From Limnohabitans sp. (GTDB lineage: Bacteria > Pseudomonadota > Gammaproteobacteria > Burkholderiales > Burkholderiaceae_C), in contig VERE01000010.1 of NCBI GenBank assembly GCA_018882835.1, positions 1 to 64,000 on the forward strand: a DNA stretch of 64,000 nucleotides, written 5' to 3'. The notes under the pieces are model-generated. The model ran no database searches. It was not told where the DNA came from and saw only the letters and a list, made by a program, of their open reading frames with translations. Positions within the stretch are counted from its first letter, which is position 1; each line of letters opens with the position of its first letter. Shown here in pieces: positions 1 to 64,000 of this stretch. The translations under genes and the position numbers were made by a program.

Positions 1-284
1 GCTTCATTGACGCCATGATCGCCATCCGCGAAGAAATTCGCCAGGTGGAGCAAGGCACCTGGCCGCAAGACAACAACCCCTTGAAACACGCGCCGCACAC
101 GGCGTCTTGCGTGGTGGGCGATGCCTGGGAGCGGCCCTACAGCCGCGAAGTGGCGGCCTTTCCGCTGCCCACGCTCAAGCGCCAAAAATACTGGCCGAGC
201 ATTGGCCGGGTGGACAACGTCTACGGCGACCGCAACCTGTTTTGCAGTTGCGTGCCGATGTCGGCCTGGGAAACGCCTGCCTGA
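1..284 (+). CDS. gcvP: Glycine dehydrogenase (decarboxylating), P-protein, C-terminal fragment
   Basis: This is the last 93 codons of a gene that begins outside the window; the reading frame starts at base 3. The P-protein is the PLP-dependent decarboxylase of the glycine cleavage system and passes the aminomethyl group of glycine to the lipoyl H-protein. The visible tail carries the family-typical C-terminus, with [20 protein letters not shown] followed by SCVP near the end. The family is about 950 residues long, so roughly the final tenth is present, and the catalytic lysine lies upstream outside the window. The stop codon directly abuts the stop of the convergent aminotransferase gene. The assignment rests on this conserved tail. 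Confidence 0.95.
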
Positions 285-1484
285 TCAGTCGCCGCGAAAA
301 GCGCGGCCCAGGCGTTGCAAGCCCTCTTCGATTTTCGCCACGTCGGCCGTGGCGAAACTCAAGCGCAAGGTGGTGGCATCTGGGTGGTCTGAAAAGAACG
401 GTGCGCCCGGCACGAAGGCCACGCCCTGGTCAATCGCCTTCTTGGCCAGGGTCGCCCCATCGTTCAATTGACCGCGTGCGCCGGTCAAACGCGCCCAGAA
501 GAACAAGCCGCCTTTGGGTTGGCTGAACGCCAGGCCATCGCCAAACTCGCGCTGCAATGCCGCGCCCATGGTGGCCGCACGTTGGGCATACACGCTGCGC
601 ACATGGTCCAGGGTGGCGGGCATGCGGCCGCTGCGCAAATACTCGGCCGCCGTGGCTTGCGCAAAGGTGGAAGTGTGCGCATCGCTGAACTGCTTGCACA
701 TGGTGGCGCGCTGTAACAGCGCCGCAGGTGCAATCAACCAGCCCACGCGCAGGCCAGGGCTCAGCACCTTGCTGAGGCTGCCGCAATGCACCAGCCAGTC
801 ACGGCTGCCCGGCACGCGATCGCTCAAGGCCAGCAGCGAAGGCGGCGGCGCCTCGCCAAAATAAAGGTCGCCATAGGGGTCGTCTTCGACCACCACGGTC
901 TGGTATTTCACTGCAAGCTCGAGCACCCGCAGGCGGCGCTCCAGGCTCAGCATGGCGCCGCTGGGGTTGCCAAAGGTGGGGATCAGGTACACCAGCTTGG
1001 GCTTGTGCTGGACCATCATCTCTTCCAGCAAATCGACCCGAACGCCGTCGGCATCGATGGGCACGCCCAGCACTTGCGGGCCATACAAACGGAAGCATTG
1101 AATGGTGGCCAAAAAGGTCGGCGCCTCGACCAAGGCCACATCGCCCTCGTCCAGCAAGGTCTTGGCAATCAGGTCCAGGGCTTGCTGGCTGCCGGTGGTG
1201 ACAATCAGGCTCTCGGGCGTCATGCCGCTCACGCCCTTGGAAGTCATGAAGTGGGCCAGTTGCTCGCGCAAAGGGTTGTAGCCCTCGGTCGCGCCATACT
1301 GCAAGGCCGGTCCCGACTCGTTGGCCAGCACACGCGCACTGGCCTCTCGGATACCATCCACATCAAACATGGCGCCATCGGGAAACCCGCCCGCAAAGCT
1401 GATGATGCCGGGCTTGCCCAGCAACTTGAAGAGTTCTCGAATCGCCGAAGTTTCGACGTTGTTCAGACGTTGGGCAAATCGCAT
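285..1484 (-). CDS. PLP-dependent aminotransferase, class I/II (2-aminoadipate/aromatic type)
   Basis: A 399-residue fold-type I aminotransferase. It transfers amino groups between an amino acid and a 2-oxo acid in the cytoplasm using PLP. Visible features are the PTFGNPSG segment (about 169-176), the VVEDDPYGDLY segment with the PLP-ring aspartate (about 199-208), and the Schiff-base lysine K239 in GSLSKVLSPG. The sequence resembles the LysN/2-aminoadipate or valine-pyruvate group, but the substrate cannot be decided. No winged-helix N-terminus is present, so it is not a MocR regulator. It converges with gcvP, their stop codons being adjacent, and is divergent from nth. No strong ribosome binding site is seen before the ATG. 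Confidence 0.85.
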   Translation of the reverse strand: MRFAQRLNNVETSAIRELFKLLGKPGIISFAGGFPDGAMFDVDGIREASARVLANESGPALQYGATEGYNPLREQLAHFMTSKGVSGMTPESLIVTTGSQQALDLIAKTLLDEGDVALVEAPTFLATIQCFRLYGPQVLGVPIDADGVRVDLLEEMMVQHKPKLVYLIPTFGNPSGAMLSLERRLRVLELAVKYQTVVVEDDPYGDLYFGEAPPPSLLALSDRVPGSRDWLVHCGSLSKVLSPGLRVGWLIAPAALLQRATMCKQFSDAHTSTFAQATAAEYLRSGRMPATLDHVRSVYAQRAATMGAALQREFGDGLAFSQPKGGLFFWARLTGARGQLNDGATLAKKAIDQGVAFVPGAPFFSDHPDATTLRLSFATADVAKIEEGLQRLGRAFRGD

Positions 1485-1528
1485 GGTTAATTGGGGTCAG
1501 ATACGAATTATTTTTGAAAGATGAAGGC

Positions 1529-2167
1529 ATGAAGGCACAACACATCGAAGCGTTTTTCGCCACCTTGAAGGCGGCCAACCCGCAGCCCAACACCGAGTTG
1601 GAGTATACGAGCGTGTTCGAGTTGTTGACAGCGGTCCTGCTCTCCGCCCAGGCGACCGACGTGGGGGTGAACAAGGCCACGCGCCGGCTGTTCCCCGTGG
1701 CCAACACGCCGCAAAAGATCCTGGACTTGGGCTTGCCCACCTTGGAAAGTTACATCAAGACCATTGGCCTGTACCGCAGCAAGGCGCGCCATTTGATGGC
1801 GACCTGTGAGATCTTGGTCAGGCAACACCAAGGCGAAGTGCCCGCAACGCGTGAGGCGCTCGAGGCCTTGCCCGGCGTGGGCCGAAAAACAGCGAATGTG
1901 GTGCTGAACGTGGCCTTCGGCGAGCCGACGATGGCAGTGGACACCCATATTTTTCGCGTGGGCAACCGCACCGGCCTGGCGCCGGGCAAGACGCCCTACG
2001 ACGTCGAAATGAAACTGCTCAAGCGCATCCCCGACCCCTACAAGGTGGACGCGCACCATTGGCTGATTTTGCTGGGTCGCTATGTTTGCGTGGCCCGCAA
2101 ACCCCAGTGCTGGCACTGCGCCGTGGCGGCGCAGTGTGGCTTCAAGCCGAAAACGCCTCAGCCCTGA
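1529..2167 (+). CDS. nth: Endonuclease III (DNA glycosylase/AP lyase)
   Basis: A 212-residue base-excision-repair enzyme that removes oxidised pyrimidines and cleaves the abasic site. The helix-hairpin-helix LPGVGRKTANVV carries the Schiff-base lysine K120, and the catalytic aspartate is D138 in AVDTHIF, the same numbering as the E. coli protein. The C-terminal 4Fe-4S loop has C187, C194, C197 and C203 in C-x6-C-x2-C-x5-C spacing. I chose the ATG at 1529 because MKAQHIEAFF then lines up with the E. coli N-terminus; a TTG five codons upstream is the alternative. The last 10 bases overlap the end of the convergent DUF2783 gene. Confidence 0.95.
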   Translation: MKAQHIEAFFATLKAANPQPNTELEYTSVFELLTAVLLSAQATDVGVNKATRRLFPVANTPQKILDLGLPTLESYIKTIGLYRSKARHLMATCEILVRQHQGEVPATREALEALPGVGRKTANVVLNVAFGEPTMAVDTHIFRVGNRTGLAPGKTPYDVEMKLLKRIPDPYKVDAHHWLILLGRYVCVARKPQCWHCAVAAQCGFKPKTPQP

Positions 2168-2379
2168 CGCGCCGCCTCAAGGGCTTCCAGCAGTACAGAA
2201 ACATCGCCAATGTGGTTGGCCAAGAGCAAAATCAGGCGCGCGTTCAAGGCCGCGCTGTCTGCGTCTGACAACCCCTGGTGGGCGTCCAGCAAGGCTTCGT
2301 AAAAATCGTCACTGGACGCCAGGTCCACCCCAGGCACTTGCCCGGGGTGATGCAGATGGGGGTCAAGTTTCAGTGACAT
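2158..2379 (-). CDS. Small DUF2783-like protein
   Basis: A 73-residue, mostly helical cytoplasmic protein with no signal peptide or membrane segment. The stretch DDFYEALLDAHQGLSDADSA followed by LNARLILLLANHIGD matches my memory of the DUF2783 family, whose function is unknown. It is the last gene of the minus-strand run that begins at 8120: it starts 12 bases after the Bug receptor gene, so it is probably cotranscribed with the dicarboxylate-type catabolic genes. Its 3' end overlaps nth by 10 bases. The gene is real by conservation pattern and spacing; the role is open. Confidence 0.75.
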   Translation of the reverse strand: MSLKLDPHLHHPGQVPGVDLASSDDFYEALLDAHQGLSDADSAALNARLILLLANHIGDVSVLLEALEAARQG

Positions 2380-2391
2380 GGCGCAGCCACA

Positions 2392-3381
2392 TCAGTCGGC
2401 ATAGATGCCCGCTTTGCGAATCACCGGTCCCCATTTCTTGATCTCGGCTTCCAGGTGGGTGCGCAAGCCCTCGGGTGTGATTTTGTCCAGGGGCGGCACA
2501 TCGGAGCTGAGTTCGGCCAAGCGTTGCTTCACCTGCGGGTCCTGCATGGCGGCACGCAGGGCACCGTTGATCTTTTCAATGACAGGTTGCGGTGTGCCCT
2601 TGGGGGCATACATGCCGTGCCACACCTTGACCTCGAAGCCTTTGAGGCCTTGCTCATCCAGCGTGGGCACGTTCGGCAAGGCCGCGAGGCGCTTCAACGA
2701 GGTAACACCATAGACCTTGACGCGGCCTTCCTTGATCATCGGCACGGTCTGGGTGGTTTGGTCGCACAGCAAGTCCACTTGCCCACCCAGCAGGTCGTTC
2801 ATGGCAGGGCCTGTTCCCTTGTAGGGAATGGTGTTCAGATCGACTTCGATCTGGGTTTGGAACAGCAAGCCACACAAGTGCGACACGGCGCCCAAACCAG
2901 CATTGGCCAGAGTGACCTTGTCTTTGTTGGCCTTGATGTAGGCCAGCAACTCCTGCAGGTTGTTGGCCGGAAAATCCTTGCGCGCCAACATGGTCATGGG
3001 CACATCCACCACTTGCCCGATGTACTCGAAATCCTTCAAAGGGTCGAAGCTCAGTTTTTTGTACAGCGCCGGCGCGGTGGCCATGCCCATGTGATGAATG
3101 TAGATGGTGTGGCCGTTCGGGGCAGCCCTTGCCACCCTCTGGGATGCAATGGTGCCACCCGCACCCACCGTGTTCTCCACCAATACGCTTTGCCCCAAGG
3201 CACGCCCCATGGGGATGGCGATCATGCGCGCAACCACATCGGTCGGCCCACCAGCGGCAAATGGAACCACCAAGACGATGGGCTTGTCGGGGAAAGCGCC
3301 TTGGGCTGAAGCAGACCCCACAGCGGCCAAAGCCAAACCAGCCAGTCCAGAGGCTAACCAACGTTTCAGTGTCACGCGCAT
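2392..3381 (-). CDS. Bug-family tripartite tricarboxylate transporter substrate-binding protein
   Basis: A 329-residue periplasmic binding protein of the TctC/Bug family, which captures small carboxylates and related organic acids. A Sec signal peptide is visible (MRVTLKRW, a hydrophobic stretch, and likely cleavage after SASA near residue 26). The family fingerprint VPFAAGGPTDVVARM follows, and IPYKGTGPAMNDLLGGQVD lies mid-protein. I chose the ATG at 3381 because a GGAGAC ribosome binding site precedes it and the signal peptide begins there; the upstream extension to 3516 would run into the MmgE/PrpD gene. It lies in an operon with CoA-dependent catabolic genes. No tctA/tctB membrane genes are in the window. 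The ligand is unknown. Confidence 0.92.
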   Translation of the reverse strand: MRVTLKRWLASGLAGLALAAVGSASAQGAFPDKPIVLVVPFAAGGPTDVVARMIAIPMGRALGQSVLVENTVGAGGTIASQRVARAAPNGHTIYIHHMGMATAPALYKKLSFDPLKDFEYIGQVVDVPMTMLARKDFPANNLQELLAYIKANKDKVTLANAGLGAVSHLCGLLFQTQIEVDLNTIPYKGTGPAMNDLLGGQVDLLCDQTTQTVPMIKEGRVKVYGVTSLKRLAALPNVPTLDEQGLKGFEVKVWHGMYAPKGTPQPVIEKINGALRAAMQDPQVKQRLAELSSDVPPLDKITPEGLRTHLEAEIKKWGPVIRKAGIYAD

Positions 3382-3461
3382 GAAAATGTCTCCAATCGAT
3401 TCAAAGATGACTATCTTGTCACAGTCTGCGACAAATTCAAACCCGATAAGCCTAAAAATAA

Positions 3462-4823
3462 TCAGGCTTTGCGCGGTATCAAAGTGGGCACCACGGTCAC
3501 CTGGGCCATGCCCCAAAGGACCTTGAGCGCAGTCTGCATTTCCGCCTCCGTGGCCCCTTGGCTGTACAAAGCCAGGCGGATGGCCTTGGCGGAAATTTCA
3601 TCCCGGCTCAATGTGTTGCCCGGATCGCCCTTGGGCTCATCCACACGCCCCTTGAGCACACGGCCATCTCGGGTATGCACGGTGACCTTGCCAATCCAGC
3701 GCTGGGGGTAAGCGCCATCGACTTCGGCGTCCAGCGCCATCTCCACGCGATCGCAAAACGCTCGGGTGTCAGCTTCGCTGAAATGGCCATCAAACTCTGT
3801 CAAACCCGCATAGCCGAAGCGTGCGGCCAGAGCCAGGACGGTGCCCATGGAAAACTTGCTTTGGTGTACCGTGACAGGATTGACCACAGGGCCCAACACA
3901 TCGATGGCCCCTTGGTGAACATGGGTCACCACACGGACAATGTCGTTGGGATACAGGGCATTTTGTTGAATGACCTGCAACAGCGCGTCGGCCGCCGGGT
4001 GGGTGTGGCGACAGGATGCGTGGTACTTGAAGGAGGTTTCGGCGGTGGCCCAGCGCGTGCCCAGCCCGTCGGTCAACTTGCGCTCATCCGCGTCACTGGA
4101 CATGCCCGCTGCCATGCCTTGCGCACCCTCCAGAATTTGGGCCGCACCGGTAAATCCCTCTTGGGCCAGCAAGGCCGACATCAATCCGGCGCCCGCCGCA
4201 TGGGCTGTGTGAAGTTGTTTGCTGTCGGCGCCTGTGCGCAAAAATTCCCACAAGCCTGCTGACTGCGTTCCTGCAGAACCCAATGCGTGCTGCATTTGCT
4301 GCGCATTCAAGCCCAACAAATTACCTACCGCGGCGGCGGCGGCCAGGGTGCCAGCGGTACCCGTGGTGTGAAAAACTTTGTAATGAGAGCGCCCCAAAAA
4401 CTCGCCGACGCGAATACCCACCTCATAGCCAGCGACGGCTGCCGTCAGCAACTGGCGACCGCTGGCACCCAAGGCTTGCGCCATGGCCAGTGCCGGAGAA
4501 AACACCACGGTGGCCGGGTGAAACACGGAGCCGTTGTGCACGTCGTCCTGCTCGGCGACATGGGAGGCAGCTGCGTTGGACATCGCTGCGATGTAGGGCG
4601 AAGTCAGGGCGCGGTTCACCATCACCTCGCTGGGGCCCGAGCTGGGCCCCATCTTCATGACCACGCGCGTCAGGGCTTCCACAGGGCGGGAGCCATGCCC
4701 GGCCACCGCCGAGCCAAACCAATCGACCAGCAGGTCTTCCGTTCGGCGCACAACGTGTGCGGGGATGTCCTCAAATCGAAGCTGTGCGGCAAAGGTGGCC
4801 AGCTGTGCAGATGGTGTGGTCAT
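3462..4823 (-). CDS. MmgE/PrpD family protein
   Basis: A 453-residue protein of the MmgE/PrpD superfamily, which includes 2-methylcitrate dehydratase, cis-aconitate decarboxylase and iminodisuccinate epimerase. Visible family stretches are LLVDWFGSAVAGHGSRPVEA near residues 28-47, HVAEQDDVHNGSVFHPATVV near 87-106, and KYHASCRHTHPAADALLQV around 265. The reaction here probably acts on a small di- or tricarboxylate, but members with different chemistry look alike at this level. It lies between a CoA-transferase gene and a Bug receptor gene, which suggests isomerisation, hydration or decarboxylation of the imported acid or its intermediate. Confidence 0.88.
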   Translation of the reverse strand: MTTPSAQLATFAAQLRFEDIPAHVVRRTEDLLVDWFGSAVAGHGSRPVEALTRVVMKMGPSSGPSEVMVNRALTSPYIAAMSNAAASHVAEQDDVHNGSVFHPATVVFSPALAMAQALGASGRQLLTAAVAGYEVGIRVGEFLGRSHYKVFHTTGTAGTLAAAAAVGNLLGLNAQQMQHALGSAGTQSAGLWEFLRTGADSKQLHTAHAAGAGLMSALLAQEGFTGAAQILEGAQGMAAGMSSDADERKLTDGLGTRWATAETSFKYHASCRHTHPAADALLQVIQQNALYPNDIVRVVTHVHQGAIDVLGPVVNPVTVHQSKFSMGTVLALAARFGYAGLTEFDGHFSEADTRAFCDRVEMALDAEVDGAYPQRWIGKVTVHTRDGRVLKGRVDEPKGDPGNTLSRDEISAKAIRLALYSQGATEAEMQTALKVLWGMAQVTVVPTLIPRKA

Positions 4824-4858
4824 GGGTGATCATTCCGTGGAAAAAAATTCATTCAACA

Positions 4859-6040
4859 TCAAATAGCCTGCGCTGCGCGCAGCGCTTGCACGGCCTCGCT
4901 GGACAAGCCCAGCTCTTGCAAAATGGCGTCAGTGTGCTCACCCACCTTGGGAATGGGATCCATGCGGTAGTCAAAGGCACTGTTGCGCCCGGGCGGCAAA
5001 AGGGCCGGCAGCATGCCCACAGGCGAGCCCACGTCACGCCACCGGTCGCGAGATTTCAATTGGGGATGGGCCCACAGGCCGGCCATGTCGTTCATGCGTG
5101 CATTGGCAATTTGCGCTTCTTCCAGCCGCTGTTCGACCTGATCGGTGCTCAGCGCTGAAAAAGCACTGACGATCAAGCCACGCAAGGCTTCACGGTTCTG
5201 ATTGCGCAAGGCATTGCTGGCAAAGCGCGCGTCGGTCGCCAGGTCGGATTGCAGCAGCACTTTGTCGCAAAACACTTTCCACTCGCGCTCGTTTTGCAAA
5301 CCCAGCATGATGATGCCGCCGTCACCCGCCGGAAAGGGGCCGTAGGGGTAGATGCTGGCATGCGACGCCCCGGATCGGGTAGGTGGCGTGGCTCCCTCGT
5401 AGGCGTAGTACATGGGGTAACCCATCCACTCGCCCAAGGCCTCGAGCATCGAGACATCGATGTGGCTGCCCTGCCCGGTTTTGCCGCGCAAGAGCAAGGC
5501 CGAAAGGATGTTGGTGTAGGCATACATGCCGGCTGCAATGTCGGCCACCGAATTGCCGGCTTTGCTGGGCGTTTCTGGCGTGCCGGTGATGGACAAGAAA
5601 CCCGCCTCGCTCTGGATCAGCAAGTCGTAGGCTTTTTTGTCGCGGTAGGGCCCATCCTCGCCATAGCCTGAAATGTCACAAACGATCAAGCCTGGGTGGT
5701 CTGACTTCAAGTCCTCGTAGGCCAGGCCCATGCGCGCGGTGGCACCGGGCGCCAGGTTTTGCACCAGCACATCGGCCTTGGCAATGAGCTGCCTCAACGC
5801 GGCCATGGCATCGGCATTTTTCAGGTCCAGCGTCAAGCTTTCCTTGGAGCGGTTGGTCCAGACGAAATGAGAGGCCTGCCCCTTGACACGGGCATCGTAG
5901 GCGCGGGCAAAGTCCCCCACCCCGGGGCGCTCGATTTTGATGACGCGCGCGCCCAGGTCGGCCAATTGGCGGGTGCAAAAAGGCGCCGCAATCGCATGCT
6001 CCAGCGATACGACCGTGATGCCCTCCAAAGGACGTGTCAT
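4859..6040 (-). CDS. CaiB/BaiF (class III) CoA-transferase
   Basis: A 393-residue cytoplasmic CoA-transferase that activates a carboxylic acid by moving CoA from a donor thioester. The N-terminus (MTRPLEGITVVSLEHAIAAP), the TLDLKNADAMAALRQLI segment and LIVCDISGYGEDGPYRDKKA are family hallmarks. D167 in NSVADIAAG occupies the position of the aspartate that forms the acyl anhydride in formyl-CoA transferase. The length is typical. It sits 9 bases after the acyl-CoA dehydrogenase gene and 35 bases before the MmgE/PrpD gene. Within this operon the likely role is CoA activation of the acid supplied by the Bug receptor. The donor and acceptor are not known. Confidence 0.92.
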   Translation of the reverse strand: MTRPLEGITVVSLEHAIAAPFCTRQLADLGARVIKIERPGVGDFARAYDARVKGQASHFVWTNRSKESLTLDLKNADAMAALRQLIAKADVLVQNLAPGATARMGLAYEDLKSDHPGLIVCDISGYGEDGPYRDKKAYDLLIQSEAGFLSITGTPETPSKAGNSVADIAAGMYAYTNILSALLLRGKTGQGSHIDVSMLEALGEWMGYPMYYAYEGATPPTRSGASHASIYPYGPFPAGDGGIIMLGLQNEREWKVFCDKVLLQSDLATDARFASNALRNQNREALRGLIVSAFSALSTDQVEQRLEEAQIANARMNDMAGLWAHPQLKSRDRWRDVGSPVGMLPALLPPGRNSAFDYRMDPIPKVGEHTDAILQELGLSSEAVQALRAAQAI

Positions 6041-6049
6041 GACAGCTCC

Positions 6050-7210
6050 TTAGAAAGAACGTGGCAAGCCCAGCACGTGCTCGGCGATGTAGGAGTAGAT
6101 CAGGTTGGTCGAAATCGGTGCCACCTGGTACAAGCGCGTTTCGCGGAATTTGCGCTCCACGTCGTATTCGCAGGCAAAGCCGAAGCCACCGTGGTACTGG
6201 ATGCACACATTGGCCGCTTCCCAGCTGGCCTTGGCTGCCAGGTACTTGGCCATGTTGGCTTCAGCGCCGCAAGGCTGGTGGGCATCAAAGAGTTCACACG
6301 CTTTGAAACGCATCAGGTTGGCGGCCTCCACTTCGATGTAAGCCTCGGCAATCGGGAACTGCACGCCCTGGTTTTGGCCAATGGGCCGGCCAAAGACCAC
6401 ACGGTCTTTCGCGTACTGGGTGACGCGGTCGATGAACCAGTAACCGTCGCCAATGCATTCTGCGGCAATCAAGGTGCGCTCAGCATTCAGGCCATCGAGA
6501 ATGTATTTGAAGCCCTTGCCTTCTTCGCCAATCAGGTTCTCCTGGGGAATTTCCAGGTTCTCGAAAAACAGCTCATTGGTTTCGTGGTTCACCATGTTGG
6601 GGATGGGGCGCACGGTCAACCCTTTGCCGACGGACTCTCTCAGGTCCACCATGAAAATCGACATCCCGTCGGACTTGCGGGTCACCTCGGCCAAAGGCGT
6701 GGTGCGGGCCAGCAAAATCATCCAGTCCGAGTGCTGCACGCGCGAGATCCACACCTTCTGACCATTCACCACATACCGATCGCCCTTTTTGACAGCGGTG
6801 GTCTTGATCTTGGTGGTGTCGGTGCCGGTGGTGGGCTCGGTCACGCCCATGGATTGCAAGCGCCATTCGCCGGAGGCGATTTTGGGCAGGTAAAACTCTT
6901 TCTGCGCGGTTGAGCCATGGCGCAACAAGGTACCCATGTTGTACATCTGACCATGGCAGGCGCCCGAGTTGCCACCACAGCGGTTGATCTCTTCCATGAT
7001 CACCGATGCCTCGGCCAGGCCCAAGCCGGAGCCGCCGTATTCCTGAGGGATCAAGGCGGCCATCCAACCCGCCTGGGTCAACGCATCCACAAAGGCTTCG
7101 GGGTAGCCACGCTGCTCATCAATTTTGCGATGGTATTCGTCCGGGAATTGGGCGCACAGGCCGCGCACCGCTTCGCGAATGTCTTGGAATTTGTCTTCTT
7201 GGTGTTTCAT
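6050..7210 (-). CDS. Acyl-CoA dehydrogenase, isovaleryl-type catalytic position
   Basis: A 386-residue FAD-dependent dehydrogenase that introduces a 2,3 double bond into an acyl-CoA. The FAD/substrate stretch MGVTEPTTGTDTT (about 121-133) and the C-terminal QYHGGFGFACEYDVERKFRE are clear. The usual catalytic glutamate of the YEGT loop is replaced (LYQVAPIS, Q362), while a glutamate is present on helix G (E244 in LNAERTLIA). The isovaleryl- and long-chain enzymes have that second arrangement, so the enzyme is probably active and may prefer a branched or otherwise unusual acyl group. It lies between the MaoC-type hydratase and CoA-transferase genes in one operon. Confidence 0.93.
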   Translation of the reverse strand: MKHQEDKFQDIREAVRGLCAQFPDEYHRKIDEQRGYPEAFVDALTQAGWMAALIPQEYGGSGLGLAEASVIMEEINRCGGNSGACHGQMYNMGTLLRHGSTAQKEFYLPKIASGEWRLQSMGVTEPTTGTDTTKIKTTAVKKGDRYVVNGQKVWISRVQHSDWMILLARTTPLAEVTRKSDGMSIFMVDLRESVGKGLTVRPIPNMVNHETNELFFENLEIPQENLIGEEGKGFKYILDGLNAERTLIAAECIGDGYWFIDRVTQYAKDRVVFGRPIGQNQGVQFPIAEAYIEVEAANLMRFKACELFDAHQPCGAEANMAKYLAAKASWEAANVCIQYHGGFGFACEYDVERKFRETRLYQVAPISTNLIYSYIAEHVLGLPRSF

Positions 7211-7235
7211 GGTGTGTTGTCAATGTGTATCAAAT

Positions 7236-8120
7236 TCAGGCCAGGGTGGCCGTGGCCTGCATGGTGAGCCAGCCTTCATGGTCTTGCGCCCACAAGCGAA
7301 TCGATTTGCCGTCGGCGCTGGGTTGCCCATTGACGCGGAACGGGTTCAGGTCGAATGTGGGGCGCACGGCCTTGAACTCAAAATGCTGCACAAAGGCATC
7401 GGGCGCGTGGCGACGCAGCAAGTCCAGCAGCAGCATGGCAATCATGGGGCCGTGAACAATCAGGCCGGGATAGCCTTCTACCTCGGTCACATAGCGACGG
7501 TCATAATGGATGCGATGACCGTTGAAGGTCAGCGCCGAGTAGCGAAACAGCAGCACATCATCGGGCACGATCTCGCGTTGCCAGGCAGCCCCTTGCTCTG
7601 CGGCCACAGGTTGTGGCGCGGGGTCATCGGGCTGGGCCGCGGCGCGGTAAACAATGTCATGCTCCTCGGTCAAAGACAAGCCCCGGGCATTGCCGATTTC
7701 ATGCATCACCTGCACAAACAGCAGATCACCTGTGCGCCCGGTCTTGTGTTTGACCGACTGGATGCGAGACACGCGTTGCGCACTGTCGCCCACCACCAAG
7801 GGATTGTCCGCACGCCATTGCAAGCGCCCGCCGGCCCACATGCGGCGCGGCAAAGGAACAGGTGGCAAAAACCCGCCGCGCCTGGCATGGCCGTCGGGCC
7901 CAATTTCGCTTTGCCGATGGTGCGGCAAAAAATACAGCCAATGCCACAAGGGTGGCAAGGGCGTGCCAGACTGTGGGCTGGGGTCTTCGCGGTCGAAAGT
8001 GGCCGACAGCGCACGCACGGGCGCGGGCGTGACCCAGTCGGCGAGGGTTTCCGTGCGTCCCACCCAGGCTTGCAACTGGGGCAACAAGGTGGGGTCAAGG
8101 TGTCTTGTAGGCGTTTCCAT
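7236..8120 (-). CDS. MaoC-like double hotdog hydratase (mesaconyl-C4-CoA/3-methylfumaryl-CoA hydratase type)
   Basis: A 294-residue protein with an N-terminal FAS1-like dehydratase domain (about 10-135, including PLPPLWHWLYFLPHH and GGFLPPVPLPRRMWAGGRL) and a C-terminal hotdog domain. The C-terminal half holds ALTFNGHRIHYDRRY (N200, H202, H205), the position of the hydratase-2 catalytic motif. Relatives hydrate unsaturated dicarboxylyl-CoA esters such as mesaconyl-C4-CoA. As first gene of the operon, followed by acyl-CoA dehydrogenase and CoA-transferase genes, it would hydrate the enoyl-CoA made by its neighbour. The specific substrate is inferred, not shown. The divergent LysR gene starts 103 bases upstream. 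Confidence 0.85.
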   Translation of the reverse strand: METPTRHLDPTLLPQLQAWVGRTETLADWVTPAPVRALSATFDREDPSPQSGTPLPPLWHWLYFLPHHRQSEIGPDGHARRGGFLPPVPLPRRMWAGGRLQWRADNPLVVGDSAQRVSRIQSVKHKTGRTGDLLFVQVMHEIGNARGLSLTEEHDIVYRAAAQPDDPAPQPVAAEQGAAWQREIVPDDVLLFRYSALTFNGHRIHYDRRYVTEVEGYPGLIVHGPMIAMLLLDLLRRHAPDAFVQHFEFKAVRPTFDLNPFRVNGQPSADGKSIRLWAQDHEGWLTMQATATLA

Positions 8121-8223
8121 GGAGGCAGATCGTGCGCTTTTCAGGCGCAGGATGCAATCACTGAATTCAAGACCAAGGCTTTTGTTTTTTCGAAGGCTCG
8201 TTATTTCCAGTTACCATGCAACC
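8121..8223. promoter_or_regulatory. Divergent promoter region between MaoC-type operon and lysR gene
   Basis: A 103-base gap lies between two divergently oriented starts, the usual place for a LysR-type regulator to bind and control both itself and its neighbour. The segment is richer in T and A than the flanking genes on the side next to the lysR start (around 8175-8210). I cannot point to a convincing T-N11-A palindrome, so no operator is placed. Confidence 0.4.
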
Positions 8224-9123
8224 ATGGAATTTGACTTGACCGATTTGCGCTTGTTTGTGCGCACAGCCGAAGAAGGCAACCTGACCCGGGCGGCCGCGCG
8301 CCAACACCTGTCTTTGGCGGCAGCGAGCAGCCGCATCAAGGCCCTGGAAAGCCACTCGGGCATGCCTCTTTTTTATCGGGAGGCGCGCGGTGTCCGCCTG
8401 ACGCCTGCGGGTGAAGCCTTTCTTCACCATGCGCGCGGTGTGCTGCGGCAAACAGACCAACTGCGCAGCGATCTGCAGGAATATGGCGCTGGCCTTCGAG
8501 GCCATGTCAGGGTGTTTGCCAACACCACGGCGGTGACTGATTTTTTGCCAGAAATTTTGCCGACATTTTTATCAGAAAACCCCAAGGTCAATGTAGACCT
8601 TCAGGAAAAACCGAATGCTGAAATCGCGCGTGGTGTTTTGGACGGGCGCGCCGACCTGGGCATTGTGGCCGGACCGGTGGACACCCTTGGCTTGCAGGCC
8701 ATACATTTCAGTACCGATCGGCTGGTCTTGGTGACACCGCAAAACCATGCCTTTGCGCGTTTCAAGCGGATGGCCTTTGCCGACACGCTCGACGAAGATG
8801 CTGTGGGCATGCAGACCGGCAGCACGATTCAGGATTTCCTGTCACAAGTGACAGAGAAACTGGGCAAACCCTTGAAGCTGCGCATTCAACTCTCCAGCTT
8901 CGATGCCATGTGTCGAATGATTGGCGCCGGGGTGGGCGTGGGCGTCGTACCCGAAAGCGCTGCGCGCCGAAACCTGCGCGCCATGAAATTGGCACTGATC
9001 GAGCTCAGCGACCCCTGGAGCGTGCGCGAGCGCCATGTGCTGATCCGTGACAGGGTGGCCCTGCCCCGCTACGCGCAGGCCCTGGTGGAAACCTTGCGAG
9101 CCCACTACCAGGCACGCGACTGA
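8224..9123 (+). CDS. LysR-family transcriptional regulator
   Basis: A 299-residue regulator. The N-terminal winged helix-turn-helix is seen in LTDLRLFVRTAEEGNLTRAA followed by SSRIKALE (about 4-44), with RGVRLTPAGEAFLHHARG behind it, and a periplasmic-binding-like effector domain occupies about 90-295. The ATG at 8224 is chosen because the DNA-binding domain begins immediately after it; the open frame upstream has no family similarity. It is divergent from the operon starting at 8120 and most likely controls it in response to a substrate or CoA-pathway intermediate. Its 3' end converges with a Bug receptor gene 6 bases away, which may also belong to its regulon. Confidence 0.92.
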   Translation: MEFDLTDLRLFVRTAEEGNLTRAAARQHLSLAAASSRIKALESHSGMPLFYREARGVRLTPAGEAFLHHARGVLRQTDQLRSDLQEYGAGLRGHVRVFANTTAVTDFLPEILPTFLSENPKVNVDLQEKPNAEIARGVLDGRADLGIVAGPVDTLGLQAIHFSTDRLVLVTPQNHAFARFKRMAFADTLDEDAVGMQTGSTIQDFLSQVTEKLGKPLKLRIQLSSFDAMCRMIGAGVGVGVVPESAARRNLRAMKLALIELSDPWSVRERHVLIRDRVALPRYAQALVETLRAHYQARD

Positions 9124-9129
9124 GTCACC

Positions 9130-10113
9130 TTAATCGAACTTGATGCCTTTGGTGACCGTGCCCCACAAGGCCAGCTCGCGCGTGGCACGTTCCGTCACCC
9201 ATGAAGGCGGCCCCACCCAAAGGTCGTAGCCCAACTCCACCAGACGCGCCTTGACATCATCACGCGCCAGTGCCTGACGGGTGGCCTCGTTGATGCGCTT
9301 GATGAGCTCGGGCTCCATTTTGGGCGGACCATACAGCGCGTACCAGCCACCGACGTCATAGTCCTCGATGCCGGCTTCCTTCATGGACATGACTTGCGGC
9401 AACCCGGCATTACGCTCTTTGGAGGTCACGGCAATCGGTCGGACCCGACCGCTGGCAATGTGACCGCGCGCGCCGCCCACGATATCAAACATCATCTGGA
9501 TTTGACCGCCGATGACATCGGTCATGGCGGGGGCATTGCCTTTGTAGGGCACATGCGTGAGCTGCGTGCCGGTGCGCAGTGCGAACAACTCGCCGCTGAG
9601 GTGATTGGAAGCCCCCATACCGGCAGAGCCATAGGCCACCTTGCCAGGATTCGCCTTGGCATAAGCCACCAATTCCGGGACCGTTTTGAAGGGTTGGTCA
9701 TTGTTGACGACCAAAACATTGGCATAGCTCAGTATGGGTGCAATCGGCACAAGGTCTTTGAGCGGGTCAAACGGCATCGACTTGATGACGTGCGGGGTGA
9801 TGGTCATGGTCGGACTGGCAGCAAAGAAAAACATCAGCGCATTCGGCGCTGATTTGGACACTGCATCCCCACCCAGGGCACCGGCGGCACCGGGACGGTT
9901 TTCTACCACGACGTTTTGACCCAGTTCGCGCGCCAGGGCAGGCGCAATCAGCCGTGCCGCGGCATCCACCGGGCCGCCTGCCGAGTACCCCACCACCAAG
10001 CGCACGGTTTGAGGCGATTGCGCTGAGGCGCCAATCAACCAAAAGCCCAGGCTCATTGCCGATAGCCATTGCAACCATCCTCGACGCGCCAAGCGCTTTC
10101 CCTGTATGTTCAT
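9130..10113 (-). CDS. Bug-family tripartite tricarboxylate transporter substrate-binding protein
   Basis: A 327-residue periplasmic binding protein. A signal peptide with a basic N-region (MNIQGKRLARRGW) and hydrophobic core ends around GASAQ, residues 29-32. The Bug fingerprint VVGYSAGGPVDAAARLIAP follows, and HVPYKGNAPAMTDVIGGQ lies mid-protein. It is the last gene in the minus-strand run from the catabolic block, 24 bases after the nitronate-monooxygenase-like gene. No transporter membrane subunits are nearby, so it must share a permease encoded elsewhere or act as a sensor ligand-binding protein. The ligand is unknown. Confidence 0.92.
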   Translation of the reverse strand: MNIQGKRLARRGWLQWLSAMSLGFWLIGASAQSPQTVRLVVGYSAGGPVDAAARLIAPALARELGQNVVVENRPGAAGALGGDAVSKSAPNALMFFFAASPTMTITPHVIKSMPFDPLKDLVPIAPILSYANVLVVNNDQPFKTVPELVAYAKANPGKVAYGSAGMGASNHLSGELFALRTGTQLTHVPYKGNAPAMTDVIGGQIQMMFDIVGGARGHIASGRVRPIAVTSKERNAGLPQVMSMKEAGIEDYDVGGWYALYGPPKMEPELIKRINEATRQALARDDVKARLVELGYDLWVGPPSWVTERATRELALWGTVTKGIKFD

Positions 10114-10137
10114 ACCAAGTCTCCTGTTTTTTGAATC

Positions 10138-11112
10138 TTACTCTGCGGTCCACCGTTGTGCTTGTGCCAGATGCGCACGGCAGTCTGCCACCATGCGCTC
10201 GATCAGTTCGGCACAGCTTGGAATATCGTGGATCAAGCCCACCACTTGGCCCGCAGCAATCACGCCACCGTCCACATCGCCCGACAGCATGGCGTCGCGC
10301 CCGCGCGTCCCCACCACCCAAGGGCGGACATCTTCGAACTCACAGCCCTCGGGATGGCGCTCACGGGCGACCACAGCCTCTGACACGGCATTGCGCAGCA
10401 CCCGCGTGGTATTGCGAAAGCTGCGCAACATCAGGCGCGTGTCACGTTCGGTGGCGGACACCAGGGCTTGTTTGATGTTGTCATGCACAGGCGCTTCCTG
10501 GGTCGCAAAAAAACGTGTTCCCATGTTCACCCCTTCCGCGCCCAAGGCCATGGCCGCGGCCATGCCACGCCCATCTGCGATGCCGCCCGAGGCGATGACA
10601 GGGATTTTCAAGGCCTGGGTGGCCAAGGGAATCAACACCAGGCCAGGCACATCGTCTTCACCGGGGTGCCCCGCGCACTCGAAGCCATCGATGCTGACGA
10701 TGTCCACCCCGTCACGCTCGGCAGAAAGCGCATGCCGCACGGTCGTGCACTTGTGCACAATGACCAGACCATGGGCTTTCAGCTGGGGAATGAAGGCCTT
10801 GGGGCTGTTGCCAGCGGTTTCAATGATCTTGACGCCTTGCTCGATGATCACCTGCACATACTCGGCATAGGGTGGCGGCTTCAGCGTGGGCAACAAGGTC
10901 AGGTTGACGCCAAAAGGCTTGTCGGTCAGCTCACGGGTGCGCTGAATTTCACGCTCTAAATCTTTGGGCGTGGGCTGCGTCAAGGCTGTGATGACGCCCA
11001 AGCCGCCCGCATTGGAAACCGCAGCCACCAGCTCGGCCTTGCCCACCCACTGCATGCCCCCCTGGATGATGGGATAGCGGATGCCCAGCAGCTCGGTGAC
11101 ACGGTTCTTCAT
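10138..11112 (-). CDS. NAD(P)H-dependent flavin oxidoreductase / nitronate monooxygenase family
   Basis: A 324-residue FMN TIM-barrel enzyme. The N-terminus YPIIQGGMQWVG, the VSNAGGLGVITALT segment, GFECAGHPGEDD and the FMN-phosphate region IASGGIADGRGMAAAMALG are typical of the 2-nitropropane dioxygenase/nitronate monooxygenase family. The family also contains flavin-dependent enoyl reductases and trans-2-enoyl-CoA-acting members, so the name does not fix the reaction. The ATG at 11112 forms an ATGA overlap with the stop of the upstream Bug gene and begins at the family N-terminus MKNRVTELLG. In this block it may act on an unsaturated or nitro-containing intermediate. Confidence 0.88.
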   Translation of the reverse strand: MKNRVTELLGIRYPIIQGGMQWVGKAELVAAVSNAGGLGVITALTQPTPKDLEREIQRTRELTDKPFGVNLTLLPTLKPPPYAEYVQVIIEQGVKIIETAGNSPKAFIPQLKAHGLVIVHKCTTVRHALSAERDGVDIVSIDGFECAGHPGEDDVPGLVLIPLATQALKIPVIASGGIADGRGMAAAMALGAEGVNMGTRFFATQEAPVHDNIKQALVSATERDTRLMLRSFRNTTRVLRNAVSEAVVARERHPEGCEFEDVRPWVVGTRGRDAMLSGDVDGGVIAAGQVVGLIHDIPSCAELIERMVADCRAHLAQAQRWTAE

Positions 11113-12083
11113 GGGTTCAGCTTGATGTTGGCATCGCGAATGATCTTGGCGTAAATGGCTGCATCGTTGCGAAGGATTTGCGCAAACTCTTCCGGCTTGC
11201 CACCCCCCACCCACAAGCCCAGGCCTTCGACTTTGGCCACGATATCGGGCATGCGCAAAATTTTCATGGCTTCATCCGAGAACTTTTGCACGATGTGGGC
11301 CGGCGTTGCGGCGGGCAGCATCAGGCCAAACCAGCCGTAAGGTTCGAAGGAGTGGTAGCCCAACTCTTTGAAGCTGGGCACATCGGGCAACAAAGGCAAG
11401 CGCTGCGTGCCAGTGACCGCCAAAGGGCGAAACGACTTGAAGTGCGCGCGCGCAGATGCGCTGTCCACAAAGGCAGAGGTCAGTTGCCCGCCCAGCAAGT
11501 TGTTCATCAGAGGCGCAGAGCCCTGGAAAGGCACCATGACCTGATCCAGGCCGGCTTGCAGGTTCAACAAAGAGCCTTGTATGTGGGACGAGGTTCCCGC
11601 GCCATAGGTGCCATAGTTGAAGGTGGCGGGCTGTGCCTTGACCGCGGCCACATAGTCTTTCAAGGTCTGGTAGGGTGAATTCAGAGGCACCACAAACATG
11701 CTCGGGCTTTTCGCAATCTGCGTGATTGGCGCGAAGTCCTTCAGCGGGTCGTAGGGCAAGTTCATCAGGGGGGGTTGCTGGATGATGGCGGTGATCGCCA
11801 CCAACACGGTGTAGCCGTCTGGGGCGGCACGTGCCACCAGGTTGTTGCCGATGGTACCGCCGGCACCCGGCTTGTTCTCCACCACCACCGGCACGTTCCA
11901 GGCCTCGGAGAGCTTTTGTCCCATCATGCGCGCCAGAATGTCAGTGGCGCCGCCCGCGGGGTACGGCACGATCAGCTTAATTTGCTGGGTGGGAAAGCTT
12001 GGCGTTTGGGCGTGCGCGCAGGTCAAACCCAAAACGGACAAGGCCCATGCGCCCAACAGTCGTCGTGACAAAGTGAATTTCAT
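11109..12083 (-). CDS. Bug-family tripartite tricarboxylate transporter substrate-binding protein
   Basis: A 324-residue periplasmic binding protein. The signal peptide MKFTLSRRLLGAWALSVLGL ends near THAHAQ-like residues (CAHAQ), followed by IVPYPAGGATDILARMMG and later VMVPFQGSAPLMNNLLGGQ, both Bug-family marks. The ATG at 12083 is preferred over 12113 because AGGAG lies 8 bases upstream and the signal peptide starts there. It sits between an acyl-CoA dehydrogenase gene and a flavin oxidoreductase gene, and is joined to the latter by an ATGA overlap. This embeds the receptor in the catabolic operon, so it is a good candidate for binding that pathway's substrate. Confidence 0.92.
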   Translation of the reverse strand: MKFTLSRRLLGAWALSVLGLTCAHAQTPSFPTQQIKLIVPYPAGGATDILARMMGQKLSEAWNVPVVVENKPGAGGTIGNNLVARAAPDGYTVLVAITAIIQQPPLMNLPYDPLKDFAPITQIAKSPSMFVVPLNSPYQTLKDYVAAVKAQPATFNYGTYGAGTSSHIQGSLLNLQAGLDQVMVPFQGSAPLMNNLLGGQLTSAFVDSASARAHFKSFRPLAVTGTQRLPLLPDVPSFKELGYHSFEPYGWFGLMLPAATPAHIVQKFSDEAMKILRMPDIVAKVEGLGLWVGGGKPEEFAQILRNDAAIYAKIIRDANIKLNP

Positions 12084-12112
12084 GTTGTTTCTCCTCTGGA
12101 TTTTGTTAGGCA

Positions 12113-13270
12113 TCAGGCGATGCGGCCTTCTTTCACCATGTTGCGGCCAATGACGATTTGCTGAATCTGGCTGGTGCCCTCATACAGTCGGAACAGACGC
12201 ACGTCACGGTAGAAACGCTCAATGCCATATTCGCTCAGGTAGCCAGCGCCGCCAAAAATTTGCACCGCACGGTCTGCCACACGGCCGCACATTTCAGAGG
12301 CAAAGAGCTTGCAGCACGAGGCCTCGGTGGACACATTGCGGCCTTCGTCACGGCGGCGTGCCGCATCGATCACCATGGTCCGCGCCGCATAAAGCTCGGC
12401 CTGGCTGTCCGCCAGCATGGCCTGTACCAATTGGAACTCTGCGATGGGCTGGCCGAACTGCTTGCGTTCGGTGGCGTAGCGCAAGGCATCGCGCAGCATG
12501 CGCTCTGCTGCGCCAACACAAATGGCGGCAATGTGAATGCGCCCCTTTTCAAGGACCTTCATCGCGGTCTTGAAGCCTTGCCCTTCTTTGCCGCCGATCA
12601 GCTGGGTGGCAGGCACACGGCAGTTTTCAAAAATCACATCGGCGGTATGGGCACCGCGCTGACCCATCTTTTTATCGATCTTGCCAATGGTGATGCCGGG
12701 GGTGTTGGCTTCCACGATGAAGGCCGACACGCCGCCCGCGCCCTTGTTGTTGGGATCGGTGCGCGCCATCAGGGTGAAGATGTCCGCATGCGGCGAGTTG
12801 GTGATGTAGCGCTTGGTGCCATTGACCACGTAATGATCGCCATCGCGAATGGCGGTGGTTTTGAGCGATGCCGCATCGGAGCCCGCCTCGGGCTCGGTCA
12901 GCGCGAAGGAGGCCACGCACTCGCCACTGGCCAGGCGCGGCAGGTACTTGTCTTTTTGTTCCTGCGTGCCATCGAACAATATGCCCAGCGAGCCAATGCC
13001 CACGGTGGTTCCAAACAGGGATCGAAAACACGGTGAGGTTTGCCCCATGGCCAGCATGACCATGACCTCTTCCTCCATGGTGACCCCCAGGCCGCCATAG
13101 GCTTCCGGGAGGGTCAAGCCAAAAAGGCCCATGGCCTTCATGTCGGCCACGATGTCGGCGGGGATCACGTCGGTTTCAGCCACTTCGTTCTCGGCGGGCA
13201 CCAGGCGTTCTTGCACAAAGCGCTCCACCGAGTCGAGCAAAACCTTCAGGGTTTCAGCATCACGAATCAT
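12113..13270 (-). CDS. Acyl-CoA dehydrogenase (short/medium-chain type)
   Basis: A 385-residue FAD enzyme that oxidises acyl-CoA to trans-2-enoyl-CoA and passes electrons to ETF. The FASFALTEPEAGSDAAS-type motif is present around 120-135 (SFALTEPEAGSDAASLKTTA), GTKRYITNSPHADIF is at about 151-165, and the catalytic loop RLYEGTSQIQQIVIGR has E364 in the canonical position. Helix G has glycine (LEKGRIHIAA), as in short- and medium-chain enzymes. It is the first chemical step of this block together with the ligase, and follows the thiolase-like gene by 9 bases on the minus strand. Chain-length preference is not decidable. Confidence 0.94.
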   Translation of the reverse strand: MIRDAETLKVLLDSVERFVQERLVPAENEVAETDVIPADIVADMKAMGLFGLTLPEAYGGLGVTMEEEVMVMLAMGQTSPCFRSLFGTTVGIGSLGILFDGTQEQKDKYLPRLASGECVASFALTEPEAGSDAASLKTTAIRDGDHYVVNGTKRYITNSPHADIFTLMARTDPNNKGAGGVSAFIVEANTPGITIGKIDKKMGQRGAHTADVIFENCRVPATQLIGGKEGQGFKTAMKVLEKGRIHIAAICVGAAERMLRDALRYATERKQFGQPIAEFQLVQAMLADSQAELYAARTMVIDAARRRDEGRNVSTEASCCKLFASEMCGRVADRAVQIFGGAGYLSEYGIERFYRDVRLFRLYEGTSQIQQIVIGRNMVKEGRIA

Positions 13271-13279
13271 GAGCGAACC

Positions 13280-14458
13280 TCACAGCGTCTCGGCGGTGCC
13301 GAGAATGGCGGTGGACTGGCTGGAGAGCGTACCCCCATTGCCATGCACCAAGGCCGTTTGCGCGCCAGCCACCAGGCGGGCGCCGCCTTCGCCACGCAGC
13401 TGACGAACAGCTTCAATCAGACAGAAGATGCCGTACATGCCCGGATGGACACAGGACAAACCTCCGCCATTGGTGTTGACGGCCAAGCGGCCGCCAGGCG
13501 CAATGCCACCGTTTTCCACAAAAGCCCCGCCCTCCCCCTTCTTGCAGAAGCCCAAGTCTTCGAGAAACAGCAGGGTGTTGATGGTGAAGGCGTCGTACAA
13601 AGCCAGCACATTCATGTCTTTGGCCGACAGGCCTGCCATGGCATAAGCCTCTTGGCCAGACTGAGTGGCGGCAGTGACGGTCAAGTCGGGCATGCTGGCA
13701 ATTTGGCGATGCCAGGTCGCCGTGCCATTGCCAAGCACATAGACCGGCTTGTTCGGCAGGTCCTTGGCGCGATCGGCGCGTACCAACACATAGGCGCCGC
13801 CACCGTCGGTCACCAAGCAACAGTCGCGCACCGACAGGGGGTCGCAAACCATGCGGGCGGACAAGACATCGTCAATGCTCAGCGGGTCGCGCATGAAGGC
13901 GTCGGGGTTCAGCTGCGCCCAGGCACGGGCCGCCACCGCAATTTCGGCCAATTGCTTTCGCGTGGTGCCGTATTGGTGCATGTGGCGTGCAGCGGCCAGA
14001 GCATAGGCACTGGCAGGCATCACTGGGTCGAAAGGATGCTCGTAAGGCATGGGATCAAGGATGCGGCGGCTGGCGTTCATTTCCTTGCGGCCCAGGGTGG
14101 CCGTGCGTTGCGTGCTGCCATAGCACACCAACACCGCATTGCATTGACCGGATTGCAAGGCCAGCATGGCCGGCATCAGATGGGCAACAAAACTGGACCC
14201 ACCGATCATGGTGCCATCCAGGAAACGGGGGTTGATGCCCAAATACTCGGGCACGGCCATGCTCCACATGGTGGAGGACACACTGGCGGTGCAAATGCCA
14301 TCAATGTCCGACATTTTCAAGCCTGCATCGGCTACGGCCTGGCGCGCTGACCGCGCCAGAAGTTCCATTTCGGTGAAGCCATGGGCTTCGCCGCAGCCAA
14401 AGGTGCCCACACCGGCAATGACAGCGCTGCCGCGCAATGAAGACAAACGGGCGCTCAT
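13280..14458 (-). CDS. Thiolase-like protein lacking catalytic cysteines (putative acyl-CoA retro-aldolase)
   Basis: A 392-residue thiolase-superfamily protein of the SCP2/lipid-transfer type. The nucleophilic cysteine position holds methionine (M84 in DGTMIGGSSF, where the thiolase at 22029 has NNNCSTGSS). The second cysteine is lost too (GNGGTLS, L378), whereas His338 is kept in CVHPGMYG and tyrosines occupy two active-site positions (Y288 in LYDAFT, Y342). The same pattern, with a DUF35 partner, is known from the steroid side-chain aldolase Ltp2. Its start overlaps the DUF35 gene by ATGA, indicating a complex. I infer cleavage of a beta-hydroxyacyl-CoA to a ketone or aldehyde plus a short acyl-CoA; ordinary thiolysis looks unlikely. 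Confidence 0.85.
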   Translation of the reverse strand: MSARLSSLRGSAVIAGVGTFGCGEAHGFTEMELLARSARQAVADAGLKMSDIDGICTASVSSTMWSMAVPEYLGINPRFLDGTMIGGSSFVAHLMPAMLALQSGQCNAVLVCYGSTQRTATLGRKEMNASRRILDPMPYEHPFDPVMPASAYALAAARHMHQYGTTRKQLAEIAVAARAWAQLNPDAFMRDPLSIDDVLSARMVCDPLSVRDCCLVTDGGGAYVLVRADRAKDLPNKPVYVLGNGTATWHRQIASMPDLTVTAATQSGQEAYAMAGLSAKDMNVLALYDAFTINTLLFLEDLGFCKKGEGGAFVENGGIAPGGRLAVNTNGGGLSCVHPGMYGIFCLIEAVRQLRGEGGARLVAGAQTALVHGNGGTLSSQSTAILGTAETL

Positions 14459-14856
14459 GCTTGCCCCTCCTTCAAAGGATCAAACACCACCAGGCCTTTG
14501 CCGTTGGTGACTTGCACACGCGCCTTCACCCGTTGGCCAATCTTGACTTGGTCAGGTGAAAGCTGCTCCACGCGCGACATCAGGCGTACGCCTTCATCGA
14601 GATCGATCAGGGAAACGTTGTAATCCCCTCCGGCATCGGCCTTGCGGCGCACCGTGGTCACCGAATACACCGTACCCGTGCCCTTGGGCTCTTCGAAACC
14701 GACATGATCGCTGCCGCAATGGGGGCAAACTTCCCGCGGAAAGTAAATGGCGCCATGGCAGCTGTGGCAGCGCTGAATCAGAAAACGTCCCTGGTCCAGG
14801 GCCGCCGTGTGCTGTGCTTGCACTCCCAAGGCGGAGTTTGAGGTTGCAACGGTCAT
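14455..14856 (-). CDS. DUF35 OB-fold, zinc-ribbon acyl-CoA-binding protein
   Basis: A 133-residue protein. A rubredoxin-like zinc ribbon has C30 and C33 (CHSC) and C44 and C47 (CPHC), followed by an OB-fold half (about 55-130: GTVYSVTTVRR, VRLMSRVE, IGQRVKARVQV). Such proteins bind acyl-CoA and partner with thiolase-like enzymes as hydratase or aldolase subunits. The gene overlaps the Cys-less thiolase gene by four bases (ATGA), the strongest sign of a functional pair. It begins 11 bases after the SDR gene stop. Without a partner it would have no predicted catalysis of its own. Confidence 0.88.
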   Translation of the reverse strand: MTVATSNSALGVQAQHTAALDQGRFLIQRCHSCHGAIYFPREVCPHCGSDHVGFEEPKGTGTVYSVTTVRRKADAGGDYNVSLIDLDEGVRLMSRVEQLSPDQVKIGQRVKARVQVTNGKGLVVFDPLKEGQA

Positions 14857-14867
14857 CTTTAAACTCC

Positions 14868-15797
14868 TTAAACAGGATCCCAGCTGAACACATCGCCAGA
14901 GCGATCCAGCGGGAAATAACTGGCCTGCAAGGCAGGCAAGGCATGGCTGGCCACGGATTGCGGGTCCCAGCCTTCGCTGCGTTGCACCGAGCGCACAGGG
15001 CGCGGCTGGCTGATCAAGAAAATTTCGTTGTTGCGCACCGCAAAGATCTGCCCATTGGCATCGCGCGAGGCCTCACTGGCCAGGCACACTGCCAGTGGTG
15101 CGATTTTGGCGGGGGTCATTTGTTTGATGCGGTCAACCCGGGCCTGCTGCTCAGGGGTGTCGGTGGGGATGGAGCCAATCATGCGACTCCAGGCAAAAGG
15201 CGCAATGCAATTGGAGCGCACATTGAATTTCAGCATGTCCAGCGCAATCGATTTGGACAGCGCGGCAATGCCCAGCTTGGCCGCCGCATAGTTGGCTTGG
15301 CCGAAGTTGCCAATCAGGCCCGAAGTCGAGGTCATGTGAATGTAGTTACCAGACGCCTGCTCTTTGAAATGAGGGGCTGCCGCCCGGCTCACGTGGTAAG
15401 CGCCGTACAAGTGCACCTTGATCACAGCGTCCCATTCGTCCAGGCTCATCTTGTGGAAAAAGCGATCACGCAGAATGCCTGCGTTGTTGACCACCACATC
15501 GATGCGGCCAAAATGATCCAGCGCCGTTTGCACAATGCGGTTGGCACTGGCCGCCTCGCTCACGCTGTCGGTGTTGGCCACAGCCTCGCCCCCCAGGGCC
15601 TTGATTTCGTTGACCACCTTTTGCGCGGGTCCGGCATCGGCGCCCTCGCCAGTCACGGATGCGCCAATGTCATTGACCACCACTCGGGCGCCTTCACGCG
15701 CCATGGCCAAGGCAATGTCACGACCAATGCCGCCACCCGCGCCCGTCACCACCACGACTTTGCCCTCGACCATACGGGCTTGTTTTGCTTCACTCAT
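14868..15797 (-). CDS. SDR oxidoreductase, MFE-2-like (3R)-hydroxyacyl-CoA dehydrogenase type
   Basis: A 309-residue short-chain dehydrogenase. The cofactor glycines lie in TGAGGGIGRDIA (about 19-30), NNAG is at 105-108, and the catalytic serine/threonine near 157 with Y170 and K174 (NYAAAK) completes the triad. The long N-terminal region with VVVNDIGASVTGEG and the overall length recall the dehydrogenase part of peroxisomal multifunctional enzyme 2. That enzyme oxidises (3R)-hydroxyacyl-CoA, the product of MaoC-type hydratases, and such a pair is encoded at 21130-22015. NAD use is suggested by the aspartate after beta-2 (ND at 42-43). The substrate is inferred from context. Confidence 0.88.
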   Translation of the reverse strand: MSEAKQARMVEGKVVVVTGAGGGIGRDIALAMAREGARVVVNDIGASVTGEGADAGPAQKVVNEIKALGGEAVANTDSVSEAASANRIVQTALDHFGRIDVVVNNAGILRDRFFHKMSLDEWDAVIKVHLYGAYHVSRAAAPHFKEQASGNYIHMTSTSGLIGNFGQANYAAAKLGIAALSKSIALDMLKFNVRSNCIAPFAWSRMIGSIPTDTPEQQARVDRIKQMTPAKIAPLAVCLASEASRDANGQIFAVRNNEIFLISQPRPVRSVQRSEGWDPQSVASHALPALQASYFPLDRSGDVFSWDPV

Positions 15798-15822
15798 GTT
15801 GTTCTCCTCTTCAATGCAACAT

Positions 15823-16620
15823 TCAAACTTTTTGAGGCCACTGAAAGGCCGCCGGTTCTTTGTTTAAAAAGCGCTGCACCGCCTGGCGGTGCGCGTCGGT
15901 GCTTCCCGCCACGCCTTGCGCGGTGGCTTCCATCTCCAGAAGCCCCGACAAATCGGCGCCGCCCACAGTGGCCAAGGTGCGCTTGATGAGGCTGACAGCC
16001 ACCGGTGAGGCGTGGGCCATGCTGGCACCCAAGGCCTGGGCCCGTGCCATCAACTGCTCAGGGGCGTGCAATTCCATGACGATGCCCAATTGCAAAGCCT
16101 CGTCGGCTTTGACTTCACGCGCCGACAGCATCAACTCTTTCGCACGTTGCACGCCCACGATGCGCGGCAAGGTGTGAAAGGCCGCGCAGTCGGGAACCAA
16201 GCCAATGCGCAGGAAAGACATGCAAAAACGCGCCCGTGGCGTTGCCAAAACGAAATCCGCCATCAGGGCAAAGCTGAAGCCGGCACCGTAGGCGACGCCG
16301 TCCACAGCCGCAATCAAGGGGCGGTCCAGCGTCATCAAGGGCATCAGGTTGTCATGCAGACGACTCATGCTCTGACGCCACGTGGCCGGATCGCGCGGGC
16401 TGGTCGACATGTTGCGGATGTCGCCACCTGCGCAAAAATGTCCCTCGGCACCGGTCAGGATGACGGCACGCACTTGATCGTCCTTGCGGATGCGCGTCAT
16501 GGCATCTTCAATTTCCAGTCGCATGTCGGAACTCAAGGCGTTGCGGGCGCTGGGATTATTGAGCGTCAGGGTGGCGACATGGTCTTGCACCTCAAAGCCC
16601 AAATGTTTGTAAGCAGTCAT
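15823..16620 (-). CDS. Enoyl-CoA hydratase/isomerase family protein (isomerase-like active site)
   Basis: A 265-residue crotonase-fold protein. Oxyanion-hole segments HFCAGGDI (61-68) and GVAYGAGFSF (108-117) are intact. The two glutamates of true enoyl-CoA hydratases are missing: the GCELAMM position reads GFSFALM (S116) and the PEILIG position reads SFLRIG (F136). An aspartate lies in GLVPDC (D144), where PaaG-type enoyl-CoA isomerases have their catalytic aspartate. I therefore favour a double-bond isomerase over a hydratase. The ATG at 16620 has AAAGGAGA upstream and gives the normal length; the frame upstream is not conserved. It lies between two SDR genes. Confidence 0.85.
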   Translation of the reverse strand: MTAYKHLGFEVQDHVATLTLNNPSARNALSSDMRLEIEDAMTRIRKDDQVRAVILTGAEGHFCAGGDIRNMSTSPRDPATWRQSMSRLHDNLMPLMTLDRPLIAAVDGVAYGAGFSFALMADFVLATPRARFCMSFLRIGLVPDCAAFHTLPRIVGVQRAKELMLSAREVKADEALQLGIVMELHAPEQLMARAQALGASMAHASPVAVSLIKRTLATVGGADLSGLLEMEATAQGVAGSTDAHRQAVQRFLNKEPAAFQWPQKV

Positions 16621-16630
16621 GTTGTCTCCT

Positions 16631-17422
16631 TTAGTTGTTGAGGGCGCCACCCAGGTTGCGTCCACCCGAGAGGGCACTGCCGCCGTCCACAGGAATGACG
16701 GCTCCGGTCACATATTGCGCACGCGTCGAGCTGAGGAACATCGCCATGTCGGCAATTTCTTCGGTGGTCCCCATGCGACCCAGGGGAATGCTGCTGGTCA
16801 TGCGGGCAATGTCTTCGGGGGTGGGCGCCAACCGGCGAATGCCCTCGGTGTCGGCAATCGGGCCTGGTGCAATGCCGTTGACGCGTACACCATCGGGCCC
16901 CCACTCCATGGCCAAGACACGCGTCAGCATGTCAATGCCGGCCTTGGCGGCGCACACATGCGATTGGAACATGGTGGGATTGACAGCCTGCGGCGCAGAA
17001 ATGTTGATGATGGAAGCGCCCGGCTTTCGCAAAAACTCGTGGGCGGCGCGCAACACATGGAAAGTCCCGTTCAAGTCGATGTCGACAACAGTGCGAAAGC
17101 CGTTGGCTGACATGCCAAGGGCCGGAGCCACAAAATTGCCTGCAGCGCCGGAGATCAGCACATCGATGTCGCCCCAGGCCATGTGGGTTTGCTGCAGGGC
17201 CTGGGCAATGGCTAGCGGATCGCGCACATCGGCACTGAAGCCCAGCACAGGACCGCCATAAGATTTCAGTTCTGCCACGGCGCCATCGACCCTCTCCTGC
17301 GAGCGGCTGGCGATGGCCACTTTCGCACCCGCTCGTGCAAAGGCACGGGCAATGCCCAAGTTGATGCCGCTGCTGCCGCCCGCCACAAAAACGGTCTGGC
17401 CTTTGAATTCGATGTCGCTCAT
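16631..17422 (-). CDS. SDR oxidoreductase, 2,4-dienoyl-CoA reductase-like
   Basis: A 263-residue Rossmann protein. The cofactor loop is AGGSSGINLGIA (about 14-25) and the segment GAAGNF (92-97) is typical of 2,4-dienoyl-CoA reductases. The normal YxxxK is absent: the residue four before K160 is V156 (HVCAAKAG), as in DECR-type enzymes where the catalytic tyrosine sits elsewhere. MEWGPDGVRVNGIAPGPI follows. Such enzymes reduce 2,4-dienoyl-CoA with NADPH, allowing beta-oxidation of unsaturated chains. The ATG at 17422 forms an ATGA overlap with the ligase gene and has the family N-terminus, so the long upstream frame is not coding. The reaction is inferred from the motif pattern. Confidence 0.85.
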   Translation of the reverse strand: MSDIEFKGQTVFVAGGSSGINLGIARAFARAGAKVAIASRSQERVDGAVAELKSYGGPVLGFSADVRDPLAIAQALQQTHMAWGDIDVLISGAAGNFVAPALGMSANGFRTVVDIDLNGTFHVLRAAHEFLRKPGASIINISAPQAVNPTMFQSHVCAAKAGIDMLTRVLAMEWGPDGVRVNGIAPGPIADTEGIRRLAPTPEDIARMTSSIPLGRMGTTEEIADMAMFLSSTRAQYVTGAVIPVDGGSALSGGRNLGGALNN

Positions 17423-19122
17423 GCTGTTGCTCCTGATGGTGTTGCGCTGGCGCGTTCTTGCGCTTGTAGTTCGCGCCACAAAATTTTGCCCGCTCCCGAT
17501 TTGGGCAAACTGTCCACAATTCGAATGGCGCGCGGTGCCTTGTACACCGCCATCTGTTCGCGCCCCCAATCGATCAGCGCTTGTTCGGTTAAGTGTCCCC
17601 GGTGCTCGGGCTTGAGCACCACCAGGCCCACCACACGTTCGCCACGCTGTGCATCGGGCACACCGACAATGCAAGCCTCGTGAATGGCGGGATGGCGGTA
17701 CATCACATTCTCGACTTCGGCTGGCCAGACTTTGTAGCCCGACACATTGATCATGCGTTTGAGGCGGTCTTTCATGAAGAAGTAGCCTTCTTCGTCTTGT
17801 GTGGCCAGGTCGCCAGTGCGAAAGAAGCGCTGTCCGTCCAAATCGATAAAGGCAGTTGCATTGGCATCATCGTTGCGCCAATAACCGCTCATGACCTGGG
17901 GGCCACGCGCCACCAACTCGCCCTGCTCACCGCGCGCGACCTCTTGCAAGGTCTCGGGGTCGATGATGCGCGCATCCACACCGGGCGTCACCACCCCCAG
18001 GCATTGGCGCTTGCCACGGTGCACCGGGTTGGCCAACAAAAACGAGGCGGTTTCTGACAAGCCATAGGCCTCGTTGTAGCTGAGGCCAAAGCGTTCAAAC
18101 AAAAGCTTGGCAATGGCTTCTGGCATGGCCGCGCCGCCCCCCGACAGCAAACTCAGGCTGGACAAATCACGCGTGGCGGCATCGGGGTGCGCAAAGAAAT
18201 CGATGACCATTGCCGGTGGCGCAGCCCAGGTGGTGACACGGTAGCGCTCCATCAGACGCGCAGCCACGGCCGCATTCCAGCGCGGCATCATCACCACCGT
18301 GGCCCCCAGCGTCAAGGGCAGGTTCATGGCGTTTTGCAGGCCCAGCATATGAAACAGCGGCGCTACACACAACACCGTGACGTCGGCATGCAAGCTGCGC
18401 CACTGCTGGGAGGTGACGTTGGCCGCCAGCAGGGAACGGTGCGAATGCATGCAGCCTTTGGGATGCCCTGTGGTGCCTGAGGTGTAGGGCAACACCGCCA
18501 GGTCTTCCGGTTGTCCCTGGTAAGGCAACGGTGGCTGTGCCAAAGCCAATACGTCCTCAAAGGCATGCAGGCACGCATGGCTCAAGGGCAACCGTGGTGC
18601 GGTGACCACCTCGGGCAAATCGGCGTCAGCGCCTTCGCCGGGCAGCGCATCGCTGTACGCATGCACCACCCCATGTTGCAACCCACCGCCGTGCGCTTGC
18701 AGACAGGGCACCACATTGGCCAGGAACTCTTGCGCCACAAAGGCAACGCTGGCACCACTGTCTTGCTGGTACCCCGCAATTTCGCCCGCAGTGCTCATGG
18801 GGTTGACAGGCACCACCGCCGCTTGCGCACGCAAAATGGCGTAATAGGCCACCACCCATTGCGGGCAGTTCTGGCTGATCAACAACACGCGGTCCCCAGG
18901 TTGAACCCCCAAGGTCTGCTGCAAGAACCCGGCCATGGCGGTGACCCGGCGTTGCAACGCGGCGTAGGTGAGCACGCCACCGCCGTAGATGACGGCAGGC
19001 TTGTCGGGGTAGCGCAAAGCGGCCGTGTCCACATAGTGCATGTAGGTGGCGTGGGGCACGCGCGCGTCGCGTGGCAAACCACGCGGCCAATGGACCGGTG
19101 CGGGAGGAAGCGTGGCCGTCAT
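17419..19122 (-). CDS. Acyl-CoA ligase (AMP-forming)
   Basis: A 567-residue ANL-superfamily ligase that activates a carboxylic acid with ATP and CoA. The P-loop TSGTTGHPKG is at 214-223, the GYGLSETASF-like A5 motif reads EAYGLSETASF, the adenylate-binding FFRTGDLATQDEEGYFFMKD is present, and the C-terminal catalytic lysine is K546 in LPKSGAGK. The N-terminus contains HYVDTAALRYPDKPAV, typical of medium- and long-chain enzymes. It lies between an acyl-CoA dehydrogenase gene and the dienoyl-CoA reductase-like gene, so it probably commits this block's substrate to CoA chemistry. Acid specificity cannot be read from sequence. It is 46% or less alike by eye to the second ligase at 61377, so they are not recent copies. 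Confidence 0.92.
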   Translation of the reverse strand: MTATLPPAPVHWPRGLPRDARVPHATYMHYVDTAALRYPDKPAVIYGGGVLTYAALQRRVTAMAGFLQQTLGVQPGDRVLLISQNCPQWVVAYYAILRAQAAVVPVNPMSTAGEIAGYQQDSGASVAFVAQEFLANVVPCLQAHGGGLQHGVVHAYSDALPGEGADADLPEVVTAPRLPLSHACLHAFEDVLALAQPPLPYQGQPEDLAVLPYTSGTTGHPKGCMHSHRSLLAANVTSQQWRSLHADVTVLCVAPLFHMLGLQNAMNLPLTLGATVVMMPRWNAAVAARLMERYRVTTWAAPPAMVIDFFAHPDAATRDLSSLSLLSGGGAAMPEAIAKLLFERFGLSYNEAYGLSETASFLLANPVHRGKRQCLGVVTPGVDARIIDPETLQEVARGEQGELVARGPQVMSGYWRNDDANATAFIDLDGQRFFRTGDLATQDEEGYFFMKDRLKRMINVSGYKVWPAEVENVMYRHPAIHEACIVGVPDAQRGERVVGLVVLKPEHRGHLTEQALIDWGREQMAVYKAPRAIRIVDSLPKSGAGKILWRELQAQERASATPSGATA

Positions 19123-19124
19123 GG

Positions 19125-20282
19125 TCAGTCCCGCTCAATCGCGCGGGCAATGATTTCCTTCATGACCTCGTTGGCGCCACCGTAAATGCGGCCTACGCGG
19201 GCATCGGCATACATGCGGGCAATGGGGTATTCGTTCATGTAGCCGTAACCACCAAAGAACTGCAGACATTCATCGACCAGCTTGCCGTAGGCGTCGGTGG
19301 TCCACCATTTGACCATCGCGGCGGTCGGCACATCGAGCTCTCCGCGTTGCAGGCGGGCCACGCAGTCGTCGACAAAGCTTCGCGCAATGGTGGCCTGGGT
19401 GGCGCATTCCGCCAATTTGAAGCGGGTGTTTTGCTGCGCCAACAAGGGCTTGCCAAACACTTCACGCTGGCGAACATAGTCTGTGGTTTCTTGCAAGGCG
19501 CGAAACATCAGGGCCACGGTGCCAATGCCGATCAGCAAGCGCTCTTGCGGCAACTGCTGCATCAACTGCGCAAAGCCCTGCCCCTCTTCGCCACCCAGGA
19601 GGTTCTCCACCGGCACACGCACGTCGTCAAAAAAGAGCTCGGCGGTGTCGATGGTCTTTTGCCCCATTTTGTCGAGCAAGCGGCCGCGGCGAAAGCCAGC
19701 CAGGCCATCGGTCTCCACAAATACCAGCGACACACCCTTGGCACCGGCATTGGCGTCGGTCTTCACGGCCACGCAAATCAGGTTGGCATGGTAGCCGTTG
19801 GTGATGAAAGTTTTGGAGCCCTGAATGCGGTAATGGTCGCCCTCACGGGTAGCGCGGGTGCGGATGCGCTGCAAGTCAGTGCCAGCGCTGGGCTCGGTCA
19901 TGGCGATGGCAGCCACACACTCGCCCGTGGCCATGCGTGGCAGCCAGCGCTGCTTTTGTGCCTCGGTGCCATAGGCCAACAGGTAGTGGGCCACGATGCC
20001 GCTGTGCACGCTGTTGCTGAAACCCGCCACCAAAGACTCGGCCTGGGCTTCGGCAATCACCGCCTCATGCAAAAAATTGCCGCCGCCGCCGCCATAAGCC
20101 TCGGGAATGCTGGCGCACAACAAGCCGGCCGCACCGGCTTTTTGCCAGATCTCGCGGTCGGCGTGGCGCTGCTCGCTCCAGCGCTTGTCATTGGGCACGC
20201 ACTCGCGCTCGAAGAAACGCTTGGCGGTGTCGCGCAGCATCTCCAGCTCGGGGGTCATCCAGGCGCGGGGGGCCTGCTTCAT
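19125..20282 (-). CDS. Acyl-CoA dehydrogenase, isovaleryl-type catalytic position
   Basis: A 385-residue FAD enzyme. AIAMTEPSAGTDLQRIRTRA, GSKTFITNGYHANLI and the C-terminal FGGYGYMNEYPIARMYADAR are family hallmarks. The loop position of the usual glutamate reads IYGGANEV (glycine), while helix G has E247 in LPQERLLIG, the isovaleryl-/long-chain-type arrangement. This points to branched, cyclic or otherwise bulky substrates. The ATG at 20282 forms an ATGA overlap with the SDR gene upstream. The longer open frame to 20786 runs antisense-like through that gene and is not coding. Together with the enzyme at 12113 it provides two chemically different dehydrogenases for one pathway. Confidence 0.93.
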   Translation of the reverse strand: MKQAPRAWMTPELEMLRDTAKRFFERECVPNDKRWSEQRHADREIWQKAGAAGLLCASIPEAYGGGGGNFLHEAVIAEAQAESLVAGFSNSVHSGIVAHYLLAYGTEAQKQRWLPRMATGECVAAIAMTEPSAGTDLQRIRTRATREGDHYRIQGSKTFITNGYHANLICVAVKTDANAGAKGVSLVFVETDGLAGFRRGRLLDKMGQKTIDTAELFFDDVRVPVENLLGGEEGQGFAQLMQQLPQERLLIGIGTVALMFRALQETTDYVRQREVFGKPLLAQQNTRFKLAECATQATIARSFVDDCVARLQRGELDVPTAAMVKWWTTDAYGKLVDECLQFFGGYGYMNEYPIARMYADARVGRIYGGANEVMKEIIARAIERD

Positions 20283-21106
20283 GGCCGACCTCCACCACAT
20301 ACCAAAACCTGACCGCTCACATAGTTGGACTCGGGAATGCAGAACATGTAAACCGCGCCCGCGGCCTCCTCTGGCGTGCCGCCACGCCCCAGGGGGATCA
20401 TGGCCTCGGCTGTTTTGAGAATTTGCGGATTCACGCCCACTTTGATTTCCTGACCGGCAATATCGATCTTGGCGTCGGCGTCGGCCGAAGCCTCCGTCAG
20501 ACGGGTTTTGATCAGCCCAAACGCCACGCTGTTGACGTTCACTTTGTAACGGCCCCACTCTTTGGCCATGGCTTTGGTCAGGCCGTTGATGCCGGCCTTG
20601 GCCGCTGCGTAGTTGGCCTGGCCGGCATTGCCATACACCCCCGAGGTGGAGGAGATGTTCACCACCTTGCGGTGAACCGACAGGCCAGCCTCGGCCTCGC
20701 GTTTGGCGGCCTCGCGGATGAAGCCGGACGCGGCCCGCATGATGCGAAATGGCGCCGTCAAATGGACCGCCAGCATGGCCTCCCATTGCTCGTCGGTCAT
20801 CTTCTGGACCACGTTGTCCCAGGTGTAGCCAGCATTGTTGACGATGATGTCCAGGCCGCCGAACTGGTCAATGGCGGTGGCCACAAATCGATCGGCAAAA
20901 CCGGCCTCGGTCACATTGCCCACACAGGCCACGGCCTTGCCACCGGCGGCCACGATGTCGTTGACGGTTTGCGCTGCAGGCGCAGGATCCAGGTCATTGA
21001 TGACCACACTGGCGCCTTCATGGGCCAGTTTCAGGGCAATCTCGCGGCCAATGCCACGCCCCGAGCCCGAGACCAGGGCCACTTTTCCTTGCAATTTGGG
21101 TTGCAT
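20279..21106 (-). CDS. SDR oxidoreductase, FabG-like 3-hydroxyacyl-CoA dehydrogenase
   Basis: A 275-residue short-chain dehydrogenase. SGSGRGIGREIA (about 13-24) binds the cofactor, D38 after beta-2 (VVINDLD) favours NAD(H), NNAG is at 90-93, and S152, Y166 and K170 form the catalytic set (ISSTSG, NYAAAKAG). It probably oxidises a 3-hydroxyacyl-CoA made by the adjacent MaoC-type hydratase pair. An AAAGGAAAG site supports the ATG at 21106; an ATG nine codons upstream (21133) would overlap the next gene as ATGA and is a real alternative. The chain-length and stereochemical preference is unknown. Confidence 0.9.
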   Translation of the reverse strand: MQPKLQGKVALVSGSGRGIGREIALKLAHEGASVVINDLDPAPAAQTVNDIVAAGGKAVACVGNVTEAGFADRFVATAIDQFGGLDIIVNNAGYTWDNVVQKMTDEQWEAMLAVHLTAPFRIMRAASGFIREAAKREAEAGLSVHRKVVNISSTSGVYGNAGQANYAAAKAGINGLTKAMAKEWGRYKVNVNSVAFGLIKTRLTEASADADAKIDIAGQEIKVGVNPQILKTAEAMIPLGRGGTPEEAAGAVYMFCIPESNYVSGQVLVCGGGRP

Positions 21107-21129
21107 GATCTTTCCTTTGCGTTTCAGAT

Positions 21130-21558
21130 TCAAGCCAGGGCGATCACGGCGTCGCCGGCCAGTTTCACCTGGCCCTGATCGTTGGTCGTGGTCAGCGTCA
21201 AGCGCACGCAGGCTTGGCCGTCGCGCTCAAATTTCTCTGTCACCTCGCCTGCACAGGTGATGCGCTCGCCGACCTGGGTAATGGCCGCAAAGCGCACGCT
21301 GTACTCGCGCAACTGCGATTGCGGCACCCACTGGGTCAGCAAGCGCCCCAGCCAGGCCATGGACAACATGCCATGGGCAAACACATCGGGGACCTTGGCC
21401 TCGTTGCGGGCAAAGTCAATGTCCACGTGAATCGGGTTGTGATCGCCAGAGGCGCCGCAGTACAAGGCCAGGGTATGGCGGGACACAGGGGGCAGCGCGA
21501 GCAGGGGCAGCTTGTCGCCCACTTGCACTTGCGCGGCAGTCAAAAGGGAAGCCGTCAT
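21130..21558 (-). CDS. MaoC-like hotdog hydratase, catalytic subunit type
   Basis: A 142-residue single hotdog domain. The hydratase-2 motif CGASGDHNPIHVDIDFA holds the catalytic dyad D39 and H44, equivalent to the Asp/His of PhaJ. It would add water to trans-2-enoyl-CoA to give the (3R)-hydroxyacyl-CoA. The gene ends at the ATGA overlap option of the SDR gene and starts 13 bases after the second hotdog gene. The adjacent degenerate hotdog protein suggests a heterodimer, the architecture used for bulky substrates such as steroid-chain enoyl-CoAs. It is one of the clearest functional assignments in this block. Confidence 0.88.
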   Translation of the reverse strand: MTASLLTAAQVQVGDKLPLLALPPVSRHTLALYCGASGDHNPIHVDIDFARNEAKVPDVFAHGMLSMAWLGRLLTQWVPQSQLREYSVRFAAITQVGERITCAGEVTEKFERDGQACVRLTLTTTNDQGQVKLAGDAVIALA

Positions 21559-21571
21559 GTTGAATCTCCTT

Positions 21572-22015
21572 TCAGGCGTTGCGCATGACTGTGACGGTGC
21601 GCAAATCGGCCACCCACTGTTGATGCTGATTGGTCACCCTGGTTTTGCGCAGCACGAATTCAAGGGCGCCATTTTTCTTGTCGTAAATGTCTTCAATGCG
21701 CTGCTCGAAAGTGAGCGTGTCGCCCGCATAGACAGGAGCGTTGTAGACAAAGCCTTGTTCGCCATGCAACAAGCGGCGGTAATCCAGCCCCAGCAAGTTG
21801 CGAATGGCCGCAGGGTCGGGCGCCTCCATTTCCAGGCAAAACAAAAACGTGGGCGGCACCAGCAAAGCGCGGTGTCCGGCAGCCTGTGCGGCTTTCTCAT
21901 CAAGGTAAATGGGGTTGGTTTCGCCAATGGCTTTGGCAAAGAAACGCAAGCGCCCTTTTTCAACCTCGACTTGAAAAGAAGGAAAGCTGTGGCCGATGTA
22001 GCGTCGGTCGATCAT
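21572..22015 (-). CDS. MaoC-like FAS1-type hotdog protein, non-catalytic partner
   Basis: A 147-residue hotdog protein of the MaoC_dehydrat_N type. The place of the catalytic motif reads AKAIGETNPIYLDE, with E32 for the aspartate and Y37 for the histidine, so it should not hydrate alone. The segment VPPTFLFCLEM and the LLHGEQGFVYNAPVYAGDTL region are typical of the substrate-binding halves of split hydratases. It starts 13 bases after the thiolase gene stop and is followed by the catalytic hotdog gene. I infer that it shapes the acyl pocket of a heterodimer. An independent thioesterase role is less likely. Confidence 0.85.
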   Translation of the reverse strand: MIDRRYIGHSFPSFQVEVEKGRLRFFAKAIGETNPIYLDEKAAQAAGHRALLVPPTFLFCLEMEAPDPAAIRNLLGLDYRRLLHGEQGFVYNAPVYAGDTLTFEQRIEDIYDKKNGALEFVLRKTRVTNQHQQWVADLRTVTVMRNA

Positions 22016-22028
22016 GTGGCACCTCTGC

Positions 22029-23222
22029 TCAAACGGCTTGGTACAGGGTCACCACGCAAGCGCCGCCCAAGCCCAGGTTGTGCTGCAAGGCCAGCCGTGC
22101 GCCTTCCACCTGCCGCTGGTCAGCTTGGCCGCGCAACTGCCAGACCAATTCGCTGCATTGCGCGAGGCCCGTCGCGCCCAGGGGGTGGCCCTTGGACAGC
22201 AAGCCTCCCGAGGGGTTGGTCACCACCCGGCCCCCGTAAGTGTTGTCGCCGTCCAGGATGAATTTCTCGGCCGTACCCGGAGCTGTCAAGCCCAAGCCCT
22301 CATAGGTCAGGAGTTCGTTGGTGGTGAAGCAGTCGTGCAGCTCCACCACGTCCAGATCTTCAGGGCTGACACCGGCCGCCTCATACACTTGCCGGGCTGC
22401 GGCAGCGGTCATGTCGTAGCCCACCAGCTTGCGCATGTCATGGCTCTCGAAGGTGCTGGCTTGGTCGGTGGTCATGGCTTGGGCGGCGATGACCACGCGC
22501 ATGTCCAGGCCATGCTTGCGTGCAAATTCGGCAGAACACACCACGGCCGCGGCGGCGCCGCAGGTGGGCGGGCAGCACTGGAAACGGGTCAAGGGGTCAA
22601 ACACTTTGGCAGAGGCCATGACCTCGTCCAGCGTCAGGGTTTGACGAAACACCGCCAAGGGGTTGCGAGCCGCATGCTGGCGTGCCTTGACCGCAATGCG
22701 GCCAAAGGTGTCGGGCCGAATGCCATGCTCCTTGATGTAATCGCGCCCGGCGCCGCCAAAGAACTGGGCTGCGCGCGGTGCGTCCGGGCTGAAGCCTTGG
22801 TGCGCTTTCATGGTGTCGGCAAAGCGGTGCAAGGGTGATGGGCGATCGTCGTAGGCGCCTTTCAGGGCGCCGGGAACCATTTGTTCAAAACCCACGGCAA
22901 TGGCGCACTCCACCATGCCGCTCTCGACAGCCTGACGCGCCAAAAACAAGGCGCTGGAGCCGGTGGAGCAGTTGTTGTTGACGTTGAAAACCGGGATGCC
23001 CGTCAGGCCCACGCCGTAAATGGCGGCCTGGCCTGCCGTGGAATCACCGTACACATAGCCCACATAGGCTTGCTGGACTTTGGCGTAATCGACGCCGGCA
23101 TCGTCGAGTGCCAGGCGTGCCGCTTGGGCGCCCATCTCGTGGTAGGGAGCGCTGGCGCCCGGCTTGGTGAAGGGAATCATGCCCACGCCTACAACGTGAA
23201 CGGCTCTTTGCATCCGTGTCAT
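22029..23222 (-). CDS. SCP2-type thiolase (acyl-CoA acyltransferase)
   Basis: A 397-residue thiolase with intact catalysis: C85 in NNNCSTGSS, HDCFTTNELLTYE, H346 in SKGHPLGATG and C389 in GLGGAC. It should cleave a 3-oxoacyl-CoA with CoA, releasing acetyl- or propionyl-CoA. It is the first gene of the minus-strand block, so the operon promoter probably lies in 23223-23311. The ATG at 23222 has GAGGAGA six bases upstream, better than the frame start at 23270. It contrasts with the Cys-less relative at 13280 in the same block. The SCP2 type is often associated with branched or sterol-like substrates. Confidence 0.92.
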   Translation of the reverse strand: MTRMQRAVHVVGVGMIPFTKPGASAPYHEMGAQAARLALDDAGVDYAKVQQAYVGYVYGDSTAGQAAIYGVGLTGIPVFNVNNNCSTGSSALFLARQAVESGMVECAIAVGFEQMVPGALKGAYDDRPSPLHRFADTMKAHQGFSPDAPRAAQFFGGAGRDYIKEHGIRPDTFGRIAVKARQHAARNPLAVFRQTLTLDEVMASAKVFDPLTRFQCCPPTCGAAAAVVCSAEFARKHGLDMRVVIAAQAMTTDQASTFESHDMRKLVGYDMTAAAARQVYEAAGVSPEDLDVVELHDCFTTNELLTYEGLGLTAPGTAEKFILDGDNTYGGRVVTNPSGGLLSKGHPLGATGLAQCSELVWQLRGQADQRQVEGARLALQHNLGLGGACVVTLYQAV

Positions 23223-23311
23223 ACCGTCTCCTCGGTTGGTGATGAGGCAGTGTGAAACGGCCAGCGTCATTCACCAATGACGGATTGGCTCAAAATGAAT
23301 GGCAAAAAAGC

Positions 23312-24337
23312 TCAGCTGCCCGTCAACTGTCGCAAACGGTACACCCCAGGCGCCAAACCCGTCCAGGCCTTGAAGGCCCGCTGGAAACTGCTGGCCTCTG
23401 CAAAGCCCAGTCGATTGGCAATCTCTGGCAAGGTCAATTGAGGGTCGCTCAAAAACTCAATGGCGACGTCGCGGCGCAAATTGTCTTTGATGGCCTGAAA
23501 ACCCAGCCCCTCATCGCGCAAGCGCCGTTTGAGGGTTTGCGGCGTGATGGCCAGCACGGCGCTCACCGCTTCCAGTGAGGGCATCTCACTGGCCAGGTGT
23601 TTGCGTAACAAGCGGCGAATGCGCTCGCTCAAGCGGGCTTGGTCGCGGTACTTGACCAGCAAGCCCGCTGGTGCTGCTTGCAAAAACTCTTGCAAGCTTT
23701 GCGCGGTTTGGACAATGGGCAAATCCAGCCAGCGCGACTCGAAGCGGTAGCCAATCCAGGGGCCATCCTCAATCACCGGGGCATGGAACAAGCGGCTGGC
23801 TTCCGAGCCCAAATGGCCATCCATCGAGGGGTACACCACCTCCAGCAAGGGTATGCGGCGAGCCACCAGCCAACAGGCCAAGCCGTAGGCCATGAAACTG
23901 AAGGAGCGCTCGGCGTAGGCCAGCAACAAATCGCGGTCACCGGTATCGACCATGCGCACGCTGGCCACATCGCCTTCGCGCTGCAGGCGTGGCGTGAAAT
24001 CGCTCAGCAACAGACGGTAAAAGTGAAAGCCTTTTTGAAACGCTTCACCCAGTGTTTTGCAATGCACCAGCAGGCGACAGGCTTGGTCAAAGCTGCCCAT
24101 GCGCAACGGCTGGCTGCACAGCCCCCACAGCTCGTCGCGCAGGGTTCTGCGCAAAGTGCGAATCAAGCGCGCGTATTGGGTTTGGGTGACGCGCGACAAC
24201 GGCGCCGCCAACATTTCCTCTGAAATACCCGCGCGTCGAAGCAAGACCGACATGTCCAGCCCACGCTGGCGGGCCCCGAGCAAAATATGCTGGACCTGCA
24301 AAATGGAAACGGTGTGCTGCGTGACCGGGGACGTCAT
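23312..24337 (-). CDS. AraC-family transcriptional regulator
   Basis: A 341-residue regulator with an N-terminal arabinose-binding-like (OruR/ArgR-type) domain (about 20-210) and a C-terminal AraC helix-turn-helix (about 240-338). The DNA-binding part includes LEAVSAVLAITPQTLKRRLR and the second helix pair in LPEIANRLGFAEASSFQRAF. It lies directly upstream of, and on the same strand as, the thiolase gene that opens the catabolic block, with 89 bases between them. It is the best candidate regulator of that block, probably an activator responding to the acid or its CoA ester. No operator was identified. Confidence 0.9.
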   Translation of the reverse strand: MTSPVTQHTVSILQVQHILLGARQRGLDMSVLLRRAGISEEMLAAPLSRVTQTQYARLIRTLRRTLRDELWGLCSQPLRMGSFDQACRLLVHCKTLGEAFQKGFHFYRLLLSDFTPRLQREGDVASVRMVDTGDRDLLLAYAERSFSFMAYGLACWLVARRIPLLEVVYPSMDGHLGSEASRLFHAPVIEDGPWIGYRFESRWLDLPIVQTAQSLQEFLQAAPAGLLVKYRDQARLSERIRRLLRKHLASEMPSLEAVSAVLAITPQTLKRRLRDEGLGFQAIKDNLRRDVAIEFLSDPQLTLPEIANRLGFAEASSFQRAFKAWTGLAPGVYRLRQLTGS

Positions 24338-24358
24338 GCGGTCAGTTTACCGCCTGGC

Positions 24359-25147
24359 TCAGGCGTGCGGCAAAGCCACCCAGCGGTTTTTGCCATCCGC
24401 GGCTAGGGCATGCAACCGAATCCGGTGGTCGAACACCGCTTGCAAGGCCGCGTGTGTCGCAGCGTCATCTGCCGGCCCGTGGTGCAACACCCGGCCTTGC
24501 CCCACGACCACCAAAGCATCGGCTTGCAGTGCCACATTCAACTCGTGCAACACGCTGACCACCGTGATGCCCTGGGCGACCAGCGCCCTCACCCAGGCCA
24601 GCCAATCGGCCTGATGGGGGGGGTCCAGGCTGGCCAGCGGCTCATCCATCAACACCACTTGCGCCTCGACTGCCAAGGCTCGGGCCAGCAAGGCACGTTG
24701 ACGCTCTCCCCCGGACAATTGGCCCAAAGGTCGGTCACGCAAATCCCACAGCAGGGTTTGTCGCAGCACCCGTTCCACCACTTGCCGGTCTTGCGCATTG
24801 GGCGGCGCCAGCCAACGTTGGTGGGGCAAACGCCCGAGCATGACGAGGTCATGTACCGTGAGATCGCTTGCGCCCGTTTCGTTTTGACCCAGCCAGGCCA
24901 AGGTTTGCGCTCGTTGCCGAGCAGGCCAATCGGCAAGCCGTCGCCCTTGCAACATCACCTCGCCCTCGCAAGGCGTCAAGCCTGCCAAGGCACGCAGCAA
25001 AGTGGATTTGCCTGCGCCGTTGGGGCCCACGATACAAGTCCACCGCCCCGAGGGAATGTGCAACTTCACTTGCTGCAGGACAGCGTGCGTGCCCAGGGTC
25101 ACGGATAACTGTTGCGCCTCCAAGGCATGCGGGGTTGGCGTGCTCAT
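24359..25147 (-). CDS. btuD: Cobalamin/iron-type ABC transporter ATP-binding protein
   Basis: A 262-residue ATPase. Walker A is GPNGAGKST (41-49), the signature LSGGERQ is at 144-150, Walker B VVLMDEP is at 164-170, and the switch histidine lies in VVSVLHEL. It energises import of the ligand through the permease encoded just upstream, whose gene overlaps it by four bases (ATGA). The FecE/BtuD/HmuV group cannot be split by sequence alone; the cobalamin assignment comes from the riboswitch and BtuB-like receptor at the head of the operon. It is the last gene of that operon. Confidence 0.9.
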   Translation of the reverse strand: MSTPTPHALEAQQLSVTLGTHAVLQQVKLHIPSGRWTCIVGPNGAGKSTLLRALAGLTPCEGEVMLQGRRLADWPARQRAQTLAWLGQNETGASDLTVHDLVMLGRLPHQRWLAPPNAQDRQVVERVLRQTLLWDLRDRPLGQLSGGERQRALLARALAVEAQVVLMDEPLASLDPPHQADWLAWVRALVAQGITVVSVLHELNVALQADALVVVGQGRVLHHGPADDAATHAALQAVFDHRIRLHALAADGKNRWVALPHA

Positions 25148-26157
25148 GCGCTCCCCCCACGCATGGGTTGACGCATCAAATGAAGCAAATAGATGCCGCC
25201 GACGACGGCGGTCACCACGCCCACGGGCAATTCACGTGGTGCCAGCAGGCCACGCGCCAGGACATCGGCAGCGCACAACAAAACGCCGCCTGCCAGCAGG
25301 GACAAGACGAGAAAACGCGCATGGCCTACCGATACGCGCGCACGCACAAGGTGCGGCGCGGCCAAGCCCACAAATGCGATCAGACCCGTTTGGGCCACCG
25401 AGGTGGCGGTCGCCAAAGCCAGCACAGCCACCAGTGCCATGCGGCCCGGCACCACACGCAAGCCCAGGCTCGAGGCCGTGCTTTCGCCCAGGGCCAAGCC
25501 ATCCAGCAAAGGGCTCAGGCCCCAGGCAGCCAAGGCACAGGTCAAACACACCCCCGCCATCAAGGCACAGGCTGTCCAATCGATCATGGCGGTCTGGCCC
25601 AGCATGAACGACTGCAACACTGGCCAGGCCTCGGGCGACCACTGCATGGCCAAGGAGGCCAAAGCGCCCAGCACCACGCCCACCACCACACCGGCCAGCA
25701 ACAAACGCACGGTTTGCTGAACGCCTTGTGCCAGGACCAGGGTGAGCAAGACCGCCAGCCAAGCGCCCACAAAGGCAGCGCCAGTCAACCCAAGCCGCAA
25801 CCAGCCCGACAGGCCCGCCTCATGGAGCCAGGGAGCGGCCCACGCGCCCACCAAGCCCAGCACCAATGCCACGCCCAATGAGGCGCCAGACGCACTGCCC
25901 AACAAGTAAGGGTCCGCCAGTGGGTTGCGAAACACGCCCTGCGCAATGGCACCTGCCAAGCCCAACAATGCACCTGCGAGCCAGGCGCCCAGGGTGCGCG
26001 GCAGGCGCAAATTCAGCACCACGTCGGCCAAGGCGGGATCATCTCGAAGCATGGGCCAAGTTGACAACCCCTGGCTGCCTGTCAACACGCCCAGCAACAG
26101 CACCAAAGCGGTCATTGCCAACCAACGCCACGCCCACGAACGCGCTGTGTCTTTCAT
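25144..26157 (-). CDS. btuC: Cobalamin-type ABC transporter permease (BtuC/FecCD family)
   Basis: A 337-residue inner-membrane permease of the BtuC/FecCD family with about ten predicted helices. Family segments are LRLPRTLGAWLAGALLGLAG (about 50-69), NPLADPYLLGSASGASLGV, and the C-terminal GLAAPHLVRARVSVGHARF and GVVTAVVGGIYLLHLM. The ATG at 26157 is chosen because it forms an ATGA overlap with the btuF-like gene; the eight codons upstream lie inside that gene. It forms the channel of the ABC importer and, by context, carries corrinoids. Confidence 0.9.
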   Translation of the reverse strand: MKDTARSWAWRWLAMTALVLLLGVLTGSQGLSTWPMLRDDPALADVVLNLRLPRTLGAWLAGALLGLAGAIAQGVFRNPLADPYLLGSASGASLGVALVLGLVGAWAAPWLHEAGLSGWLRLGLTGAAFVGAWLAVLLTLVLAQGVQQTVRLLLAGVVVGVVLGALASLAMQWSPEAWPVLQSFMLGQTAMIDWTACALMAGVCLTCALAAWGLSPLLDGLALGESTASSLGLRVVPGRMALVAVLALATATSVAQTGLIAFVGLAAPHLVRARVSVGHARFLVLSLLAGGVLLCAADVLARGLLAPRELPVGVVTAVVGGIYLLHLMRQPMRGGSA

Positions 26158-27029
26158 GTGGTGGCAAGCTTTCTCAGGCATTCGACAATGCCGCGTGCGG
26201 CGTCCACCATGCGCGGCCCGGAGCGCACCAGCACATCCACCTGGCTTCGGTCAAAAGCGCAGACCCGTTGCGCTCGCACCGCGCGCAAGCCCGCCCAGCC
26301 AGGACGCTTTTGCAATGATTCACCAGCTGTTTCTCCCAGCAAAATGAAGTCAGGGTCGGCACGCAAGACAAATTCCGGATTCAATTTCGGAAAGCTGCCG
26401 AGCGAACCAGGCACCACATTTTGCAAGCCCAGTGATTGCAGGATCTCGCCAATGAACGAAGCTTCGCTGGCGGCATAGCCACCAGCTCCCGCCTCAAAAT
26501 AAACACGGGCGTCACGCGCCGACGCCGGCAGATCCTGGGCAACACTGCGCAGACCCGCTTGCCAATCACGCCAAAGTTGGCCTGCACGCTGCGCTGGCTC
26601 GGGCAAACCCAGGACTTGCGCCAAAGTGAGCAGCACGCGCTGGACGTCAGCCATCGTCTGCGGCTCCAGAGCCAAGACTTTCAAGCCCAGTGATTCCAAA
26701 CGCGCTGTCACTCGCGAGGAGCGTGCGAGCAGCACCAAGTCGGGCTTCAAGCGCACCAGAGCCTCTACCTGCGTGTCTTCCAACCCGCCCAGGTGCGGCA
26801 GGCGCGCCACCGACTGTGGCCAGTTGGAATAACGGTCGACGCCCACCAGACGATCGCACGCGCCGAGCACGCACACCGTTTCGCTCAAGGATGGCAAGAG
26901 ACTGACAATGCGTTGCGGCGCGCGATCCACCGTCACTTGCACTTGCCGATCGTCTGTGACGGTCAAGGCTTGCAGGGTCCCGCATCCTAGGCACGCCAGC
27001 CACACCCAAAAGCGCAGGAGCTCACGCAT
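26154..27029 (-). CDS. btuF: Periplasmic cobalamin-type ABC substrate-binding protein
   Basis: A 291-residue helical-backbone binding protein. A short signal peptide (MRELLRFWVWLACLGCGTLQ, cleavage near residue 21) may include a lipobox-like LGCG at 14-17, so it could be a lipoprotein. The mature domain shows PQRIVSLLPSLSETVCVLGA, LGGLEDTQVEALVRLKPDLV and the C-terminal half with FILLGETAGESLQKRPGW. It delivers ligand to the BtuC/BtuD pair encoded downstream. It overlaps the preceding binding-protein gene by 8 bases. The corrinoid assignment comes from the riboswitch-controlled operon, while fold relatives bind haem or siderophores. Confidence 0.86.
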   Translation of the reverse strand: MRELLRFWVWLACLGCGTLQALTVTDDRQVQVTVDRAPQRIVSLLPSLSETVCVLGACDRLVGVDRYSNWPQSVARLPHLGGLEDTQVEALVRLKPDLVLLARSSRVTARLESLGLKVLALEPQTMADVQRVLLTLAQVLGLPEPAQRAGQLWRDWQAGLRSVAQDLPASARDARVYFEAGAGGYAASEASFIGEILQSLGLQNVVPGSLGSFPKLNPEFVLRADPDFILLGETAGESLQKRPGWAGLRAVRAQRVCAFDRSQVDVLVRSGPRMVDAARGIVECLRKLATT

Positions 27030-27825
27030 AGCGTTCCACCCATTGCTTCATCAGTTCATGCAATTGCTCGAAGCCATCTGTCAGGGCGGCAGGACCAGGC
27101 TGAAGAATATCGGCTGACTTGATCTCGAAAATCTGCGCATCCCGAACTGCAGGCAGCGCCGACCAACCCGGACGCGCAGACACTTTGTCGGGGCGAAATT
27201 TTTTGCCACACCAGGAGCCAATGACCATGTCCGGCGCGCGCGCCAGCACCAGCTCGTCGCTGGCCAGAATCCGGTTTTTACCCAGGGACTCGCGTGCCAG
27301 CTCCGGGAAGCAATCGTCCCCACCGGCCATGCCCATCAGTTCCGAGACCCAACGAATGGCGCTGATGCGCGGCTCGTCCCACTCCTCGAAATAGACCCGA
27401 GGCCGGCGGGGCCAGGCCTGTGTCAGCGCCTGCACCTGCAGCAGGCGCGCGCGCATGGCTTGCAGGCGCGCCAAGCCTTGCTCGGCCTCGCCCACCATGG
27501 CTGCAACCTGGTAAAGCATGGCAAAAATTTCGTCCACACTGCGCTGGTTGAACACTGTGACCTGAACGCCGGCCTTGATCAAGGCCGAGGCAATGTCGGC
27601 TTGCAAATCGGAAAAGCCGAATACGCAATCGGGCTCGAGGGCCAGGATCTTGTCCACCTTGGCGCTGAGAAACGCGCTGACCTTGGGCTTTTCCTGGCGG
27701 GCCCGGCGCGGGCGCACCGTGTAGCCCGAAATCCCCACAATCCGCGCCTCCTGCCCCAGGAGGTAAAGCCACTCGGTGGTTTCCTCGGTGAGGCAGATGA
27801 TGCGGGTTGGGAGGAGGTTTTTCAT
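27022..27825 (-). CDS. BtuF-like binding protein without a signal peptide
   Basis: A 267-residue protein with the same helical-backbone fold as BtuF (IICLTEETTEWLYLLGQEAR, VSAFLSAKVDKILALEPDCV, FEEWDEPRISAIRWVSELMG). It starts MKNLLPTRII, with no hydrophobic signal sequence, so it should stay in the cytoplasm unless the start is misplaced. No in-frame upstream start supplying a signal peptide fits before the btuB stop 12 bases away. The position between btuB and btuF in a riboswitch-controlled operon suggests handling of corrinoid inside the cell or a scavenging role. This is inference; the fold is clear and the function is not. Confidence 0.8.
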   Translation of the reverse strand: MKNLLPTRIICLTEETTEWLYLLGQEARIVGISGYTVRPRRARQEKPKVSAFLSAKVDKILALEPDCVFGFSDLQADIASALIKAGVQVTVFNQRSVDEIFAMLYQVAAMVGEAEQGLARLQAMRARLLQVQALTQAWPRRPRVYFEEWDEPRISAIRWVSELMGMAGGDDCFPELARESLGKNRILASDELVLARAPDMVIGSWCGKKFRPDKVSARPGWSALPAVRDAQIFEIKSADILQPGPAALTDGFEQLHELMKQWVERYA

Positions 27826-27837
27826 GGTGCGATCACA

Positions 27838-29760
27838 TCATTGTCCCTGGTAGCGCAGTCCCAACATGTAGGTTCTGGGAAAGTTGTTGTAACCTGCCAC
27901 ATGGAAATAGGTTCGATCCAGTGCATTGTTGACTGTGGCAGTGGCAGTCCAGGAGCGGTCCAGCGCTCGCTTGTAGCCAAGATTCAAAACAGCATATCCA
28001 GCGGTGTCAACTTTATTGGAGTCTGGGTCAAATGTTTTTCTTTTGGACGTGGCGAACAGCTTCGCCGTGACGTTGGACTTGGCATCGAGGGCATAGTCAG
28101 CATTCAAGGCGCCAAAATTTCTGGATTTGTTCATGATGGCCACGTTCGAGTTCACATTCACCGGTGTTTGGTGGGTAAAGGTGAAGCCGAAATTGAAGCG
28201 TCCAAAGCTTTGCCTGTAGGACGTCTCGATGCCCGAATTTTTAGCCTTGTTGACGTTCTCCAACTGCATGATGTTTTGCAGTGCCCAAAAGGGATCCGCC
28301 ACTTTTGTGTTGCCTACCGCGATCAAGTCTGTGTAGTCCACATGAAAAGCCACCATGCGCCATTGTTGCCGGGGGCTGCTGTACTGCAAGCCGATCTCCG
28401 TGCTCTGCGACTTTTCAGGTTTGAGAGTTTGGCTTCCACCAAAAGAAACATCGTACAACTGGCCCACGGTGGGCGCTTGCAAAGCATTTGAACGGGTCAA
28501 TGTGCCCTTATAGCCTCCTCCCAACTGGTACCCCGCCCCTAACAAATAAGTGTTCCCATGAATGTTGTGCGGCAACATTTCATGACCTAATGAGGCTTGG
28601 AAATTCCAGCGGTCCCGTGTGGCATTCAAACCACCATGAACACGCTGGGTGCCCATGGCGGGGTTGAGGCTCACCGGAATCTCAGACCAATCGGCCAAAT
28701 ACCCAGTGTGACTGGCATCCAATCTTGAGCGCGTGCTGGTGTAGCCAAAGCTAAGGATATCCCGTGCGGTCAGTTCGTATTCATTGCCCCAGCGCAATGT
28801 TTGATGCTTGGTGACAAACGAGCCATAGCTGGCATTCAATTGATTATTGGTGAGGGTTGATTGGTCGTTGATCGACTGTGACATTTGAAAGTTTGAATGC
28901 CAGTGTTTCGACATGCGTTGTTCAAGCTGCAAACCCAAGACCTCTGTTTTGGACCGATTTTTCCACTGATCAGCTGGGGAAGCCGCGTAGTTATTGTCAA
29001 ACTCCGAGCTGAGAAGGCTCCCCATGTAATGAAGCCTTAACTTCGTCGCTGCCGAGAAAGCGTGGGTCAGCGAGCCATTCACAAAATCATTGCGATAGCC
29101 ATTCAAGCCTGGGTTCACCGCCGGGTATTTCAAGTGCGAGAGCGCCTCAATGCCACGACTGCTGTTCTGCCCTATCGAAAATTGCATGTTGGTGTCGTCT
29201 GCTTTGCCCGACCAACCCACCGCAAGCTGTTGCGTTCCCTTGGAGCCCGCCGTCATGGCGGCATGAGCCCCTGAAGCAGAGCCCCCCTTCTCAGTAAAAA
29301 TCTGTATGACCCCTCCGACGGCGCCCGGGCCGTACACAGCGGATGCATTTCCGCGCAGTATTTCAATGCGCTCGATCAGTTGCAATGGAATGGTTTCCAG
29401 AGGTGACAAGGCGCCAATGGTTCCTTGCGCAGAAAAAGGGATGCCATCTACAAGAACCAGGGTCTGTGAACTACTGGCCCCCCTGGCATAAATGGAGATG
29501 GGGCTGCCCGGACCGCCCATGCGAGACAACTCAATGCCAGGAATACCCTGCAGCACGCTGAAGATGTCGTCGAAATTTTGCTGTTGGATCTCATTTCGAG
29601 TGATCACTGAAACAGCCGGCAAGACCTCGGCCAAAGGCTCGGCAATGCGCGAGGCTATGACCACTTGGGTGTCCAGCGTTTGCGCAGCAAGGGGGGAGGA
29701 GAAAAACACGGCACAAGCCGCAGCGGAAGCGCCCGAAGCGCAAATTTGTTTGATTTTCAT
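27838..29760 (-). CDS. btuB: TonB-dependent outer-membrane cobalamin receptor
   Basis: A 640-residue outer-membrane beta-barrel receptor. It has a signal peptide (MKIKQICASGASAAAC, cleavage near residue 26 after LAA), a TonB box-like DTQVVIAS (about 29-36), a plug domain (VLPAVSVITRNEIQQQNFDD, SVLQGIPGIELSRMGGPG, SISIYARG-like residues, LVDGIPFSAQGTIG) and a barrel of alternating strands ending at LGLRYQGQ. Cobalamin specificity is supported by the riboswitch in its leader and by the ABC genes downstream. The ATG at 29760 begins the signal peptide; the longer frame to 30117 crosses the riboswitch and is rejected. The ribosome binding site is weak, as expected for a riboswitch-controlled start. 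Confidence 0.9.
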   Translation of the reverse strand: MKIKQICASGASAAACAVFFSSPLAAQTLDTQVVIASRIAEPLAEVLPAVSVITRNEIQQQNFDDIFSVLQGIPGIELSRMGGPGSPISIYARGASSSQTLVLVDGIPFSAQGTIGALSPLETIPLQLIERIEILRGNASAVYGPGAVGGVIQIFTEKGGSASGAHAAMTAGSKGTQQLAVGWSGKADDTNMQFSIGQNSSRGIEALSHLKYPAVNPGLNGYRNDFVNGSLTHAFSAATKLRLHYMGSLLSSEFDNNYAASPADQWKNRSKTEVLGLQLEQRMSKHWHSNFQMSQSINDQSTLTNNQLNASYGSFVTKHQTLRWGNEYELTARDILSFGYTSTRSRLDASHTGYLADWSEIPVSLNPAMGTQRVHGGLNATRDRWNFQASLGHEMLPHNIHGNTYLLGAGYQLGGGYKGTLTRSNALQAPTVGQLYDVSFGGSQTLKPEKSQSTEIGLQYSSPRQQWRMVAFHVDYTDLIAVGNTKVADPFWALQNIMQLENVNKAKNSGIETSYRQSFGRFNFGFTFTHQTPVNVNSNVAIMNKSRNFGALNADYALDAKSNVTAKLFATSKRKTFDPDSNKVDTAGYAVLNLGYKRALDRSWTATATVNNALDRTYFHVAGYNNFPRTYMLGLRYQGQ

Positions 29761-29839
29761 GTGATCTGACCCACAGAGAGCCCTCACCGCCTTCCCCGAC
29801 AGTGCTTGGGCGTCACAGCGATGCGCAAGCGCACCACCA

Positions 29840-30055
29840 CCTTGTTGGCCGGTATCCGGGCTGGCGAAGACAACCTCGTCCGCCTTCCCAGATGCTTGTT
29901 CAAGGCATCCAGTGGCTTGTTTGGACGGGGCGGCACCTTGCAAAAGGCACGTTCGCTTGACCGTTGCGGGGGCAGCGCAGGCTGGGTCGGTTCGGCGGAA
30001 CCTTCTCTCCTGCTTCCCGTTGAACTGCTGCGTGTGAACCACGCTGCGAGCACCA
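29840..30055 (-). promoter_or_regulatory. Cobalamin riboswitch (btuB leader)
   Basis: Read on the minus strand, this leader shows the ordered landmarks of a cobalamin riboswitch. GGTGC opens it at about 30054. AACGGGAAGC lies near 30020. The conserved core GCTGCCCCCGCAACGGT lies near 29975-29959. GCCACTGGATG is near 29912, followed by CTGGGAAGGCGGACGAGG at about 29892-29875. The B12-box-like GCCAGCCCGGATACCGGCC closes the aptamer at 29865-29848. Binding of adenosyl- or aquocobalamin would switch off btuB expression. About 80 bases between the aptamer and the btuB ATG form the expression platform, probably hiding the ribosome binding site. A covariance-model search was not possible here, but the motif order is distinctive. 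Confidence 0.93.
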
Positions 30056-30064
30056 ACAGCAGCT

Positions 30065-30070
30065 ATTGTA
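30065..30070 (-). promoter_or_regulatory. Predicted -10 element for the riboswitch-btuB transcript
   Basis: TACAAT on the minus strand places the transcription start at about 30058, a few bases ahead of the first conserved riboswitch base. The -35 region (about 30088-30093) is poor. The element lies within the 5' flank of the divergent gene at 30105, so the two promoters overlap. Confidence 0.55.
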
Positions 30071-30104
30071 GGCAGAAGCCTTGCATGGACCTTAAAATAA
30101 CAAT

Positions 30105-30329
30105 ATGGCCAATCCATCCCTGCTCGATCAAATCACCGAACGCGTGGAGCGTTTGCTGGTTCGCCATGAGGAACTGCAGCGCACCAACGCATTGTTGTCG
30201 GCGCAGGTCTCTCAACTTTCCCATGAGCGTGACACGCTGAAATCCAGGCTCAATGTGGCGCGTACCCGCATTGACGCCCTGCTAGAGCGCCTGCCCGAGG
30301 ACCTGGCCAGCAGCAAGGACAATGAATGA
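30105..30329 (+). CDS. Small coiled-coil protein, TIGR02449/ZapB-like, upstream of zapA
   Basis: A 74-residue protein predicted to be one long coiled coil (about 5-65, with heptad-like leucines in VERLLVRHEELQRTNALLS and HERDTLKSRLNVARTRIDAL). The short coiled-coil proteins encoded before zapA in beta- and gammaproteobacteria look like this and are thought to act in cell division. It overlaps zapA by ATGA, so the two are translationally coupled. A TAAAAT element at 30093-30098 would put the transcription start at or next to the ATG, and no Shine-Dalgarno sequence is visible, so the message may be leaderless. The division role is inferred from neighbourhood. Confidence 0.8.
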   Translation: MANPSLLDQITERVERLLVRHEELQRTNALLSAQVSQLSHERDTLKSRLNVARTRIDALLERLPEDLASSKDNE

Positions 30330-30622
30330 AGCAAGTCGAAGTTCAAATCATGGGCCAGGGCTATGTGCTGGGCTGTCCCGAAGGTGGCGAACAACGCCTG
30401 ACAGCAGCAGTGGACCGGGTCGATAGCGCGATGTGCAAGATACGCGATGCTGGAAAAATCAAGGCACGAGACCGCATCGCAGTGCTGGCCGCACTGAACC
30501 TGGCCTTTGACCTCACCGAAAAAGCGCCGGCCACTGCCGACGCTCCAGCAGACGGGCAACAGCTGCAAGACCTCTTGAACCGATTGGATACCGCCCTGGG
30601 TGTGGATGGCCAATTGCTTTGA
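30326..30622 (+). CDS. zapA: Cell division protein ZapA
   Basis: A 98-residue FtsZ-associated protein that bundles protofilaments at the Z ring. The N-terminal beta-hairpin domain shows VEVQIMGQGYVLGCPEGGEQ (about 4-23), followed by RLTAAVDRVDSAMCKIRDAG and the family-typical RDRIAVLAALNLAFDL (about 49-64), then a C-terminal helix for coiled-coil dimerisation. It overlaps the upstream coiled-coil gene by four bases. The 6S RNA gene follows 64 bases after its stop, a conserved arrangement in proteobacteria and useful independent support for both assignments. Confidence 0.94.
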   Translation: MKQVEVQIMGQGYVLGCPEGGEQRLTAAVDRVDSAMCKIRDAGKIKARDRIAVLAALNLAFDLTEKAPATADAPADGQQLQDLLNRLDTALGVDGQLL

Positions 30623-30673
30623 CAGTTTGCCCCCAGAGCGACACCCAGCGCTGCAAATGACGCACCCTTCTTT

Positions 30674-30679
30674 TACAAT
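30674..30679 (+). promoter_or_regulatory. Predicted -10 element of 6S RNA
   Basis: TACAAT lies seven bases before the predicted first base of the 6S RNA terminal stem. No convincing -35 hexamer is found 16-18 bases upstream (CTGCAA/TGCAAA). Confidence 0.6.
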
Positions 30680-30685
30680 GAAAGC

Positions 30686-30860
30686 GTCTGCAAAACCGCT
30701 GGGCTTTATATTTCCTTGAACCAATGCTCTTATGAGCCAGGGCTTGGAACATCGACTGGGGAGCGTGATCGTCTCGCGTCAGATGAACCCAACGCCAGTC
30801 TGACCTCGCCCACCTGAACCCCTGCGTTCAGGATGACGGTCCGGTGGCTTTTGCAGACAC
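30686..30860 (+). ncRNA. ssrS: 6S RNA
   Basis: A non-coding stretch of about 175 bases directly downstream of zapA, the usual location of ssrS. Its ends pair: GTCTGCAAAACCGCTGGG at 30686-30703 is complementary, with small bulges, to the region CCGGTGGCTTTTGCAGAC ending at 30858, forming the closing stem. Inside are the CCTTGAACC and CCTGCGTTCAGG segments and a largely unpaired centre that would imitate an open promoter and bind sigma-70 RNA polymerase. The length matches the family. It overlaps the spurious upstream part of the TauE/SafE open frame. Ends are estimates, good to a few bases. Confidence 0.85.
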
Positions 30861-30889
30861 CTTCTACCTTTTCCACAGATCGGCCCCCC

Positions 30890-31705
30890 ATGGACCTGCA
30901 GTTACACGTGATTCTCGAACTTGCCACCCTGGGCATCTGCACTGGATTTCTGGCTGGCTTGCTGGGTATTGGCGGTGGCATGATCATGGTCCCTTTCCTG
31001 ACCATTCTTTTGTCCAACAAAGGGGTCGGTGCCGATCTGGCCGTCAAGATGGCCATTGCCACCTCCATGGCCACCATCATCTTCACCTCCATCTCCAGTG
31101 TGCGCGCCCACCACAAGCGCGGCGCAGTGCGTTGGGACCTGGTCAAAGGCTTGGCCCCTGGCATCGTGCTGGGCAGTGCCATTGCCAGCGTGGGCGTTTT
31201 TGCCATGCTCAAGGGCGCTTCATTGGCGATTTTCTTTGGCTTGTTTGTGGGCTTCTCGGCCACCCAAATGTTTCTGGACAAGAAGCCGGCACCGTCGCGC
31301 CAAATGCCCGGCTTTGGCGGCCAATTGGCCGCCGGCGGGGTGATCGGGTTTTTGTCAGGCCTGGTGGGCGCGGGCGGCGGCTTCATCAGCGTGCCCTTCA
31401 TGGCCTGGTGCAATATTGCCATTCACAACGCGGTGGCCACCAGTGCTGCCCTGGGTTTTCCGATCGCCGTGGCCAACGTGGCCGGGTATGTCGTGAGCGG
31501 CCTGAAGGTTGAAAACCTGCCCAGCGGAGCCTTCGGTTACATCTGGGTGCCGGCCCTGGTGGTGATCGCGCTGTGCAGCGTGTTCACGGCACCGCTCGGA
31601 GCCAAAGCCGCGCACAGCCTGCCGGTGAAAAAGCTCAAGCGGATTTTTGCCAGCATTTTGTATTTGCTGGCGGCCTACATGTTCTACAAGGGCTTCAGCA
31701 GCTGA
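30890..31705 (+). CDS. TSUP (TauE/SafE) family membrane transporter
   Basis: A 271-residue inner-membrane protein with about eight predicted helices. The family repeats are visible twice: FLAGLLGIGGGMIMVPFLTI near the N-terminus and GFLSGLVGAGGGFISVPFMA in the second half. Relatives export sulfite, sulfonates or other organosulfur or organic anions. The ATG at 30890 removes an N-terminal extension that lies within the 6S RNA gene. It stands alone, converging with a Bug receptor gene whose stop is adjacent at 31706. The substrate is unknown. Confidence 0.9.
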   Translation: MDLQLHVILELATLGICTGFLAGLLGIGGGMIMVPFLTILLSNKGVGADLAVKMAIATSMATIIFTSISSVRAHHKRGAVRWDLVKGLAPGIVLGSAIASVGVFAMLKGASLAIFFGLFVGFSATQMFLDKKPAPSRQMPGFGGQLAAGGVIGFLSGLVGAGGGFISVPFMAWCNIAIHNAVATSAALGFPIAVANVAGYVVSGLKVENLPSGAFGYIWVPALVVIALCSVFTAPLGAKAAHSLPVKKLKRIFASILYLLAAYMFYKGFSS

Positions 31706-32683
31706 TCAGGCATCGACCTGAACTTTGGCGTCCTTCACGACGCGCGCCCATTTTTGCTGTTCGCTGCGAATGAATTCAGAGAACTTCTCTGGGGTACCGC
31801 CACCGTCCTCGGCGCCATATTGCTCGAACTTTTCGATCACATCGGGCATGGCCATCACACGGTTCATGTCTTCGTTCATGCGTTTCACCATGGCGGCAGG
31901 CAGGCGGCCAGGGGCCACCATGCCGTACCAGGTGGTGGCATCAAACCCGGCAAAGCCTTGTTCATCCATGGTCGGCACATTGGGATGGCCTTTGGCGCGC
32001 TTGGTACGGGTTTGCGCCAAGGGCACGGCCTTGCCCGCCTTCACATGGGGGGTGGCCGAGGTCATGGTTTCAAAACAGTATTGCACCTGGCCCCCAATCA
32101 GGTCGGTCAAGGCAGGACCGGAGCCTTTGTAGGGAACATGCAGTGCGTCAATACCCGCACGCAGCTTGAACATCTCCAGGGCCAAATGCTGCGCAGAGCC
32201 GCCACCGGCCGAGGCAAAGCTGATTTTGCCGGGTTGCTGCTTGCAAAGGGCGACCAAATCTTGAACCGTCTTCGCAGGCTGCTGCGTGTTGCAAATGAGC
32301 AAGTTCGGCGTCACCCCCACCAGGGCAATGGGCGTGAAGTCGCGTTCGATCTGGTAGCCCAGCTTGGGTTGCAGGCTTGGTGCGATGGCATGGCTGTTGA
32401 TGTGGGCCATCAGCAAGGTGTTGCCATCGGCAGGTTGCTTGGCCACAAAGTCTGCGGCAATCACGCCAGCGGCACCGGCCTTGTTTTCGATCACCACGGA
32501 AGTGTTCCAGAGGGCTTGCAGCTTGACGGCCATGACGCGCGCCAGGGCATCGGTGCCACCGCCCGGCGGGAACCCCACGATCACACGGATCGGCCCCGCC
32601 GGCAAGGTTTGGGCGCGCAACGTGGGCGCCCCAAGCAAAGCAACGCCCGCACTCGCAGCCGTCAACAAGGTTCTACGTTTCAT
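31706..32683 (-). CDS. Bug-family tripartite tricarboxylate transporter substrate-binding protein
   Basis: A 325-residue periplasmic binding protein. The signal peptide MKRRTLLTAASAGVALLGAP has a twin-arginine-like start (KRRTLL) and cleavage near LRAQ at residue 25. IVGFPPGGGTDALARVMAV and HVPYKGSGPALTDLIGGQ are Bug marks. GGAGG five bases before 32683 supports this ATG over the in-frame GTG two codons upstream. It starts 24 bases after the aminotransferase gene and probably shares its transcript, so the ligand may be an acid of the glyoxylate or 2-hydroxyacid type. No transporter membrane genes are nearby. Confidence 0.92.
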   Translation of the reverse strand: MKRRTLLTAASAGVALLGAPTLRAQTLPAGPIRVIVGFPPGGGTDALARVMAVKLQALWNTSVVIENKAGAAGVIAADFVAKQPADGNTLLMAHINSHAIAPSLQPKLGYQIERDFTPIALVGVTPNLLICNTQQPAKTVQDLVALCKQQPGKISFASAGGGSAQHLALEMFKLRAGIDALHVPYKGSGPALTDLIGGQVQYCFETMTSATPHVKAGKAVPLAQTRTKRAKGHPNVPTMDEQGFAGFDATTWYGMVAPGRLPAAMVKRMNEDMNRVMAMPDVIEKFEQYGAEDGGGTPEKFSEFIRSEQQKWARVVKDAKVQVDA

Positions 32684-32707
32684 GCTCACCTCCGAGAGAA
32701 CAAAAGA

Positions 32708-33928
32708 TCACTTCCCTGTTGCCAAGGAATAAGGCGCGGGGTGCTCTGCAAAATACGCCATCGCCGCTTGTACACCCGAACCCGCCAGCTTCACCCCAGA
32801 CAATTTCAGGCCCATTTCACAACCGGCAAGGGCTGCGATCAGGGTCAGGTCATTGCAATCGCCCAAGTGTCCAATGCGGAACATGCGACCCTTGACCTTG
32901 CCCAGGCCCGTGCCCAAAGAGCAGTCAAAACGCTCGTAAATCACGCGGCGCACTGCATCTGCGTCAACCCCCTCAGGCATCATGACGCCTGTCAGAATGG
33001 GGGAGTAAAGCGCGCTGTCCGCGCATTGAATCTCCAAACCCCAGGCTTGTACGGCAGCGCGGGCACCGGCCGCCCAACGCTGGTGGCGCGCAAACACTTG
33101 GTCCAGGCCTTCACCCAACAGCATGTCACAGGACTCGCTCAAACCATAGAGCAGGTTGGTGTTGGGGGTGTAGGGGAAATAACCGGTCTTGTTCATCTCC
33201 AGCATCTCGTCCCAGGCCCAGAAGGATCTTGGGAGTTTGGCCGTTTTGCTGGCCTCGATGGCCTTGGGCGACAAGGCGTTGAAGCAAATGCCGGGCGGCA
33301 GCATCAAGCCTTTTTGGGAGCCGCTGATAGACACATCCACGCCCCATGCATCGTGCCGGTAATCGGCAGCCGCCAGCCCGGAAATGGTGTCCACCATCAA
33401 CAAGGCGGGGTGCCCTGCCCGATCGATGGCCTGTCGCACCGCATGAATGTCGCTGGTGACCCCAGTCGATGTCTCGTTGTGAACCACGCAGACCGCCCGG
33501 ATTTGATGCCCAGCATCGGCGCGCAAGCGCTGCTCGATCATGTCCGCCTGCACCCCCTGACGCCAGCCTTCTGCGCCCGGCAGGCCGAGCAATTCGGTCT
33601 GCAAGCCCAAGCGGCCCGCAAGTTTGTTCCACAAAGAGGCAAAGTGCCCGGTTTCAAACATGATGACTTTGTCGCCAGGGCTGAGCACATTCACCAAAGC
33701 CGCCTCCCAAGCCCCTGTGCCCGATGCCGGGTAGATCACCACAGGATGCCGGGTTTTGAAAATCTTCTGCATGTCCGACAGCACTTTGCGCCCCAGGACA
33801 GCAAACTCGGGACCGCGGTGGTCAATGGTGGGCAAACTCATGGCGCGCAAAACGCGGTCTGGCACTGGAGAAGGGCCCGGAATTTGAAGAAAGTGTCGGC
33901 CGGTGGGGTGGAAGTCGAGTTGCAGCAT
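32708..33928 (-). CDS. Class V aminotransferase, serine-glyoxylate type
   Basis: A 406-residue PLP enzyme of fold type I. FLQIPGPSPVPDRVLRAM opens it, YPASGTGAWEAALVNVLSPG binds the cofactor phosphate, D180 in LLMVDTISGL contacts the pyridine ring, and K206 in SGSQKGLMLPPG is the Schiff-base lysine. The closest pattern is serine-glyoxylate aminotransferase (serine + glyoxylate to hydroxypyruvate + glycine). Aspartate-glyoxylate aminotransferases look very similar. The ATG at 33928 matches the family N-terminus; upstream residues are not conserved. It is divergent from the GntR gene and probably controlled by it through the palindromes in 33956-34044. Confidence 0.9.
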   Translation of the reverse strand: MLQLDFHPTGRHFLQIPGPSPVPDRVLRAMSLPTIDHRGPEFAVLGRKVLSDMQKIFKTRHPVVIYPASGTGAWEAALVNVLSPGDKVIMFETGHFASLWNKLAGRLGLQTELLGLPGAEGWRQGVQADMIEQRLRADAGHQIRAVCVVHNETSTGVTSDIHAVRQAIDRAGHPALLMVDTISGLAAADYRHDAWGVDVSISGSQKGLMLPPGICFNALSPKAIEASKTAKLPRSFWAWDEMLEMNKTGYFPYTPNTNLLYGLSESCDMLLGEGLDQVFARHQRWAAGARAAVQAWGLEIQCADSALYSPILTGVMMPEGVDADAVRRVIYERFDCSLGTGLGKVKGRMFRIGHLGDCNDLTLIAALAGCEMGLKLSGVKLAGSGVQAAMAYFAEHPAPYSLATGK

Positions 33929-33955
33929 GTTGAAGCTCAAAAATGATTCCTGATT

Positions 33956-33969
33956 TTTTGCATGCAAAA
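33956..33969. promoter_or_regulatory. Predicted GntR operator, copy 1
   Basis: TTTTGCATGCAAAA is a perfect 14-base palindrome located 27 bases before the aminotransferase ATG. It is identical to the copy at 34031-34044. GntR/FCD regulators usually bind short palindromes of this kind. Confidence 0.75.
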
Positions 33970-34030
33970 TTAATTTGTCAACAGTATCTACGAGGTACTT
34001 AAGGGGCTTTAACAATTGACCATCATGCTT

Positions 34031-34044
34031 TTTTGCATGCAAAA
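34031..34044. promoter_or_regulatory. Predicted GntR operator, copy 2
   Basis: A second perfect TTTTGCATGCAAAA palindrome ends six bases before the GntR start codon, a position suited to autorepression. The centres of the two copies are 75 bases apart, close to seven helical turns, which would allow a looped complex covering both divergent promoters. Confidence 0.75.
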
Positions 34045-34050
34045 TAAAGC

Positions 34051-34737
34051 ATGACCGCTGAAATCCTGAGTCTGCCACCTGCCGCATTGCACGACCAACT
34101 GACGCATCGGTTGCGCCAGATGTTGGTGGAAAACCAAATTCCGCCCGGCGCCAAATTGAACGAACGCGCCTTGTGCGAGGCCTTGCATGTCTCTCGCACG
34201 CCGCTGCGGGAAGCCATCAAGGCCCTGGCCGCCGAGGGTCTGGTGGCGCTGGTTCCGAACCGCGGCGCCGTTGCCCTGGCCCTCACCGAAGAAGACATTC
34301 AGCACACCTTTGAGGTCCTGGCAGGCCTGGAGTCACAATCTGGGCGATTGGCCGCTGAGCGGATCAACGAATCAGAGTTGACAGAAATTCAGGCCCTGCA
34401 CTTCGAAATGCTGGCAGCCTACACTCGGCGCGACCTGTCGCATTACTACCGGCTCAATGCCCAAATTCACCAGGCCATCAACCTGGCCGCCAAAAATCCT
34501 GTGCTCAGTGCCACTTATCAGCAAGTCAATGCCCGCCTGCAAGCCCTTCGGTTTCGATCCAACCAGGATGAGGCCAAATGGCGTGCCGCCATGGCGGAAC
34601 ACAGCCAGATCGTGGAGGCGCTGGCCGCACGAGATGGCCAGACCCTGGGCCGACTTCTTCAACAACACCTGCAACACAAATGCGAAGTGGTGGTGGCGCA
34701 ATTGCGCGACACCGCCCCGCGCGCCTCACACGTTTGA
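34051..34737 (+). CDS. GntR-family transcriptional regulator (FadR/FCD type)
   Basis: A 228-residue regulator. The N-terminal winged helix-turn-helix (about 10-75) includes LNERALCEALHVSRTPLREA and LVALVPNRGAVAL, and the C-terminal all-helical FCD effector domain (about 85-215) includes the metal/ligand-type histidines around HYYRLNAQIHQAIN. Such regulators respond to small organic acids, often 2-hydroxyacids. It is divergent from the aminotransferase/Bug genes and lies five bases ahead of the FAD/Fe-S dehydrogenase gene, so all three are likely its targets. Two identical palindromes lie in the intergenic region. Confidence 0.93.
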   Translation: MTAEILSLPPAALHDQLTHRLRQMLVENQIPPGAKLNERALCEALHVSRTPLREAIKALAAEGLVALVPNRGAVALALTEEDIQHTFEVLAGLESQSGRLAAERINESELTEIQALHFEMLAAYTRRDLSHYYRLNAQIHQAINLAAKNPVLSATYQQVNARLQALRFRSNQDEAKWRAAMAEHSQIVEALAARDGQTLGRLLQQHLQHKCEVVVAQLRDTAPRASHV

Positions 34738-34742
34738 ACCGC

Positions 34743-37700
34743 ATGAACGCACCCCTGCCCCGCAATTTGCAACTTGAACCTGCCGGCAAAGTCTATGACT
34801 CTGTGGCCCGCGTCAGTCAGGAGGTGGCTGGCAAACTGGCCGCCGGCCTGCGGCAGCACACCCAGGGCGAAGTGCTGTTCAGCGCCGCCGACTGCGGTCG
34901 TTACGCCACAGACGCCTCGATTTACCAGGAGACCCCCGTCGGTGTTTTTGTGCCGCAATCGGTGGATGAAGTGGCCACCGCGCTGGACCTTTGCCGCGAC
35001 ATGAGCGTGCCCATCGTCGCGCGTGGTGGGGGCACCAGCCAATGTGGCCAAACTGTCGGAGCAGGCTTGGTGATTGACCACAGCAAACATGTGCGCAACA
35101 TCCTGGCACTGGATGTGGAGAACCGCACTGTGGAGGTCGAACCCGGCATGGTGCTGGACCACCTGAACGCCGCCCTCAAAAAGCACGGTCTGTGGTACCC
35201 GGTGGATGTTTCCACCAGTGCCCAGGCCACTCTGGGCGGCATGGCTGGCAACAACTCTTGCGGCAGCCGCTCGATTGCTTACGGCAACATGGTGCACAAC
35301 GTGGCCAGCGCCAAGGCCTGGCTCTCGGATGGCACCCTGGTTGACTGGGGCCGCTATGAAGAAAGCACTGGCCGTGCCCGTCTGGCGGGCGATTTTGTGC
35401 GCCACCTGGTGAACAACCTCAAGCCCGAACTCGATGCCAACTGGCCCAAGGTGATGCGGCGTGTGGCGGGCTACAACCTGGATATCTTTCACAACCAGAA
35501 TGTGCGCCCCTATACCGAGGATGGCTCGGTCAATCTGGCGCACTTGCTGATTGGCAGCGAAGGCACGCTGGCCCTCACCCGCTCTTTGACGCTCAAGCTC
35601 AGCCCTCTGCCCGCGACCAAAGTGCTGGGGGTGGTCAATTTCCCCACCTTCTTCCAGGCCATGGATGCGGCACAGCACATCGTGAAACTGGGCAACGACG
35701 GCACGCTGACGGCGGTGGAGTTGGTCGACCGCACCATGATCGAGCTCTCGCTGAAAAACCCGGCATTCGCACCGACGGTGCGCAGCGCCTTGATTGGCTC
35801 CCCGGACGCCGTCTTGCTGGTAGAGTTTTCGGGCGAGGACAAAGATGCCCTGATTCCCAAAATCCATGCGCTGGTGGAATTGATGGGCGACCTCGGCCTG
35901 CCTGACAGCGTGGTGCAGTTGATTGAAGACGCGCCGCAGAAAAACCTGTGGGAGGTTCGCAAAGCCGGCCTCAACATCATGATGAGCCTGCGCGGTGACG
36001 GCAAGCCCGTGAGCTTCATCGAAGATTGCGCTGTGCCCCTTGAGCACCTGGCGGAATACACCGCCGCTCTCACCGAAGTTTTTGCCCGACATGACACCCG
36101 CGGCACCTGGTACGCCCATGCCTCGGTCGGCACATTGCATGTGCGGCCCATTCTGGACATGCGCCGCGACGGCGCAGCCAAAATGCGCACCATTGCCGAG
36201 GAGGCCAGCGCACTGGTGCGCAAATTCAAGGGCGCTTACAGCGGCGAGCACGGCGACGGGCTGTGCCGAGGCGAGTGGATTCGCTGGCAGTTTGGCGACG
36301 CCATTCACGACGCTTTTGCCGACATCAAAGAACACCTGGACCCGAAAAACCTGCTGAACCCCAAACGCATCGTGCATCCACCCAAAATGGATGACACCTC
36401 GTTGATGCGCTTCTCGCCGCGCTACAAAGTCATTCCCTTGCAAACGGCGTTGGACTGGAGCGCCTGGAATGTCCAAAACAACGCGCGCACAGAGGAAGTC
36501 ACCGAGCCCGGCACTGGCGGCGATCCGGCACAAGGCTTTGCCAAAGCCGTTGAAATGTGCAACAACAACGGGCACTGCCGAAAATTTGATGCCGGCACCA
36601 TGTGCCCGAGTTACCGTGTCACGCGCGACGAGAAGCACTTGACGCGCGGGCGCGCCAACACGTTGCGCCTGGCCCTGTCAGGGCAACTCGGTCCGCAGGC
36701 CATGACCAGCAAAGAGTTGCTGGACAGCATGTCCTTGTGCATCGGCTGCAAGGGTTGCAAGCGCGACTGCCCCACCGGCGTGGACATGGCGCGCATGAAG
36801 ATTGAAACCCTGCACCAGGTCAAGCAACGCCGCGGCTTCACGCTGCGCGATCGGCTGGTGGCTTACCTGCCGAACTACGCACGCTGGGCGGCGCGCGCGG
36901 CTGGCGTGATGAATTGGCGCAACCGCTCCCCCTTGCTGGCCAAGCTCATGCAAGCGCTTACCGGCATTTCAGCGCAGCGCAGTTTGCCGCATTGGGAGTC
37001 AGCGCATTTTTTCAATCACAGCACGGTGGGGGCCACGGCACAAGAAGTGCTGGCGGCAGAGCGTGGCGTGGTGCTGTTCGTCGACACCTTCAACGGGCAT
37101 TTCGAGTCGGATGTGGCCCTCTCCGCTTTGCGTGTTCTGCAAGCAGCTGGCTATGTGGTGCACGTGGCATCCAAACATGCCCAGGGTCACGGCAGCAACC
37201 AGGGACATTTGTGTTGTGGCCGAACCTTTCTTGCCACCGGCATGGTTGACAAAGCCAAAGAAAAAGCCAGCGAGTTGCTGGCCGTCTTGGCCCCCTTCGC
37301 CGAGAAGGGTGTGCCGATTGTGGGCCTGGAGCCTTCTTGCTTGCTGACCCTGCGCGATGAAGCCCTGGTGCTGGGCCTGGGGGAGGTGGCGCAGACTGTG
37401 GCCAGCCAGGCCATGATGTTCGAGGAGTTTTTAGCCCGTGAAGCCAAGGCCGGCAAGCTCGCGGTCCTGCAAAAACGTCTGGATCCCACCCACCGCACCA
37501 TTTTGTTGCATGGTCATTGCCACCAAAAAGCCTTTGGCGTGATGAATCCCGTGCTGGAAACCATTCGACTGATTCCTGGTGCGCTGCCCAAAATGATCGA
37601 AAGCAGCTGCTGCGGCATGGCCGGCAGTTTTGGCTACGAGGCGCAGCACCACGATTTGTCCATGGCCATGGCCGAGCTCAGTTTGTTGCCTGCGGTGCGT

Positions 37701-37820
37701 GCGGCACCCGATGCCGTCATCGTGGCCGATGGCACCAGCTGCCGCCATCAAATCCATGATGGCGCCCAACGCCAGGCGGTGCATGTGGCGCGCTTGCTGG
37801 CGGATCACCTCAAGGTGTGA
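34743..37820 (+). CDS. FAD-linked oxidase fused to Fe-S/CCG domain (YdiJ-like D-2-hydroxyacid dehydrogenase)
   Basis: A 1025-residue fusion. An FAD-binding PCMH domain (about 55-250: PIVARGGGTSQCGQTVGAGL, LGGMAGNNSCGSRSIAYGNM) and FAD-oxidase C domain (about 250-560) are followed by a ferredoxin-like part (C residues in MCNNNGHC, MCPS near 604-622 and CIGCKGCKRDCPTGV near 666-680). A CCG heterodisulfide-reductase-like domain follows (HGHCHQKAFG about 923, SSCCGMAGSFGYE about 954). The order and length match E. coli YdiJ, a D-2-hydroxyglutarate dehydrogenase, so oxidation of a D-2-hydroxyacid to the 2-oxoacid is likely. The ATG at 34743 follows the GntR stop by five bases. The 3' end overlaps the convergent gene by 11 bases. 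Confidence 0.9.
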   Translation: MNAPLPRNLQLEPAGKVYDSVARVSQEVAGKLAAGLRQHTQGEVLFSAADCGRYATDASIYQETPVGVFVPQSVDEVATALDLCRDMSVPIVARGGGTSQCGQTVGAGLVIDHSKHVRNILALDVENRTVEVEPGMVLDHLNAALKKHGLWYPVDVSTSAQATLGGMAGNNSCGSRSIAYGNMVHNVASAKAWLSDGTLVDWGRYEESTGRARLAGDFVRHLVNNLKPELDANWPKVMRRVAGYNLDIFHNQNVRPYTEDGSVNLAHLLIGSEGTLALTRSLTLKLSPLPATKVLGVVNFPTFFQAMDAAQHIVKLGNDGTLTAVELVDRTMIELSLKNPAFAPTVRSALIGSPDAVLLVEFSGEDKDALIPKIHALVELMGDLGLPDSVVQLIEDAPQKNLWEVRKAGLNIMMSLRGDGKPVSFIEDCAVPLEHLAEYTAALTEVFARHDTRGTWYAHASVGTLHVRPILDMRRDGAAKMRTIAEEASALVRKFKGAYSGEHGDGLCRGEWIRWQFGDAIHDAFADIKEHLDPKNLLNPKRIVHPPKMDDTSLMRFSPRYKVIPLQTALDWSAWNVQNNARTEEVTEPGTGGDPAQGFAKAVEMCNNNGHCRKFDAGTMCPSYRVTRDEKHLTRGRANTLRLALSGQLGPQAMTSKELLDSMSLCIGCKGCKRDCPTGVDMARMKIETLHQVKQRRGFTLRDRLVAYLPNYARWAARAAGVMNWRNRSPLLAKLMQALTGISAQRSLPHWESAHFFNHSTVGATAQEVLAAERGVVLFVDTFNGHFESDVALSALRVLQAAGYVVHVASKHAQGHGSNQGHLCCGRTFLATGMVDKAKEKASELLAVLAPFAEKGVPIVGLEPSCLLTLRDEALVLGLGEVAQTVASQAMMFEEFLAREAKAGKLAVLQKRLDPTHRTILLHGHCHQKAFGVMNPVLETIRLIPGALPKMIESSCCGMAGSFGYEAQHHDLSMAMAELSLLPAVRAAPDAVIVADGTSCRHQIHDGAQRQAVHVARLLADHLKV

Positions 37821-38514
37821 TGCACCACGGGGCCTGGTCGTGGACCAGGCCCATCCAGAGCGCCCAGCCGGAAGTCAGAGTCAGGGTCAAGCCGGCCAAG
37901 CGAACGCCCCACGAACCCGTGCCCAAGCTGACCCGGCCTTGCCGCCCCAGCTTGAACCACAGCCAGGGCCCTCCCAGCAGCACCACGGCGCTGCCGAGCA
38001 CAAAGCACACCATGACCGCTGCGCCCGCCAGTGGCCCGCCCGCCAAGGCCGCCACCATCAGGGCGGAGTACAGCAAGCCACACGGCAGCAAGGCCCACAG
38101 AACGCCCATGATCAGCGGCGTGCCCCGATCTGCACGCAAATGCCAGCGCACGTTCAAAGTTTTGGCACGCTCCCATATGCTGCGCGCCGTGCCTTGCAGC
38201 CAAACGGGCTGCTCTGCGCGCCACAGCAACAACAAACCCAGCAGAATGGCTGCGACATGGATCAGGCTCCACACCGGTCGCAAAGCTGCACTGTGCACAC
38301 TGAGCCACCCTACGCCTTGAAGCGAAGAAGCCGCCAGCGCACCCAGCGCACCGTAGCCCAGCACGCGACCGATCTGAAACAACACCAAAGCTTGCGTGCT
38401 GCGGGGTGCCGCCGCCTGGCCAACACCCAGGCAAGCCGCGCCACACATGGCCAGACAATGGGGGCCACCCGCCAATCCCATCAGGACAGCGGTCAAGGCC
38501 AGAGCAGAGTTCAT
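37810..38514 (-). CDS. TauE/SafE-like (COG2836) membrane protein near cbb3 genes
   Basis: A 234-residue membrane protein with about six helices. ALTAVLMGLAGGPHCLAMCG near the N-terminus and GALLPCGLLYSALMVAALAG-like residues mid-protein (LWALLPCGLLYSALMVAALA) mark the DsbD/CcdA-like COG2836 family, whose CxM/PC-containing helices are linked to copper or thiol handling. Related genes commonly accompany cbb3 oxidase loci, and here it overlaps hemN by a single base. A role in copper delivery or maturation of the oxidase is a reasonable guess but unproven; sulfite export is the alternative suggested by the family name. Confidence 0.78.
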   Translation of the reverse strand: MNSALALTAVLMGLAGGPHCLAMCGAACLGVGQAAAPRSTQALVLFQIGRVLGYGALGALAASSLQGVGWLSVHSAALRPVWSLIHVAAILLGLLLLWRAEQPVWLQGTARSIWERAKTLNVRWHLRADRGTPLIMGVLWALLPCGLLYSALMVAALAGGPLAGAAVMVCFVLGSAVVLLGGPWLWFKLGRQGRVSLGTGSWGVRLAGLTLTLTSGWALWMGLVHDQAPWCITP

Positions 38515-39896
38515 CAGATGATTTTAGAGAACCGCGCGCGGTTGCGGTCAGCCTGCAGGTAACGGTCAAACACCATGGCCACGGCCCGCACAAAAAACCA
38601 GCCCTTGGCGGTGACCTGGATGCCGGTGTCGTCTACCGCCACCAGGCCTTGTGCTTGCAGGGCTTGCAAGGCTTCCAACTCGGCTGCGAAACTGGTTTTG
38701 AAATGCAGCAAATGCGCCAGTTCAATGGACTCGAACACCACCCGCCCCTGGCACATCAAGGCCATGATGATGGCTCGGCGGGCAATGTCGTCGCGGTTCA
38801 GCGCCAGGCCACGGACCACGGGAAATCGCCCCTGGTCAATCAAGTCGCAGTATTCCTCCAGCGTTTTGGCGTTTTGGCTGTAAGTGGCGCCGACACGGCC
38901 AATGGAAGAGACCCCCAGTGCAATCAGGTCGCAGTCGGGTTGCGTGCTGTACCCCTGAAAATTTCGGTGCAAGCGGCCTTGCCGCTTGGCCACCGCCAAA
39001 GCGTCCTCGGGCAAGGCAAAGTGGTCCATGCCCACGTAAACATAGCCTGCTGACATCAACGCCGTCATGGCTTGTGACAGCATGGCCACCTTGTCGCCAG
39101 CAGCCGGCAACTGTTCGATGTGAATACGGCGCTGGGGCTTGAACCGCTCCGGCAGGTGCGCATAGGCATACAGTGCGATGCGGTCCGGTCGCAACTGGTT
39201 GACCAGGGCCATGGTGCGCTCAAAGCTTTCTGCGGTTTGCTGTGGCAGGCCATAAATCAGGTCGACGTTGACCGATTCAAAGCCGATGCGCCTGGCGTCG
39301 TCTGTCAATGCAAAAACCTGCTCGGCCGGCTGAAGGCGGTGAACTGCTTTTTGCACGGCAGGCTCAAAATCCTGCACGCCAAAGCTCAGCCGGTTGAAGC
39401 CCAGGGCATGCAAGTTTTGCAGACGCTCGGTCGTGACCGTGCGCGGGTCGACCTCGATGGAATATTCGCCGCCCGGCACGAAGTTGAAAGCGCTGCGGAG
39501 CATGTCGAGCAGCTCGGTAAGCTCCTGGTCGCTCAGGAAGGTGGGCGTGCCGCCTCCCAAGTGCAATTGCGACACCGAATGGCCCTTGCCGAGCAAGGCT
39601 GTGTGCAAAGCCACCTCGCGCCGCAGGTAAGCCAAATACACTTTGGCACGGTCATGGTGTTTGGTGATGATCTTGTTGCAGGCACAGTAATAGCACAGTG
39701 ACTCGCAAAACGGAATGTGCACATACAAAGACAGCGGTGACACCCTTGAAGCCACGCCTTCTCTGCGCTGCTGCAAGGCCTGGATGTAATCGGCCTCGCC
39801 AAATGCCTCGACAAACCGATCCGCGGTCGGATAGGATGTGTAGCGCGGTCCAGCGACGTCGTAACGCTGCAGTAATTCTGGCGTGATAGATTCCAT
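38514..39896 (-). CDS. hemN: Oxygen-independent coproporphyrinogen III oxidase
   Basis: A 460-residue radical SAM enzyme that decarboxylates coproporphyrinogen III to protoporphyrinogen IX without oxygen. The cluster cysteines are C64, C68 and C71 in CESLCYYCACNK, with C73 in the extra position typical of HemN. HLGGGTPTFLSDQELTELLD and GFNRLSFGVQDFEPAVQKAV are family marks. The ATG at 39896 gives the E. coli-like start MESITPELLQRYD. An FNR box 54 bases upstream (39950-39963), shared with fnr, fits induction when oxygen is low, when haem for the cbb3 oxidase is needed. Confidence 0.95.
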   Translation of the reverse strand: MESITPELLQRYDVAGPRYTSYPTADRFVEAFGEADYIQALQQRREGVASRVSPLSLYVHIPFCESLCYYCACNKIITKHHDRAKVYLAYLRREVALHTALLGKGHSVSQLHLGGGTPTFLSDQELTELLDMLRSAFNFVPGGEYSIEVDPRTVTTERLQNLHALGFNRLSFGVQDFEPAVQKAVHRLQPAEQVFALTDDARRIGFESVNVDLIYGLPQQTAESFERTMALVNQLRPDRIALYAYAHLPERFKPQRRIHIEQLPAAGDKVAMLSQAMTALMSAGYVYVGMDHFALPEDALAVAKRQGRLHRNFQGYSTQPDCDLIALGVSSIGRVGATYSQNAKTLEEYCDLIDQGRFPVVRGLALNRDDIARRAIIMALMCQGRVVFESIELAHLLHFKTSFAAELEALQALQAQGLVAVDDTGIQVTAKGWFFVRAVAMVFDRYLQADRNRARFSKII

Positions 39897-39949
39897 GGTG
39901 TAGGCTTTTGTGTTTACCCCGAATGTGCCTTGGGTTGCCAATCCTGTTC

Positions 39950-39963
39950 TTGATGTGGATCAA
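39950..39963. promoter_or_regulatory. FNR box between hemN and fnr
   Basis: TTGATGTGGATCAA matches the FNR consensus TTGAT-N4-ATCAA at every fixed position. Its centre is 41.5 bases from a start site that a CACAAT element (39986-39991) would define for fnr. Symmetry puts it at a similar distance from a possible hemN start. Autoregulation of fnr and activation of hemN are inferred. Confidence 0.88.
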
Positions 39964-40012
39964 ATCAAGGCCAGTCAAAAATGACCACAATCAAGTTTTA
40001 GCCGCTCATCCT

Positions 40013-40735
40013 ATGAACCCCACCGCTATCAAAGTCGCCTGTTCCAATTGCAACCTGCGGGAGTTGTGCATGCCCATGGGACTGAGCGAGCCCGATTTGA
40101 AACGCATTGAAGAAATTGTGGCGGTGCGGCGCAAAGTCAAACGCGGTACCCCCTTGTTTCGCAATGGCGACAAATTCAGTTCCTTGTATGCGATTCGCAC
40201 AGGCTTCTTCAAGACCTGCATCGCCACAGAGGACGGCCGAGACCAGGTCACCGGGTTTCAAATGGCTGGTGAGGTCATCGGACTCGATGGCATTGTGAGC
40301 GACCACCACACCTGCGACGCCATTGCCCTGGAAGATGCCGAGGTGTGCGTCATGCCCTTCGACAAAATTGAAATGCTGTCCCGCGAGGTCAATGCCTTGC
40401 AGCACCATGTGCACAAGATCATGAGCCGGGAAATCGTTCGCGAACATGGCGTGATGTTGCTGCTGGGGAGCATGCGGGCAGAGGAGCGGCTGGCCGCTTT
40501 TTTGTTGAATCTGGTCCAACGATTGCACGCTCGCGGCTTCTCGCAGTCGGAACTGGTGTTGCGCATGACCCGCGAAGAAATTGGCAGCTACCTGGGGCTC
40601 AAGCTGGAAACTGTCAGCCGCACCTTCTCCAAGTTTGTCGAAGAAGGCATCGTGGAAGTGAAGCAGCGCCACGTGCGCATCCTCAACCCCGAAGGCCTCA
40701 AGATGATCGTCAACCCGCAAACCTGCAGCGCTTGA
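40013..40735 (+). CDS. fnr: FNR-type oxygen-sensing transcriptional regulator
   Basis: A 240-residue Crp/Fnr regulator. N-terminal cysteines C10, C13 and C19 (CSNCNLRELC) with C101 or C112 can ligate the oxygen-labile 4Fe-4S cluster. The cyclic-nucleotide-like beta-barrel follows, and the DNA-reading helix contains EIGSYLGLKLETVSRTFSKF with the E-xx-SR residues that read TTGAT. Without oxygen the dimer binds FNR boxes; three such boxes lie in this locus (39950, 45714, 48230). The ATG at 40013 is preferred because it begins the conserved domain. It separates hemN from the fixH-ccoG-cco genes. Confidence 0.95.
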   Translation: MNPTAIKVACSNCNLRELCMPMGLSEPDLKRIEEIVAVRRKVKRGTPLFRNGDKFSSLYAIRTGFFKTCIATEDGRDQVTGFQMAGEVIGLDGIVSDHHTCDAIALEDAEVCVMPFDKIEMLSREVNALQHHVHKIMSREIVREHGVMLLLGSMRAEERLAAFLLNLVQRLHARGFSQSELVLRMTREEIGSYLGLKLETVSRTFSKFVEEGIVEVKQRHVRILNPEGLKMIVNPQTCSA

Positions 40736-40753
40736 CGCCAAGACCTGCAATGC

Positions 40754-41029
40754 TCAGGGCTTGAGCTTCAAGGGAACATCCTGTGGCGTAGCGGCATGGT
40801 TGCGCGCCTGTTGCGCAGGCGCCAGGCTGCGCGTGGGGTCTTTCAGCGTCTGGTTGATCTCCAGGCCCTGCCGGTAATAGTCTTCCGCGATCACCGGGTC
40901 AGGGTTACGCAGGGCGATGAATGCCGTGACGAATGCCGCGATGACCACCAGCAAGGGGCCTGAAATCACCAGCCAAACGTGGCCGTAACGCCACCAGGGT
41001 TGCACGGTGGGTATCGAGGGTGTTGTCAT
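40754..41029 (-). CDS. ccoH: FixH/CcoH family protein
   Basis: A 91-residue single-pass inner-membrane protein. One hydrophobic helix (about 17-38: VWLVISGPLLVVIAAFVTAF) is followed by the conserved NPDPVIAEDYYRQGLEIN motif facing the periplasm. FixH/CcoH is needed for cbb3 oxidase assembly and copper-site maturation. The ATG at 41029 has AGGAG upstream. It follows ccoG by 21 bases on the same strand. It is shorter than many FixH proteins (about 150-170 residues), keeping the helix and motif but little of the periplasmic domain. Confidence 0.85.
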   Translation of the reverse strand: MTTPSIPTVQPWWRYGHVWLVISGPLLVVIAAFVTAFIALRNPDPVIAEDYYRQGLEINQTLKDPTRSLAPAQQARNHAATPQDVPLKLKP

Positions 41030-41050
41030 GTCAGCTCCTGGGTGCAACGC

Positions 41051-42487
41051 TCAACGCGGGACCATGAAGACCGATTTTTCGGTCACACGGTCTTTGCCGT
41101 TGGCAGTCTGTATGTCAAAAATAATTTTGTGCGATCCCTGGGGCGCCGAGCCATAGGGAATATCCGCACGCACAATCACCCAGCGCGCCTGCGCAGGGGC
41201 CACTTCAATCTCGGTGGCTGTTTTGATTTCCAGGCGGTCCAGCCCAGAAACACTCAAGCGGTAGGTCTGCGCCTGCTCGGTGGCATTCATCAGTTGCAAG
41301 CGGTAAACATTTTCCAATGTCCCCACCTCTGTGATACGCGCCAACGAGGCGCGGTCGCGCACCACATCCACTTTCAAAGGTGTTCTCAAGGACAGGCTGA
41401 CGAGCAAACCCAAGGTCAGTGACACCAGGATGCCGGTGTAGATCAGCACCCGGGGGCGCATGACACGGCGCCACATTTCGCGCGAGCTCCAATGGTTGCT
41501 CAGTGCGTTTTGCGTGGCGTAACGCACCAGACCCCGTGGGTAGCCCATCTTGTCCATGACGGTATCGCAGACGTCAATGCAGGCGCCGCAGCCGATGCAC
41601 TCGTACTGCAAGCCTTTGCGAATGTCGATGCCCGTTGGGCAGACTTGAACGCACAAGGTGCAATCGACGCAAGCGCCCAAGCGCAATGCGGCCAGGTCCG
41701 CCTTTTTGGAGCGCGCACCGCGTGGCTCGCCGCGCTCGGCGTCATAGGTGACGATCAGTGTGTCGTGGTCGAACATGGCGCTTTGAAAGCGCGCATAGGG
41801 ACACATGTACTTGCACACTTGCTCGCGCATGAAGCCGGCGTTGCCATAGGTGGCAAAGCCGTAGAAGAACACCCAGAAGACTTCCCAGGAACTCATGCGC
41901 TCGAGGAAAAACTCCATCACCAAGTCGCGAATGGGCGTGAAATAGCCTACGAAGGTGAAGCCTGTCCAGATGGAAAGAAAAATCCAGATCAGGTGCTTGT
42001 ACCATTTCTTGACGAGCTTTTCGAGCGAAAAGTCGCCCTCGTCCAAGCGCATGCGGGCAGACCGATCGCCTTCAATTTTGCGCTCGATCCACATGAAGAG
42101 TTCGCTGTACACCGTTTGCGGGCACGCATAGCCGCACCACAACCGACCGGCAACTGCCGTGAACAAAAACAGCGACAACGCTGAAATGATCAGCAGGCCC
42201 GTGAGATAAATGAAATCCTGCGGGTACAGGACCAGGCCGAATATGTAAAAGCGCCGGGCTCCGAGGTCAAATAACACCGCCTGACGCTGCCCCCATTCCA
42301 ACCAGGGCAAACCATAAAAAAGAAGCTGCGTCAGAACGACAAAGCCCCAGCGCCATTGGGCAAACACGCCCTGAACGGTGCGGGGGTAGATCTTTTTGCT
42401 GGCTGCGTAAAGAGAAATTTCATCGCCATCGGTGCCAGCAGGCTCTGGCACGATGGGAATGGTTTTTCTGGGCGATGAATCAGACAC
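41051..42487 (-). CDS. ccoG: cbb3 oxidase accessory protein CcoG (FixG)
   Basis: A 478-residue inner-membrane ferredoxin-like protein. It has several transmembrane helices in the first 250 residues (with WCGYACPQTVYSELFMWIER), then a 2x[4Fe-4S] ferredoxin segment (CVDCTLCVQVCPTGID and CIGCGACIDVCD, about 275-310), then a further helix and a periplasmic immunoglobulin-like domain. CcoG acts in the copper step of cbb3 assembly, as a Cu(II) reductase in Rhodobacter. It is encoded 23 bases after ccoP on the same strand, followed by fixH. It is full length and all Fe-S cysteines are present. Confidence 0.95.
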   Translation of the reverse strand: MSDSSPRKTIPIVPEPAGTDGDEISLYAASKKIYPRTVQGVFAQWRWGFVVLTQLLFYGLPWLEWGQRQAVLFDLGARRFYIFGLVLYPQDFIYLTGLLIISALSLFLFTAVAGRLWCGYACPQTVYSELFMWIERKIEGDRSARMRLDEGDFSLEKLVKKWYKHLIWIFLSIWTGFTFVGYFTPIRDLVMEFFLERMSSWEVFWVFFYGFATYGNAGFMREQVCKYMCPYARFQSAMFDHDTLIVTYDAERGEPRGARSKKADLAALRLGACVDCTLCVQVCPTGIDIRKGLQYECIGCGACIDVCDTVMDKMGYPRGLVRYATQNALSNHWSSREMWRRVMRPRVLIYTGILVSLTLGLLVSLSLRTPLKVDVVRDRASLARITEVGTLENVYRLQLMNATEQAQTYRLSVSGLDRLEIKTATEIEVAPAQARWVIVRADIPYGSAPQGSHKIIFDIQTANGKDRVTEKSVFMVPR

Positions 42488-42510
42488 CGTTCACTTTACT
42501 TTCGCAAGAT

Positions 42511-43431
42511 TCAGTTCTTGGCAGCGGGGGTGGCTTTGTTGGACAGGCCCCAGACATAAGCCGTCAGCACATGAATTTGAGAAGCGGTCAGACGCTCTTC
42601 TTGTGCCGGCATCTGGTTGACTTTGCCGCCATTGACCATGGCCGCAATCGCTTCTTCGCCCACGCCGTGCAGCCAGATCTTGTCTGTCAAGTTGGGGGCT
42701 CCCATTGCCTGGTTGCCCTTGCCATCGAGGCCGTGGCAGGCCGCACACACCGCAAATTTTTCTTTGCCCTGGGACGCACGTGCCGCTTCATGCGGGCTGG
42801 CAGAAAGGCTCAGCACGTAGTGGGCCACGTTCTTGACATCGTCAGGCGTCCCCACCGCGGCAACCATCGGCGGCATGTTGCCAACACGGCCTTTTGTGAT
42901 GGTCTCCTTGATTGTTTCAGGGCTGCCCCCGTACAGCCAGTCGGTGTCTGTCAAATTGGGAAAGCCTTTGGAGCCACGTGCGTCCGACCCGTGGCATTGG
43001 GCGCAGTTGTTCATGAACAAACGCTCGCCAATGGCCATGGCTTTCGCATCGCCTGCCACCTCTTGCGGCGGCATGCCGTCGAACTTGGCGTACAGGGGCT
43101 TGAGTGCTTCGTTGGCCTTGGCCACTTCTTTTTCGTACTGGCCCTGTGAGCTCCAGCCCAATTTGCCGGCATGGGACCCCAGGCCAGGGTAAGCCACCAG
43201 GTAACCGAAAGAGAAAAAGATGGTGATCAAAAACAGTCCCACCCACCACAAAGGCAAGGGGTTGTTCATTTCACGCAAGTCCTCATCCCAGACATGGCCT
43301 GTGGTGTTGTCGGCAGCTGAGTTCACTTTGGTACGCGAGGTTGCCCACAGCAACAGCAGACAACCCAGAATACCGGCCACGGTGATGACCGTGATGTAAT
43401 TTGACCAGAATTGGCTAATGAAATCGCTCAT
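42511..43431 (-). CDS. ccoP: cbb3-type cytochrome c oxidase subunit III, dihaem CcoP
   Basis: A 306-residue membrane-anchored dihaem cytochrome c that feeds electrons to CcoN. Two N-terminal helices (about 12-30 and 62-82), then two CXXCH haem sites (C143-C146-H147 and C229-C232-H233). MPP and MPAQ methionine segments supply axial ligands (about 186 and 285). Its gene follows ccoQ by 9 bases in the ccoNOQP order, transcribed on the minus strand. It is of normal length and intact. Confidence 0.96.
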   Translation of the reverse strand: MSDFISQFWSNYITVITVAGILGCLLLLWATSRTKVNSAADNTTGHVWDEDLREMNNPLPLWWVGLFLITIFFSFGYLVAYPGLGSHAGKLGWSSQGQYEKEVAKANEALKPLYAKFDGMPPQEVAGDAKAMAIGERLFMNNCAQCHGSDARGSKGFPNLTDTDWLYGGSPETIKETITKGRVGNMPPMVAAVGTPDDVKNVAHYVLSLSASPHEAARASQGKEKFAVCAACHGLDGKGNQAMGAPNLTDKIWLHGVGEEAIAAMVNGGKVNQMPAQEERLTASQIHVLTAYVWGLSNKATPAAKN

Positions 43432-43440
43432 GATTTGTCC

Positions 43441-43578
43441 TCAATCTTCCTGGAAGGGCAACTGGGCCGCTTCCTCAAACTGGCGGTTCTTGCGGCGATC
43501 GATCGTCCACAACACAATGCCAATGAAGGTCACAAAACTCAGCACGGTGGCTGCAACGCGAAGGGTGGTGATGTCCAT
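43441..43578 (-). CDS. ccoQ: cbb3 oxidase subunit CcoQ (FixQ)
   Basis: A 45-residue protein too short for many gene callers. The translation is MDITTLRVAATVLSFVTFIG, then IVLWTIDRRKNRQFEEAAQL and PFQED. One membrane helix followed by a basic stretch is the CcoQ pattern, and the position between ccoO and ccoP is diagnostic. CcoQ stabilises CcoP in the complex. The ATG at 43578 has GGAGA eight bases upstream; an ATG two codons further up lies too close to that site. ccoO ends 12 bases upstream. Confidence 0.9.
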   Translation of the reverse strand: MDITTLRVAATVLSFVTFIGIVLWTIDRRKNRQFEEAAQLPFQED

Positions 43579-43590
43579 GAACATGTCTCC

Positions 43591-44214
43591 TTACTTGAGC
43601 GCGCGGCCCATGCCCTGCAGGTAAGCCACCAGGGCTTCCAACTCGGTTTTACCCTGCACGTCGTCAGCGGCTTTGGCGATGTCTTCATCGGTGTAGGGAA
43701 CACCGACCAGGCGCAGTGCTTTCATGCGTGGCGCCATGTCAGCCGGGTTGACCGTGTTCTTTTCAAGCCACGGGTAAGCAGGCATGTTCGATTCCGGCAC
43801 CAAATCGCGCGGGTTGTTCAGGTGAACGCGATGCCATTCGTCGCTGTACTTGCCACCCACACGGTGCAAGTCAGGACCGGTGCGCTTGCTGCCCCACTGG
43901 AAAGGATGGTCGTACACGAACTCGCCAGCCACCGAGTAATGGCCATAGCGCAGGGTCTCGGCACGGAAGGGGCGAATCATTTGCGAATGACAGTTGTAAC
44001 AGCCCTCGCGAATGTAAATGTCACGCCCGGCCAACTGAAGCGCGGGGTAAGGCTGTACGCCTTGCACCGGCTCGGTGGTGGATTTCTGGAAGAACAGCGG
44101 CACGATTTCAACCAAGCCACCGACCGCCACCACCAGAAGAATCAAAACGATCATCAGGAAGTTGTTGGTCTCCAGCTTTTCGTGCGTGAAGCCTTTATTG
44201 GAATTGTCTGCCAT
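43591..44214 (-). CDS. ccoO: cbb3-type cytochrome c oxidase subunit II, monohaem CcoO
   Basis: A 207-residue membrane-anchored cytochrome c. One N-terminal helix (about 19-42), then C72-C75-H76 in [18 protein letters not shown], and [21 protein letters not shown] distal methionine segment ([10 protein letters not shown]) supplies the sixth ligand. It transfers electrons from CcoP to CcoN. Its gene follows ccoN by 12 bases. It is full length. Confidence 0.96.
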
Positions 44215-44226
44215 GATGATTTCTCC

Positions 44227-45660
44227 TTAAGCGTGAGCCACCGGGGCAGGAATATTCACTGCCACAGGGCGTCCATTTGTGGCTGTCTTCAGCACGTTCC
44301 AGAGCATGACCAGCATGCCGCTGAGGTACAGCAAACCGCCGAGCACACGCACCACGTAGTAGGGGTAGGTGGCTTTGACGCTCTCCACGAAGGTGTAGGT
44401 CAAGGTGCCATCTTCGTTGATAGAGCGCCACATCAGCCCCTGCATCACGCCGGCAATCCACATCGCGGCGATGTACAGCACGATGCCGATCGTGGCCAGC
44501 CAGAAGTGAACCTCGACCGCTTTGACGCTGAACATTTTTTTCTGGCCAAACAGGCGCGGGATCAGGAAATAAATCGTGCCCATCGATACCAGGCCCACCC
44601 AACCGAGGGCACCAGAGTGCACATGGCCCACCGTCCAGTCGGTGTAGTGCGACAGCGCGTTGACCGTCTTGATCGACATCATCGGACCTTCGAAAGTGCT
44701 CATGCCATAAAAGGACAGAGACACGATCAGGAAGCGCAGCACCGGGTCGTCACGCAACTTGTGCCAAGCACCTGACAAGGTCATGATGCCGTTGATCATG
44801 CCGCCCCAACTGGGCGCCAAGAGGATCAGGGAAAACATCATGCCCAGCGACTGGGTCCAGTCAGGCAGTGCCGTGTAGTGCAGGTGGTGCGGACCTGCCC
44901 ACATGTAGGTGAAGATCAGCGCCCAGAAGTGCACGATGGACAAGCGGTATGAATAAACCGGACGCTCGGCCTGCTTGGGGATGAAGTAGTACATCATGCC
45001 CAGGAAGCCTGCGGTCAGGAAGAAGCCCACGGCGTTGTGGCCGTACCACCACTGCACCATGGCGTCTTGCACGCCCGCGTACGCTGAGTAGGACTTCAGG
45101 AAGCTGGCCGGTATGGCCGCGCTGTTGACCAAGTGCAGAATGGCGACCGTCAAGATAAAAGCGCCAAAGAACCAGTTGGCCACATAAATATGCTTGACGC
45201 GGCGGGTGCCCACCGTGCCAAAGAACACGATGGCATAGGCCACCCAGACCAGGGTGATCAGAATGTCGATCGGCCACTCGAGTTCAGCGTATTCCTTGCC
45301 GCTGGTGATCCCCAATGGCAGGCTGATGGCCGCCAGCAGAATGACCAATTGCCAGCCCCAGAAGGTGAAACTGGCCAGAGCCGGCGCAAACAGCCGCACC
45401 TGACAGGTGCGTTGCACCGCGTAGTAGCTGGCCGCAAACAGGGCGCAGCCGCCAAACGCAAAAATCACTGCATTGGTGTGCAAAGGACGCAAGCGGCCAT
45501 AGGTCAGCCAGGGAATGCCGAAGTTCAATTCGGGCCAGGCCAGCTGGGCGGCGATGATCACGCCAACCAACATGCCAACCACGCCCCAAACCACGGTCAT
45601 GATGGAGAACTGCCGAACAACGGAGTCGTTGTACACAGCTTGTGACGCTGAAGTATTCAT
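44227..45660 (-). CDS. ccoN: cbb3-type cytochrome c oxidase subunit I, CcoN
   Basis: A 477-residue haem-copper oxidase core with about twelve helices. It reduces oxygen with high affinity and pumps protons. Histidines in [15 protein letters not shown] (low-spin haem), [20 protein letters not shown] (CuB and the cross-linked tyrosine region), [13 protein letters not shown] and the C-terminal [18 protein letters not shown] are present. The ATG at 45660 gives the normal N-terminus. An FNR box 54 bases upstream (45714-45727) points to induction at low oxygen. It is first in the ccoNOQP-ccoG-fixH run. Confidence 0.97.
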
Positions 45661-45685
45661 GAGTTGCCTTTCTTCATACCTTTCG

Positions 45686-45691
45686 AGTATC
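45686..45691 (-). promoter_or_regulatory. Predicted -10 element of ccoN
   Basis: GATACT on the minus strand matches four of six consensus positions and would start transcription at about 45679. This is 41.5 bases from the centre of the FNR box at 45714-45727, the class II activator distance. Confidence 0.5.
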
Positions 45692-45713
45692 CGGGTTAGC
45701 ACCAGGGCGCTTA

Positions 45714-45727
45714 TTGATGCATGTCAA
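45714..45727. promoter_or_regulatory. FNR box upstream of ccoNOQP
   Basis: TTGATGCATGTCAA differs from the FNR consensus TTGAT-N4-ATCAA at one fixed position. It overlaps the last codons and stop of ccoS, so the structural oxidase genes have their own promoter inside the ccoI-ccoS-ccoN run. Confidence 0.82.
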
Positions 45728-45861
45728 TCGTCGTGAAGAATCCTCTCCCCTTCTTGCTCCACGCCCTCAAATTGACCGTGGTAGATAGCCCACCACAGCC
45801 CGCCCAGCACCAGCAGCACCAGGACCACGGACAAAGGAATCAAAAGATAGAGAATGTCCAT
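45724..45861 (-). CDS. ccoS: cbb3 oxidase assembly protein CcoS
   Basis: A 45-residue inner-membrane protein. The translation is MDILYLLIPLSVVLVLLVLG, then GLWWAIYHGQFEGVEQEGER and ILHDD. A single helix followed by the W-x2-x3-GQFE segment is the CcoS signature. CcoS is required to insert haem and copper into CcoN. It starts 5 bases after the ccoI stop and ends 63 bases before ccoN; the ccoN FNR box overlaps its stop codon. It is missing from simple ORF calls because of its size. Confidence 0.9.
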   Translation of the reverse strand: MDILYLLIPLSVVLVLLVLGGLWWAIYHGQFEGVEQEGERILHDD

Positions 45862-45866
45862 TGAAA

Positions 45867-48194
45867 TTAATTGTTTTGAACTACCCAGGCTTCTCTGCGT
45901 GGGGTTGTTTTGAGCAGCGCGGAAGACGGCGCATCAGACCGTGCCAATTGCAGCGAATAAAGCACGACCCACAACGAACTGGCCGCCATGCCCAAACCGG
46001 CCAGCCAAGCGGGCAACCAGCCCACCCAGGCCAAGGGTACAAAAATCAGGTTGTAAAGCGCAGCCCACCAGAGGTTGTGGCGCACCACGCGCAGCGTTTG
46101 ACGGGCACGGGTCAGAACCCAGGGAATGGCGTTCAGGTCACCGCCCATCATCACCAGGTCGGAGCGGGACTGTGCCAAGGGAACGGCAGCGCCAAACGCC
46201 AGCGATACCTCGGCCGCGGCCAGAACCGGGCCATCGTTCAAGCCATCCCCAACCATCAACACCCGACGTCCCTGGGCTTGCGCTTGGTGGAGCCGTTGCA
46301 ATTTGTCTTGCGGCGTACACCCGCCCAGGGCCTGCGAAGGCGCGATACCCAGTCGGCTTGCAATGTCTGCCACAGCCTGTGGTCGGTCGCCCGATAACAC
46401 CCAGACCGACAGGCCTTGCTGGCGCAAGGCGGCCACCACTTCGGCAGCGCCTTCGCGCAGGTCTTCGCTCAGACCAAAACTGGCAACCCAGCCATGGACA
46501 TCACACAAGTGAACTTGACAGAGTTGTGCGTCAGCAGGCAATTCGAATGTTCCCATCCAGGGAGAACAAAATGCCAGTGAGCCCAACCGAAAACGAGACC
46601 AGGCACCGCCGGGTGAAACCTGAACCTCACCCTCGAGACCCAATCCAGTGAACTCTTGAACCTGGCGCGCGGCAGCTCTGTCTTGCGTGGCCGCCACCAG
46701 GGCCCGCGACAATGGGTGCCAGGAGTGACTGGCCAGTGCGGCCGCCAACGCCAACAAAGAGTTGTCAAATGCGCTCGGCCATTGGGTTCCCTGCGGTGTG
46801 TGGAGCACATTCAATCGCTGAGCATCGCGTGTCAGCGTACCGGTTTTGTCAAAAACCACGGTATCAATCTGCGCCAGGGCCTCGAGCGCTTGCAACTCGC
46901 GCACCAGCACGCCCTCACGCGCCAATCGGCCTGCCGTCGCCAGCATGGCGGCGGGGGTGGCCAAGGAAAGTGCACAGGGACAGGTGACAATCAGCACGGC
47001 CACAGCCACCATCATGGCATGGGCCGGGTTGACAGGCCACCACCACAGCACGGCGGCCCCCGATGTCAGCAGCACCAACATCAAAAATGGTTTGGCAATG
47101 CGGTCTGCCAACAATGCCAACCTTGGCTTGCCCAGCGCAGCGTGCTCCATCAGCCCGACGATCTGGGAAAAACGGGTGTCCTCACCCACTGCGCTAATGT
47201 GTACCGTGACCGCACTGGACAGGTTGTGGCTGCCCGCCAGCACCGCATCGCCTACCCCGCGGCGGCAGGGCTTGGACTCCCCCGTCAGCAAAGCTTCTTC
47301 GGCCAGGGTTTCCCCCTCCAGAATTTCACCATCCGCGGGGAAAGACTCGCCAGGCAGCACCCGCACCACATCACCGGCGCGCAAGCGGTGCAGGGCCACG
47401 CGTTCGAATTGGCCATCGGGTAAGCGCCGATCCACACTGTCAGGCAGGCGGTTCATCAAGGCTTCCAAGGCCCCCGCGGTGCGATCGCGCAAGCGCCATT
47501 CAAGCCAACGCCCTGACAGCAGAAAAAACACGAACATGGTGAGGGAGTCGAAATAGACCTCGCCCCCAAACAGGCCCTGCGGGTCGAAGGTGGCCGAACT
47601 GCTGACGACAAAGGTGATGGCCATTCCCAACGCCACGGGCAGGTCCATGCTGATGCGGCGCAAGCGCAAGTCACGCCAGGCATTGGCCCAAAAGGGCGTG
47701 CAGGAAAACAAGACGACGGGCAGCGTCAGCACCCAGGAAGCCCAACGCAGCAACTGCGTCATGTCGGGGCTGATCTCCCCTTCGCCGGCCACATACGCGG
47801 GCAAGGCATACATCATGACTTGCATCATGCAAAAGCAGGCCACCAACAAGCGCCACAAGGCTTTGCGCGATTCAGCCTGGCGTGCGGTGCGTTGCGCATT
47901 GTCATGCGCAGGCAAAGCGCGGTAACCGGCACGCTCAACGGCCGAAAACCAAGCCGAGGGCTGAACCTGACTGGAAGACCAAACCACTTTGGCGCGGTGC
48001 GTGGCGGCATTGACCGTGACGTCCTGGACACCAGGCACTGCCGAGAGCGCAGCCTCGAGCGAGAAGGCGCAAGCCGCGCAGTGCATGCCCTCGATCACGA
48101 TTTGGGAGGCCCAGACGCCTGGCATCGACGCTTTGACCGGCAGGCTGTACTGCTGCCAAGTTTGCGGGTCGTCAAGAAGACTTTCGGAGCTCAT
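45867..48194 (-). CDS. ccoI: Copper-translocating P-type ATPase CcoI (FixI type)
   Basis: A 775-residue P1B-type ATPase that exports copper to the periplasm for cbb3 assembly. Features are an N-terminal heavy-metal domain (GMHCAAC, 36-42), membrane helices, the metal-site CPC in VTCPCALSLATPAAML (about 403), the phosphorylation site DKTGTLT (about 449) and MVGDGLNDGPVLAAA in the hinge. The ATG at 48194 is preferred. The upstream ATG at 48236 lies inside an FNR box. There is no Shine-Dalgarno sequence before 48194, and the predicted FNR start site lies almost at the ATG, so the message may be leaderless. ccoS follows 5 bases later. Confidence 0.92.
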   Translation of the reverse strand: MSSESLLDDPQTWQQYSLPVKASMPGVWASQIVIEGMHCAACAFSLEAALSAVPGVQDVTVNAATHRAKVVWSSSQVQPSAWFSAVERAGYRALPAHDNAQRTARQAESRKALWRLLVACFCMMQVMMYALPAYVAGEGEISPDMTQLLRWASWVLTLPVVLFSCTPFWANAWRDLRLRRISMDLPVALGMAITFVVSSSATFDPQGLFGGEVYFDSLTMFVFFLLSGRWLEWRLRDRTAGALEALMNRLPDSVDRRLPDGQFERVALHRLRAGDVVRVLPGESFPADGEILEGETLAEEALLTGESKPCRRGVGDAVLAGSHNLSSAVTVHISAVGEDTRFSQIVGLMEHAALGKPRLALLADRIAKPFLMLVLLTSGAAVLWWWPVNPAHAMMVAVAVLIVTCPCALSLATPAAMLATAGRLAREGVLVRELQALEALAQIDTVVFDKTGTLTRDAQRLNVLHTPQGTQWPSAFDNSLLALAAALASHSWHPLSRALVAATQDRAAARQVQEFTGLGLEGEVQVSPGGAWSRFRLGSLAFCSPWMGTFELPADAQLCQVHLCDVHGWVASFGLSEDLREGAAEVVAALRQQGLSVWVLSGDRPQAVADIASRLGIAPSQALGGCTPQDKLQRLHQAQAQGRRVLMVGDGLNDGPVLAAAEVSLAFGAAVPLAQSRSDLVMMGGDLNAIPWVLTRARQTLRVVRHNLWWAALYNLIFVPLAWVGWLPAWLAGLGMAASSLWVVLYSLQLARSDAPSSALLKTTPRREAWVVQNN

Positions 48195-48229
48195 GGGGAG
48201 GAGGTTAACCACGGAAGCTTTCACGAGTC

Positions 48230-48243
48230 TTGACATGGATCAA
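48230..48243. promoter_or_regulatory. FNR box between ccoI and the usp gene
   Basis: TTGACATGGATCAA differs from the FNR consensus at one fixed position. Its centre is 41.5 bases from the start predicted by TACGCT (48265-48270) for the universal stress gene, and at the same distance from the ccoI start codon on the other strand. It may therefore activate both genes. Confidence 0.82.
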
Positions 48244-48264
48244 GTCAGCCTGTGGAGATCGGCG

Positions 48265-48270
48265 TACGCT
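48265..48270 (+). promoter_or_regulatory. Predicted -10 element of the usp gene
   Basis: TACGCT, with a start site expected near 48278, lies at the class II distance from the FNR box at 48230-48243. The leader to the ATG at 48313 is about 35 bases and contains AAAGGAG as ribosome binding site. Confidence 0.5.
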
Positions 48271-48312
48271 TCAAAACATCATTGAATTTCATTCACAGCA
48301 AAGGAGCACACC

Positions 48313-48756
48313 ATGTACAACCGCATTCTGGTCACCACCGATGGATCGACCCTGTCCAAAAAAGCCGTGGCACACGCCATCCAGTTGGCGGCCCTGTCTG
48401 GCGCCGAGTTGATTGCCCTGCGCGTGACACCGCGCTACCCGCAGAGCTACTTTGAAGGCTCTTTGCCCCTTGGCGCGGAGGATGTTGCCAAAATCGAGCG
48501 CCAATGGGCGACAGAGGCGCAGGCCTCGGTGGACCTGGTGAAAAAGCAGGGCGAAGCCAAAGGCGTCAAAGTCAAAGCCACGGTGAGCAAGTCCGATGTT
48601 GTTTCGGATGCCGTCATCCTTGCCGCCAAGCGCGCCAAAGTGGACTTGATTGTGATGGCATCGCATGGGCGTCGCGGTATCAAGCGCTTGCTGTTGGGCA
48701 GCGAAACCCAACAGGTGCTGACCCACTCGGATGTGCCTGTGCTGGTTCTGCGTTAA
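48313..48756 (+). CDS. Universal stress protein (UspA family)
   Basis: A 147-residue single-domain UspA protein. It starts MYNRILVTTDGSTLSKKAVA and ends with the ATP-binding signature ASHGRRGIKRLLLGSETQQV and PVLVLR. Such proteins aid survival in stress and oxygen limitation. The FNR box and -10 element upstream, together with its place next to the cbb3 assembly genes, suggest induction when oxygen is low. Its stop overlaps the convergent queG stop by four bases. Confidence 0.93.
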   Translation: MYNRILVTTDGSTLSKKAVAHAIQLAALSGAELIALRVTPRYPQSYFEGSLPLGAEDVAKIERQWATEAQASVDLVKKQGEAKGVKVKATVSKSDVVSDAVILAAKRAKVDLIVMASHGRRGIKRLLLGSETQQVLTHSDVPVLVLR

Positions 48757-49841
48757 GCTGGTTCAGCCTGCGCGAGCGCCCATTGCAGGTGCTCGCGCAC
48801 GATGGGATTGGCATGGCCTGCACGCTGCGCCAAGGCGTGGCGCAGCGCTTTCTTCACGGCCGGTTCTGGCGCCTCGCGCAAAGCGTTACCCAGGGCCACT
48901 GCCAAGTTGCGCAACCACCTGTCATGCCCGATGCGGCGGATGGCGGAGCCCTCGGTGTAGTGCAGAAACTGGGGCTCGTCCCAGTGCCACAAAGCGATCA
49001 GGGTGGGGGCCTTGAGACCTTCGCGCGGATCAAAGTCGGGCAAGGCGCTGCGCTGGGCATACTTGTTCCAGGGGCAAGCCAACTGGCAATCGTCACACCC
49101 ATAAATGCGGTTGCCCATCAGGGGGCGCAACTCATGGGGGATCGTGCCCTCGTGCTCGATCGTCAAATACGAAATGCAGCGTCGTGCATCCAATTTGTAG
49201 GGTGCCACAATGGCCAGGGTCGGGCAGGCGCTCAAGCAGGCAGTGCAATTGCCACAGTGCGCTTCGGTTGCCTCGGTCGGGGTCAGCGCCAGGTTGACGA
49301 AAATTTCACCCAGAAAAAACATCGAGCCTGCGTCGCGGTTCAACAACAAGGTGTGTTTGCCACGCCAACCCAGGCCACTGCGTTGCGCCAACTCCACCTC
49401 CAGAACCGGCGCCGAATCGGTAAAGGCCCGGTAGCCCATGGGCCCCACCAGGTTTTGCACCTGTTGTGCCAGTTTCTCCAGGCGTTGCCGCAGCACTTTG
49501 TGATAGTCGCGGCCGCGGGCATACACAGAGACCTGTGCCTCTTGCGGCCGTGACAGGCGTGCCCACTCGACGGTCTGCCAATCCTGCGGGGTGCCAGAAG
49601 GCAGATAATTCATGCGCGCGGTGATGACGCTGAGCGTCCCGGGCACCAGTGTTGCAGGGCGCGCGCGTGTCAGGCCATGGCGCGCCATGTAGCCCATGTC
49701 ACCATGGAAGCCTTCGGCCAGCCAGGCCAATAATCCGGGCTCGGCTGTAGACAAATCCACCGGGGCCACGCCAATTTGGGAAAATCCCAACTGTTGGCCC
49801 CAAGTTTGCAACTGCGACAACAAGCGAGTCTGATCAATCAC
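48753..49841 (-). CDS. queG: Epoxyqueuosine reductase QueG
   Basis: A 362-residue cobalamin-dependent iron-sulfur enzyme that performs the last step of queuosine synthesis in tRNA. The two 4Fe-4S clusters are seen in CGNCTACLSACPTLAIV and CDDCQLACPWN, with CISYLTIEHEGTIPHELRPL between them. The region GDMGYMARHGLTRARPATLV lies near the N-terminus. I place the start at GTG 49841 (AAGGG upstream) because the sequence then begins like QueG and has the family length of about 360-380; the frame further upstream overlaps tsaE and is not conserved. The enzyme's need for B12 fits the uptake operon at 24359-30055. Confidence 0.92.
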   Translation of the reverse strand: MIDQTRLLSQLQTWGQQLGFSQIGVAPVDLSTAEPGLLAWLAEGFHGDMGYMARHGLTRARPATLVPGTLSVITARMNYLPSGTPQDWQTVEWARLSRPQEAQVSVYARGRDYHKVLRQRLEKLAQQVQNLVGPMGYRAFTDSAPVLEVELAQRSGLGWRGKHTLLLNRDAGSMFFLGEIFVNLALTPTEATEAHCGNCTACLSACPTLAIVAPYKLDARRCISYLTIEHEGTIPHELRPLMGNRIYGCDDCQLACPWNKYAQRSALPDFDPREGLKAPTLIALWHWDEPQFLHYTEGSAIRRIGHDRWLRNLAVALGNALREAPEPAVKKALRHALAQRAGHANPIVREHLQWALAQAEPA

Positions 49842-49853
49842 TGCAGGAACCCT

Positions 49854-50333
49854 TTGGACAAGACACGGATTGTAAAAACCTTGCGATGGCAAGACGAGAC
49901 GCAAACCCAAGCCTTTGCGCAAGCCCTGGCTGCGCGTCCGGCCTTGCGCACAGCCACGCTGGAGCTGCAGGGCGATCTGGGCGCGGGAAAAACCACCCTG
50001 GTGCGTCATTTGTTGCGGGCACTGGGGGTTGCCGGTCGCATCAAAAGCCCAACCTACGCTGTGGTGGAGCCGCACCAAGCCCAGACGCCCGATGGCCTGC
50101 TGAACATTTGGCATTTTGACTTCTACCGCTTCAACGACCCGCGCGAGTGGGAGGATGCCGGTTTTCGTGACTTGTTCGCCAGCCCAGGACTGAAAATCAG
50201 CGAATGGCCCGAACAGGCACGCAGCGTCTTGCCCGTGCCAGACCTGGAAATCAGGCTCAGCGTGGCAGAGGACGATTCACGCATGGCCACCCTCACCGCC
50301 CGCACGCCCTGTGGCGAGGCCCTGCTCGCATGA
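49854..50333 (+). CDS. tsaE: tRNA threonylcarbamoyladenosine biosynthesis ATPase TsaE
   Basis: A 159-residue ATPase that regulates the TsaBD complex making t6A in tRNA. The P-loop is GDLGAGKTTLVRHLLRALG, followed by SPTYAVVEPHQ and IWHFDFYRFNDPREWEDAGF with the family's aspartate and tryptophan. I place the start at TTG 49854 (AGGAA five bases upstream), giving the usual length; the ATG at 49776 would add 26 unrelated residues and run over the start of queG. It overlaps amiC by ATGA. The start choice is the only real doubt. Confidence 0.9.
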   Translation: MDKTRIVKTLRWQDETQTQAFAQALAARPALRTATLELQGDLGAGKTTLVRHLLRALGVAGRIKSPTYAVVEPHQAQTPDGLLNIWHFDFYRFNDPREWEDAGFRDLFASPGLKISEWPEQARSVLPVPDLEIRLSVAEDDSRMATLTARTPCGEALLA

Positions 50334-51697
50334 ATCCCAGGCAGCGCCTCACAACATCGGGCCTGAACCGTCGCCAGGCCCTGCGTGCAGGCAGTCTGGT
50401 ATTGCTGCTGGGCTCAGCGCAACTGGCACGCGGCGCCACCATTCTGGCGGTGCGGGTCTGGCCGGCGGCGGAGTACACGCGGGTCACCATTGAATCGGAC
50501 ACGGCCTTGCAAACGCAAACCCTGTTTGTGGGCAACCCACCGCGGCTGGCTGTGGACATCGAGGGCATCGAACTCAACCCCGCGCTGCGCGAGCTGGTGG
50601 GCAAAGTGCGCTCCGACGACCCCTTCATCACTGGCGTGCGGGTGGGGCAATTCACGCCCACCACCGTGCGGCTGGTTCTGGACTTACGCCAAATGGTGCA
50701 GCCCCAGGTGTTCACCCTGCCACCGGTCAAGGGGGGGCAATCGAGTTACGACCATCGTTTGGTGTTGGACCTTTACCCGACCCAATTGGCAGACCCCTTG
50801 GAAGCCCTGATCGCAGAGCGCGCCAAAGGCGCTGCGTCGCCGGACCCGCTGGGCGAATTGTTGGCAAAGCATCCCGGCATGCAAGCACCGGTATCGCCCA
50901 ACAACGATGTGACGCCAGCGCCACCGAAGACGCTCTCGGGTGCGGCCAGTCCGGCGCCGACCGACCGCATGATTGTGGTGGCCCTGGATCCTGGCCATGG
51001 GGGCGAAGACCCTGGCGCCATCGGCCCCAGGGGAACCCGAGAAAAAGACGTGGTGCTGGAAATTGCCATGCGCTTGCGCGATCGCATCAACGGCACCGTG
51101 TTGAAAACCAAGCGCGGCAATTTGCCGATGCGCGCTTACCTGACGCGCGACGCCGATTATTTTGTGCCTTTGCATGTGCGCGTACAAAAAGCGCAGCGGG
51201 TGCAAGCCGACCTGTTCATCAGCTTGCACGCCGATGCTTTTTTCACGCCCGAAGCCCGCGGCGCCAGCGTCTTCGCCCTGAGCCAGGGCGCGGCCTCCAG
51301 TGCGGCCGCACGCTGGATGGCCAATCAGGAAAACCGCGCCGACAGTGTGGGCGGGCTGAACATCAAAGTGCGCGATGCCCATGTGCAACGGGCGTTGTTC
51401 GACATGAGTACGTCAGCCCAAATCAATGACAGCCTGAAGCTGGGCCAAGAATTGCTGGGGCAAATTCGGCAGATCGGCAAACTGCACAAACCGCAGGTGG
51501 AGCAGGCTGGCTTTGCGGTGTTGAAAGCGCCTGACATCCCCAGTGTGCTGGTGGAGACAGCCTTCATCAGCAACCCGCAGGAAGAGGCCCTGCTGGTCAG
51601 CGAGGCGTATCAGACGCAACTTGCCACAGCCTTGATGGGAGCCATCGAGCGCTATTTCTTGCGTAACCCGCCGTTGGCTCGCAACCGCTCGGCCTGA
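50330..51697 (+). CDS. amiC: N-acetylmuramoyl-L-alanine amidase AmiC
   Basis: A 455-residue periplasmic septal amidase. The N-terminus NRRQALRAGSLVLLLGSAQL looks like a twin-arginine signal (RR at about 13-14). An AMIN domain follows (about 40-140, VDIEGIELNPALRELVGKV), then Amidase_3 with zinc ligands in LDPGHGGEDPGA, TREKDV, ISLHADAF and the late glutamate in VLVETAFISNPQEE. It cleaves the stem peptide from N-acetylmuramic acid to separate daughter cells. The ATG at 50330 overlaps the tsaE stop. Length and domain order match AmiC. Confidence 0.93.
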   Translation: MNPRQRLTTSGLNRRQALRAGSLVLLLGSAQLARGATILAVRVWPAAEYTRVTIESDTALQTQTLFVGNPPRLAVDIEGIELNPALRELVGKVRSDDPFITGVRVGQFTPTTVRLVLDLRQMVQPQVFTLPPVKGGQSSYDHRLVLDLYPTQLADPLEALIAERAKGAASPDPLGELLAKHPGMQAPVSPNNDVTPAPPKTLSGAASPAPTDRMIVVALDPGHGGEDPGAIGPRGTREKDVVLEIAMRLRDRINGTVLKTKRGNLPMRAYLTRDADYFVPLHVRVQKAQRVQADLFISLHADAFFTPEARGASVFALSQGAASSAAARWMANQENRADSVGGLNIKVRDAHVQRALFDMSTSAQINDSLKLGQELLGQIRQIGKLHKPQVEQAGFAVLKAPDIPSVLVETAFISNPQEEALLVSEAYQTQLATALMGAIERYFLRNPPLARNRSA

Positions 51698-51698
51698 A

Positions 51699-52343
51699 TC
51701 AAGCCGCAGGCGCGCGGCTGGCTTTCCATGAGCCCCACAAGGCAATCAGTCCCGGAATCAGAATCATGGCCCAGATGATTTTTTCCAAATGGCGTTGCAC
51801 CCAGTCAATGTTGCCGAACCAGTATCCGGCCAGGCCAATACCAACCACCCACAAGACGGCCCCCAGCACATTGAAGGCACTGAATCGTGCGCGGTTCATG
51901 TGGGCCACGCCCGCCACAAAGGGGGCAAAGGTGCGTATGAACGGCATGAAACGCGCGATCACGATGGTGATGCCGCCATAGCGCTCGTAAAACGCATGGG
52001 CCTGGTCAAAAGCCTTGCGATTGAACCAGCGGGAATCCTCCCAGGCAAACACACGGTTTCCCAGATAGCGCCCGATGGTGTAGTTGCTTTGATCGCCCAA
52101 AATGGCCGCCGCGAGCAACACCCCCAGAGCCAAGGGCAGGCTCAAAAGGCCCACACCGCACAGCGCCCCCACCACAAACATCAAAGAGTCGCCCGGCAAA
52201 AAGGGCATCACCACCACGCCTGTTTCCACAAACACGATCAGAAACAGCAAGGCGTAGACCCAGGCACCGTAAGCCTGCACAAAGCTCTCGATGTAACGGT
52301 CGATGTGCAGCACAAAATCAATGGCGAGGGCAAGTATTTCCAT
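51699..52343 (-). CDS. DedA-family membrane protein
   Basis: A 214-residue inner-membrane protein of the DedA/Tvp38 (SNARE-associated) family, several of which act as phospholipid or undecaprenyl-phosphate flippases. ETGVVVMPFLPGDSLMFVVG, NYTIGRYLGNRVFAWEDSRW and GGITIVIARFMPFIRTFAPF are family signatures, with the membrane-embedded arginine/proline residues present. It converges with amiC (stops two bases apart) and is divergent from mutL, 26 bases away. Its specific lipid substrate is unknown. Confidence 0.92.
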   Translation of the reverse strand: MEILALAIDFVLHIDRYIESFVQAYGAWVYALLFLIVFVETGVVVMPFLPGDSLMFVVGALCGVGLLSLPLALGVLLAAAILGDQSNYTIGRYLGNRVFAWEDSRWFNRKAFDQAHAFYERYGGITIVIARFMPFIRTFAPFVAGVAHMNRARFSAFNVLGAVLWVVGIGLAGYWFGNIDWVQRHLEKIIWAMILIPGLIALWGSWKASRAPAA

Positions 52344-52369
52344 GGGGCGATTATCCTAGAATCCCATCA

Positions 52370-54214
52370 GTGAACGCCCCCGCCAGCCCCCGTCGCCCCA
52401 TCCGGGAATTGCCCGATGAACTGATCAGCCAAATTGCCGCTGGCGAAGTGGTGGAACGCCCCTCCTCCGTGGTCCGTGAATTGGTGGACAACGCGCTGGA
52501 CGCCGGGGCCAAGCAAATTCAGGTTCGCTTGTTGGCCGGTGGGGTGCGCCTGATCAGCGTGGAAGACGACGGTGGCGGCATACCCAAGGAAGAACTTCCG
52601 GTGGCTTTGCGGCGACATGCCACCAGCAAAATTCAAAACCTGCACGAGTTGGAATCGGTGAGCACCATGGGCTTTCGGGGCGAGGCCCTGGCGGCCATTG
52701 CCTCGGTGTCAGACATGGCCTTGCTGTCGCGCCCGCCGGGCCAGGACATGGCCATGAGCCTGGAGGCCCGCAGTGGCGAGCTGCGCCCTGTGGCCCGCGC
52801 TCCCGGCACCACGGTGGAAGTGCGCGAATTGTTTTTCAGCACGCCGGCCCGGCGCAAGTTCCTGAAAACCGATGCCACCGAACTGGCCCATTGCATGGAG
52901 GCGGTGCGGCGTCATGCGCTGGCACGCCCCGATGTCAGCTTTGCCATTTGGCATGAGGGCAAATTGGTCGCGCAATGGCGCAGTCAGACTGGCGAAAACG
53001 CCTTGGACCGCCGCCTGGCCGATGTGCTGGGTGAAGATTTTCTAACGGAGTCGGTCGCGGTACAGTACGCCCTGGGCTCCCTGACCGTGCGTGGCCGCGC
53101 AGGCTTGCCGGATGCAGCGCGTTCGCGCGCCGACCAGCAATTTGCATATGTCAACGGGCGCTTTGTGCGCGACAAAGTGGTGATGCATGCCGCACGCAGC
53201 GCATATGAAGATGTCTTGCACGGCCAGCGCCAGCCGGTGTACGCCTTGTACATCGAGATCGACCCCATGCGTGTGGACGTCAATGTGCACCCCACCAAAA
53301 TCGAAGTGCGGTTTCGCGACAGCCGTGAAATTCACCAAGCTGTGCGCCATGCGGTGGAGCAAGCGTTGGCTGCGCCGCGGGCCGGCGTGTTGTCCGGTGA
53401 GCGTGCGCAAGCGCTGGACGCGCTGAAAAATTTTGGTGATAGCGTCCCCACGCCGACGCCCACTCCAGCGCGTGGCATGCCGATCTGGCAACAGGAGCGC
53501 ATGCCCCTGGAGGGCCAACGCGTGCGTGAGCTGGGGTCGCTGTGGCAGCCTAGCCCTGCTGCGCCAACGCTGGCGCCCGAGGTGCGCGAAGCTGCGCCAT
53601 CGACGATGCCCGCTGCGTGGGCCACCCAAGACTGGCCGTTGGGCAAGGCGCTGGCACAACTGCATGGGATCTACATCCTGGCAGAAAACGCCCAGGGCCT
53701 GATCCTGGTCGACATGCACGCCGCACACGAACGCATCGTGTACGAGCGATTGAAACAGCAATGGGGCCAAGCAGGCCTGGCCAGCCAACCCCTGCTGCTG
53801 CCCGTCAGCTTTGCAGCCACGCCCGAAGAAATTGCCACAGCGCAAGCGTATGAGCCCAGTTTGCAAGCTTTGGGCATCGAGCTGTCCCCCCTCACCGCCA
53901 AGACCTTGGCGGTGCGTGCCGTGCCCGCCAGCTTGGTCGATGGCCATGCCGTGGAATTGGCGCGCAGCGTCCTGGCCGAATTGGCACAGCACGATGCCAG
54001 CACGGTCATTCAACGCGCCCAAGACGAACTGCTGGCCACCATGGCCTGTCATGGTGCTGTGCGCGCCAACCGCAAACTGACGCTGGATGAAATGAATGGC
54101 CTGCTGCGCCAGATGGAAGCGACCGAGCGCTCTGACCAATGCAACCATGGTCGACCGACCTGGCGCGCGCTCAGCATGAAAGAGCTGGACGCCCTGTTTT
54201 TGCGAGGCCGTTGA
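52370..54214 (+). CDS. mutL: DNA mismatch repair protein MutL
   Basis: A 614-residue mismatch repair protein. The GHKL ATPase is seen in AAGEVVERPSSVVRELVDNA, DDGGGIPKEEL and TMGFRGEALAAIASVSD. The C-terminal domain has DMHAAHERIVYE, which fits the endonuclease pattern DQHAx2Ex4E except for one residue, plus MACHGAVRANRKL and QCNHGRPTWR. This set is typical of MutL proteins that nick DNA themselves in bacteria without MutH. It starts at GTG 52370. The Bcr/CflA gene follows two bases after its stop. Confidence 0.95.
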   Translation: MNAPASPRRPIRELPDELISQIAAGEVVERPSSVVRELVDNALDAGAKQIQVRLLAGGVRLISVEDDGGGIPKEELPVALRRHATSKIQNLHELESVSTMGFRGEALAAIASVSDMALLSRPPGQDMAMSLEARSGELRPVARAPGTTVEVRELFFSTPARRKFLKTDATELAHCMEAVRRHALARPDVSFAIWHEGKLVAQWRSQTGENALDRRLADVLGEDFLTESVAVQYALGSLTVRGRAGLPDAARSRADQQFAYVNGRFVRDKVVMHAARSAYEDVLHGQRQPVYALYIEIDPMRVDVNVHPTKIEVRFRDSREIHQAVRHAVEQALAAPRAGVLSGERAQALDALKNFGDSVPTPTPTPARGMPIWQQERMPLEGQRVRELGSLWQPSPAAPTLAPEVREAAPSTMPAAWATQDWPLGKALAQLHGIYILAENAQGLILVDMHAAHERIVYERLKQQWGQAGLASQPLLLPVSFAATPEEIATAQAYEPSLQALGIELSPLTAKTLAVRAVPASLVDGHAVELARSVLAELAQHDASTVIQRAQDELLATMACHGAVRANRKLTLDEMNGLLRQMEATERSDQCNHGRPTWRALSMKELDALFLRGR

Positions 54215-54216
54215 GC

Positions 54217-55422
54217 ATGCATCCCTCCCTGGTGGTGGTCATGCTGGCGCTGATGCTGGGTATGCAGGCGGTGACCACCGATTTGTACTTGCCTGCCCTG
54301 CCCGCACTGACGCAAGGCTTCGGCGCACAGATGTCCCAAGCCCAGCTGACCTTGACGGCCATGTTGCTGTCATTCGGTGTGTCGCAATTGGCCTGGGGCC
54401 CGTTGTCCGACCGCTGGGGCCGCCGCCCGGTGTTGCTGGTGGGCGTCTGGGCTTACACCTTGAGCGCTTTGGGTTGCACCCTGGCCCCCACCATCGAGGC
54501 CCTGATTGGGATGCGTTGCCTGCAAGGCGTGGCCATGGGCGCTGTGGTCATGTGTGCCCGCGCCATTGTGCGTGACCTGTATGCCCCCATAGAAGGCGCC
54601 CGCGCAATGTCCAAGGCTCTCACAGGGCTGGGCATCCTTGCCTGCACCAGCGCACCCCTGGGAGGCGCCGTGGCGCAGCATTTGGGTTGGCGCGCTGCCC
54701 TGTCTTTTCTGGTGGCTTATGGTTTGGCCACGGCCTTGCTGGCCCAGACCCGCTTTCGCGAGAGCATTCCTCAAAAGAACCCGGGGGCGCTGCAAGTCCG
54801 GGTGCTGCTGCAAACCTGGCTGACCATCCTGCGCCATCCCACCTTTCGCGCGTTTACCTTGCTTTCGATGGGGGCTTTTGGCGCCTTGTTTTCTTTTTTG
54901 GCGTCGTCTTCCTTTATCTACATCCAAGTGCTTGGCTTGTCCAAGATCGCCTATGGCCTTGTGCTGTTCAGCAGCTCGTTTGCCTACATCCTGGGGACCT
55001 TGTTCTGCCGACGGTTGTTGCTGCGCCTGGGAATTCGCAAAACCATTCGCGTGGGCGCCGGTTTGTCATTGACCGGTGGGGTTTGGGTGGCGGCCATGGC
55101 TTACAGCGACATCATCAGCGTCCCGAGCTTGTTGGGGCCGTTTTACCTGATCATGGTCGCGCATGGCATCCATCAACCCATTGGCCAAAGCGGCGCTGTC
55201 GGACCTTTTCCGCAAGCGGCAGGCGCGGCCTCTGCGCTCAGCGGCTTTTTGATGACGGTGGTGGCCTTCGCCATCGGCAGCTGGCTGGGATGGCGGTTGG
55301 ACGGCACGGTCTTCCCTTTGGTGGAAGCCCTGTTGTTCTGGTCGGTCTGGCTTGCCGTTGTGGGCTGGACGCTGGTGCAACGCCATGGCGAGCCTTCAGG
55401 AGAGCCCCATGGCCAGCCCTGA
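54217..55422 (+). CDS. Bcr/CflA-type MFS drug transporter
   Basis: A 401-residue inner-membrane MFS antiporter with twelve predicted helices. The opening [20 protein letters not shown] with a membrane aspartate is typical of the Bcr/CflA drug-resistance subfamily, and the loop 2-3 motif [16 protein letters not shown] is present. Helix 5 ([20 protein letters not shown]) carries the antiporter motif. The ATG at 54217 is two bases after the mutL stop, and miaA starts inside its 3' end. The substrate is not predictable. Confidence 0.9.
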
Positions 55423-56437
55423 AGCCCTGTTGAACATCCCCAGCGATTGGACTTGCCTGGTGTTGGCCGGGCCCACGGCCAGTGGCAAAACCGCTGTTTC
55501 CTTGGCGCTGGCGCAGCGTTGGCCGATCGAAATCATCAGTGTGGATTCCGCTTTGGTCTACCGGGGCATGGACATTGGCACGGCCAAACCCAGCGCTGAA
55601 GAACGCGCGGCTGTGCCCCACCACTTGCTGGACATTCGCGACCCCGCACAAGCCTACAACGCCGCAGACTTTGCGCGCGATGCACAAGACTTGATGGCGG
55701 CCATTCGCCAACGAGGCAAACTGCCCGTGCTGGTGGGCGGCACCCTGCTGTATTTCAAAGCCCTGTTTGATGGACTGGATGATTTGCCCAAGGCCGACCC
55801 CGCCATTCGCGCAGACATCGAAGCACAGGCGAACACATCGGGCTGGCCGGCCATGCATGCGCAGCTTGCAAGCATCGACCCCGCAACGGCTGCACGCCTT
55901 GCGCCCCGCGATGCGCAACGCATTGGCCGCGCCTTGGAAGTGTGGCAATTGACGGGGCGTCCCCTGTCCTCGTTTTTTGGCCAGGGCAGCAAAAGCCAGA
56001 ACAGCCAAGAGCGACCGCTCTGGCTTTCCCTGGAGCCCAGCGACCGGGCCTGGCTGCACCAGCGCATTGCCCAGCGTTTTGACACCATGCTGGCGCAAGG
56101 TTTTCTGGATGAGGTTCGCCAACTGCGTGCGCGCGGCGACCTTCACCCCGAGCTGCCCGCCATGCGCTGTGTCGGCTACCGCCAGGCATGGCAACTCTTG
56201 GACCATTACCCAGAGGCAATGCCCCCTCCTGACTCACCCGCTTACTTGCAATTTCGCGAACAGGGCATTGCCGCCACACGGCAACTCGCCAAGCGCCAGC
56301 TGACCTGGTTGCGCAGCCTGCCGCAGCGCAACATCATGGCGTGTGACAGGCCCCATCTCACAACGCAGTTGCTGCAACAACTCGAGCCGCATCTTGAAAG
56401 TTCATGTCTTGCCCCAGGGCGACACCTTCGAGGTTGA
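55409..56437 (+). CDS. miaA: tRNA dimethylallyltransferase MiaA
   Basis: A 342-residue enzyme that prenylates A37 of tRNAs reading codons that start with U. The P-loop is [19 protein letters not shown], followed by [19 protein letters not shown] and [19 protein letters not shown], with [17 protein letters not shown] in the C-terminal half. The ATG at 55409 has AGGAG seven bases upstream, better than the one at 55385. It overlaps the transporter gene by 14 bases, and the pseudouridine synthase gene starts within its end. The C-terminus has the normal [12 protein letters not shown] stretch. Confidence 0.95.
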
Positions 56438-57335
56438 CACCTCGTGCAGCCTGCTTGAGGGTGCAGAGCGCGCCGGTTGGCGCTGGCCAAGCGCGTGCAG
56501 GAACGGCACATGCCGGTCTTGTTTGTGCCGCCTGGTGGCGGGCGAAATCCGCTACACCTTGGAATGGCCGGGCGTGAGCGCGGAGGAAAAAGCACAAGGC
56601 TGGATCTTGCCCTGCGTGGCACGAGCCCAGTCGGAACTCACCATCGAACAACCCGCGGCCCGCAAGCTACCCCCTGCTTTGTCGCTGCTTTGGTCTGACG
56701 ACGACCTGCTGGTGCTGGACAAGCCCAGTGGTTTGCTGGCGGTGCCTGGCAAGGGCCCTGACAAACAAGACTGTTTGTCGCGGCGCGTCACCGACACTTA
56801 CCCGGAAGCTTTGGTGGTGCACCGCCTGGACCAGGGCACCTCCGGGCTGATGCTGATGGCGCGCAACCCCGAAGCGCAAAAGAAACTGGGGCATGCCTTC
56901 GAACATCGCCAAGTCGACAAAGTTTATTTGGCGCGCGTGCAGGGGGTGTTGCCGGCGTCATCTGACTGGCAAACCATCGACTTGCCCATTTTGCTGGATT
57001 GGCCTCACCGGCCGCGCCATATCATCGACCCCAGTGGGCGACCCAGCCAAACCCTGTGGCGCTGTCTGCAGTCCGACCCACAGAGCCAGAGCTCGCTCTT
57101 GGCGCTGCGCCCCCTGACCGGACGAACCCATCAGTTGCGGGTCCATCTGCGAGCCTTCGGGCATCCGATTTGGGGCGATGCCTTGTATGCCCCCGAAGCG
57201 GTCCAGGCGCGATCGAACCGGCTGCTGCTGCACGCCTGGCGCTTGACCTTGCCTCACCCCCGCCATGGAACGTCTCAGCAATGGGAGGCTGCGCCACCCC
57301 CGGGCCTGAACCCAGGCAACGTCAGCGTCGTGTAG
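56394..57335 (+). CDS. Fusion of plant-type [2Fe-2S] ferredoxin domain and RluA-family pseudouridine synthase
   Basis: A 313-residue fusion. The N-terminal domain (about 1-85) is a plant-type ferredoxin with C-x4-C-x2-C-x30-C, seen in [10 protein letters not shown] and ILPCVA, so all four ligands remain. The rest (about 90-310) is an RluA-type pseudouridine synthase with [18 protein letters not shown] carrying the catalytic aspartate, then [20 protein letters not shown] and GDALYA. It probably modifies uridine in rRNA or tRNA. The start is uncertain: TTG 56394 (LKVHVLPQG) matches the ferredoxin's first strand, while ATG 56343 adds 17 unrelated residues. It overlaps the miaA end. What the cluster does is unknown. 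Confidence 0.85.
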
Positions 57336-57396
57336 TCCTTGCCCTTCAAAATCGACCCGTTTCAATTTTTCCCATCCTTACATTTGGAGACATACC

Positions 57397-58578
57397 ATGC
57401 GTGAAGTCGTCGTTGTCAGCGGTGTGCGCACCGCCATTGGCACCTTTGGTGGCAGCCTGAAGGACATTCCCCCAACCGTGCTGGGCGCCACCGTGGTGCG
57501 CGAAGCCTTGAGCCGCGCCAAAGTGGAAGGCGCAGAAGTGGGGCACGTGGTGTTCGGCCATGTGGTGAACACCGAACCCAAAGACATGTACCTGTCCCGC
57601 GTGGCTGCGGTGGAAGGTGGCTGCTCCCAGGACACCCCCGCTTTCAACGTCAACCGCCTGTGCGGCTCTGGTCTGCAAGCCATCATTTCGGCCAGCCAAG
57701 CCATTCAATTGGGCGACACGGACGTCGCCATTGGAGGGGGTGCTGAAAACATGAGCCGCGGCCCCTACGCCAATCTGACCCAGCGCTGGGGCACCCGCAT
57801 GGGTGACGCCAAACTGGTCGACATGATGACCGGCGCGCTGCATGACCCGTTTCACACCATTCACATGGGCGTGACCGCAGAAAACATCGCTGCCAAGTGG
57901 GGCATCAGCCGTGAAGACCAAGACAAGCTGGCCCTGGAAAGTCACCACCGCGCCGAGCGTGCCACGGCTGCCGGCTACTTCAAGGACCAGATCGTTCCGG
58001 TGATGCTCAAGTCGCGCAAGGGCGAAGTGGCTTATGCCACCGATGAGCATTTCCGCACCGGCGCGACCCTGGAAGATTTCTCCAAGCTCAAGCCAGTGTT
58101 CATCAAGGAGAACGGTTCTGTGACAGCTGGCAATGCCTCTGGCATCAACGACGCAGCCGCGGCCGTGGTGCTGATGGAAGCATCGGCTGCCGCCAAGAAA
58201 GGCCTGAAACCCCTGGCCCGTCTGGTCGCTTATGCCCATGCTGGCGTGGACCCCAAATACATGGGCATCGGCCCCGTGCCTGCCACGCAAAAGGCTTTGG
58301 CCAAAGCAGGCCTGAAGGTCAGCGACTTGGACGTGATCGAAGCCAACGAAGCCTTTGCGGCACAAGCCTGCGCTGTCAGCCGTGACCTGGGCCTGGACCC
58401 GGCCAAAGTCAACCCGAATGGCTCGGGCATTTCACTGGGCCACCCGATTGGCGCCACCGGCGCGTTGATCACCGTGAAAGCGCTGTACGAACTCGAGCGC
58501 ATCCAGGGCCGTTATGCCTTGGTCACCATGTGCATCGGCGGCGGCCAAGGCATTGCCGCAATTTTCGAGCGTTGCTGA
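57397..58578 (+). CDS. phaA: Acetyl-CoA C-acetyltransferase (PhaA/AtoB type)
   Basis: A 393-residue thiolase with the full catalytic set: C89 in NVNRLCGSGLQAI, H349 in LGHPIGATGA and C379 in TMCIGGGQGIA. It condenses two acetyl-CoA into acetoacetyl-CoA or runs the reverse. GGAGA eight bases upstream supports the ATG. It stands alone, with no phaB or phaC nearby, so a role in polyhydroxybutyrate synthesis is possible but unproven; degradation of acetoacetyl-CoA is the alternative. A hairpin at 58623-58647 may end its transcript. Confidence 0.93.
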   Translation: MREVVVVSGVRTAIGTFGGSLKDIPPTVLGATVVREALSRAKVEGAEVGHVVFGHVVNTEPKDMYLSRVAAVEGGCSQDTPAFNVNRLCGSGLQAIISASQAIQLGDTDVAIGGGAENMSRGPYANLTQRWGTRMGDAKLVDMMTGALHDPFHTIHMGVTAENIAAKWGISREDQDKLALESHHRAERATAAGYFKDQIVPVMLKSRKGEVAYATDEHFRTGATLEDFSKLKPVFIKENGSVTAGNASGINDAAAAVVLMEASAAAKKGLKPLARLVAYAHAGVDPKYMGIGPVPATQKALAKAGLKVSDLDVIEANEAFAAQACAVSRDLGLDPAKVNPNGSGISLGHPIGATGALITVKALYELERIQGRYALVTMCIGGGQGIAAIFERC

Positions 58579-58622
58579 AACTGAGCAAGTGACCGTCAAG
58601 GGTCGCTTGCTTGACACGCATC

Positions 58623-58647
58623 AAGCGGGCCTTCAACAGGCCCGCTT
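58623..58647. terminator. Inverted repeat after the thiolase gene
   Basis: AAGCGGGCC and GGCCCGCTT form a perfect 9-base stem with a 7-base loop, 45 bases after the phaA-like stop. No run of T follows directly, so it may act as a weak or Rho-assisted terminator. Confidence 0.45.
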
Positions 58648-58694
58648 ATGCTTGAGCTCTGCATTTGTTCTCATTTTCACATTTGGAGTCCTTC

Positions 58695-59201
58695 ATGAGC
58701 GACACACTGACACCCACTGCTGAGCGACAGGCCTCCTTGCAATGGTCGGATGCGTTGGTGCTTGAGTTGGACTTCATGGACGACACCCACAAGGAATTCG
58801 TCGACTTGTTGGCGCAAACAGAAACTGCCGAAGACGCAGACCTTCTGGACAGGTTCACCGCGCTGATTGACCACACCGACGATCATTTTGGGCGCGAGGA
58901 CCGCTGGATGGAAAACACCCGGTTTTCTGCCTCCCATTGCCACAGCATGCAGCACAACGTGGTGTTGCAAGTGATGCGCGAAGGCTTGCGTCGGGGCCGC
59001 GATGACAACGACTTGAAGTTGGTGCGTGAGCTTGCGCGTGAACTGGGCATCTGGTTTCCTCAGCATGCCCAAACCATGGACGCCGCCCTGGCCTTGCATT
59101 TGCGGCGTGTGGGCTATGACGCAGCCACCGGCATTGTGCACCAGCCCGATGCCCTGACCGAAGACGACATCCACGGCTGCGGCGGCGCCACCTGCGCCTG
59201 A
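58695..59201 (+). CDS. Bacteriohemerythrin
   Basis: A 168-residue four-helix-bundle protein with all seven di-iron ligands of hemerythrin: H32 (DDTHKEF), H64 and E68 (HFGRE), H83 and H87 (HSMQH), and H124 and D129 (HAQTMD). It binds oxygen reversibly and may store, sense or deliver it in the cytoplasm. A C-terminal tail of about 30 residues after the bundle contains two cysteines (HGCGGATCA). The ATG at 58695 has GGAG upstream. It is monocistronic by spacing. Micro-oxic living is consistent with the cbb3 locus, but a direct link is not shown. Confidence 0.92.
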   Translation: MSDTLTPTAERQASLQWSDALVLELDFMDDTHKEFVDLLAQTETAEDADLLDRFTALIDHTDDHFGREDRWMENTRFSASHCHSMQHNVVLQVMREGLRRGRDDNDLKLVRELARELGIWFPQHAQTMDAALALHLRRVGYDAATGIVHQPDALTEDDIHGCGGATCA

Positions 59202-59289
59202 GCGACCCGACCATCATCGAAAACGCAGCGCTTCGATCTGTCTCAAAAGAGGAATTACAGCGGCCCTCAAAAGGCCTTTCACTGGCAGG

Positions 59290-60321
59290 TCAGGCGTAGC
59301 GCTGGCGAGCCAGCGCAGCGCCATCGACCAAGGCTTTGAGTTTGGCCTCGGCGACAGCCCGGCTCATGGGCGCCAGACCACAGTTGGTGCACGGCAACAG
59401 GCGCGCCTTGGGTACAAACTGCAAGGCTTTGCCGATGGTGTCGGCCACTTGCTCTGGGGTTTCCACCACATCGCTGGCCACATCGATCACGCCCACCAAG
59501 ACATCCTTGCCTTGCAACAAGGCCATCAAGTCCATCGGCACATGCGAATGAAAGCACTCCAGGCTGACTTGCTGGATGCTGCTCTTGGCCAGGGCCGGGA
59601 ACACTTTTTCGTACTGACGCCATTCCTCGCCCAGGGACTGCTTCCAGTCGATGTTGGCCTGAATGCCATAGCCATAGCAAATATGGACCGCGGTGGTGCA
59701 GGTCAGCCCTTGTGCGGCGCGCTCCAGAGCTTTGACGCCCCAGTCAGCGGCTGCGTCCAAATAGACATTGAATGCCGGTTCGTCAAACTGAATGATGTCC
59801 ACGCCATCGGCCTGCAAGGCCAAGGCTTCCTGGTTCAGCAGCTCCGCAAAAGCAAAGGCCATCTTGATGCGGCCTTCTTCGCCTGCGCCATAAAAACGGT
59901 CTGCGACCGTGTCCACAATGGTCATCGGGCCTGGAAGGGTGAATTTCAGTTTGCGCTGGGTGTGGGCGCGTGCCAGTCGGGCTTCAAAGGCATGGACACG
60001 GCCTTTCAGGCGCAAAGGCGCCACCACCTGCGGCACCATGGCGTCGTAACGGTTGTTACGGATGCCCATCTTCACCTTGTTGACGAAATCGATGCCCTCC
60101 ACCTGCTCCAAAAAGCCGTGGACAAAGTGCTGGCGCGCCTGTTCGCCATCGCCAATGATGTCCATGCCGGCGTCTTCCTGGGTTTTCACCCACAACAAGG
60201 TGGCATCGGCCTTGGCCTGGCGCAGGGCCTCGCCTTCGGCGCGCCATTGCGGCCACAGCTTCTGTGTTTCGGCCAGCCATTCGGGTTTGGGCAAGCTGCC
60301 AGCGATCGAAGTTTCAAACAT
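59290..60321 (-). CDS. Short MetE-like (methionine synthase II-type) methyltransferase
   Basis: A 343-residue protein corresponding to the C-terminal catalytic domain of cobalamin-independent methionine synthase. Zinc ligands are in VHICYGYG and LLPCTNCGLAPMSR, and QFDEPAFNVYLDAAADW is the homocysteine/glutamate region. The N-terminal half of full MetE (about 750 residues) is absent, which is the normal state for this shorter family. Some such proteins use methyl donors other than folate, so the reaction is uncertain. It lies 17 bases after the LLM oxidoreductase gene on the same strand. Confidence 0.85.
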   Translation of the reverse strand: MFETSIAGSLPKPEWLAETQKLWPQWRAEGEALRQAKADATLLWVKTQEDAGMDIIGDGEQARQHFVHGFLEQVEGIDFVNKVKMGIRNNRYDAMVPQVVAPLRLKGRVHAFEARLARAHTQRKLKFTLPGPMTIVDTVADRFYGAGEEGRIKMAFAFAELLNQEALALQADGVDIIQFDEPAFNVYLDAAADWGVKALERAAQGLTCTTAVHICYGYGIQANIDWKQSLGEEWRQYEKVFPALAKSSIQQVSLECFHSHVPMDLMALLQGKDVLVGVIDVASDVVETPEQVADTIGKALQFVPKARLLPCTNCGLAPMSRAVAEAKLKALVDGAALARQRYA

Positions 60322-60338
60322 GCCAATGTCTCAAAAAA

Positions 60339-61352
60339 TCAAGAAGCTGTCGGTGACAGCGAAAAAGCCTGGGCCAGCAGCTCGTAAGAGCGGCGCTGCG
60401 CCGAAGCGTCGTGGGTCCAGGTGATGATGACCAGCTCATCCACTTCGAGGCGCCCTGCCAGGGCCTCGAGCTTGGTGCGAACTTGCTGCGCATCGCCCAC
60501 GATGGCGTTGGCGCGCAAGCTGTCGAGCGAGGCCTGCTCGGCTGCAGAGTAGGGGCGCGGCGCCTGGTCGGGGGGCAACAAGGGACCAATGCGCCCCAGG
60601 TTGCGGTCCATGCGCCAGCGCGCACGGCTTTCAAAAAGTCGCCAGGCCTCGGCCTCGGTGTCAGCCGCCAACGCCCAGACACACACCGTGGCATGGGGAC
60701 GCGCCAGCTTTTCGCTGGGGCGAAAAGTACTTCTGTAAATGTCCAGCGCCTGGTCCGCCCCTTGGCCGTCGGTGATGAAGTACGCAAATGCGTAAGGCAG
60801 CCCCAAATGCGCAGCCAGTTGCGCGCCATAGTCGGAGCTGCCCAACATCCAGAGCGCAGGTGATGTGGGACCGCTGGGATAAGCAAATACGCCATGCCCA
60901 GGGTGGCCTGCAGGCATGGGATGTCCCTGCACCCAGGCCTGCAACTCCATGACCTGTTGTGGAAAGTTTTCGGAGGCGTAGCGGTTGGGGTTCAGCAATT
61001 GGGCGGTGCGACCATCGCTGCCGGGTGCACGGCCCACCCCCAGGTCAATGCGGCCTGGCGCCAGGGCATCGAGGACCCGAAATTGTTCAGCCACTTTGAG
61101 CGGCGCATAGTGCGGCAGCATCACGCCCGCGCTGCCCAGACGGATGCGCTGGGTCTGCGTGGCAATGGCGGCCATCAACACTTCAGGGGCGGTGCCCACA
61201 ATGCTGGGGTGACTGTGGTGCTCACTCACCCAGAAACGGTGGTAACCCAGTTTTTCGCAATGCTGGGCGAGATGCACAGTTTGCCGGATGGCATCAGACT
61301 GGTGCCGGCCTTCAGCAGCGACCGACTGGTCCAGAGCAGAAAGTTTGATCAT
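60339..61352 (-). CDS. LLM-class flavin-dependent oxidoreductase
   Basis: A 337-residue luciferase-like monooxygenase (TIM barrel). LSALDQSVAAEGRHQSDAIR opens it, VSEHHSHPSIVGTAPEVLMA is near 43-62, and IDLGVGRAPGSDGRTAQLLN near 102-121. The QVRTKLEALAGRLEVDELVI stretch lies at the end. It uses reduced FMN (or F420) to oxidise an unknown substrate. It is encoded with the MetE-like protein 17 bases downstream and an acyl-CoA ligase gene upstream, but a shared pathway is not apparent. Confidence 0.88.
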   Translation of the reverse strand: MIKLSALDQSVAAEGRHQSDAIRQTVHLAQHCEKLGYHRFWVSEHHSHPSIVGTAPEVLMAAIATQTQRIRLGSAGVMLPHYAPLKVAEQFRVLDALAPGRIDLGVGRAPGSDGRTAQLLNPNRYASENFPQQVMELQAWVQGHPMPAGHPGHGVFAYPSGPTSPALWMLGSSDYGAQLAAHLGLPYAFAYFITDGQGADQALDIYRSTFRPSEKLARPHATVCVWALAADTEAEAWRLFESRARWRMDRNLGRIGPLLPPDQAPRPYSAAEQASLDSLRANAIVGDAQQVRTKLEALAGRLEVDELVIITWTHDASAQRRSYELLAQAFSLSPTAS

Positions 61353-61376
61353 GAGAGAGAGCTTAACGCGCCTGGC

Positions 61377-63071
61377 TTAACCCTGCGACGCTTCGGCTTC
61401 CTGTAGTGCACGCCACATCACTTTGCCACTGCCGCTCTTGGGCAGCGACTCTACAAACTGCACCTGCCGGGGGGCTTTGTAAACCGCCATGTTCTCATGG
61501 CACCATTGAATGATGTCTTGCTCGCTGACCTGGCCCTTGTGGGATGCGCGCAAGACCACCACTGCCTTGACTGTCTCGCCACGGTAGGGGTCACGCGTTG
61601 AAATGATGCAAGCCTCCTGGATGGCGGGATGCCTGAACATCAGGGCCTCCACCTCGGCCGGCCAGACTTTGAAGCCGCTGGCGTTGATCATGCGCTTCAA
61701 GCGATCGGTGATGAAGAAGTAGCCCTCTTCGTCAATGCGGCCCAAGTCGCCCGAGCGGAAAAATCGCTTGCCCTCCAGCTCGATGAAGGCATCGGCCGTG
61801 GCATCGGGTCGCTTCCAGTAGCCCTCAAAAACCTCAGGCCCGTGAATGACAATTTCGCCTTGCTCGCCTTGCGGTACTTCCTTCAAGGTTTCAGGGTCGA
61901 TGATGCGTGCATCGGTGCTGATGTAGGGGACGCCCAAACACTGTTGCTTGGGCCGATCGGTGGGGTTGCTGTGGGAGGGCGCCGCGGTTTCGGTCAGGCC
62001 ATACCCCTCGACATAGCGCAAACCATAAAGCTCAAACAGCCGTTGCGCCACGGCCTGCGGCATGGCGGCCCCACCGCCACTGATGCTGGTCAAGCTGCTG
62101 AGGTTGAATTTGTCAAAGTTTGGGCTGCCCAACAGGTCAATCACCATGGTGGGAATATTGGGCCAGCTGGTGATGCGGCGCTTGGAAATCAAGTGCCCGG
62201 CAAACTCGCGGTCCCAGCGCGGCATGATGACCAGGCAGCCACCCGCGTACATGCATGCGTGCATCACCGCCACGATGCCGGTGATGTGAAACATCGGCAC
62301 CACACACAACACCACGCTTTCATGCGAGCCCGTGCCCCACAGCGTACCGGCGATCGCGTTGTGCATGACGCTGCGGTGCAAGTGCATGCACCCTTTGGGC
62401 AAGCCGGTGGTGCCACTGGTGTAGGGCAACAAGGCCATGTCTTGAATGCCCACCAACAGCTCGGGCGGTGCTGCGGTGGTGGCCTGCGCGTCCTGCCAGC
62501 TCAGGACATGCCCGCCCTGCAGCGCTGGCATGGCATGGCGGGTCATCAGCCAGTCGTGCCATTGCGCAGGCGGCGCCTCATCACCGGCCTGGTCCGGGTT
62601 GAAGCCTTCGCTAAGGTGGGTCACGATCAGGTGTTGCAGGCGTTGGTCTGCCGGCAAGCTATTGCTGGCCTGCGCCAGACCCTCGGCCAAATCAGCGGTG
62701 GTGATGGCCACTCGGGTGTCGGGATCGGTGATGTAGTGCTTCAACTCTTCCGCGCGGTTCATGGGGTTCACCGGCACCACCACGGCATTGGCACGCAAGA
62801 TGGCGAAATGGGCAATCACCAATTGCGGGCAGTTCTGCATGTTGAGCACCACCCGGTCGCCGCGTTGCACGCCCAAACTGTGCAGGGTGGCGGCCAGGCG
62901 CTCCGCTTGTCGCGCCAACTCGCTGTAGCTGTAGCGTGTGCCAAAGAAAACCAAGGCGTCTTTTTGCGGGTAGCGTCGGGCGTTGGTGGCGACGTTGTCC
63001 CAAAGGGATGTTTCAGGCAGGGTGATGCTGTGGGGCAGGCGCTTGGGCCAGAATGCGTGGTGTGCTCTCAT
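61377..63071 (-). CDS. Acyl-CoA ligase (AMP-forming)
   Basis: A 564-residue ANL-superfamily ligase that makes an acyl-CoA from a carboxylic acid, ATP and CoA. It has the P-loop LLPYTSGTTGLPKGCMH (about 200-225), YVEGYGLTETAAPSHSN, FFRSGDLGRIDEEGYFFITD and the C-terminal lysine in LPKSGSGKVMW. The ATG at 63071 has GGAGA upstream and matches the family start (MRAHHAFWPKRLPHSI). It is alone on its transcript segment, between an LLM oxidoreductase gene and a regulator gene. The substrate is unknown; medium- or long-chain acids are likely. Confidence 0.92.
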   Translation of the reverse strand: MRAHHAFWPKRLPHSITLPETSLWDNVATNARRYPQKDALVFFGTRYSYSELARQAERLAATLHSLGVQRGDRVVLNMQNCPQLVIAHFAILRANAVVVPVNPMNRAEELKHYITDPDTRVAITTADLAEGLAQASNSLPADQRLQHLIVTHLSEGFNPDQAGDEAPPAQWHDWLMTRHAMPALQGGHVLSWQDAQATTAAPPELLVGIQDMALLPYTSGTTGLPKGCMHLHRSVMHNAIAGTLWGTGSHESVVLCVVPMFHITGIVAVMHACMYAGGCLVIMPRWDREFAGHLISKRRITSWPNIPTMVIDLLGSPNFDKFNLSSLTSISGGGAAMPQAVAQRLFELYGLRYVEGYGLTETAAPSHSNPTDRPKQQCLGVPYISTDARIIDPETLKEVPQGEQGEIVIHGPEVFEGYWKRPDATADAFIELEGKRFFRSGDLGRIDEEGYFFITDRLKRMINASGFKVWPAEVEALMFRHPAIQEACIISTRDPYRGETVKAVVVLRASHKGQVSEQDIIQWCHENMAVYKAPRQVQFVESLPKSGSGKVMWRALQEAEASQG

Positions 63072-63133
63072 GCTCTCTCCATGAGCGTAGCCTAGCTGGC
63101 CCAAGCCGTGCTGTCATTGGGGAAGGCCCGCAA

Positions 63134-63151
63134 CCGTCACCTGGGTGACGG
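63134..63151. repeat. Perfect inverted repeat between ligase and regulator genes
   Basis: CCGTCACC and GGTGACGG form an 8-base stem around TG, located 10 bases after the regulator stop and upstream of the ligase start. It could be a terminator without a T-run or a protein site; the sequence does not decide. Confidence 0.4.
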
Positions 63152-63161
63152 ACCTGCGCCG

Positions 63162-63800
63162 TCACGCCATTTCGCTCTCTTGTCCCTGCCGCTGGCTCAA
63201 CTGGCGCAAACTCAGCAAGGCGTGAAAGTAGCCATGCAGCCACCCCATGTCCAAGGGCTTGCGCAGCAGTTGCACCCCTTCGGGCACGCCGCCCTTGCGC
63301 GCGACCTCGGCGGGACTCATGCCCGTGATGGCCAGCACGGCCATTCCCGACAGTTGCGGGTGCTGGCTCAAGCGCCGGATCAGCTCAAAGCCATCGATGC
63401 CCGGCATGCGCAAATCGGTGATCAGCACCTGCGGCTTGAGCAGGGGCAAATCGAGCAGGGCTTCAATGGCGGAGGTCATGCAGGTGGCATCGAGGGCCAA
63501 GTCCCATTTGTCAAAATAAGCCTGCAGTGTGCGCAGCAAATTTTCATCGTCCTCGACCACCAGCAGCCGCAAGCGCTCATTGCCATTGAGAATGGAATGC
63601 GTTTGAATGTGATGGCGCCGTTGATAATCTTCCACCGATTGCAGGGCGATGCGGCGATGCCCGCCTTGGGTTTTCCAGGCTTGCAATTCGTTTTTCTCCA
63701 CCAAGGTTTGCACCGTTCCCACAGAGAGGTTCAACAATTTGGCCGCATAACTGGTGCCACAGTAACCGTCGCCCGGGTCTGGAATGGCTTTGTGACTCAT
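63162..63800 (-). CDS. Response regulator with N-terminal excisionase/MerR-like HTH and C-terminal receiver
   Basis: A 212-residue regulator with an unusual order: a small winged helix-turn-helix of the excisionase type first (about 14-60, AAKLLNLSVGTVQTLVEKNE with WKTQGGHRRI), then a receiver domain (about 77-200). The receiver has acidic residues E83, D84 and D85, the phosphorylation site D129 (ITDLRMPG), T159 and K181, so it should be phosphorylated. In common response regulators the receiver comes first. No histidine kinase gene lies in the window. An AT-rich region with an inverted repeat is upstream and may hold its binding site. Confidence 0.88.
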   Translation of the reverse strand: MSHKAIPDPGDGYCGTSYAAKLLNLSVGTVQTLVEKNELQAWKTQGGHRRIALQSVEDYQRRHHIQTHSILNGNERLRLLVVEDDENLLRTLQAYFDKWDLALDATCMTSAIEALLDLPLLKPQVLITDLRMPGIDGFELIRRLSQHPQLSGMAVLAITGMSPAEVARKGGVPEGVQLLRKPLDMGWLHGYFHALLSLRQLSQRQGQESEMA

Positions 63801-63842
63801 GGTGATTCCTCCTGCAAAATGCGCTTTGAAGCCAAAGCTTGA

Positions 63843-63876
63843 TTGATGTAAAAAGAATACCTTAGATTAACATCAA
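63843..63876. promoter_or_regulatory. Divergent AT-rich region with inverted repeat TTGATGT...ACATCAA
   Basis: Between the regulator start (63800) and the next gene (63919) the DNA is markedly AT-rich. TTGATGT at 63843-63849 and ACATCAA at 63870-63876 form a 7-base inverted repeat with 27 bases between centres. It could be an operator for the neighbouring regulator. Confidence 0.35.
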
Positions 63877-63918
63877 AACGTCAATAGCAATATATTTAAA
63901 CTTAATTAATTCAATTCC

Positions 63919-64000
63919 ATGAAATCATTCAATGACACCTTGACCGCCATTTCGGGCTTGAGGGTTGGGCATGACCAGGCCACGCAGCGGCCAACAGGCT
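63919..64000 (+). CDS. P1-family peptidase (DmpA/S58-like), 5' fragment
   Basis: Only the first 27 codons are present; the gene runs off the window end. The start MKSFNDTLTAISGLRVGHDQ followed by ATQRPTG matches the conserved beginning of P1-family (L-aminopeptidase/D-esterase, DmpA) peptidases, which self-cleave to an active N-terminal nucleophile enzyme. No clear Shine-Dalgarno sequence is seen in the AT-rich leader. It is divergent from the HTH-receiver regulator, which may control it. The catalytic serine lies outside the window. Confidence 0.7.
   Translation, partial: MKSFNDTLTAISGLRVGHDQATQRPTG

Follow-up and report, generated by a model that had tools for sequence, protein, structure and literature searches.

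What reaction can be expected of a protein that bears the subfamily name acetyl-CoA acetyltransferase but is missing the residue with which thiolases form their acyl-enzyme? We addressed this question for a gene pair in a 64,000-nucleotide stretch of a Limnohabitans sp. contig (VERE01000010.1; the window). A preliminary description had read the pair as a cysteine-free thiolase homologue coupled to a DUF35 protein, and as a probable Ltp2-like acyl-CoA retro-aldolase. Both open reading frames lie where it had placed them, and a sibling thiolase in the window provides a comparison:

13280..14458, minus strand: thiolase-fold protein, 392 aa, PRK06158 subfamily, with Gly87, Tyr288-Asp-Ala290-Phe and His338
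14455..14856, minus strand: DUF35 protein, 133 aa, zinc ribbon (CxxC...CxxC) and OB fold, by profile matches
22029..23270, minus strand: SCP2-type thiolase, PRK08256, with nucleophilic Cys, HDCF and GHP; comparison sibling

The thiolase-fold protein is a member of NCBIfam NF004811 (PRK06158, 'acetyl-CoA acetyltransferase'; 674 bits, cut-off 421), a name implying thiolase chemistry that its residues do not support. The overlapping DUF35 gene with zinc ribbon and OB fold was borne out: profile searches matched its product to PF12172 (42 bits) and PF01796 (62 bits), its stop shares ATGA with the thiolase-like start, and a GGAG-type stretch precedes the start of each gene. We propose that the product of 13280..14458 may be the catalytic subunit of an acyl-CoA retro-aldolase, with the DUF35 protein as its putative partner subunit. 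Because the Cys is lost and the active-site pattern is that of the few steroid and ibuprofen acyl-CoA aldolases known, the protein likely splits a carbon–carbon bond during the degradation of acids, by chemistry unlike that of its thiolase name. On the sequence evidence, the pair is probably, though by no means certainly, a DUF35-dependent acyl-CoA retro-aldolase acting on a 3-hydroxyacyl-CoA.

We compared the active-site columns in an alignment of 194 proteins: 20 Cys-bearing thiolases, 15 of them the sibling thiolase and its near kin, and 174 others (the Gly/Tyr group), divided into 127 orthologues at ≥55% identity and 47 remaining rows. Open reading frames below 330 aa were left out and identical rows merged beforehand (192 to 187, two being the window's own). 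All 20 Cys thiolases have Cys at column 87 together with His288. Every one of the 174 rows without the nucleophilic Cys has Tyr288, and column 87 is Gly in 173 and Pro in one. Gly87, Tyr288, Asp289, Ala290 and Phe291 are each found in 127/127 orthologues, where 82 of 392 columns are ≥98% conserved; His338 stands in 125/127 and in 158/174 of the whole Gly/Tyr group, a sample weighted to close orthologues. The thiolase nucleophile is thus missing and His338, which equals the GHP His of thiolases, is kept, both as first described. The positions assigned to the two lost cysteines did not hold. Met84 lies three residues from the true nucleophile column, Gly87, and column 84 is variable (Met 98, Asn 15, Arg 6, Cys 3, others 5; n=127). 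At the column of Leu378, 17 of the 20 Cys thiolases have Gly, and the second SCP2-thiolase Cys, that of the HDCF motif, aligns with Ala290. The same alignment shows the sibling at 22029 to be a Cys thiolase (Cys, HDCF, GHP). One short thiolase-like row outside the 194, the 303-aa open reading frame L225, fits neither the Cys/His nor the Gly/Tyr pattern and counts against the aldolase reading.

A thiolase with a shifted cysteine was considered and rejected. Cys is kept in ≥90% of rows at columns 106, 213, 214, 305 and 336. Column 213 is Cys in 18/20 Cys thiolases, the TcLtp2, SCP2 and BbsB references have Cys at 214 and 305, and PDB 4u4e and CtSal have it at 106, leaving only 336 not common to aldolase and/or Cys-thiolase references. 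With column 84 a Cys in just 3/127, no conserved Cys resembling a shifted nucleophile was found when these columns were set against the references. By the marks of a thiolase, then, the nucleophilic Cys is absent (Gly87), the His of HD(C/A)F is replaced by Tyr288 and the GHP His is retained (His338).

Could the protein be a dead thiolase homologue, retained to scaffold DUF35 and other enzymes or to carry lipids for them? The known nucleophile is gone, and some relatives bear the annotation 'lipid-transfer protein'. Against this, few columns are better conserved than those of the active site (Gly87 and Tyr288–Phe291 invariant in the orthologues, His338 nearly so), and pN/pS of the gene against seven orthologues is 0.23–0.31. 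The thiolase-fold gene is under purifying selection and the pattern is more than chance; we regard a dead homologue as highly improbable.

The characterized aldolases share part of this active site. TcLtp2–ChsH2(DUF35), a steroid aldolase (PDB 6ok1), combines a thiolase fold with DUF35, has Gly at the nucleophile position and places Tyr294 of its YDxF motif at Tyr288; it is ~33% identical and has YDHF with Tyr344 as general acid where the window protein has Ala290 and His338. CtSal–CtShy(DUF35), a bile acid aldolase that we take to be PDB 9myr, likewise has the Gly, a DUF35 partner and Tyr302 at Tyr288; it is ~35% identical, with its acid Cys304 at Ala290 and Gln352 where His338 stands. Tyr288 thus aligns with the catalytic base of both aldolases, Ala290 stands where Ltp2 has His296 and Sal Cys304, and a gap-free count from the conserved NT(H/N)GG equates His338 with Ltp2 Tyr344, Sal Gln352 and the thiolase GHP His. 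According to the available part of PMC12329534, both TcLtp2 (as cited there) and CtSal have been shown to be aldolases, and in CtShy the DUF35 is fused to a hydratase and has a Cys3His1 zinc site.

Three further systems bracket the window protein. IpfD–IpfE of ibuprofen degradation (plasmid pIBU218) has a separate DUF35 gene, the Gly and an identical YDAF, so that IpfD also has Ala at 290; it is ~39% identical and differs in a Tyr instead of His at 338, in gene order and in pathway. Acyl-CoA C–C cleavage by a retro-aldolase is described for that pathway in the available text of PMC9195938. The closest solved relative, PDB 4u4e ('Thiolase'; ~50% identical), has the Gly/YDSF/His pattern and the HPGMYG loop in common with the window protein, except for Ser instead of Ala290; its source organism is presumably Sphaerobacter, and a literature search found no paper naming 4u4e with thiolase. 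The benzoylsuccinyl-CoA thiolase BbsAB (PDB 7pxp) resembles the pair in its DUF35 and thiolase subunits, the Ala of its HDAF and the GHP His, but is a true thiolase with nucleophilic Cys and His288 (~29% identical). The aldolase complexes 6ok1 and 9myr were among the best solved-structure matches of both subunits, and the non-aldolase complexes 6esq and 9skh were likewise in both match lists.

As in Ltp2 and Sal, the window protein has Gly at the nucleophile position, a Tyr at the place of the base in YDxF/Y and an adjoining DUF35 gene. The second catalytic residue of those aldolases (Ltp2 Tyr344 or Sal Cys304) is not matched, the window protein having His338 and Ala290; the protein is therefore a variant, not an Ltp2 or a Sal. 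Two points here count against an aldolase: His338 is the thiolase residue rather than Tyr (Ltp2) or Gln (Sal), and Ala290 replaces His296/Cys304. The idea of a Cys-free, DUF35-linked retro-aldolase stands as to Tyr288, the partner, the lack of a shifted Cys and the side of the tree (below); the second residue differs. Of the two active-site tyrosines first proposed, Tyr288 aligns with the Ltp2/Sal base; Tyr342 (Tyr 125, Phe 2 in the 127 orthologues; Arg, Ala or Pro in 35 of the 47 other Gly/Tyr-group rows) is not the equivalent of the second Tyr of Ltp2, Tyr344. We judge the protein to belong to a widespread subfamily, PRK06158, whose Tyr288/His338 active site is unlike that of characterized aldolases. 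We know of no measured activity for the Tyr288/His338 clade.

The tree agrees with the residues. In three quick searches with SH-aLRT as the only branch support, support for the split between the Cys and Gly/Tyr proteins was 99 when all columns were used, 99 again without the motif regions, and 93 once IpfD and four further rows had been included. The window protein groups with Ltp2 and Sal, and less securely with IpfD, away from the Cys thiolases; clustering with true thiolases had been named in advance as the finding that would tell against an aldolase. Long branches (Ltp2, IpfD and some rows) leave the branching order within the Gly/Tyr group uncertain. On the tree, the Gly/Tyr signature maps to one change and therefore counts as one event, not as repeated evidence. 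The window protein and the steroid enzymes are not orthologues. A PF22691 search of its own draft genome gave six matches: the window protein, the sibling, L163 (32% identical, YDSF/His338), L165 and L166 (both Cys type) and L167, a weak match left unaligned. No Ltp2 or Sal orthologue was found, as none of the aligned matches groups with either, and a steroid side-chain degradation locus is not supported; as far as tested, the locus differs from the TcLtp2 setting in this respect.

In the reaction we envisage, the thiolase-fold subunit and its zinc-ribbon/OB-fold partner would form one enzyme that converts a 3-hydroxyacyl-CoA into acetyl-CoA (or propionyl-CoA) and a carbonyl compound by retro-aldol cleavage. 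Gly87 in place of Cys would offer a backbone amide and room for the beta-hydroxyl, which Tyr288 of the YDAF motif would deprotonate; the C(alpha)–C(beta) bond would then break, and the CoA enolate would be protonated, most likely by His338, aligned with the Ltp2 general acid Tyr344. DUF35 may shape the acyl-binding cleft and stabilize the enzyme. The substrate may be a tertiary 3-hydroxyacyl-CoA, as the preliminary description had it, with release of a ketone. The pair would act at the branch of an acid that the neighboring ligase, acyl-CoA dehydrogenases, split hydratase, SDRs and SCP2 thiolase break down, the genes around it being:

9130..10113, minus strand: TctC (Bug) periplasmic receptor, last gene of the run
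10138..11214, minus strand: PF03060 (nitronate monooxygenase-family) flavoprotein, FabK-like by NCBIfam but below cut-off
11109..12113, minus strand: TctC (Bug) periplasmic receptor
12113..13270, minus strand: acyl-CoA dehydrogenase ACAD1, next gene downstream of the thiolase-like gene
14868..15797, minus strand: SDR1, MFE-2 (17-beta-HSD4) (3R)-hydroxyacyl-CoA dehydrogenase type; best PDB match 2et6, then 1zbq and 1gz6
15823..16677, minus strand: enoyl-CoA hydratase/isomerase family protein, probable start near 16620
16631..17422, minus strand: SDR, PRK07576 subfamily, 2,4-dienoyl-CoA reductase-like; approximate start, open frame to 17674
17419..19122, minus strand: AMP-forming acyl-CoA ligase, PRK08314 subfamily
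19125..20330, minus strand: acyl-CoA dehydrogenase ACAD2; approximate start, open frame to 20786
20279..21133, minus strand: SDR, FabG-like; approximate start
21130..21558, minus strand: MaoC-domain protein, putative half of a split MFE-2-type hydratase 2
21572..22015, minus strand: FAS1_DH/MFE-2 hydratase-2 N-terminal-like protein, putative other half of the split hydratase

We then examined the orthologous loci. The 80 named ones are the best 80 of at least 584 confirmed relatives, so close orthologues are over-represented; neighbors were labeled by tblastn with references that we assembled (same strand, ≤8 kb), which leaves many genes unlabeled, and 104 of the 127 loci were well flanked (≥5 kb on both sides). 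The labeled gene immediately upstream is DUF35 in 123/124 orthologous loci. A stricter HMM-and-distance test placed DUF35 upstream in 115/127, with 10 misses; nine of these show DUF35 directly upstream by neighbor labels, leaving L062. The CxxC...CxxC zinc ribbon is present in 108/125 DUF35 partners. An ACAD1-type gene lies directly downstream in 32/127 loci, and an SDR ≥55% identical to SDR1 within 8 kb in 44/104. Searched with one reference only, aldehyde dehydrogenase was found on the same strand in 1/104 loci; in L049, L111 and L115–L117 one lies close to the pair in the opposite orientation.

On the retro-aldol reading, the neighborhoods are mixed evidence. A 3-hydroxyacyl-CoA dehydrogenase (MFE-2-type SDR or FadJ-like, the latter in 17 loci) is found in 60/104 loci, a Cys thiolase in 16/104, a dehydrogenase without a Cys thiolase in 51/104 and neither in 37/104. 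Dehydrogenase without Cys thiolase is the pattern expected of a step on a 3-oxoacyl-CoA, and counts against an aldolase. The pair might instead cleave, without a covalent acyl-enzyme, the 3-oxoacyl-CoA made by the neighboring hydratase and dehydrogenase. DUF35-bound BbsB, which has the Cys, does retro-Claisen chemistry on the same scaffold, and the window protein retains the thiolase His. The nucleophile would be CoA, or water activated by Tyr288/His338, with the freed acid re-activated by a nearby CoA-transferase or ligase; the labeled gene directly downstream is ScoA in 17, ACS in 8, AcdAB in 6 and CaiB in 2 of the 127 loci. CoA activation and dehydrogenases are, however, usual in any acyl-CoA catabolic cluster, and we know of no Cys-free thiolase-fold retro-Claisen hydrolase. 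Gly87/Tyr288 is common to two proven aldolases (PMC12329534, available part) and occurs in 0/20 Cys thiolases. Cys-free retro-Claisen cleavage, in either form, seems to us unlikely.

A decarboxylase or condensing enzyme of thiolase fold, for synthesis or for handling malonyl-type CoA esters, appears quite improbable. A related Cys-poor protein, TbSLP, is a weak malonyl-CoA decarboxylase, but CtSal did not decarboxylate malonyl-CoA (both from the available part of PMC12329534). A carboxylase is found in 9/104 loci and was not found in the other 95, and the neighborhoods look catabolic overall (CoA activation in 88, hydratases in 79 and acyl-CoA dehydrogenases in 61 of 104). Alternatively, where the gene order is Bug-carboxylase-FadJ-DUF35-thiolase-ScoAB, the pair could replace HMG-CoA lyase, yielding acetoacetate from 3-hydroxy-3-methylglutaryl-CoA for the CoA transferase. 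Of the 104 well-flanked loci, 9 do combine carboxylase, ScoAB and the pair, and a same-strand search out to 8 kb turned up no HMGL-type lyase in any of the 104. Yet the one carboxyltransferase searched, that of L106, matches a methylmalonyl-CoA decarboxylase-type subunit at 263 bits and propionyl-CoA carboxylase at 243, against 188 for methylcrotonyl-CoA carboxylase and 127 for geranyl-CoA carboxylase. All nine such loci carry a 3-hydroxyacyl-CoA dehydrogenase, of no use on HMG-CoA, and no carboxylase is labeled near the window pair. The L106 scores and the FadJ-like gene are why we rate this substitution lower, as very unlikely.

If the retro-aldolase reading is right, the pair would represent a general bacterial route around branches at which beta-oxidation is blocked, with relevance for the degradation of terpenoids, naphthenic acids and drugs, and a stock of enzymes able to form or cleave tertiary alcohols on CoA esters. 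More tentatively, and with more doubt than conviction, we suggest that the Tyr288/His338 clade is the common and probably ancestral form of a large unrecognized family of Cys-free acyl-CoA C–C lyases, with the steroid aldolases as derived exceptions; in many clusters it would stand in for the thiolase of an otherwise complete beta-oxidation set, cleaving 3-hydroxyacyl-CoA directly or 3-oxoacyl-CoA without a covalent intermediate. The clade could then supply genes for orphan tertiary-alcohol acyl-CoA lyases, an example being (1-hydroxycyclohexyl)acetyl-CoA lyase (EC 4.1.3.35). In the naphthenic acid and cyclohexylacetate literature searched, including the available text of PMC4547698, no gene for the proposed cleavage step was found, and the main text of an RB-TnSeq paper on beta-proteobacteria (PMC12543098), in the part available, does not contain the word DUF35. 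The Gly87/Tyr288/residue-338 code would give a simple rule separating such enzymes from thiolases, and a new name would put right the catabolic pathways predicted for Comamonadaceae, Alcaligenaceae, Cupriavidus, Pseudomonas and Rhodobacterales, the taxa in which the subfamily occurs among the matches listed. Pseudomonas aeruginosa is among the carriers of such a cluster.

The 3.28 Mb genome (107 contigs) bearing the DUF35 and thiolase-like pair carries it within a tight minus-strand gene run.

23270 down to 9130 (minus): SCP2-type thiolase, two MaoC-type proteins, three SDRs, two acyl-CoA dehydrogenases, acyl-CoA ligase, enoyl-CoA hydratase, DUF35 protein, thiolase-like protein, PF03060 flavoprotein and two TctC receptors
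22029-23270 (minus): the SCP2-type Cys thiolase (sibling)
14868-15797 (minus): SDR1
14455-14856 (minus): DUF35 protein, 133 aa
13280-14458 (minus): thiolase-like protein, 392 aa

The DUF35 gene ends and the thiolase-like gene begins within a shared ATGA, which suggests translational coupling of the two genes. The closest PDB entries to SDR1 are MFE-2 dehydrogenase domains, the MaoC domain and the FAS1_DH/MFE-2 hydratase-2 N-terminal domains were recognised in the two small MaoC-type proteins, and the best solved match of the SCP2-type sibling is 6hsj. The operon resembles an MFE-2 system split over separate genes together with an SCP2 thiolase, a combination that peroxisomes use for branched acyl chains; to this is added a second cleaving enzyme, one that lacks the cysteine. 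A large part of this gene set also surrounds orthologues elsewhere (L032–L035, L038, L040, L042, L078, L087 and L090 among others).

We aligned the thiolase-like protein with eight references (seven PDB matches and the sibling) and 185 ORFs from loci with relatives of the pair, 194 rows in all. The nucleophilic Cys column of thiolases fell at Gly87, and not at Met84, where the preliminary description had placed it. All 20 Cys-bearing rows, 15 of them the sibling and proteins close to it, had histidine both in column 288 (within HDCF or HDAF) and in column 338; Tyr occupied 288 in 174 of 174 non-Cys rows, with Gly (173) or Pro (1) at column 87. Among the 127 rows with at least 55% identity to the window protein, itself included, Gly87, Tyr288, Ala290 and Phe291 were invariant, and His338, described earlier as kept, indeed appeared in 125, with Gln in two. 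Counted from the common NT(H/N)GG motif, this column corresponds to Ltp2 Tyr344, Sal Gln352 and the His of the thiolase GHP motif.

Thiolase-fold aldolases with DUF35 partners are already known. For TcLtp2, PMC12329534 describes Tyr294 as the base and Tyr344 as the acid, with the oxyanion hole containing His296; for CtSal, it gives Tyr302 and Cys304 and a Gly at the SCP-2 thiolase nucleophilic Cys site. The Gly and the Tyr base are common to all three proteins, with Tyr288 at an active-site position as first described; the window protein departs from the other two at column 296/304, where it has Ala, and at column 344/352, where it has His. The IpfD protein encoded on plasmid pIBU218, recognised by the dioxygenase, DUF35 and ligase genes next to it, combines Gly with a YDAF motif and has Tyr in column 338, compared with Gly87, Tyr288/Ala290/Phe291 and His338 here.

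The protein contains ten cysteines, five of them (106, 213, 214, 305 and 336) conserved in at least 90% of the 127 rows. None looks likely to have taken over as nucleophile: all but 336 also occur in aldolase and/or Cys-thiolase references, and the five references compared at column 336 have Tyr, Phe, Glu or Lys there. The pN/pS of 0.23–0.31 against seven orthologues indicates that the gene is maintained as a protein.

Database models place the protein in NCBIfam PRK06158, named ‘acetyl-CoA acetyltransferase’ (674 bits, cut-off 421); in Pfam, Thiolase_C_1 exceeded its cut-off (227 bits), with Thiolase_N and Thiolase_C below theirs. Its three best solved relatives were 4u4e (‘Thiolase’), 9myr, taken to be CtSal from its residue numbering and partner chain, and 6ok1 (TcLtp2). 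The DUF35 protein had five solved matches, among them the corresponding partner chains in 6ok1, 9myr, 6esq and 9skh. In the literature searched, with most subscription journals outside it, we found no mention of PRK06158, NF004811, ‘acyl-CoA retro-aldolase’ or ‘thiolase-like aldolase’, nor of 4U4E together with thiolase. The clade's assignment, the corrected residue map and the His338 active-site form seem to be new.

A first quick tree, built from 82 rows (the window protein, every one of the 67 rows below 55% identity and 14 of the remaining 126), split 20 Cys rows from 62 Gly/Tyr rows with SH-aLRT 99. Support was again 99 with the motif regions taken out, and 93 once IpfD, another Ltp2-like protein and three Simplicispira plasmid rows had been added; a fourth Simplicispira plasmid ORF (303 aa), having neither motif, was omitted as short. 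The window protein fell in the Gly/Tyr group each time, apart from the Cys thiolases, and grouped with its close orthologues (support 98 to 100), with 4u4e as near outgroup. Long branches leave the branching order within the group unsure. The Gly/Tyr signature maps to a single change in these trees and counts as one origin.

The locus sample consists of the best 80 of 584 relatives plus others, with close orthologues over-represented. DUF35 was the labelled gene just upstream on the same strand in 123 of 124 loci with upstream sequence, L062 being the miss, and 108 of 125 DUF35 genes had the zinc-ribbon pattern CxxC...CxxC. Neighbours were counted on the same strand within 8 kb at the 104 loci flanked by 5 kb or more of sequence on each side: CoA activation (88), hydratase (79), acyl-CoA dehydrogenase (61), 3-hydroxyacyl-CoA dehydrogenase (60; MFE-2-type SDR 44, FadJ-like 17), Cys thiolase (16), carboxylase (9) and HMG-CoA-lyase type (0). 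Aldehyde dehydrogenase appeared at one locus, counted with a single reference sequence and with some such genes on the opposite strand; this same-strand rarity weakly favours a ketone over an aldehyde as product.

Neither 3-hydroxyacyl-CoA dehydrogenase nor Cys thiolase was present at 37 of the 104 loci. At 51 the dehydrogenase occurred without a Cys thiolase, the main result opposing an aldolase: the pair could act at the step where thiolase normally acts, as a cysteine-free retro-Claisen enzyme on 3-oxoacyl-CoA, which makes this the foremost competing explanation. For a DUF35-dependent retro-aldolase like TcLtp2, CtSal and IpfD, which we take as the main reading, analogy with sterol side-chain degradation would assign ordinary rounds to the Cys thiolase and the round meeting a branch to the DUF35 enzyme.

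At 2392-8120 (minus) lies a neighbouring set of TctC, MmgE/PrpD, CoA-transferase family III, acyl-CoA dehydrogenase and FAS1_DH protein. A similar set plus a CitE-like lyase adjoins the pair in several orthologous loci (e.g. L077, L081, L086), as if it handled a product, for example a methylsuccinate- or itaconate-like diacid. Another recurrent cassette (L106:3220-12551, L096, L111, L114, L048, L049) runs TctC receptor, acyl-CoA carboxylase (carboxyltransferase, biotin carboxylase, small biotin carrier), DUF35, thiolase-like protein and ScoAB, with a FadJ-like protein between carboxylase and DUF35 in both members checked (L106, L049).

In a same-family sample, 106 of 200 genomes gave a match of some kind at E 1e-3; among the matches listed, identity was 54% or higher in 31 genomes other than the window's own. 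The nearest named orthologues come from Comamonadaceae, e.g. Limnohabitans and Pseudorhodoferax. The gene is accessory and patchy, since matches at E 1e-100 or better occurred in 13 of 61 relatives, ten of them among the 37 genomes of the genus, the window's own included. The genome containing the window has a second Gly/Tyr protein (L163, G000:C19:4948-6075; YDSF, His338, 32% identical), followed by a DUF35-like ORF that is absent from the zf-ChsH2 search results and may be a DUF35 lacking the usual zinc ribbon.

On plasmids, a tblastn search at E 1e-5 matched 572 records, counting distant relatives; 56 of these showed 60–80% identity. Hydrogenophaga plasmid pBPS33-1 (L155:6826-8382) has a second thiolase-like/DUF35 pair adjoining the first. 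The thiolase-like protein of this second pair carries YDCF and, in column 338, Glu, a further active-site type within the Gly/Tyr group. The ibuprofen plasmid pIBU218 (L224:5552-7116) encodes an Ltp2-like protein (58% to TcLtp2) with its own DUF35 gene, separate from IpfD/IpfE. On a Simplicispira plasmid (L225:3327-10631), four thiolase-fold genes, of Cys and Cys-free types plus one matching neither pattern, stand side by side with two zinc-ribbon/OB-fold genes.
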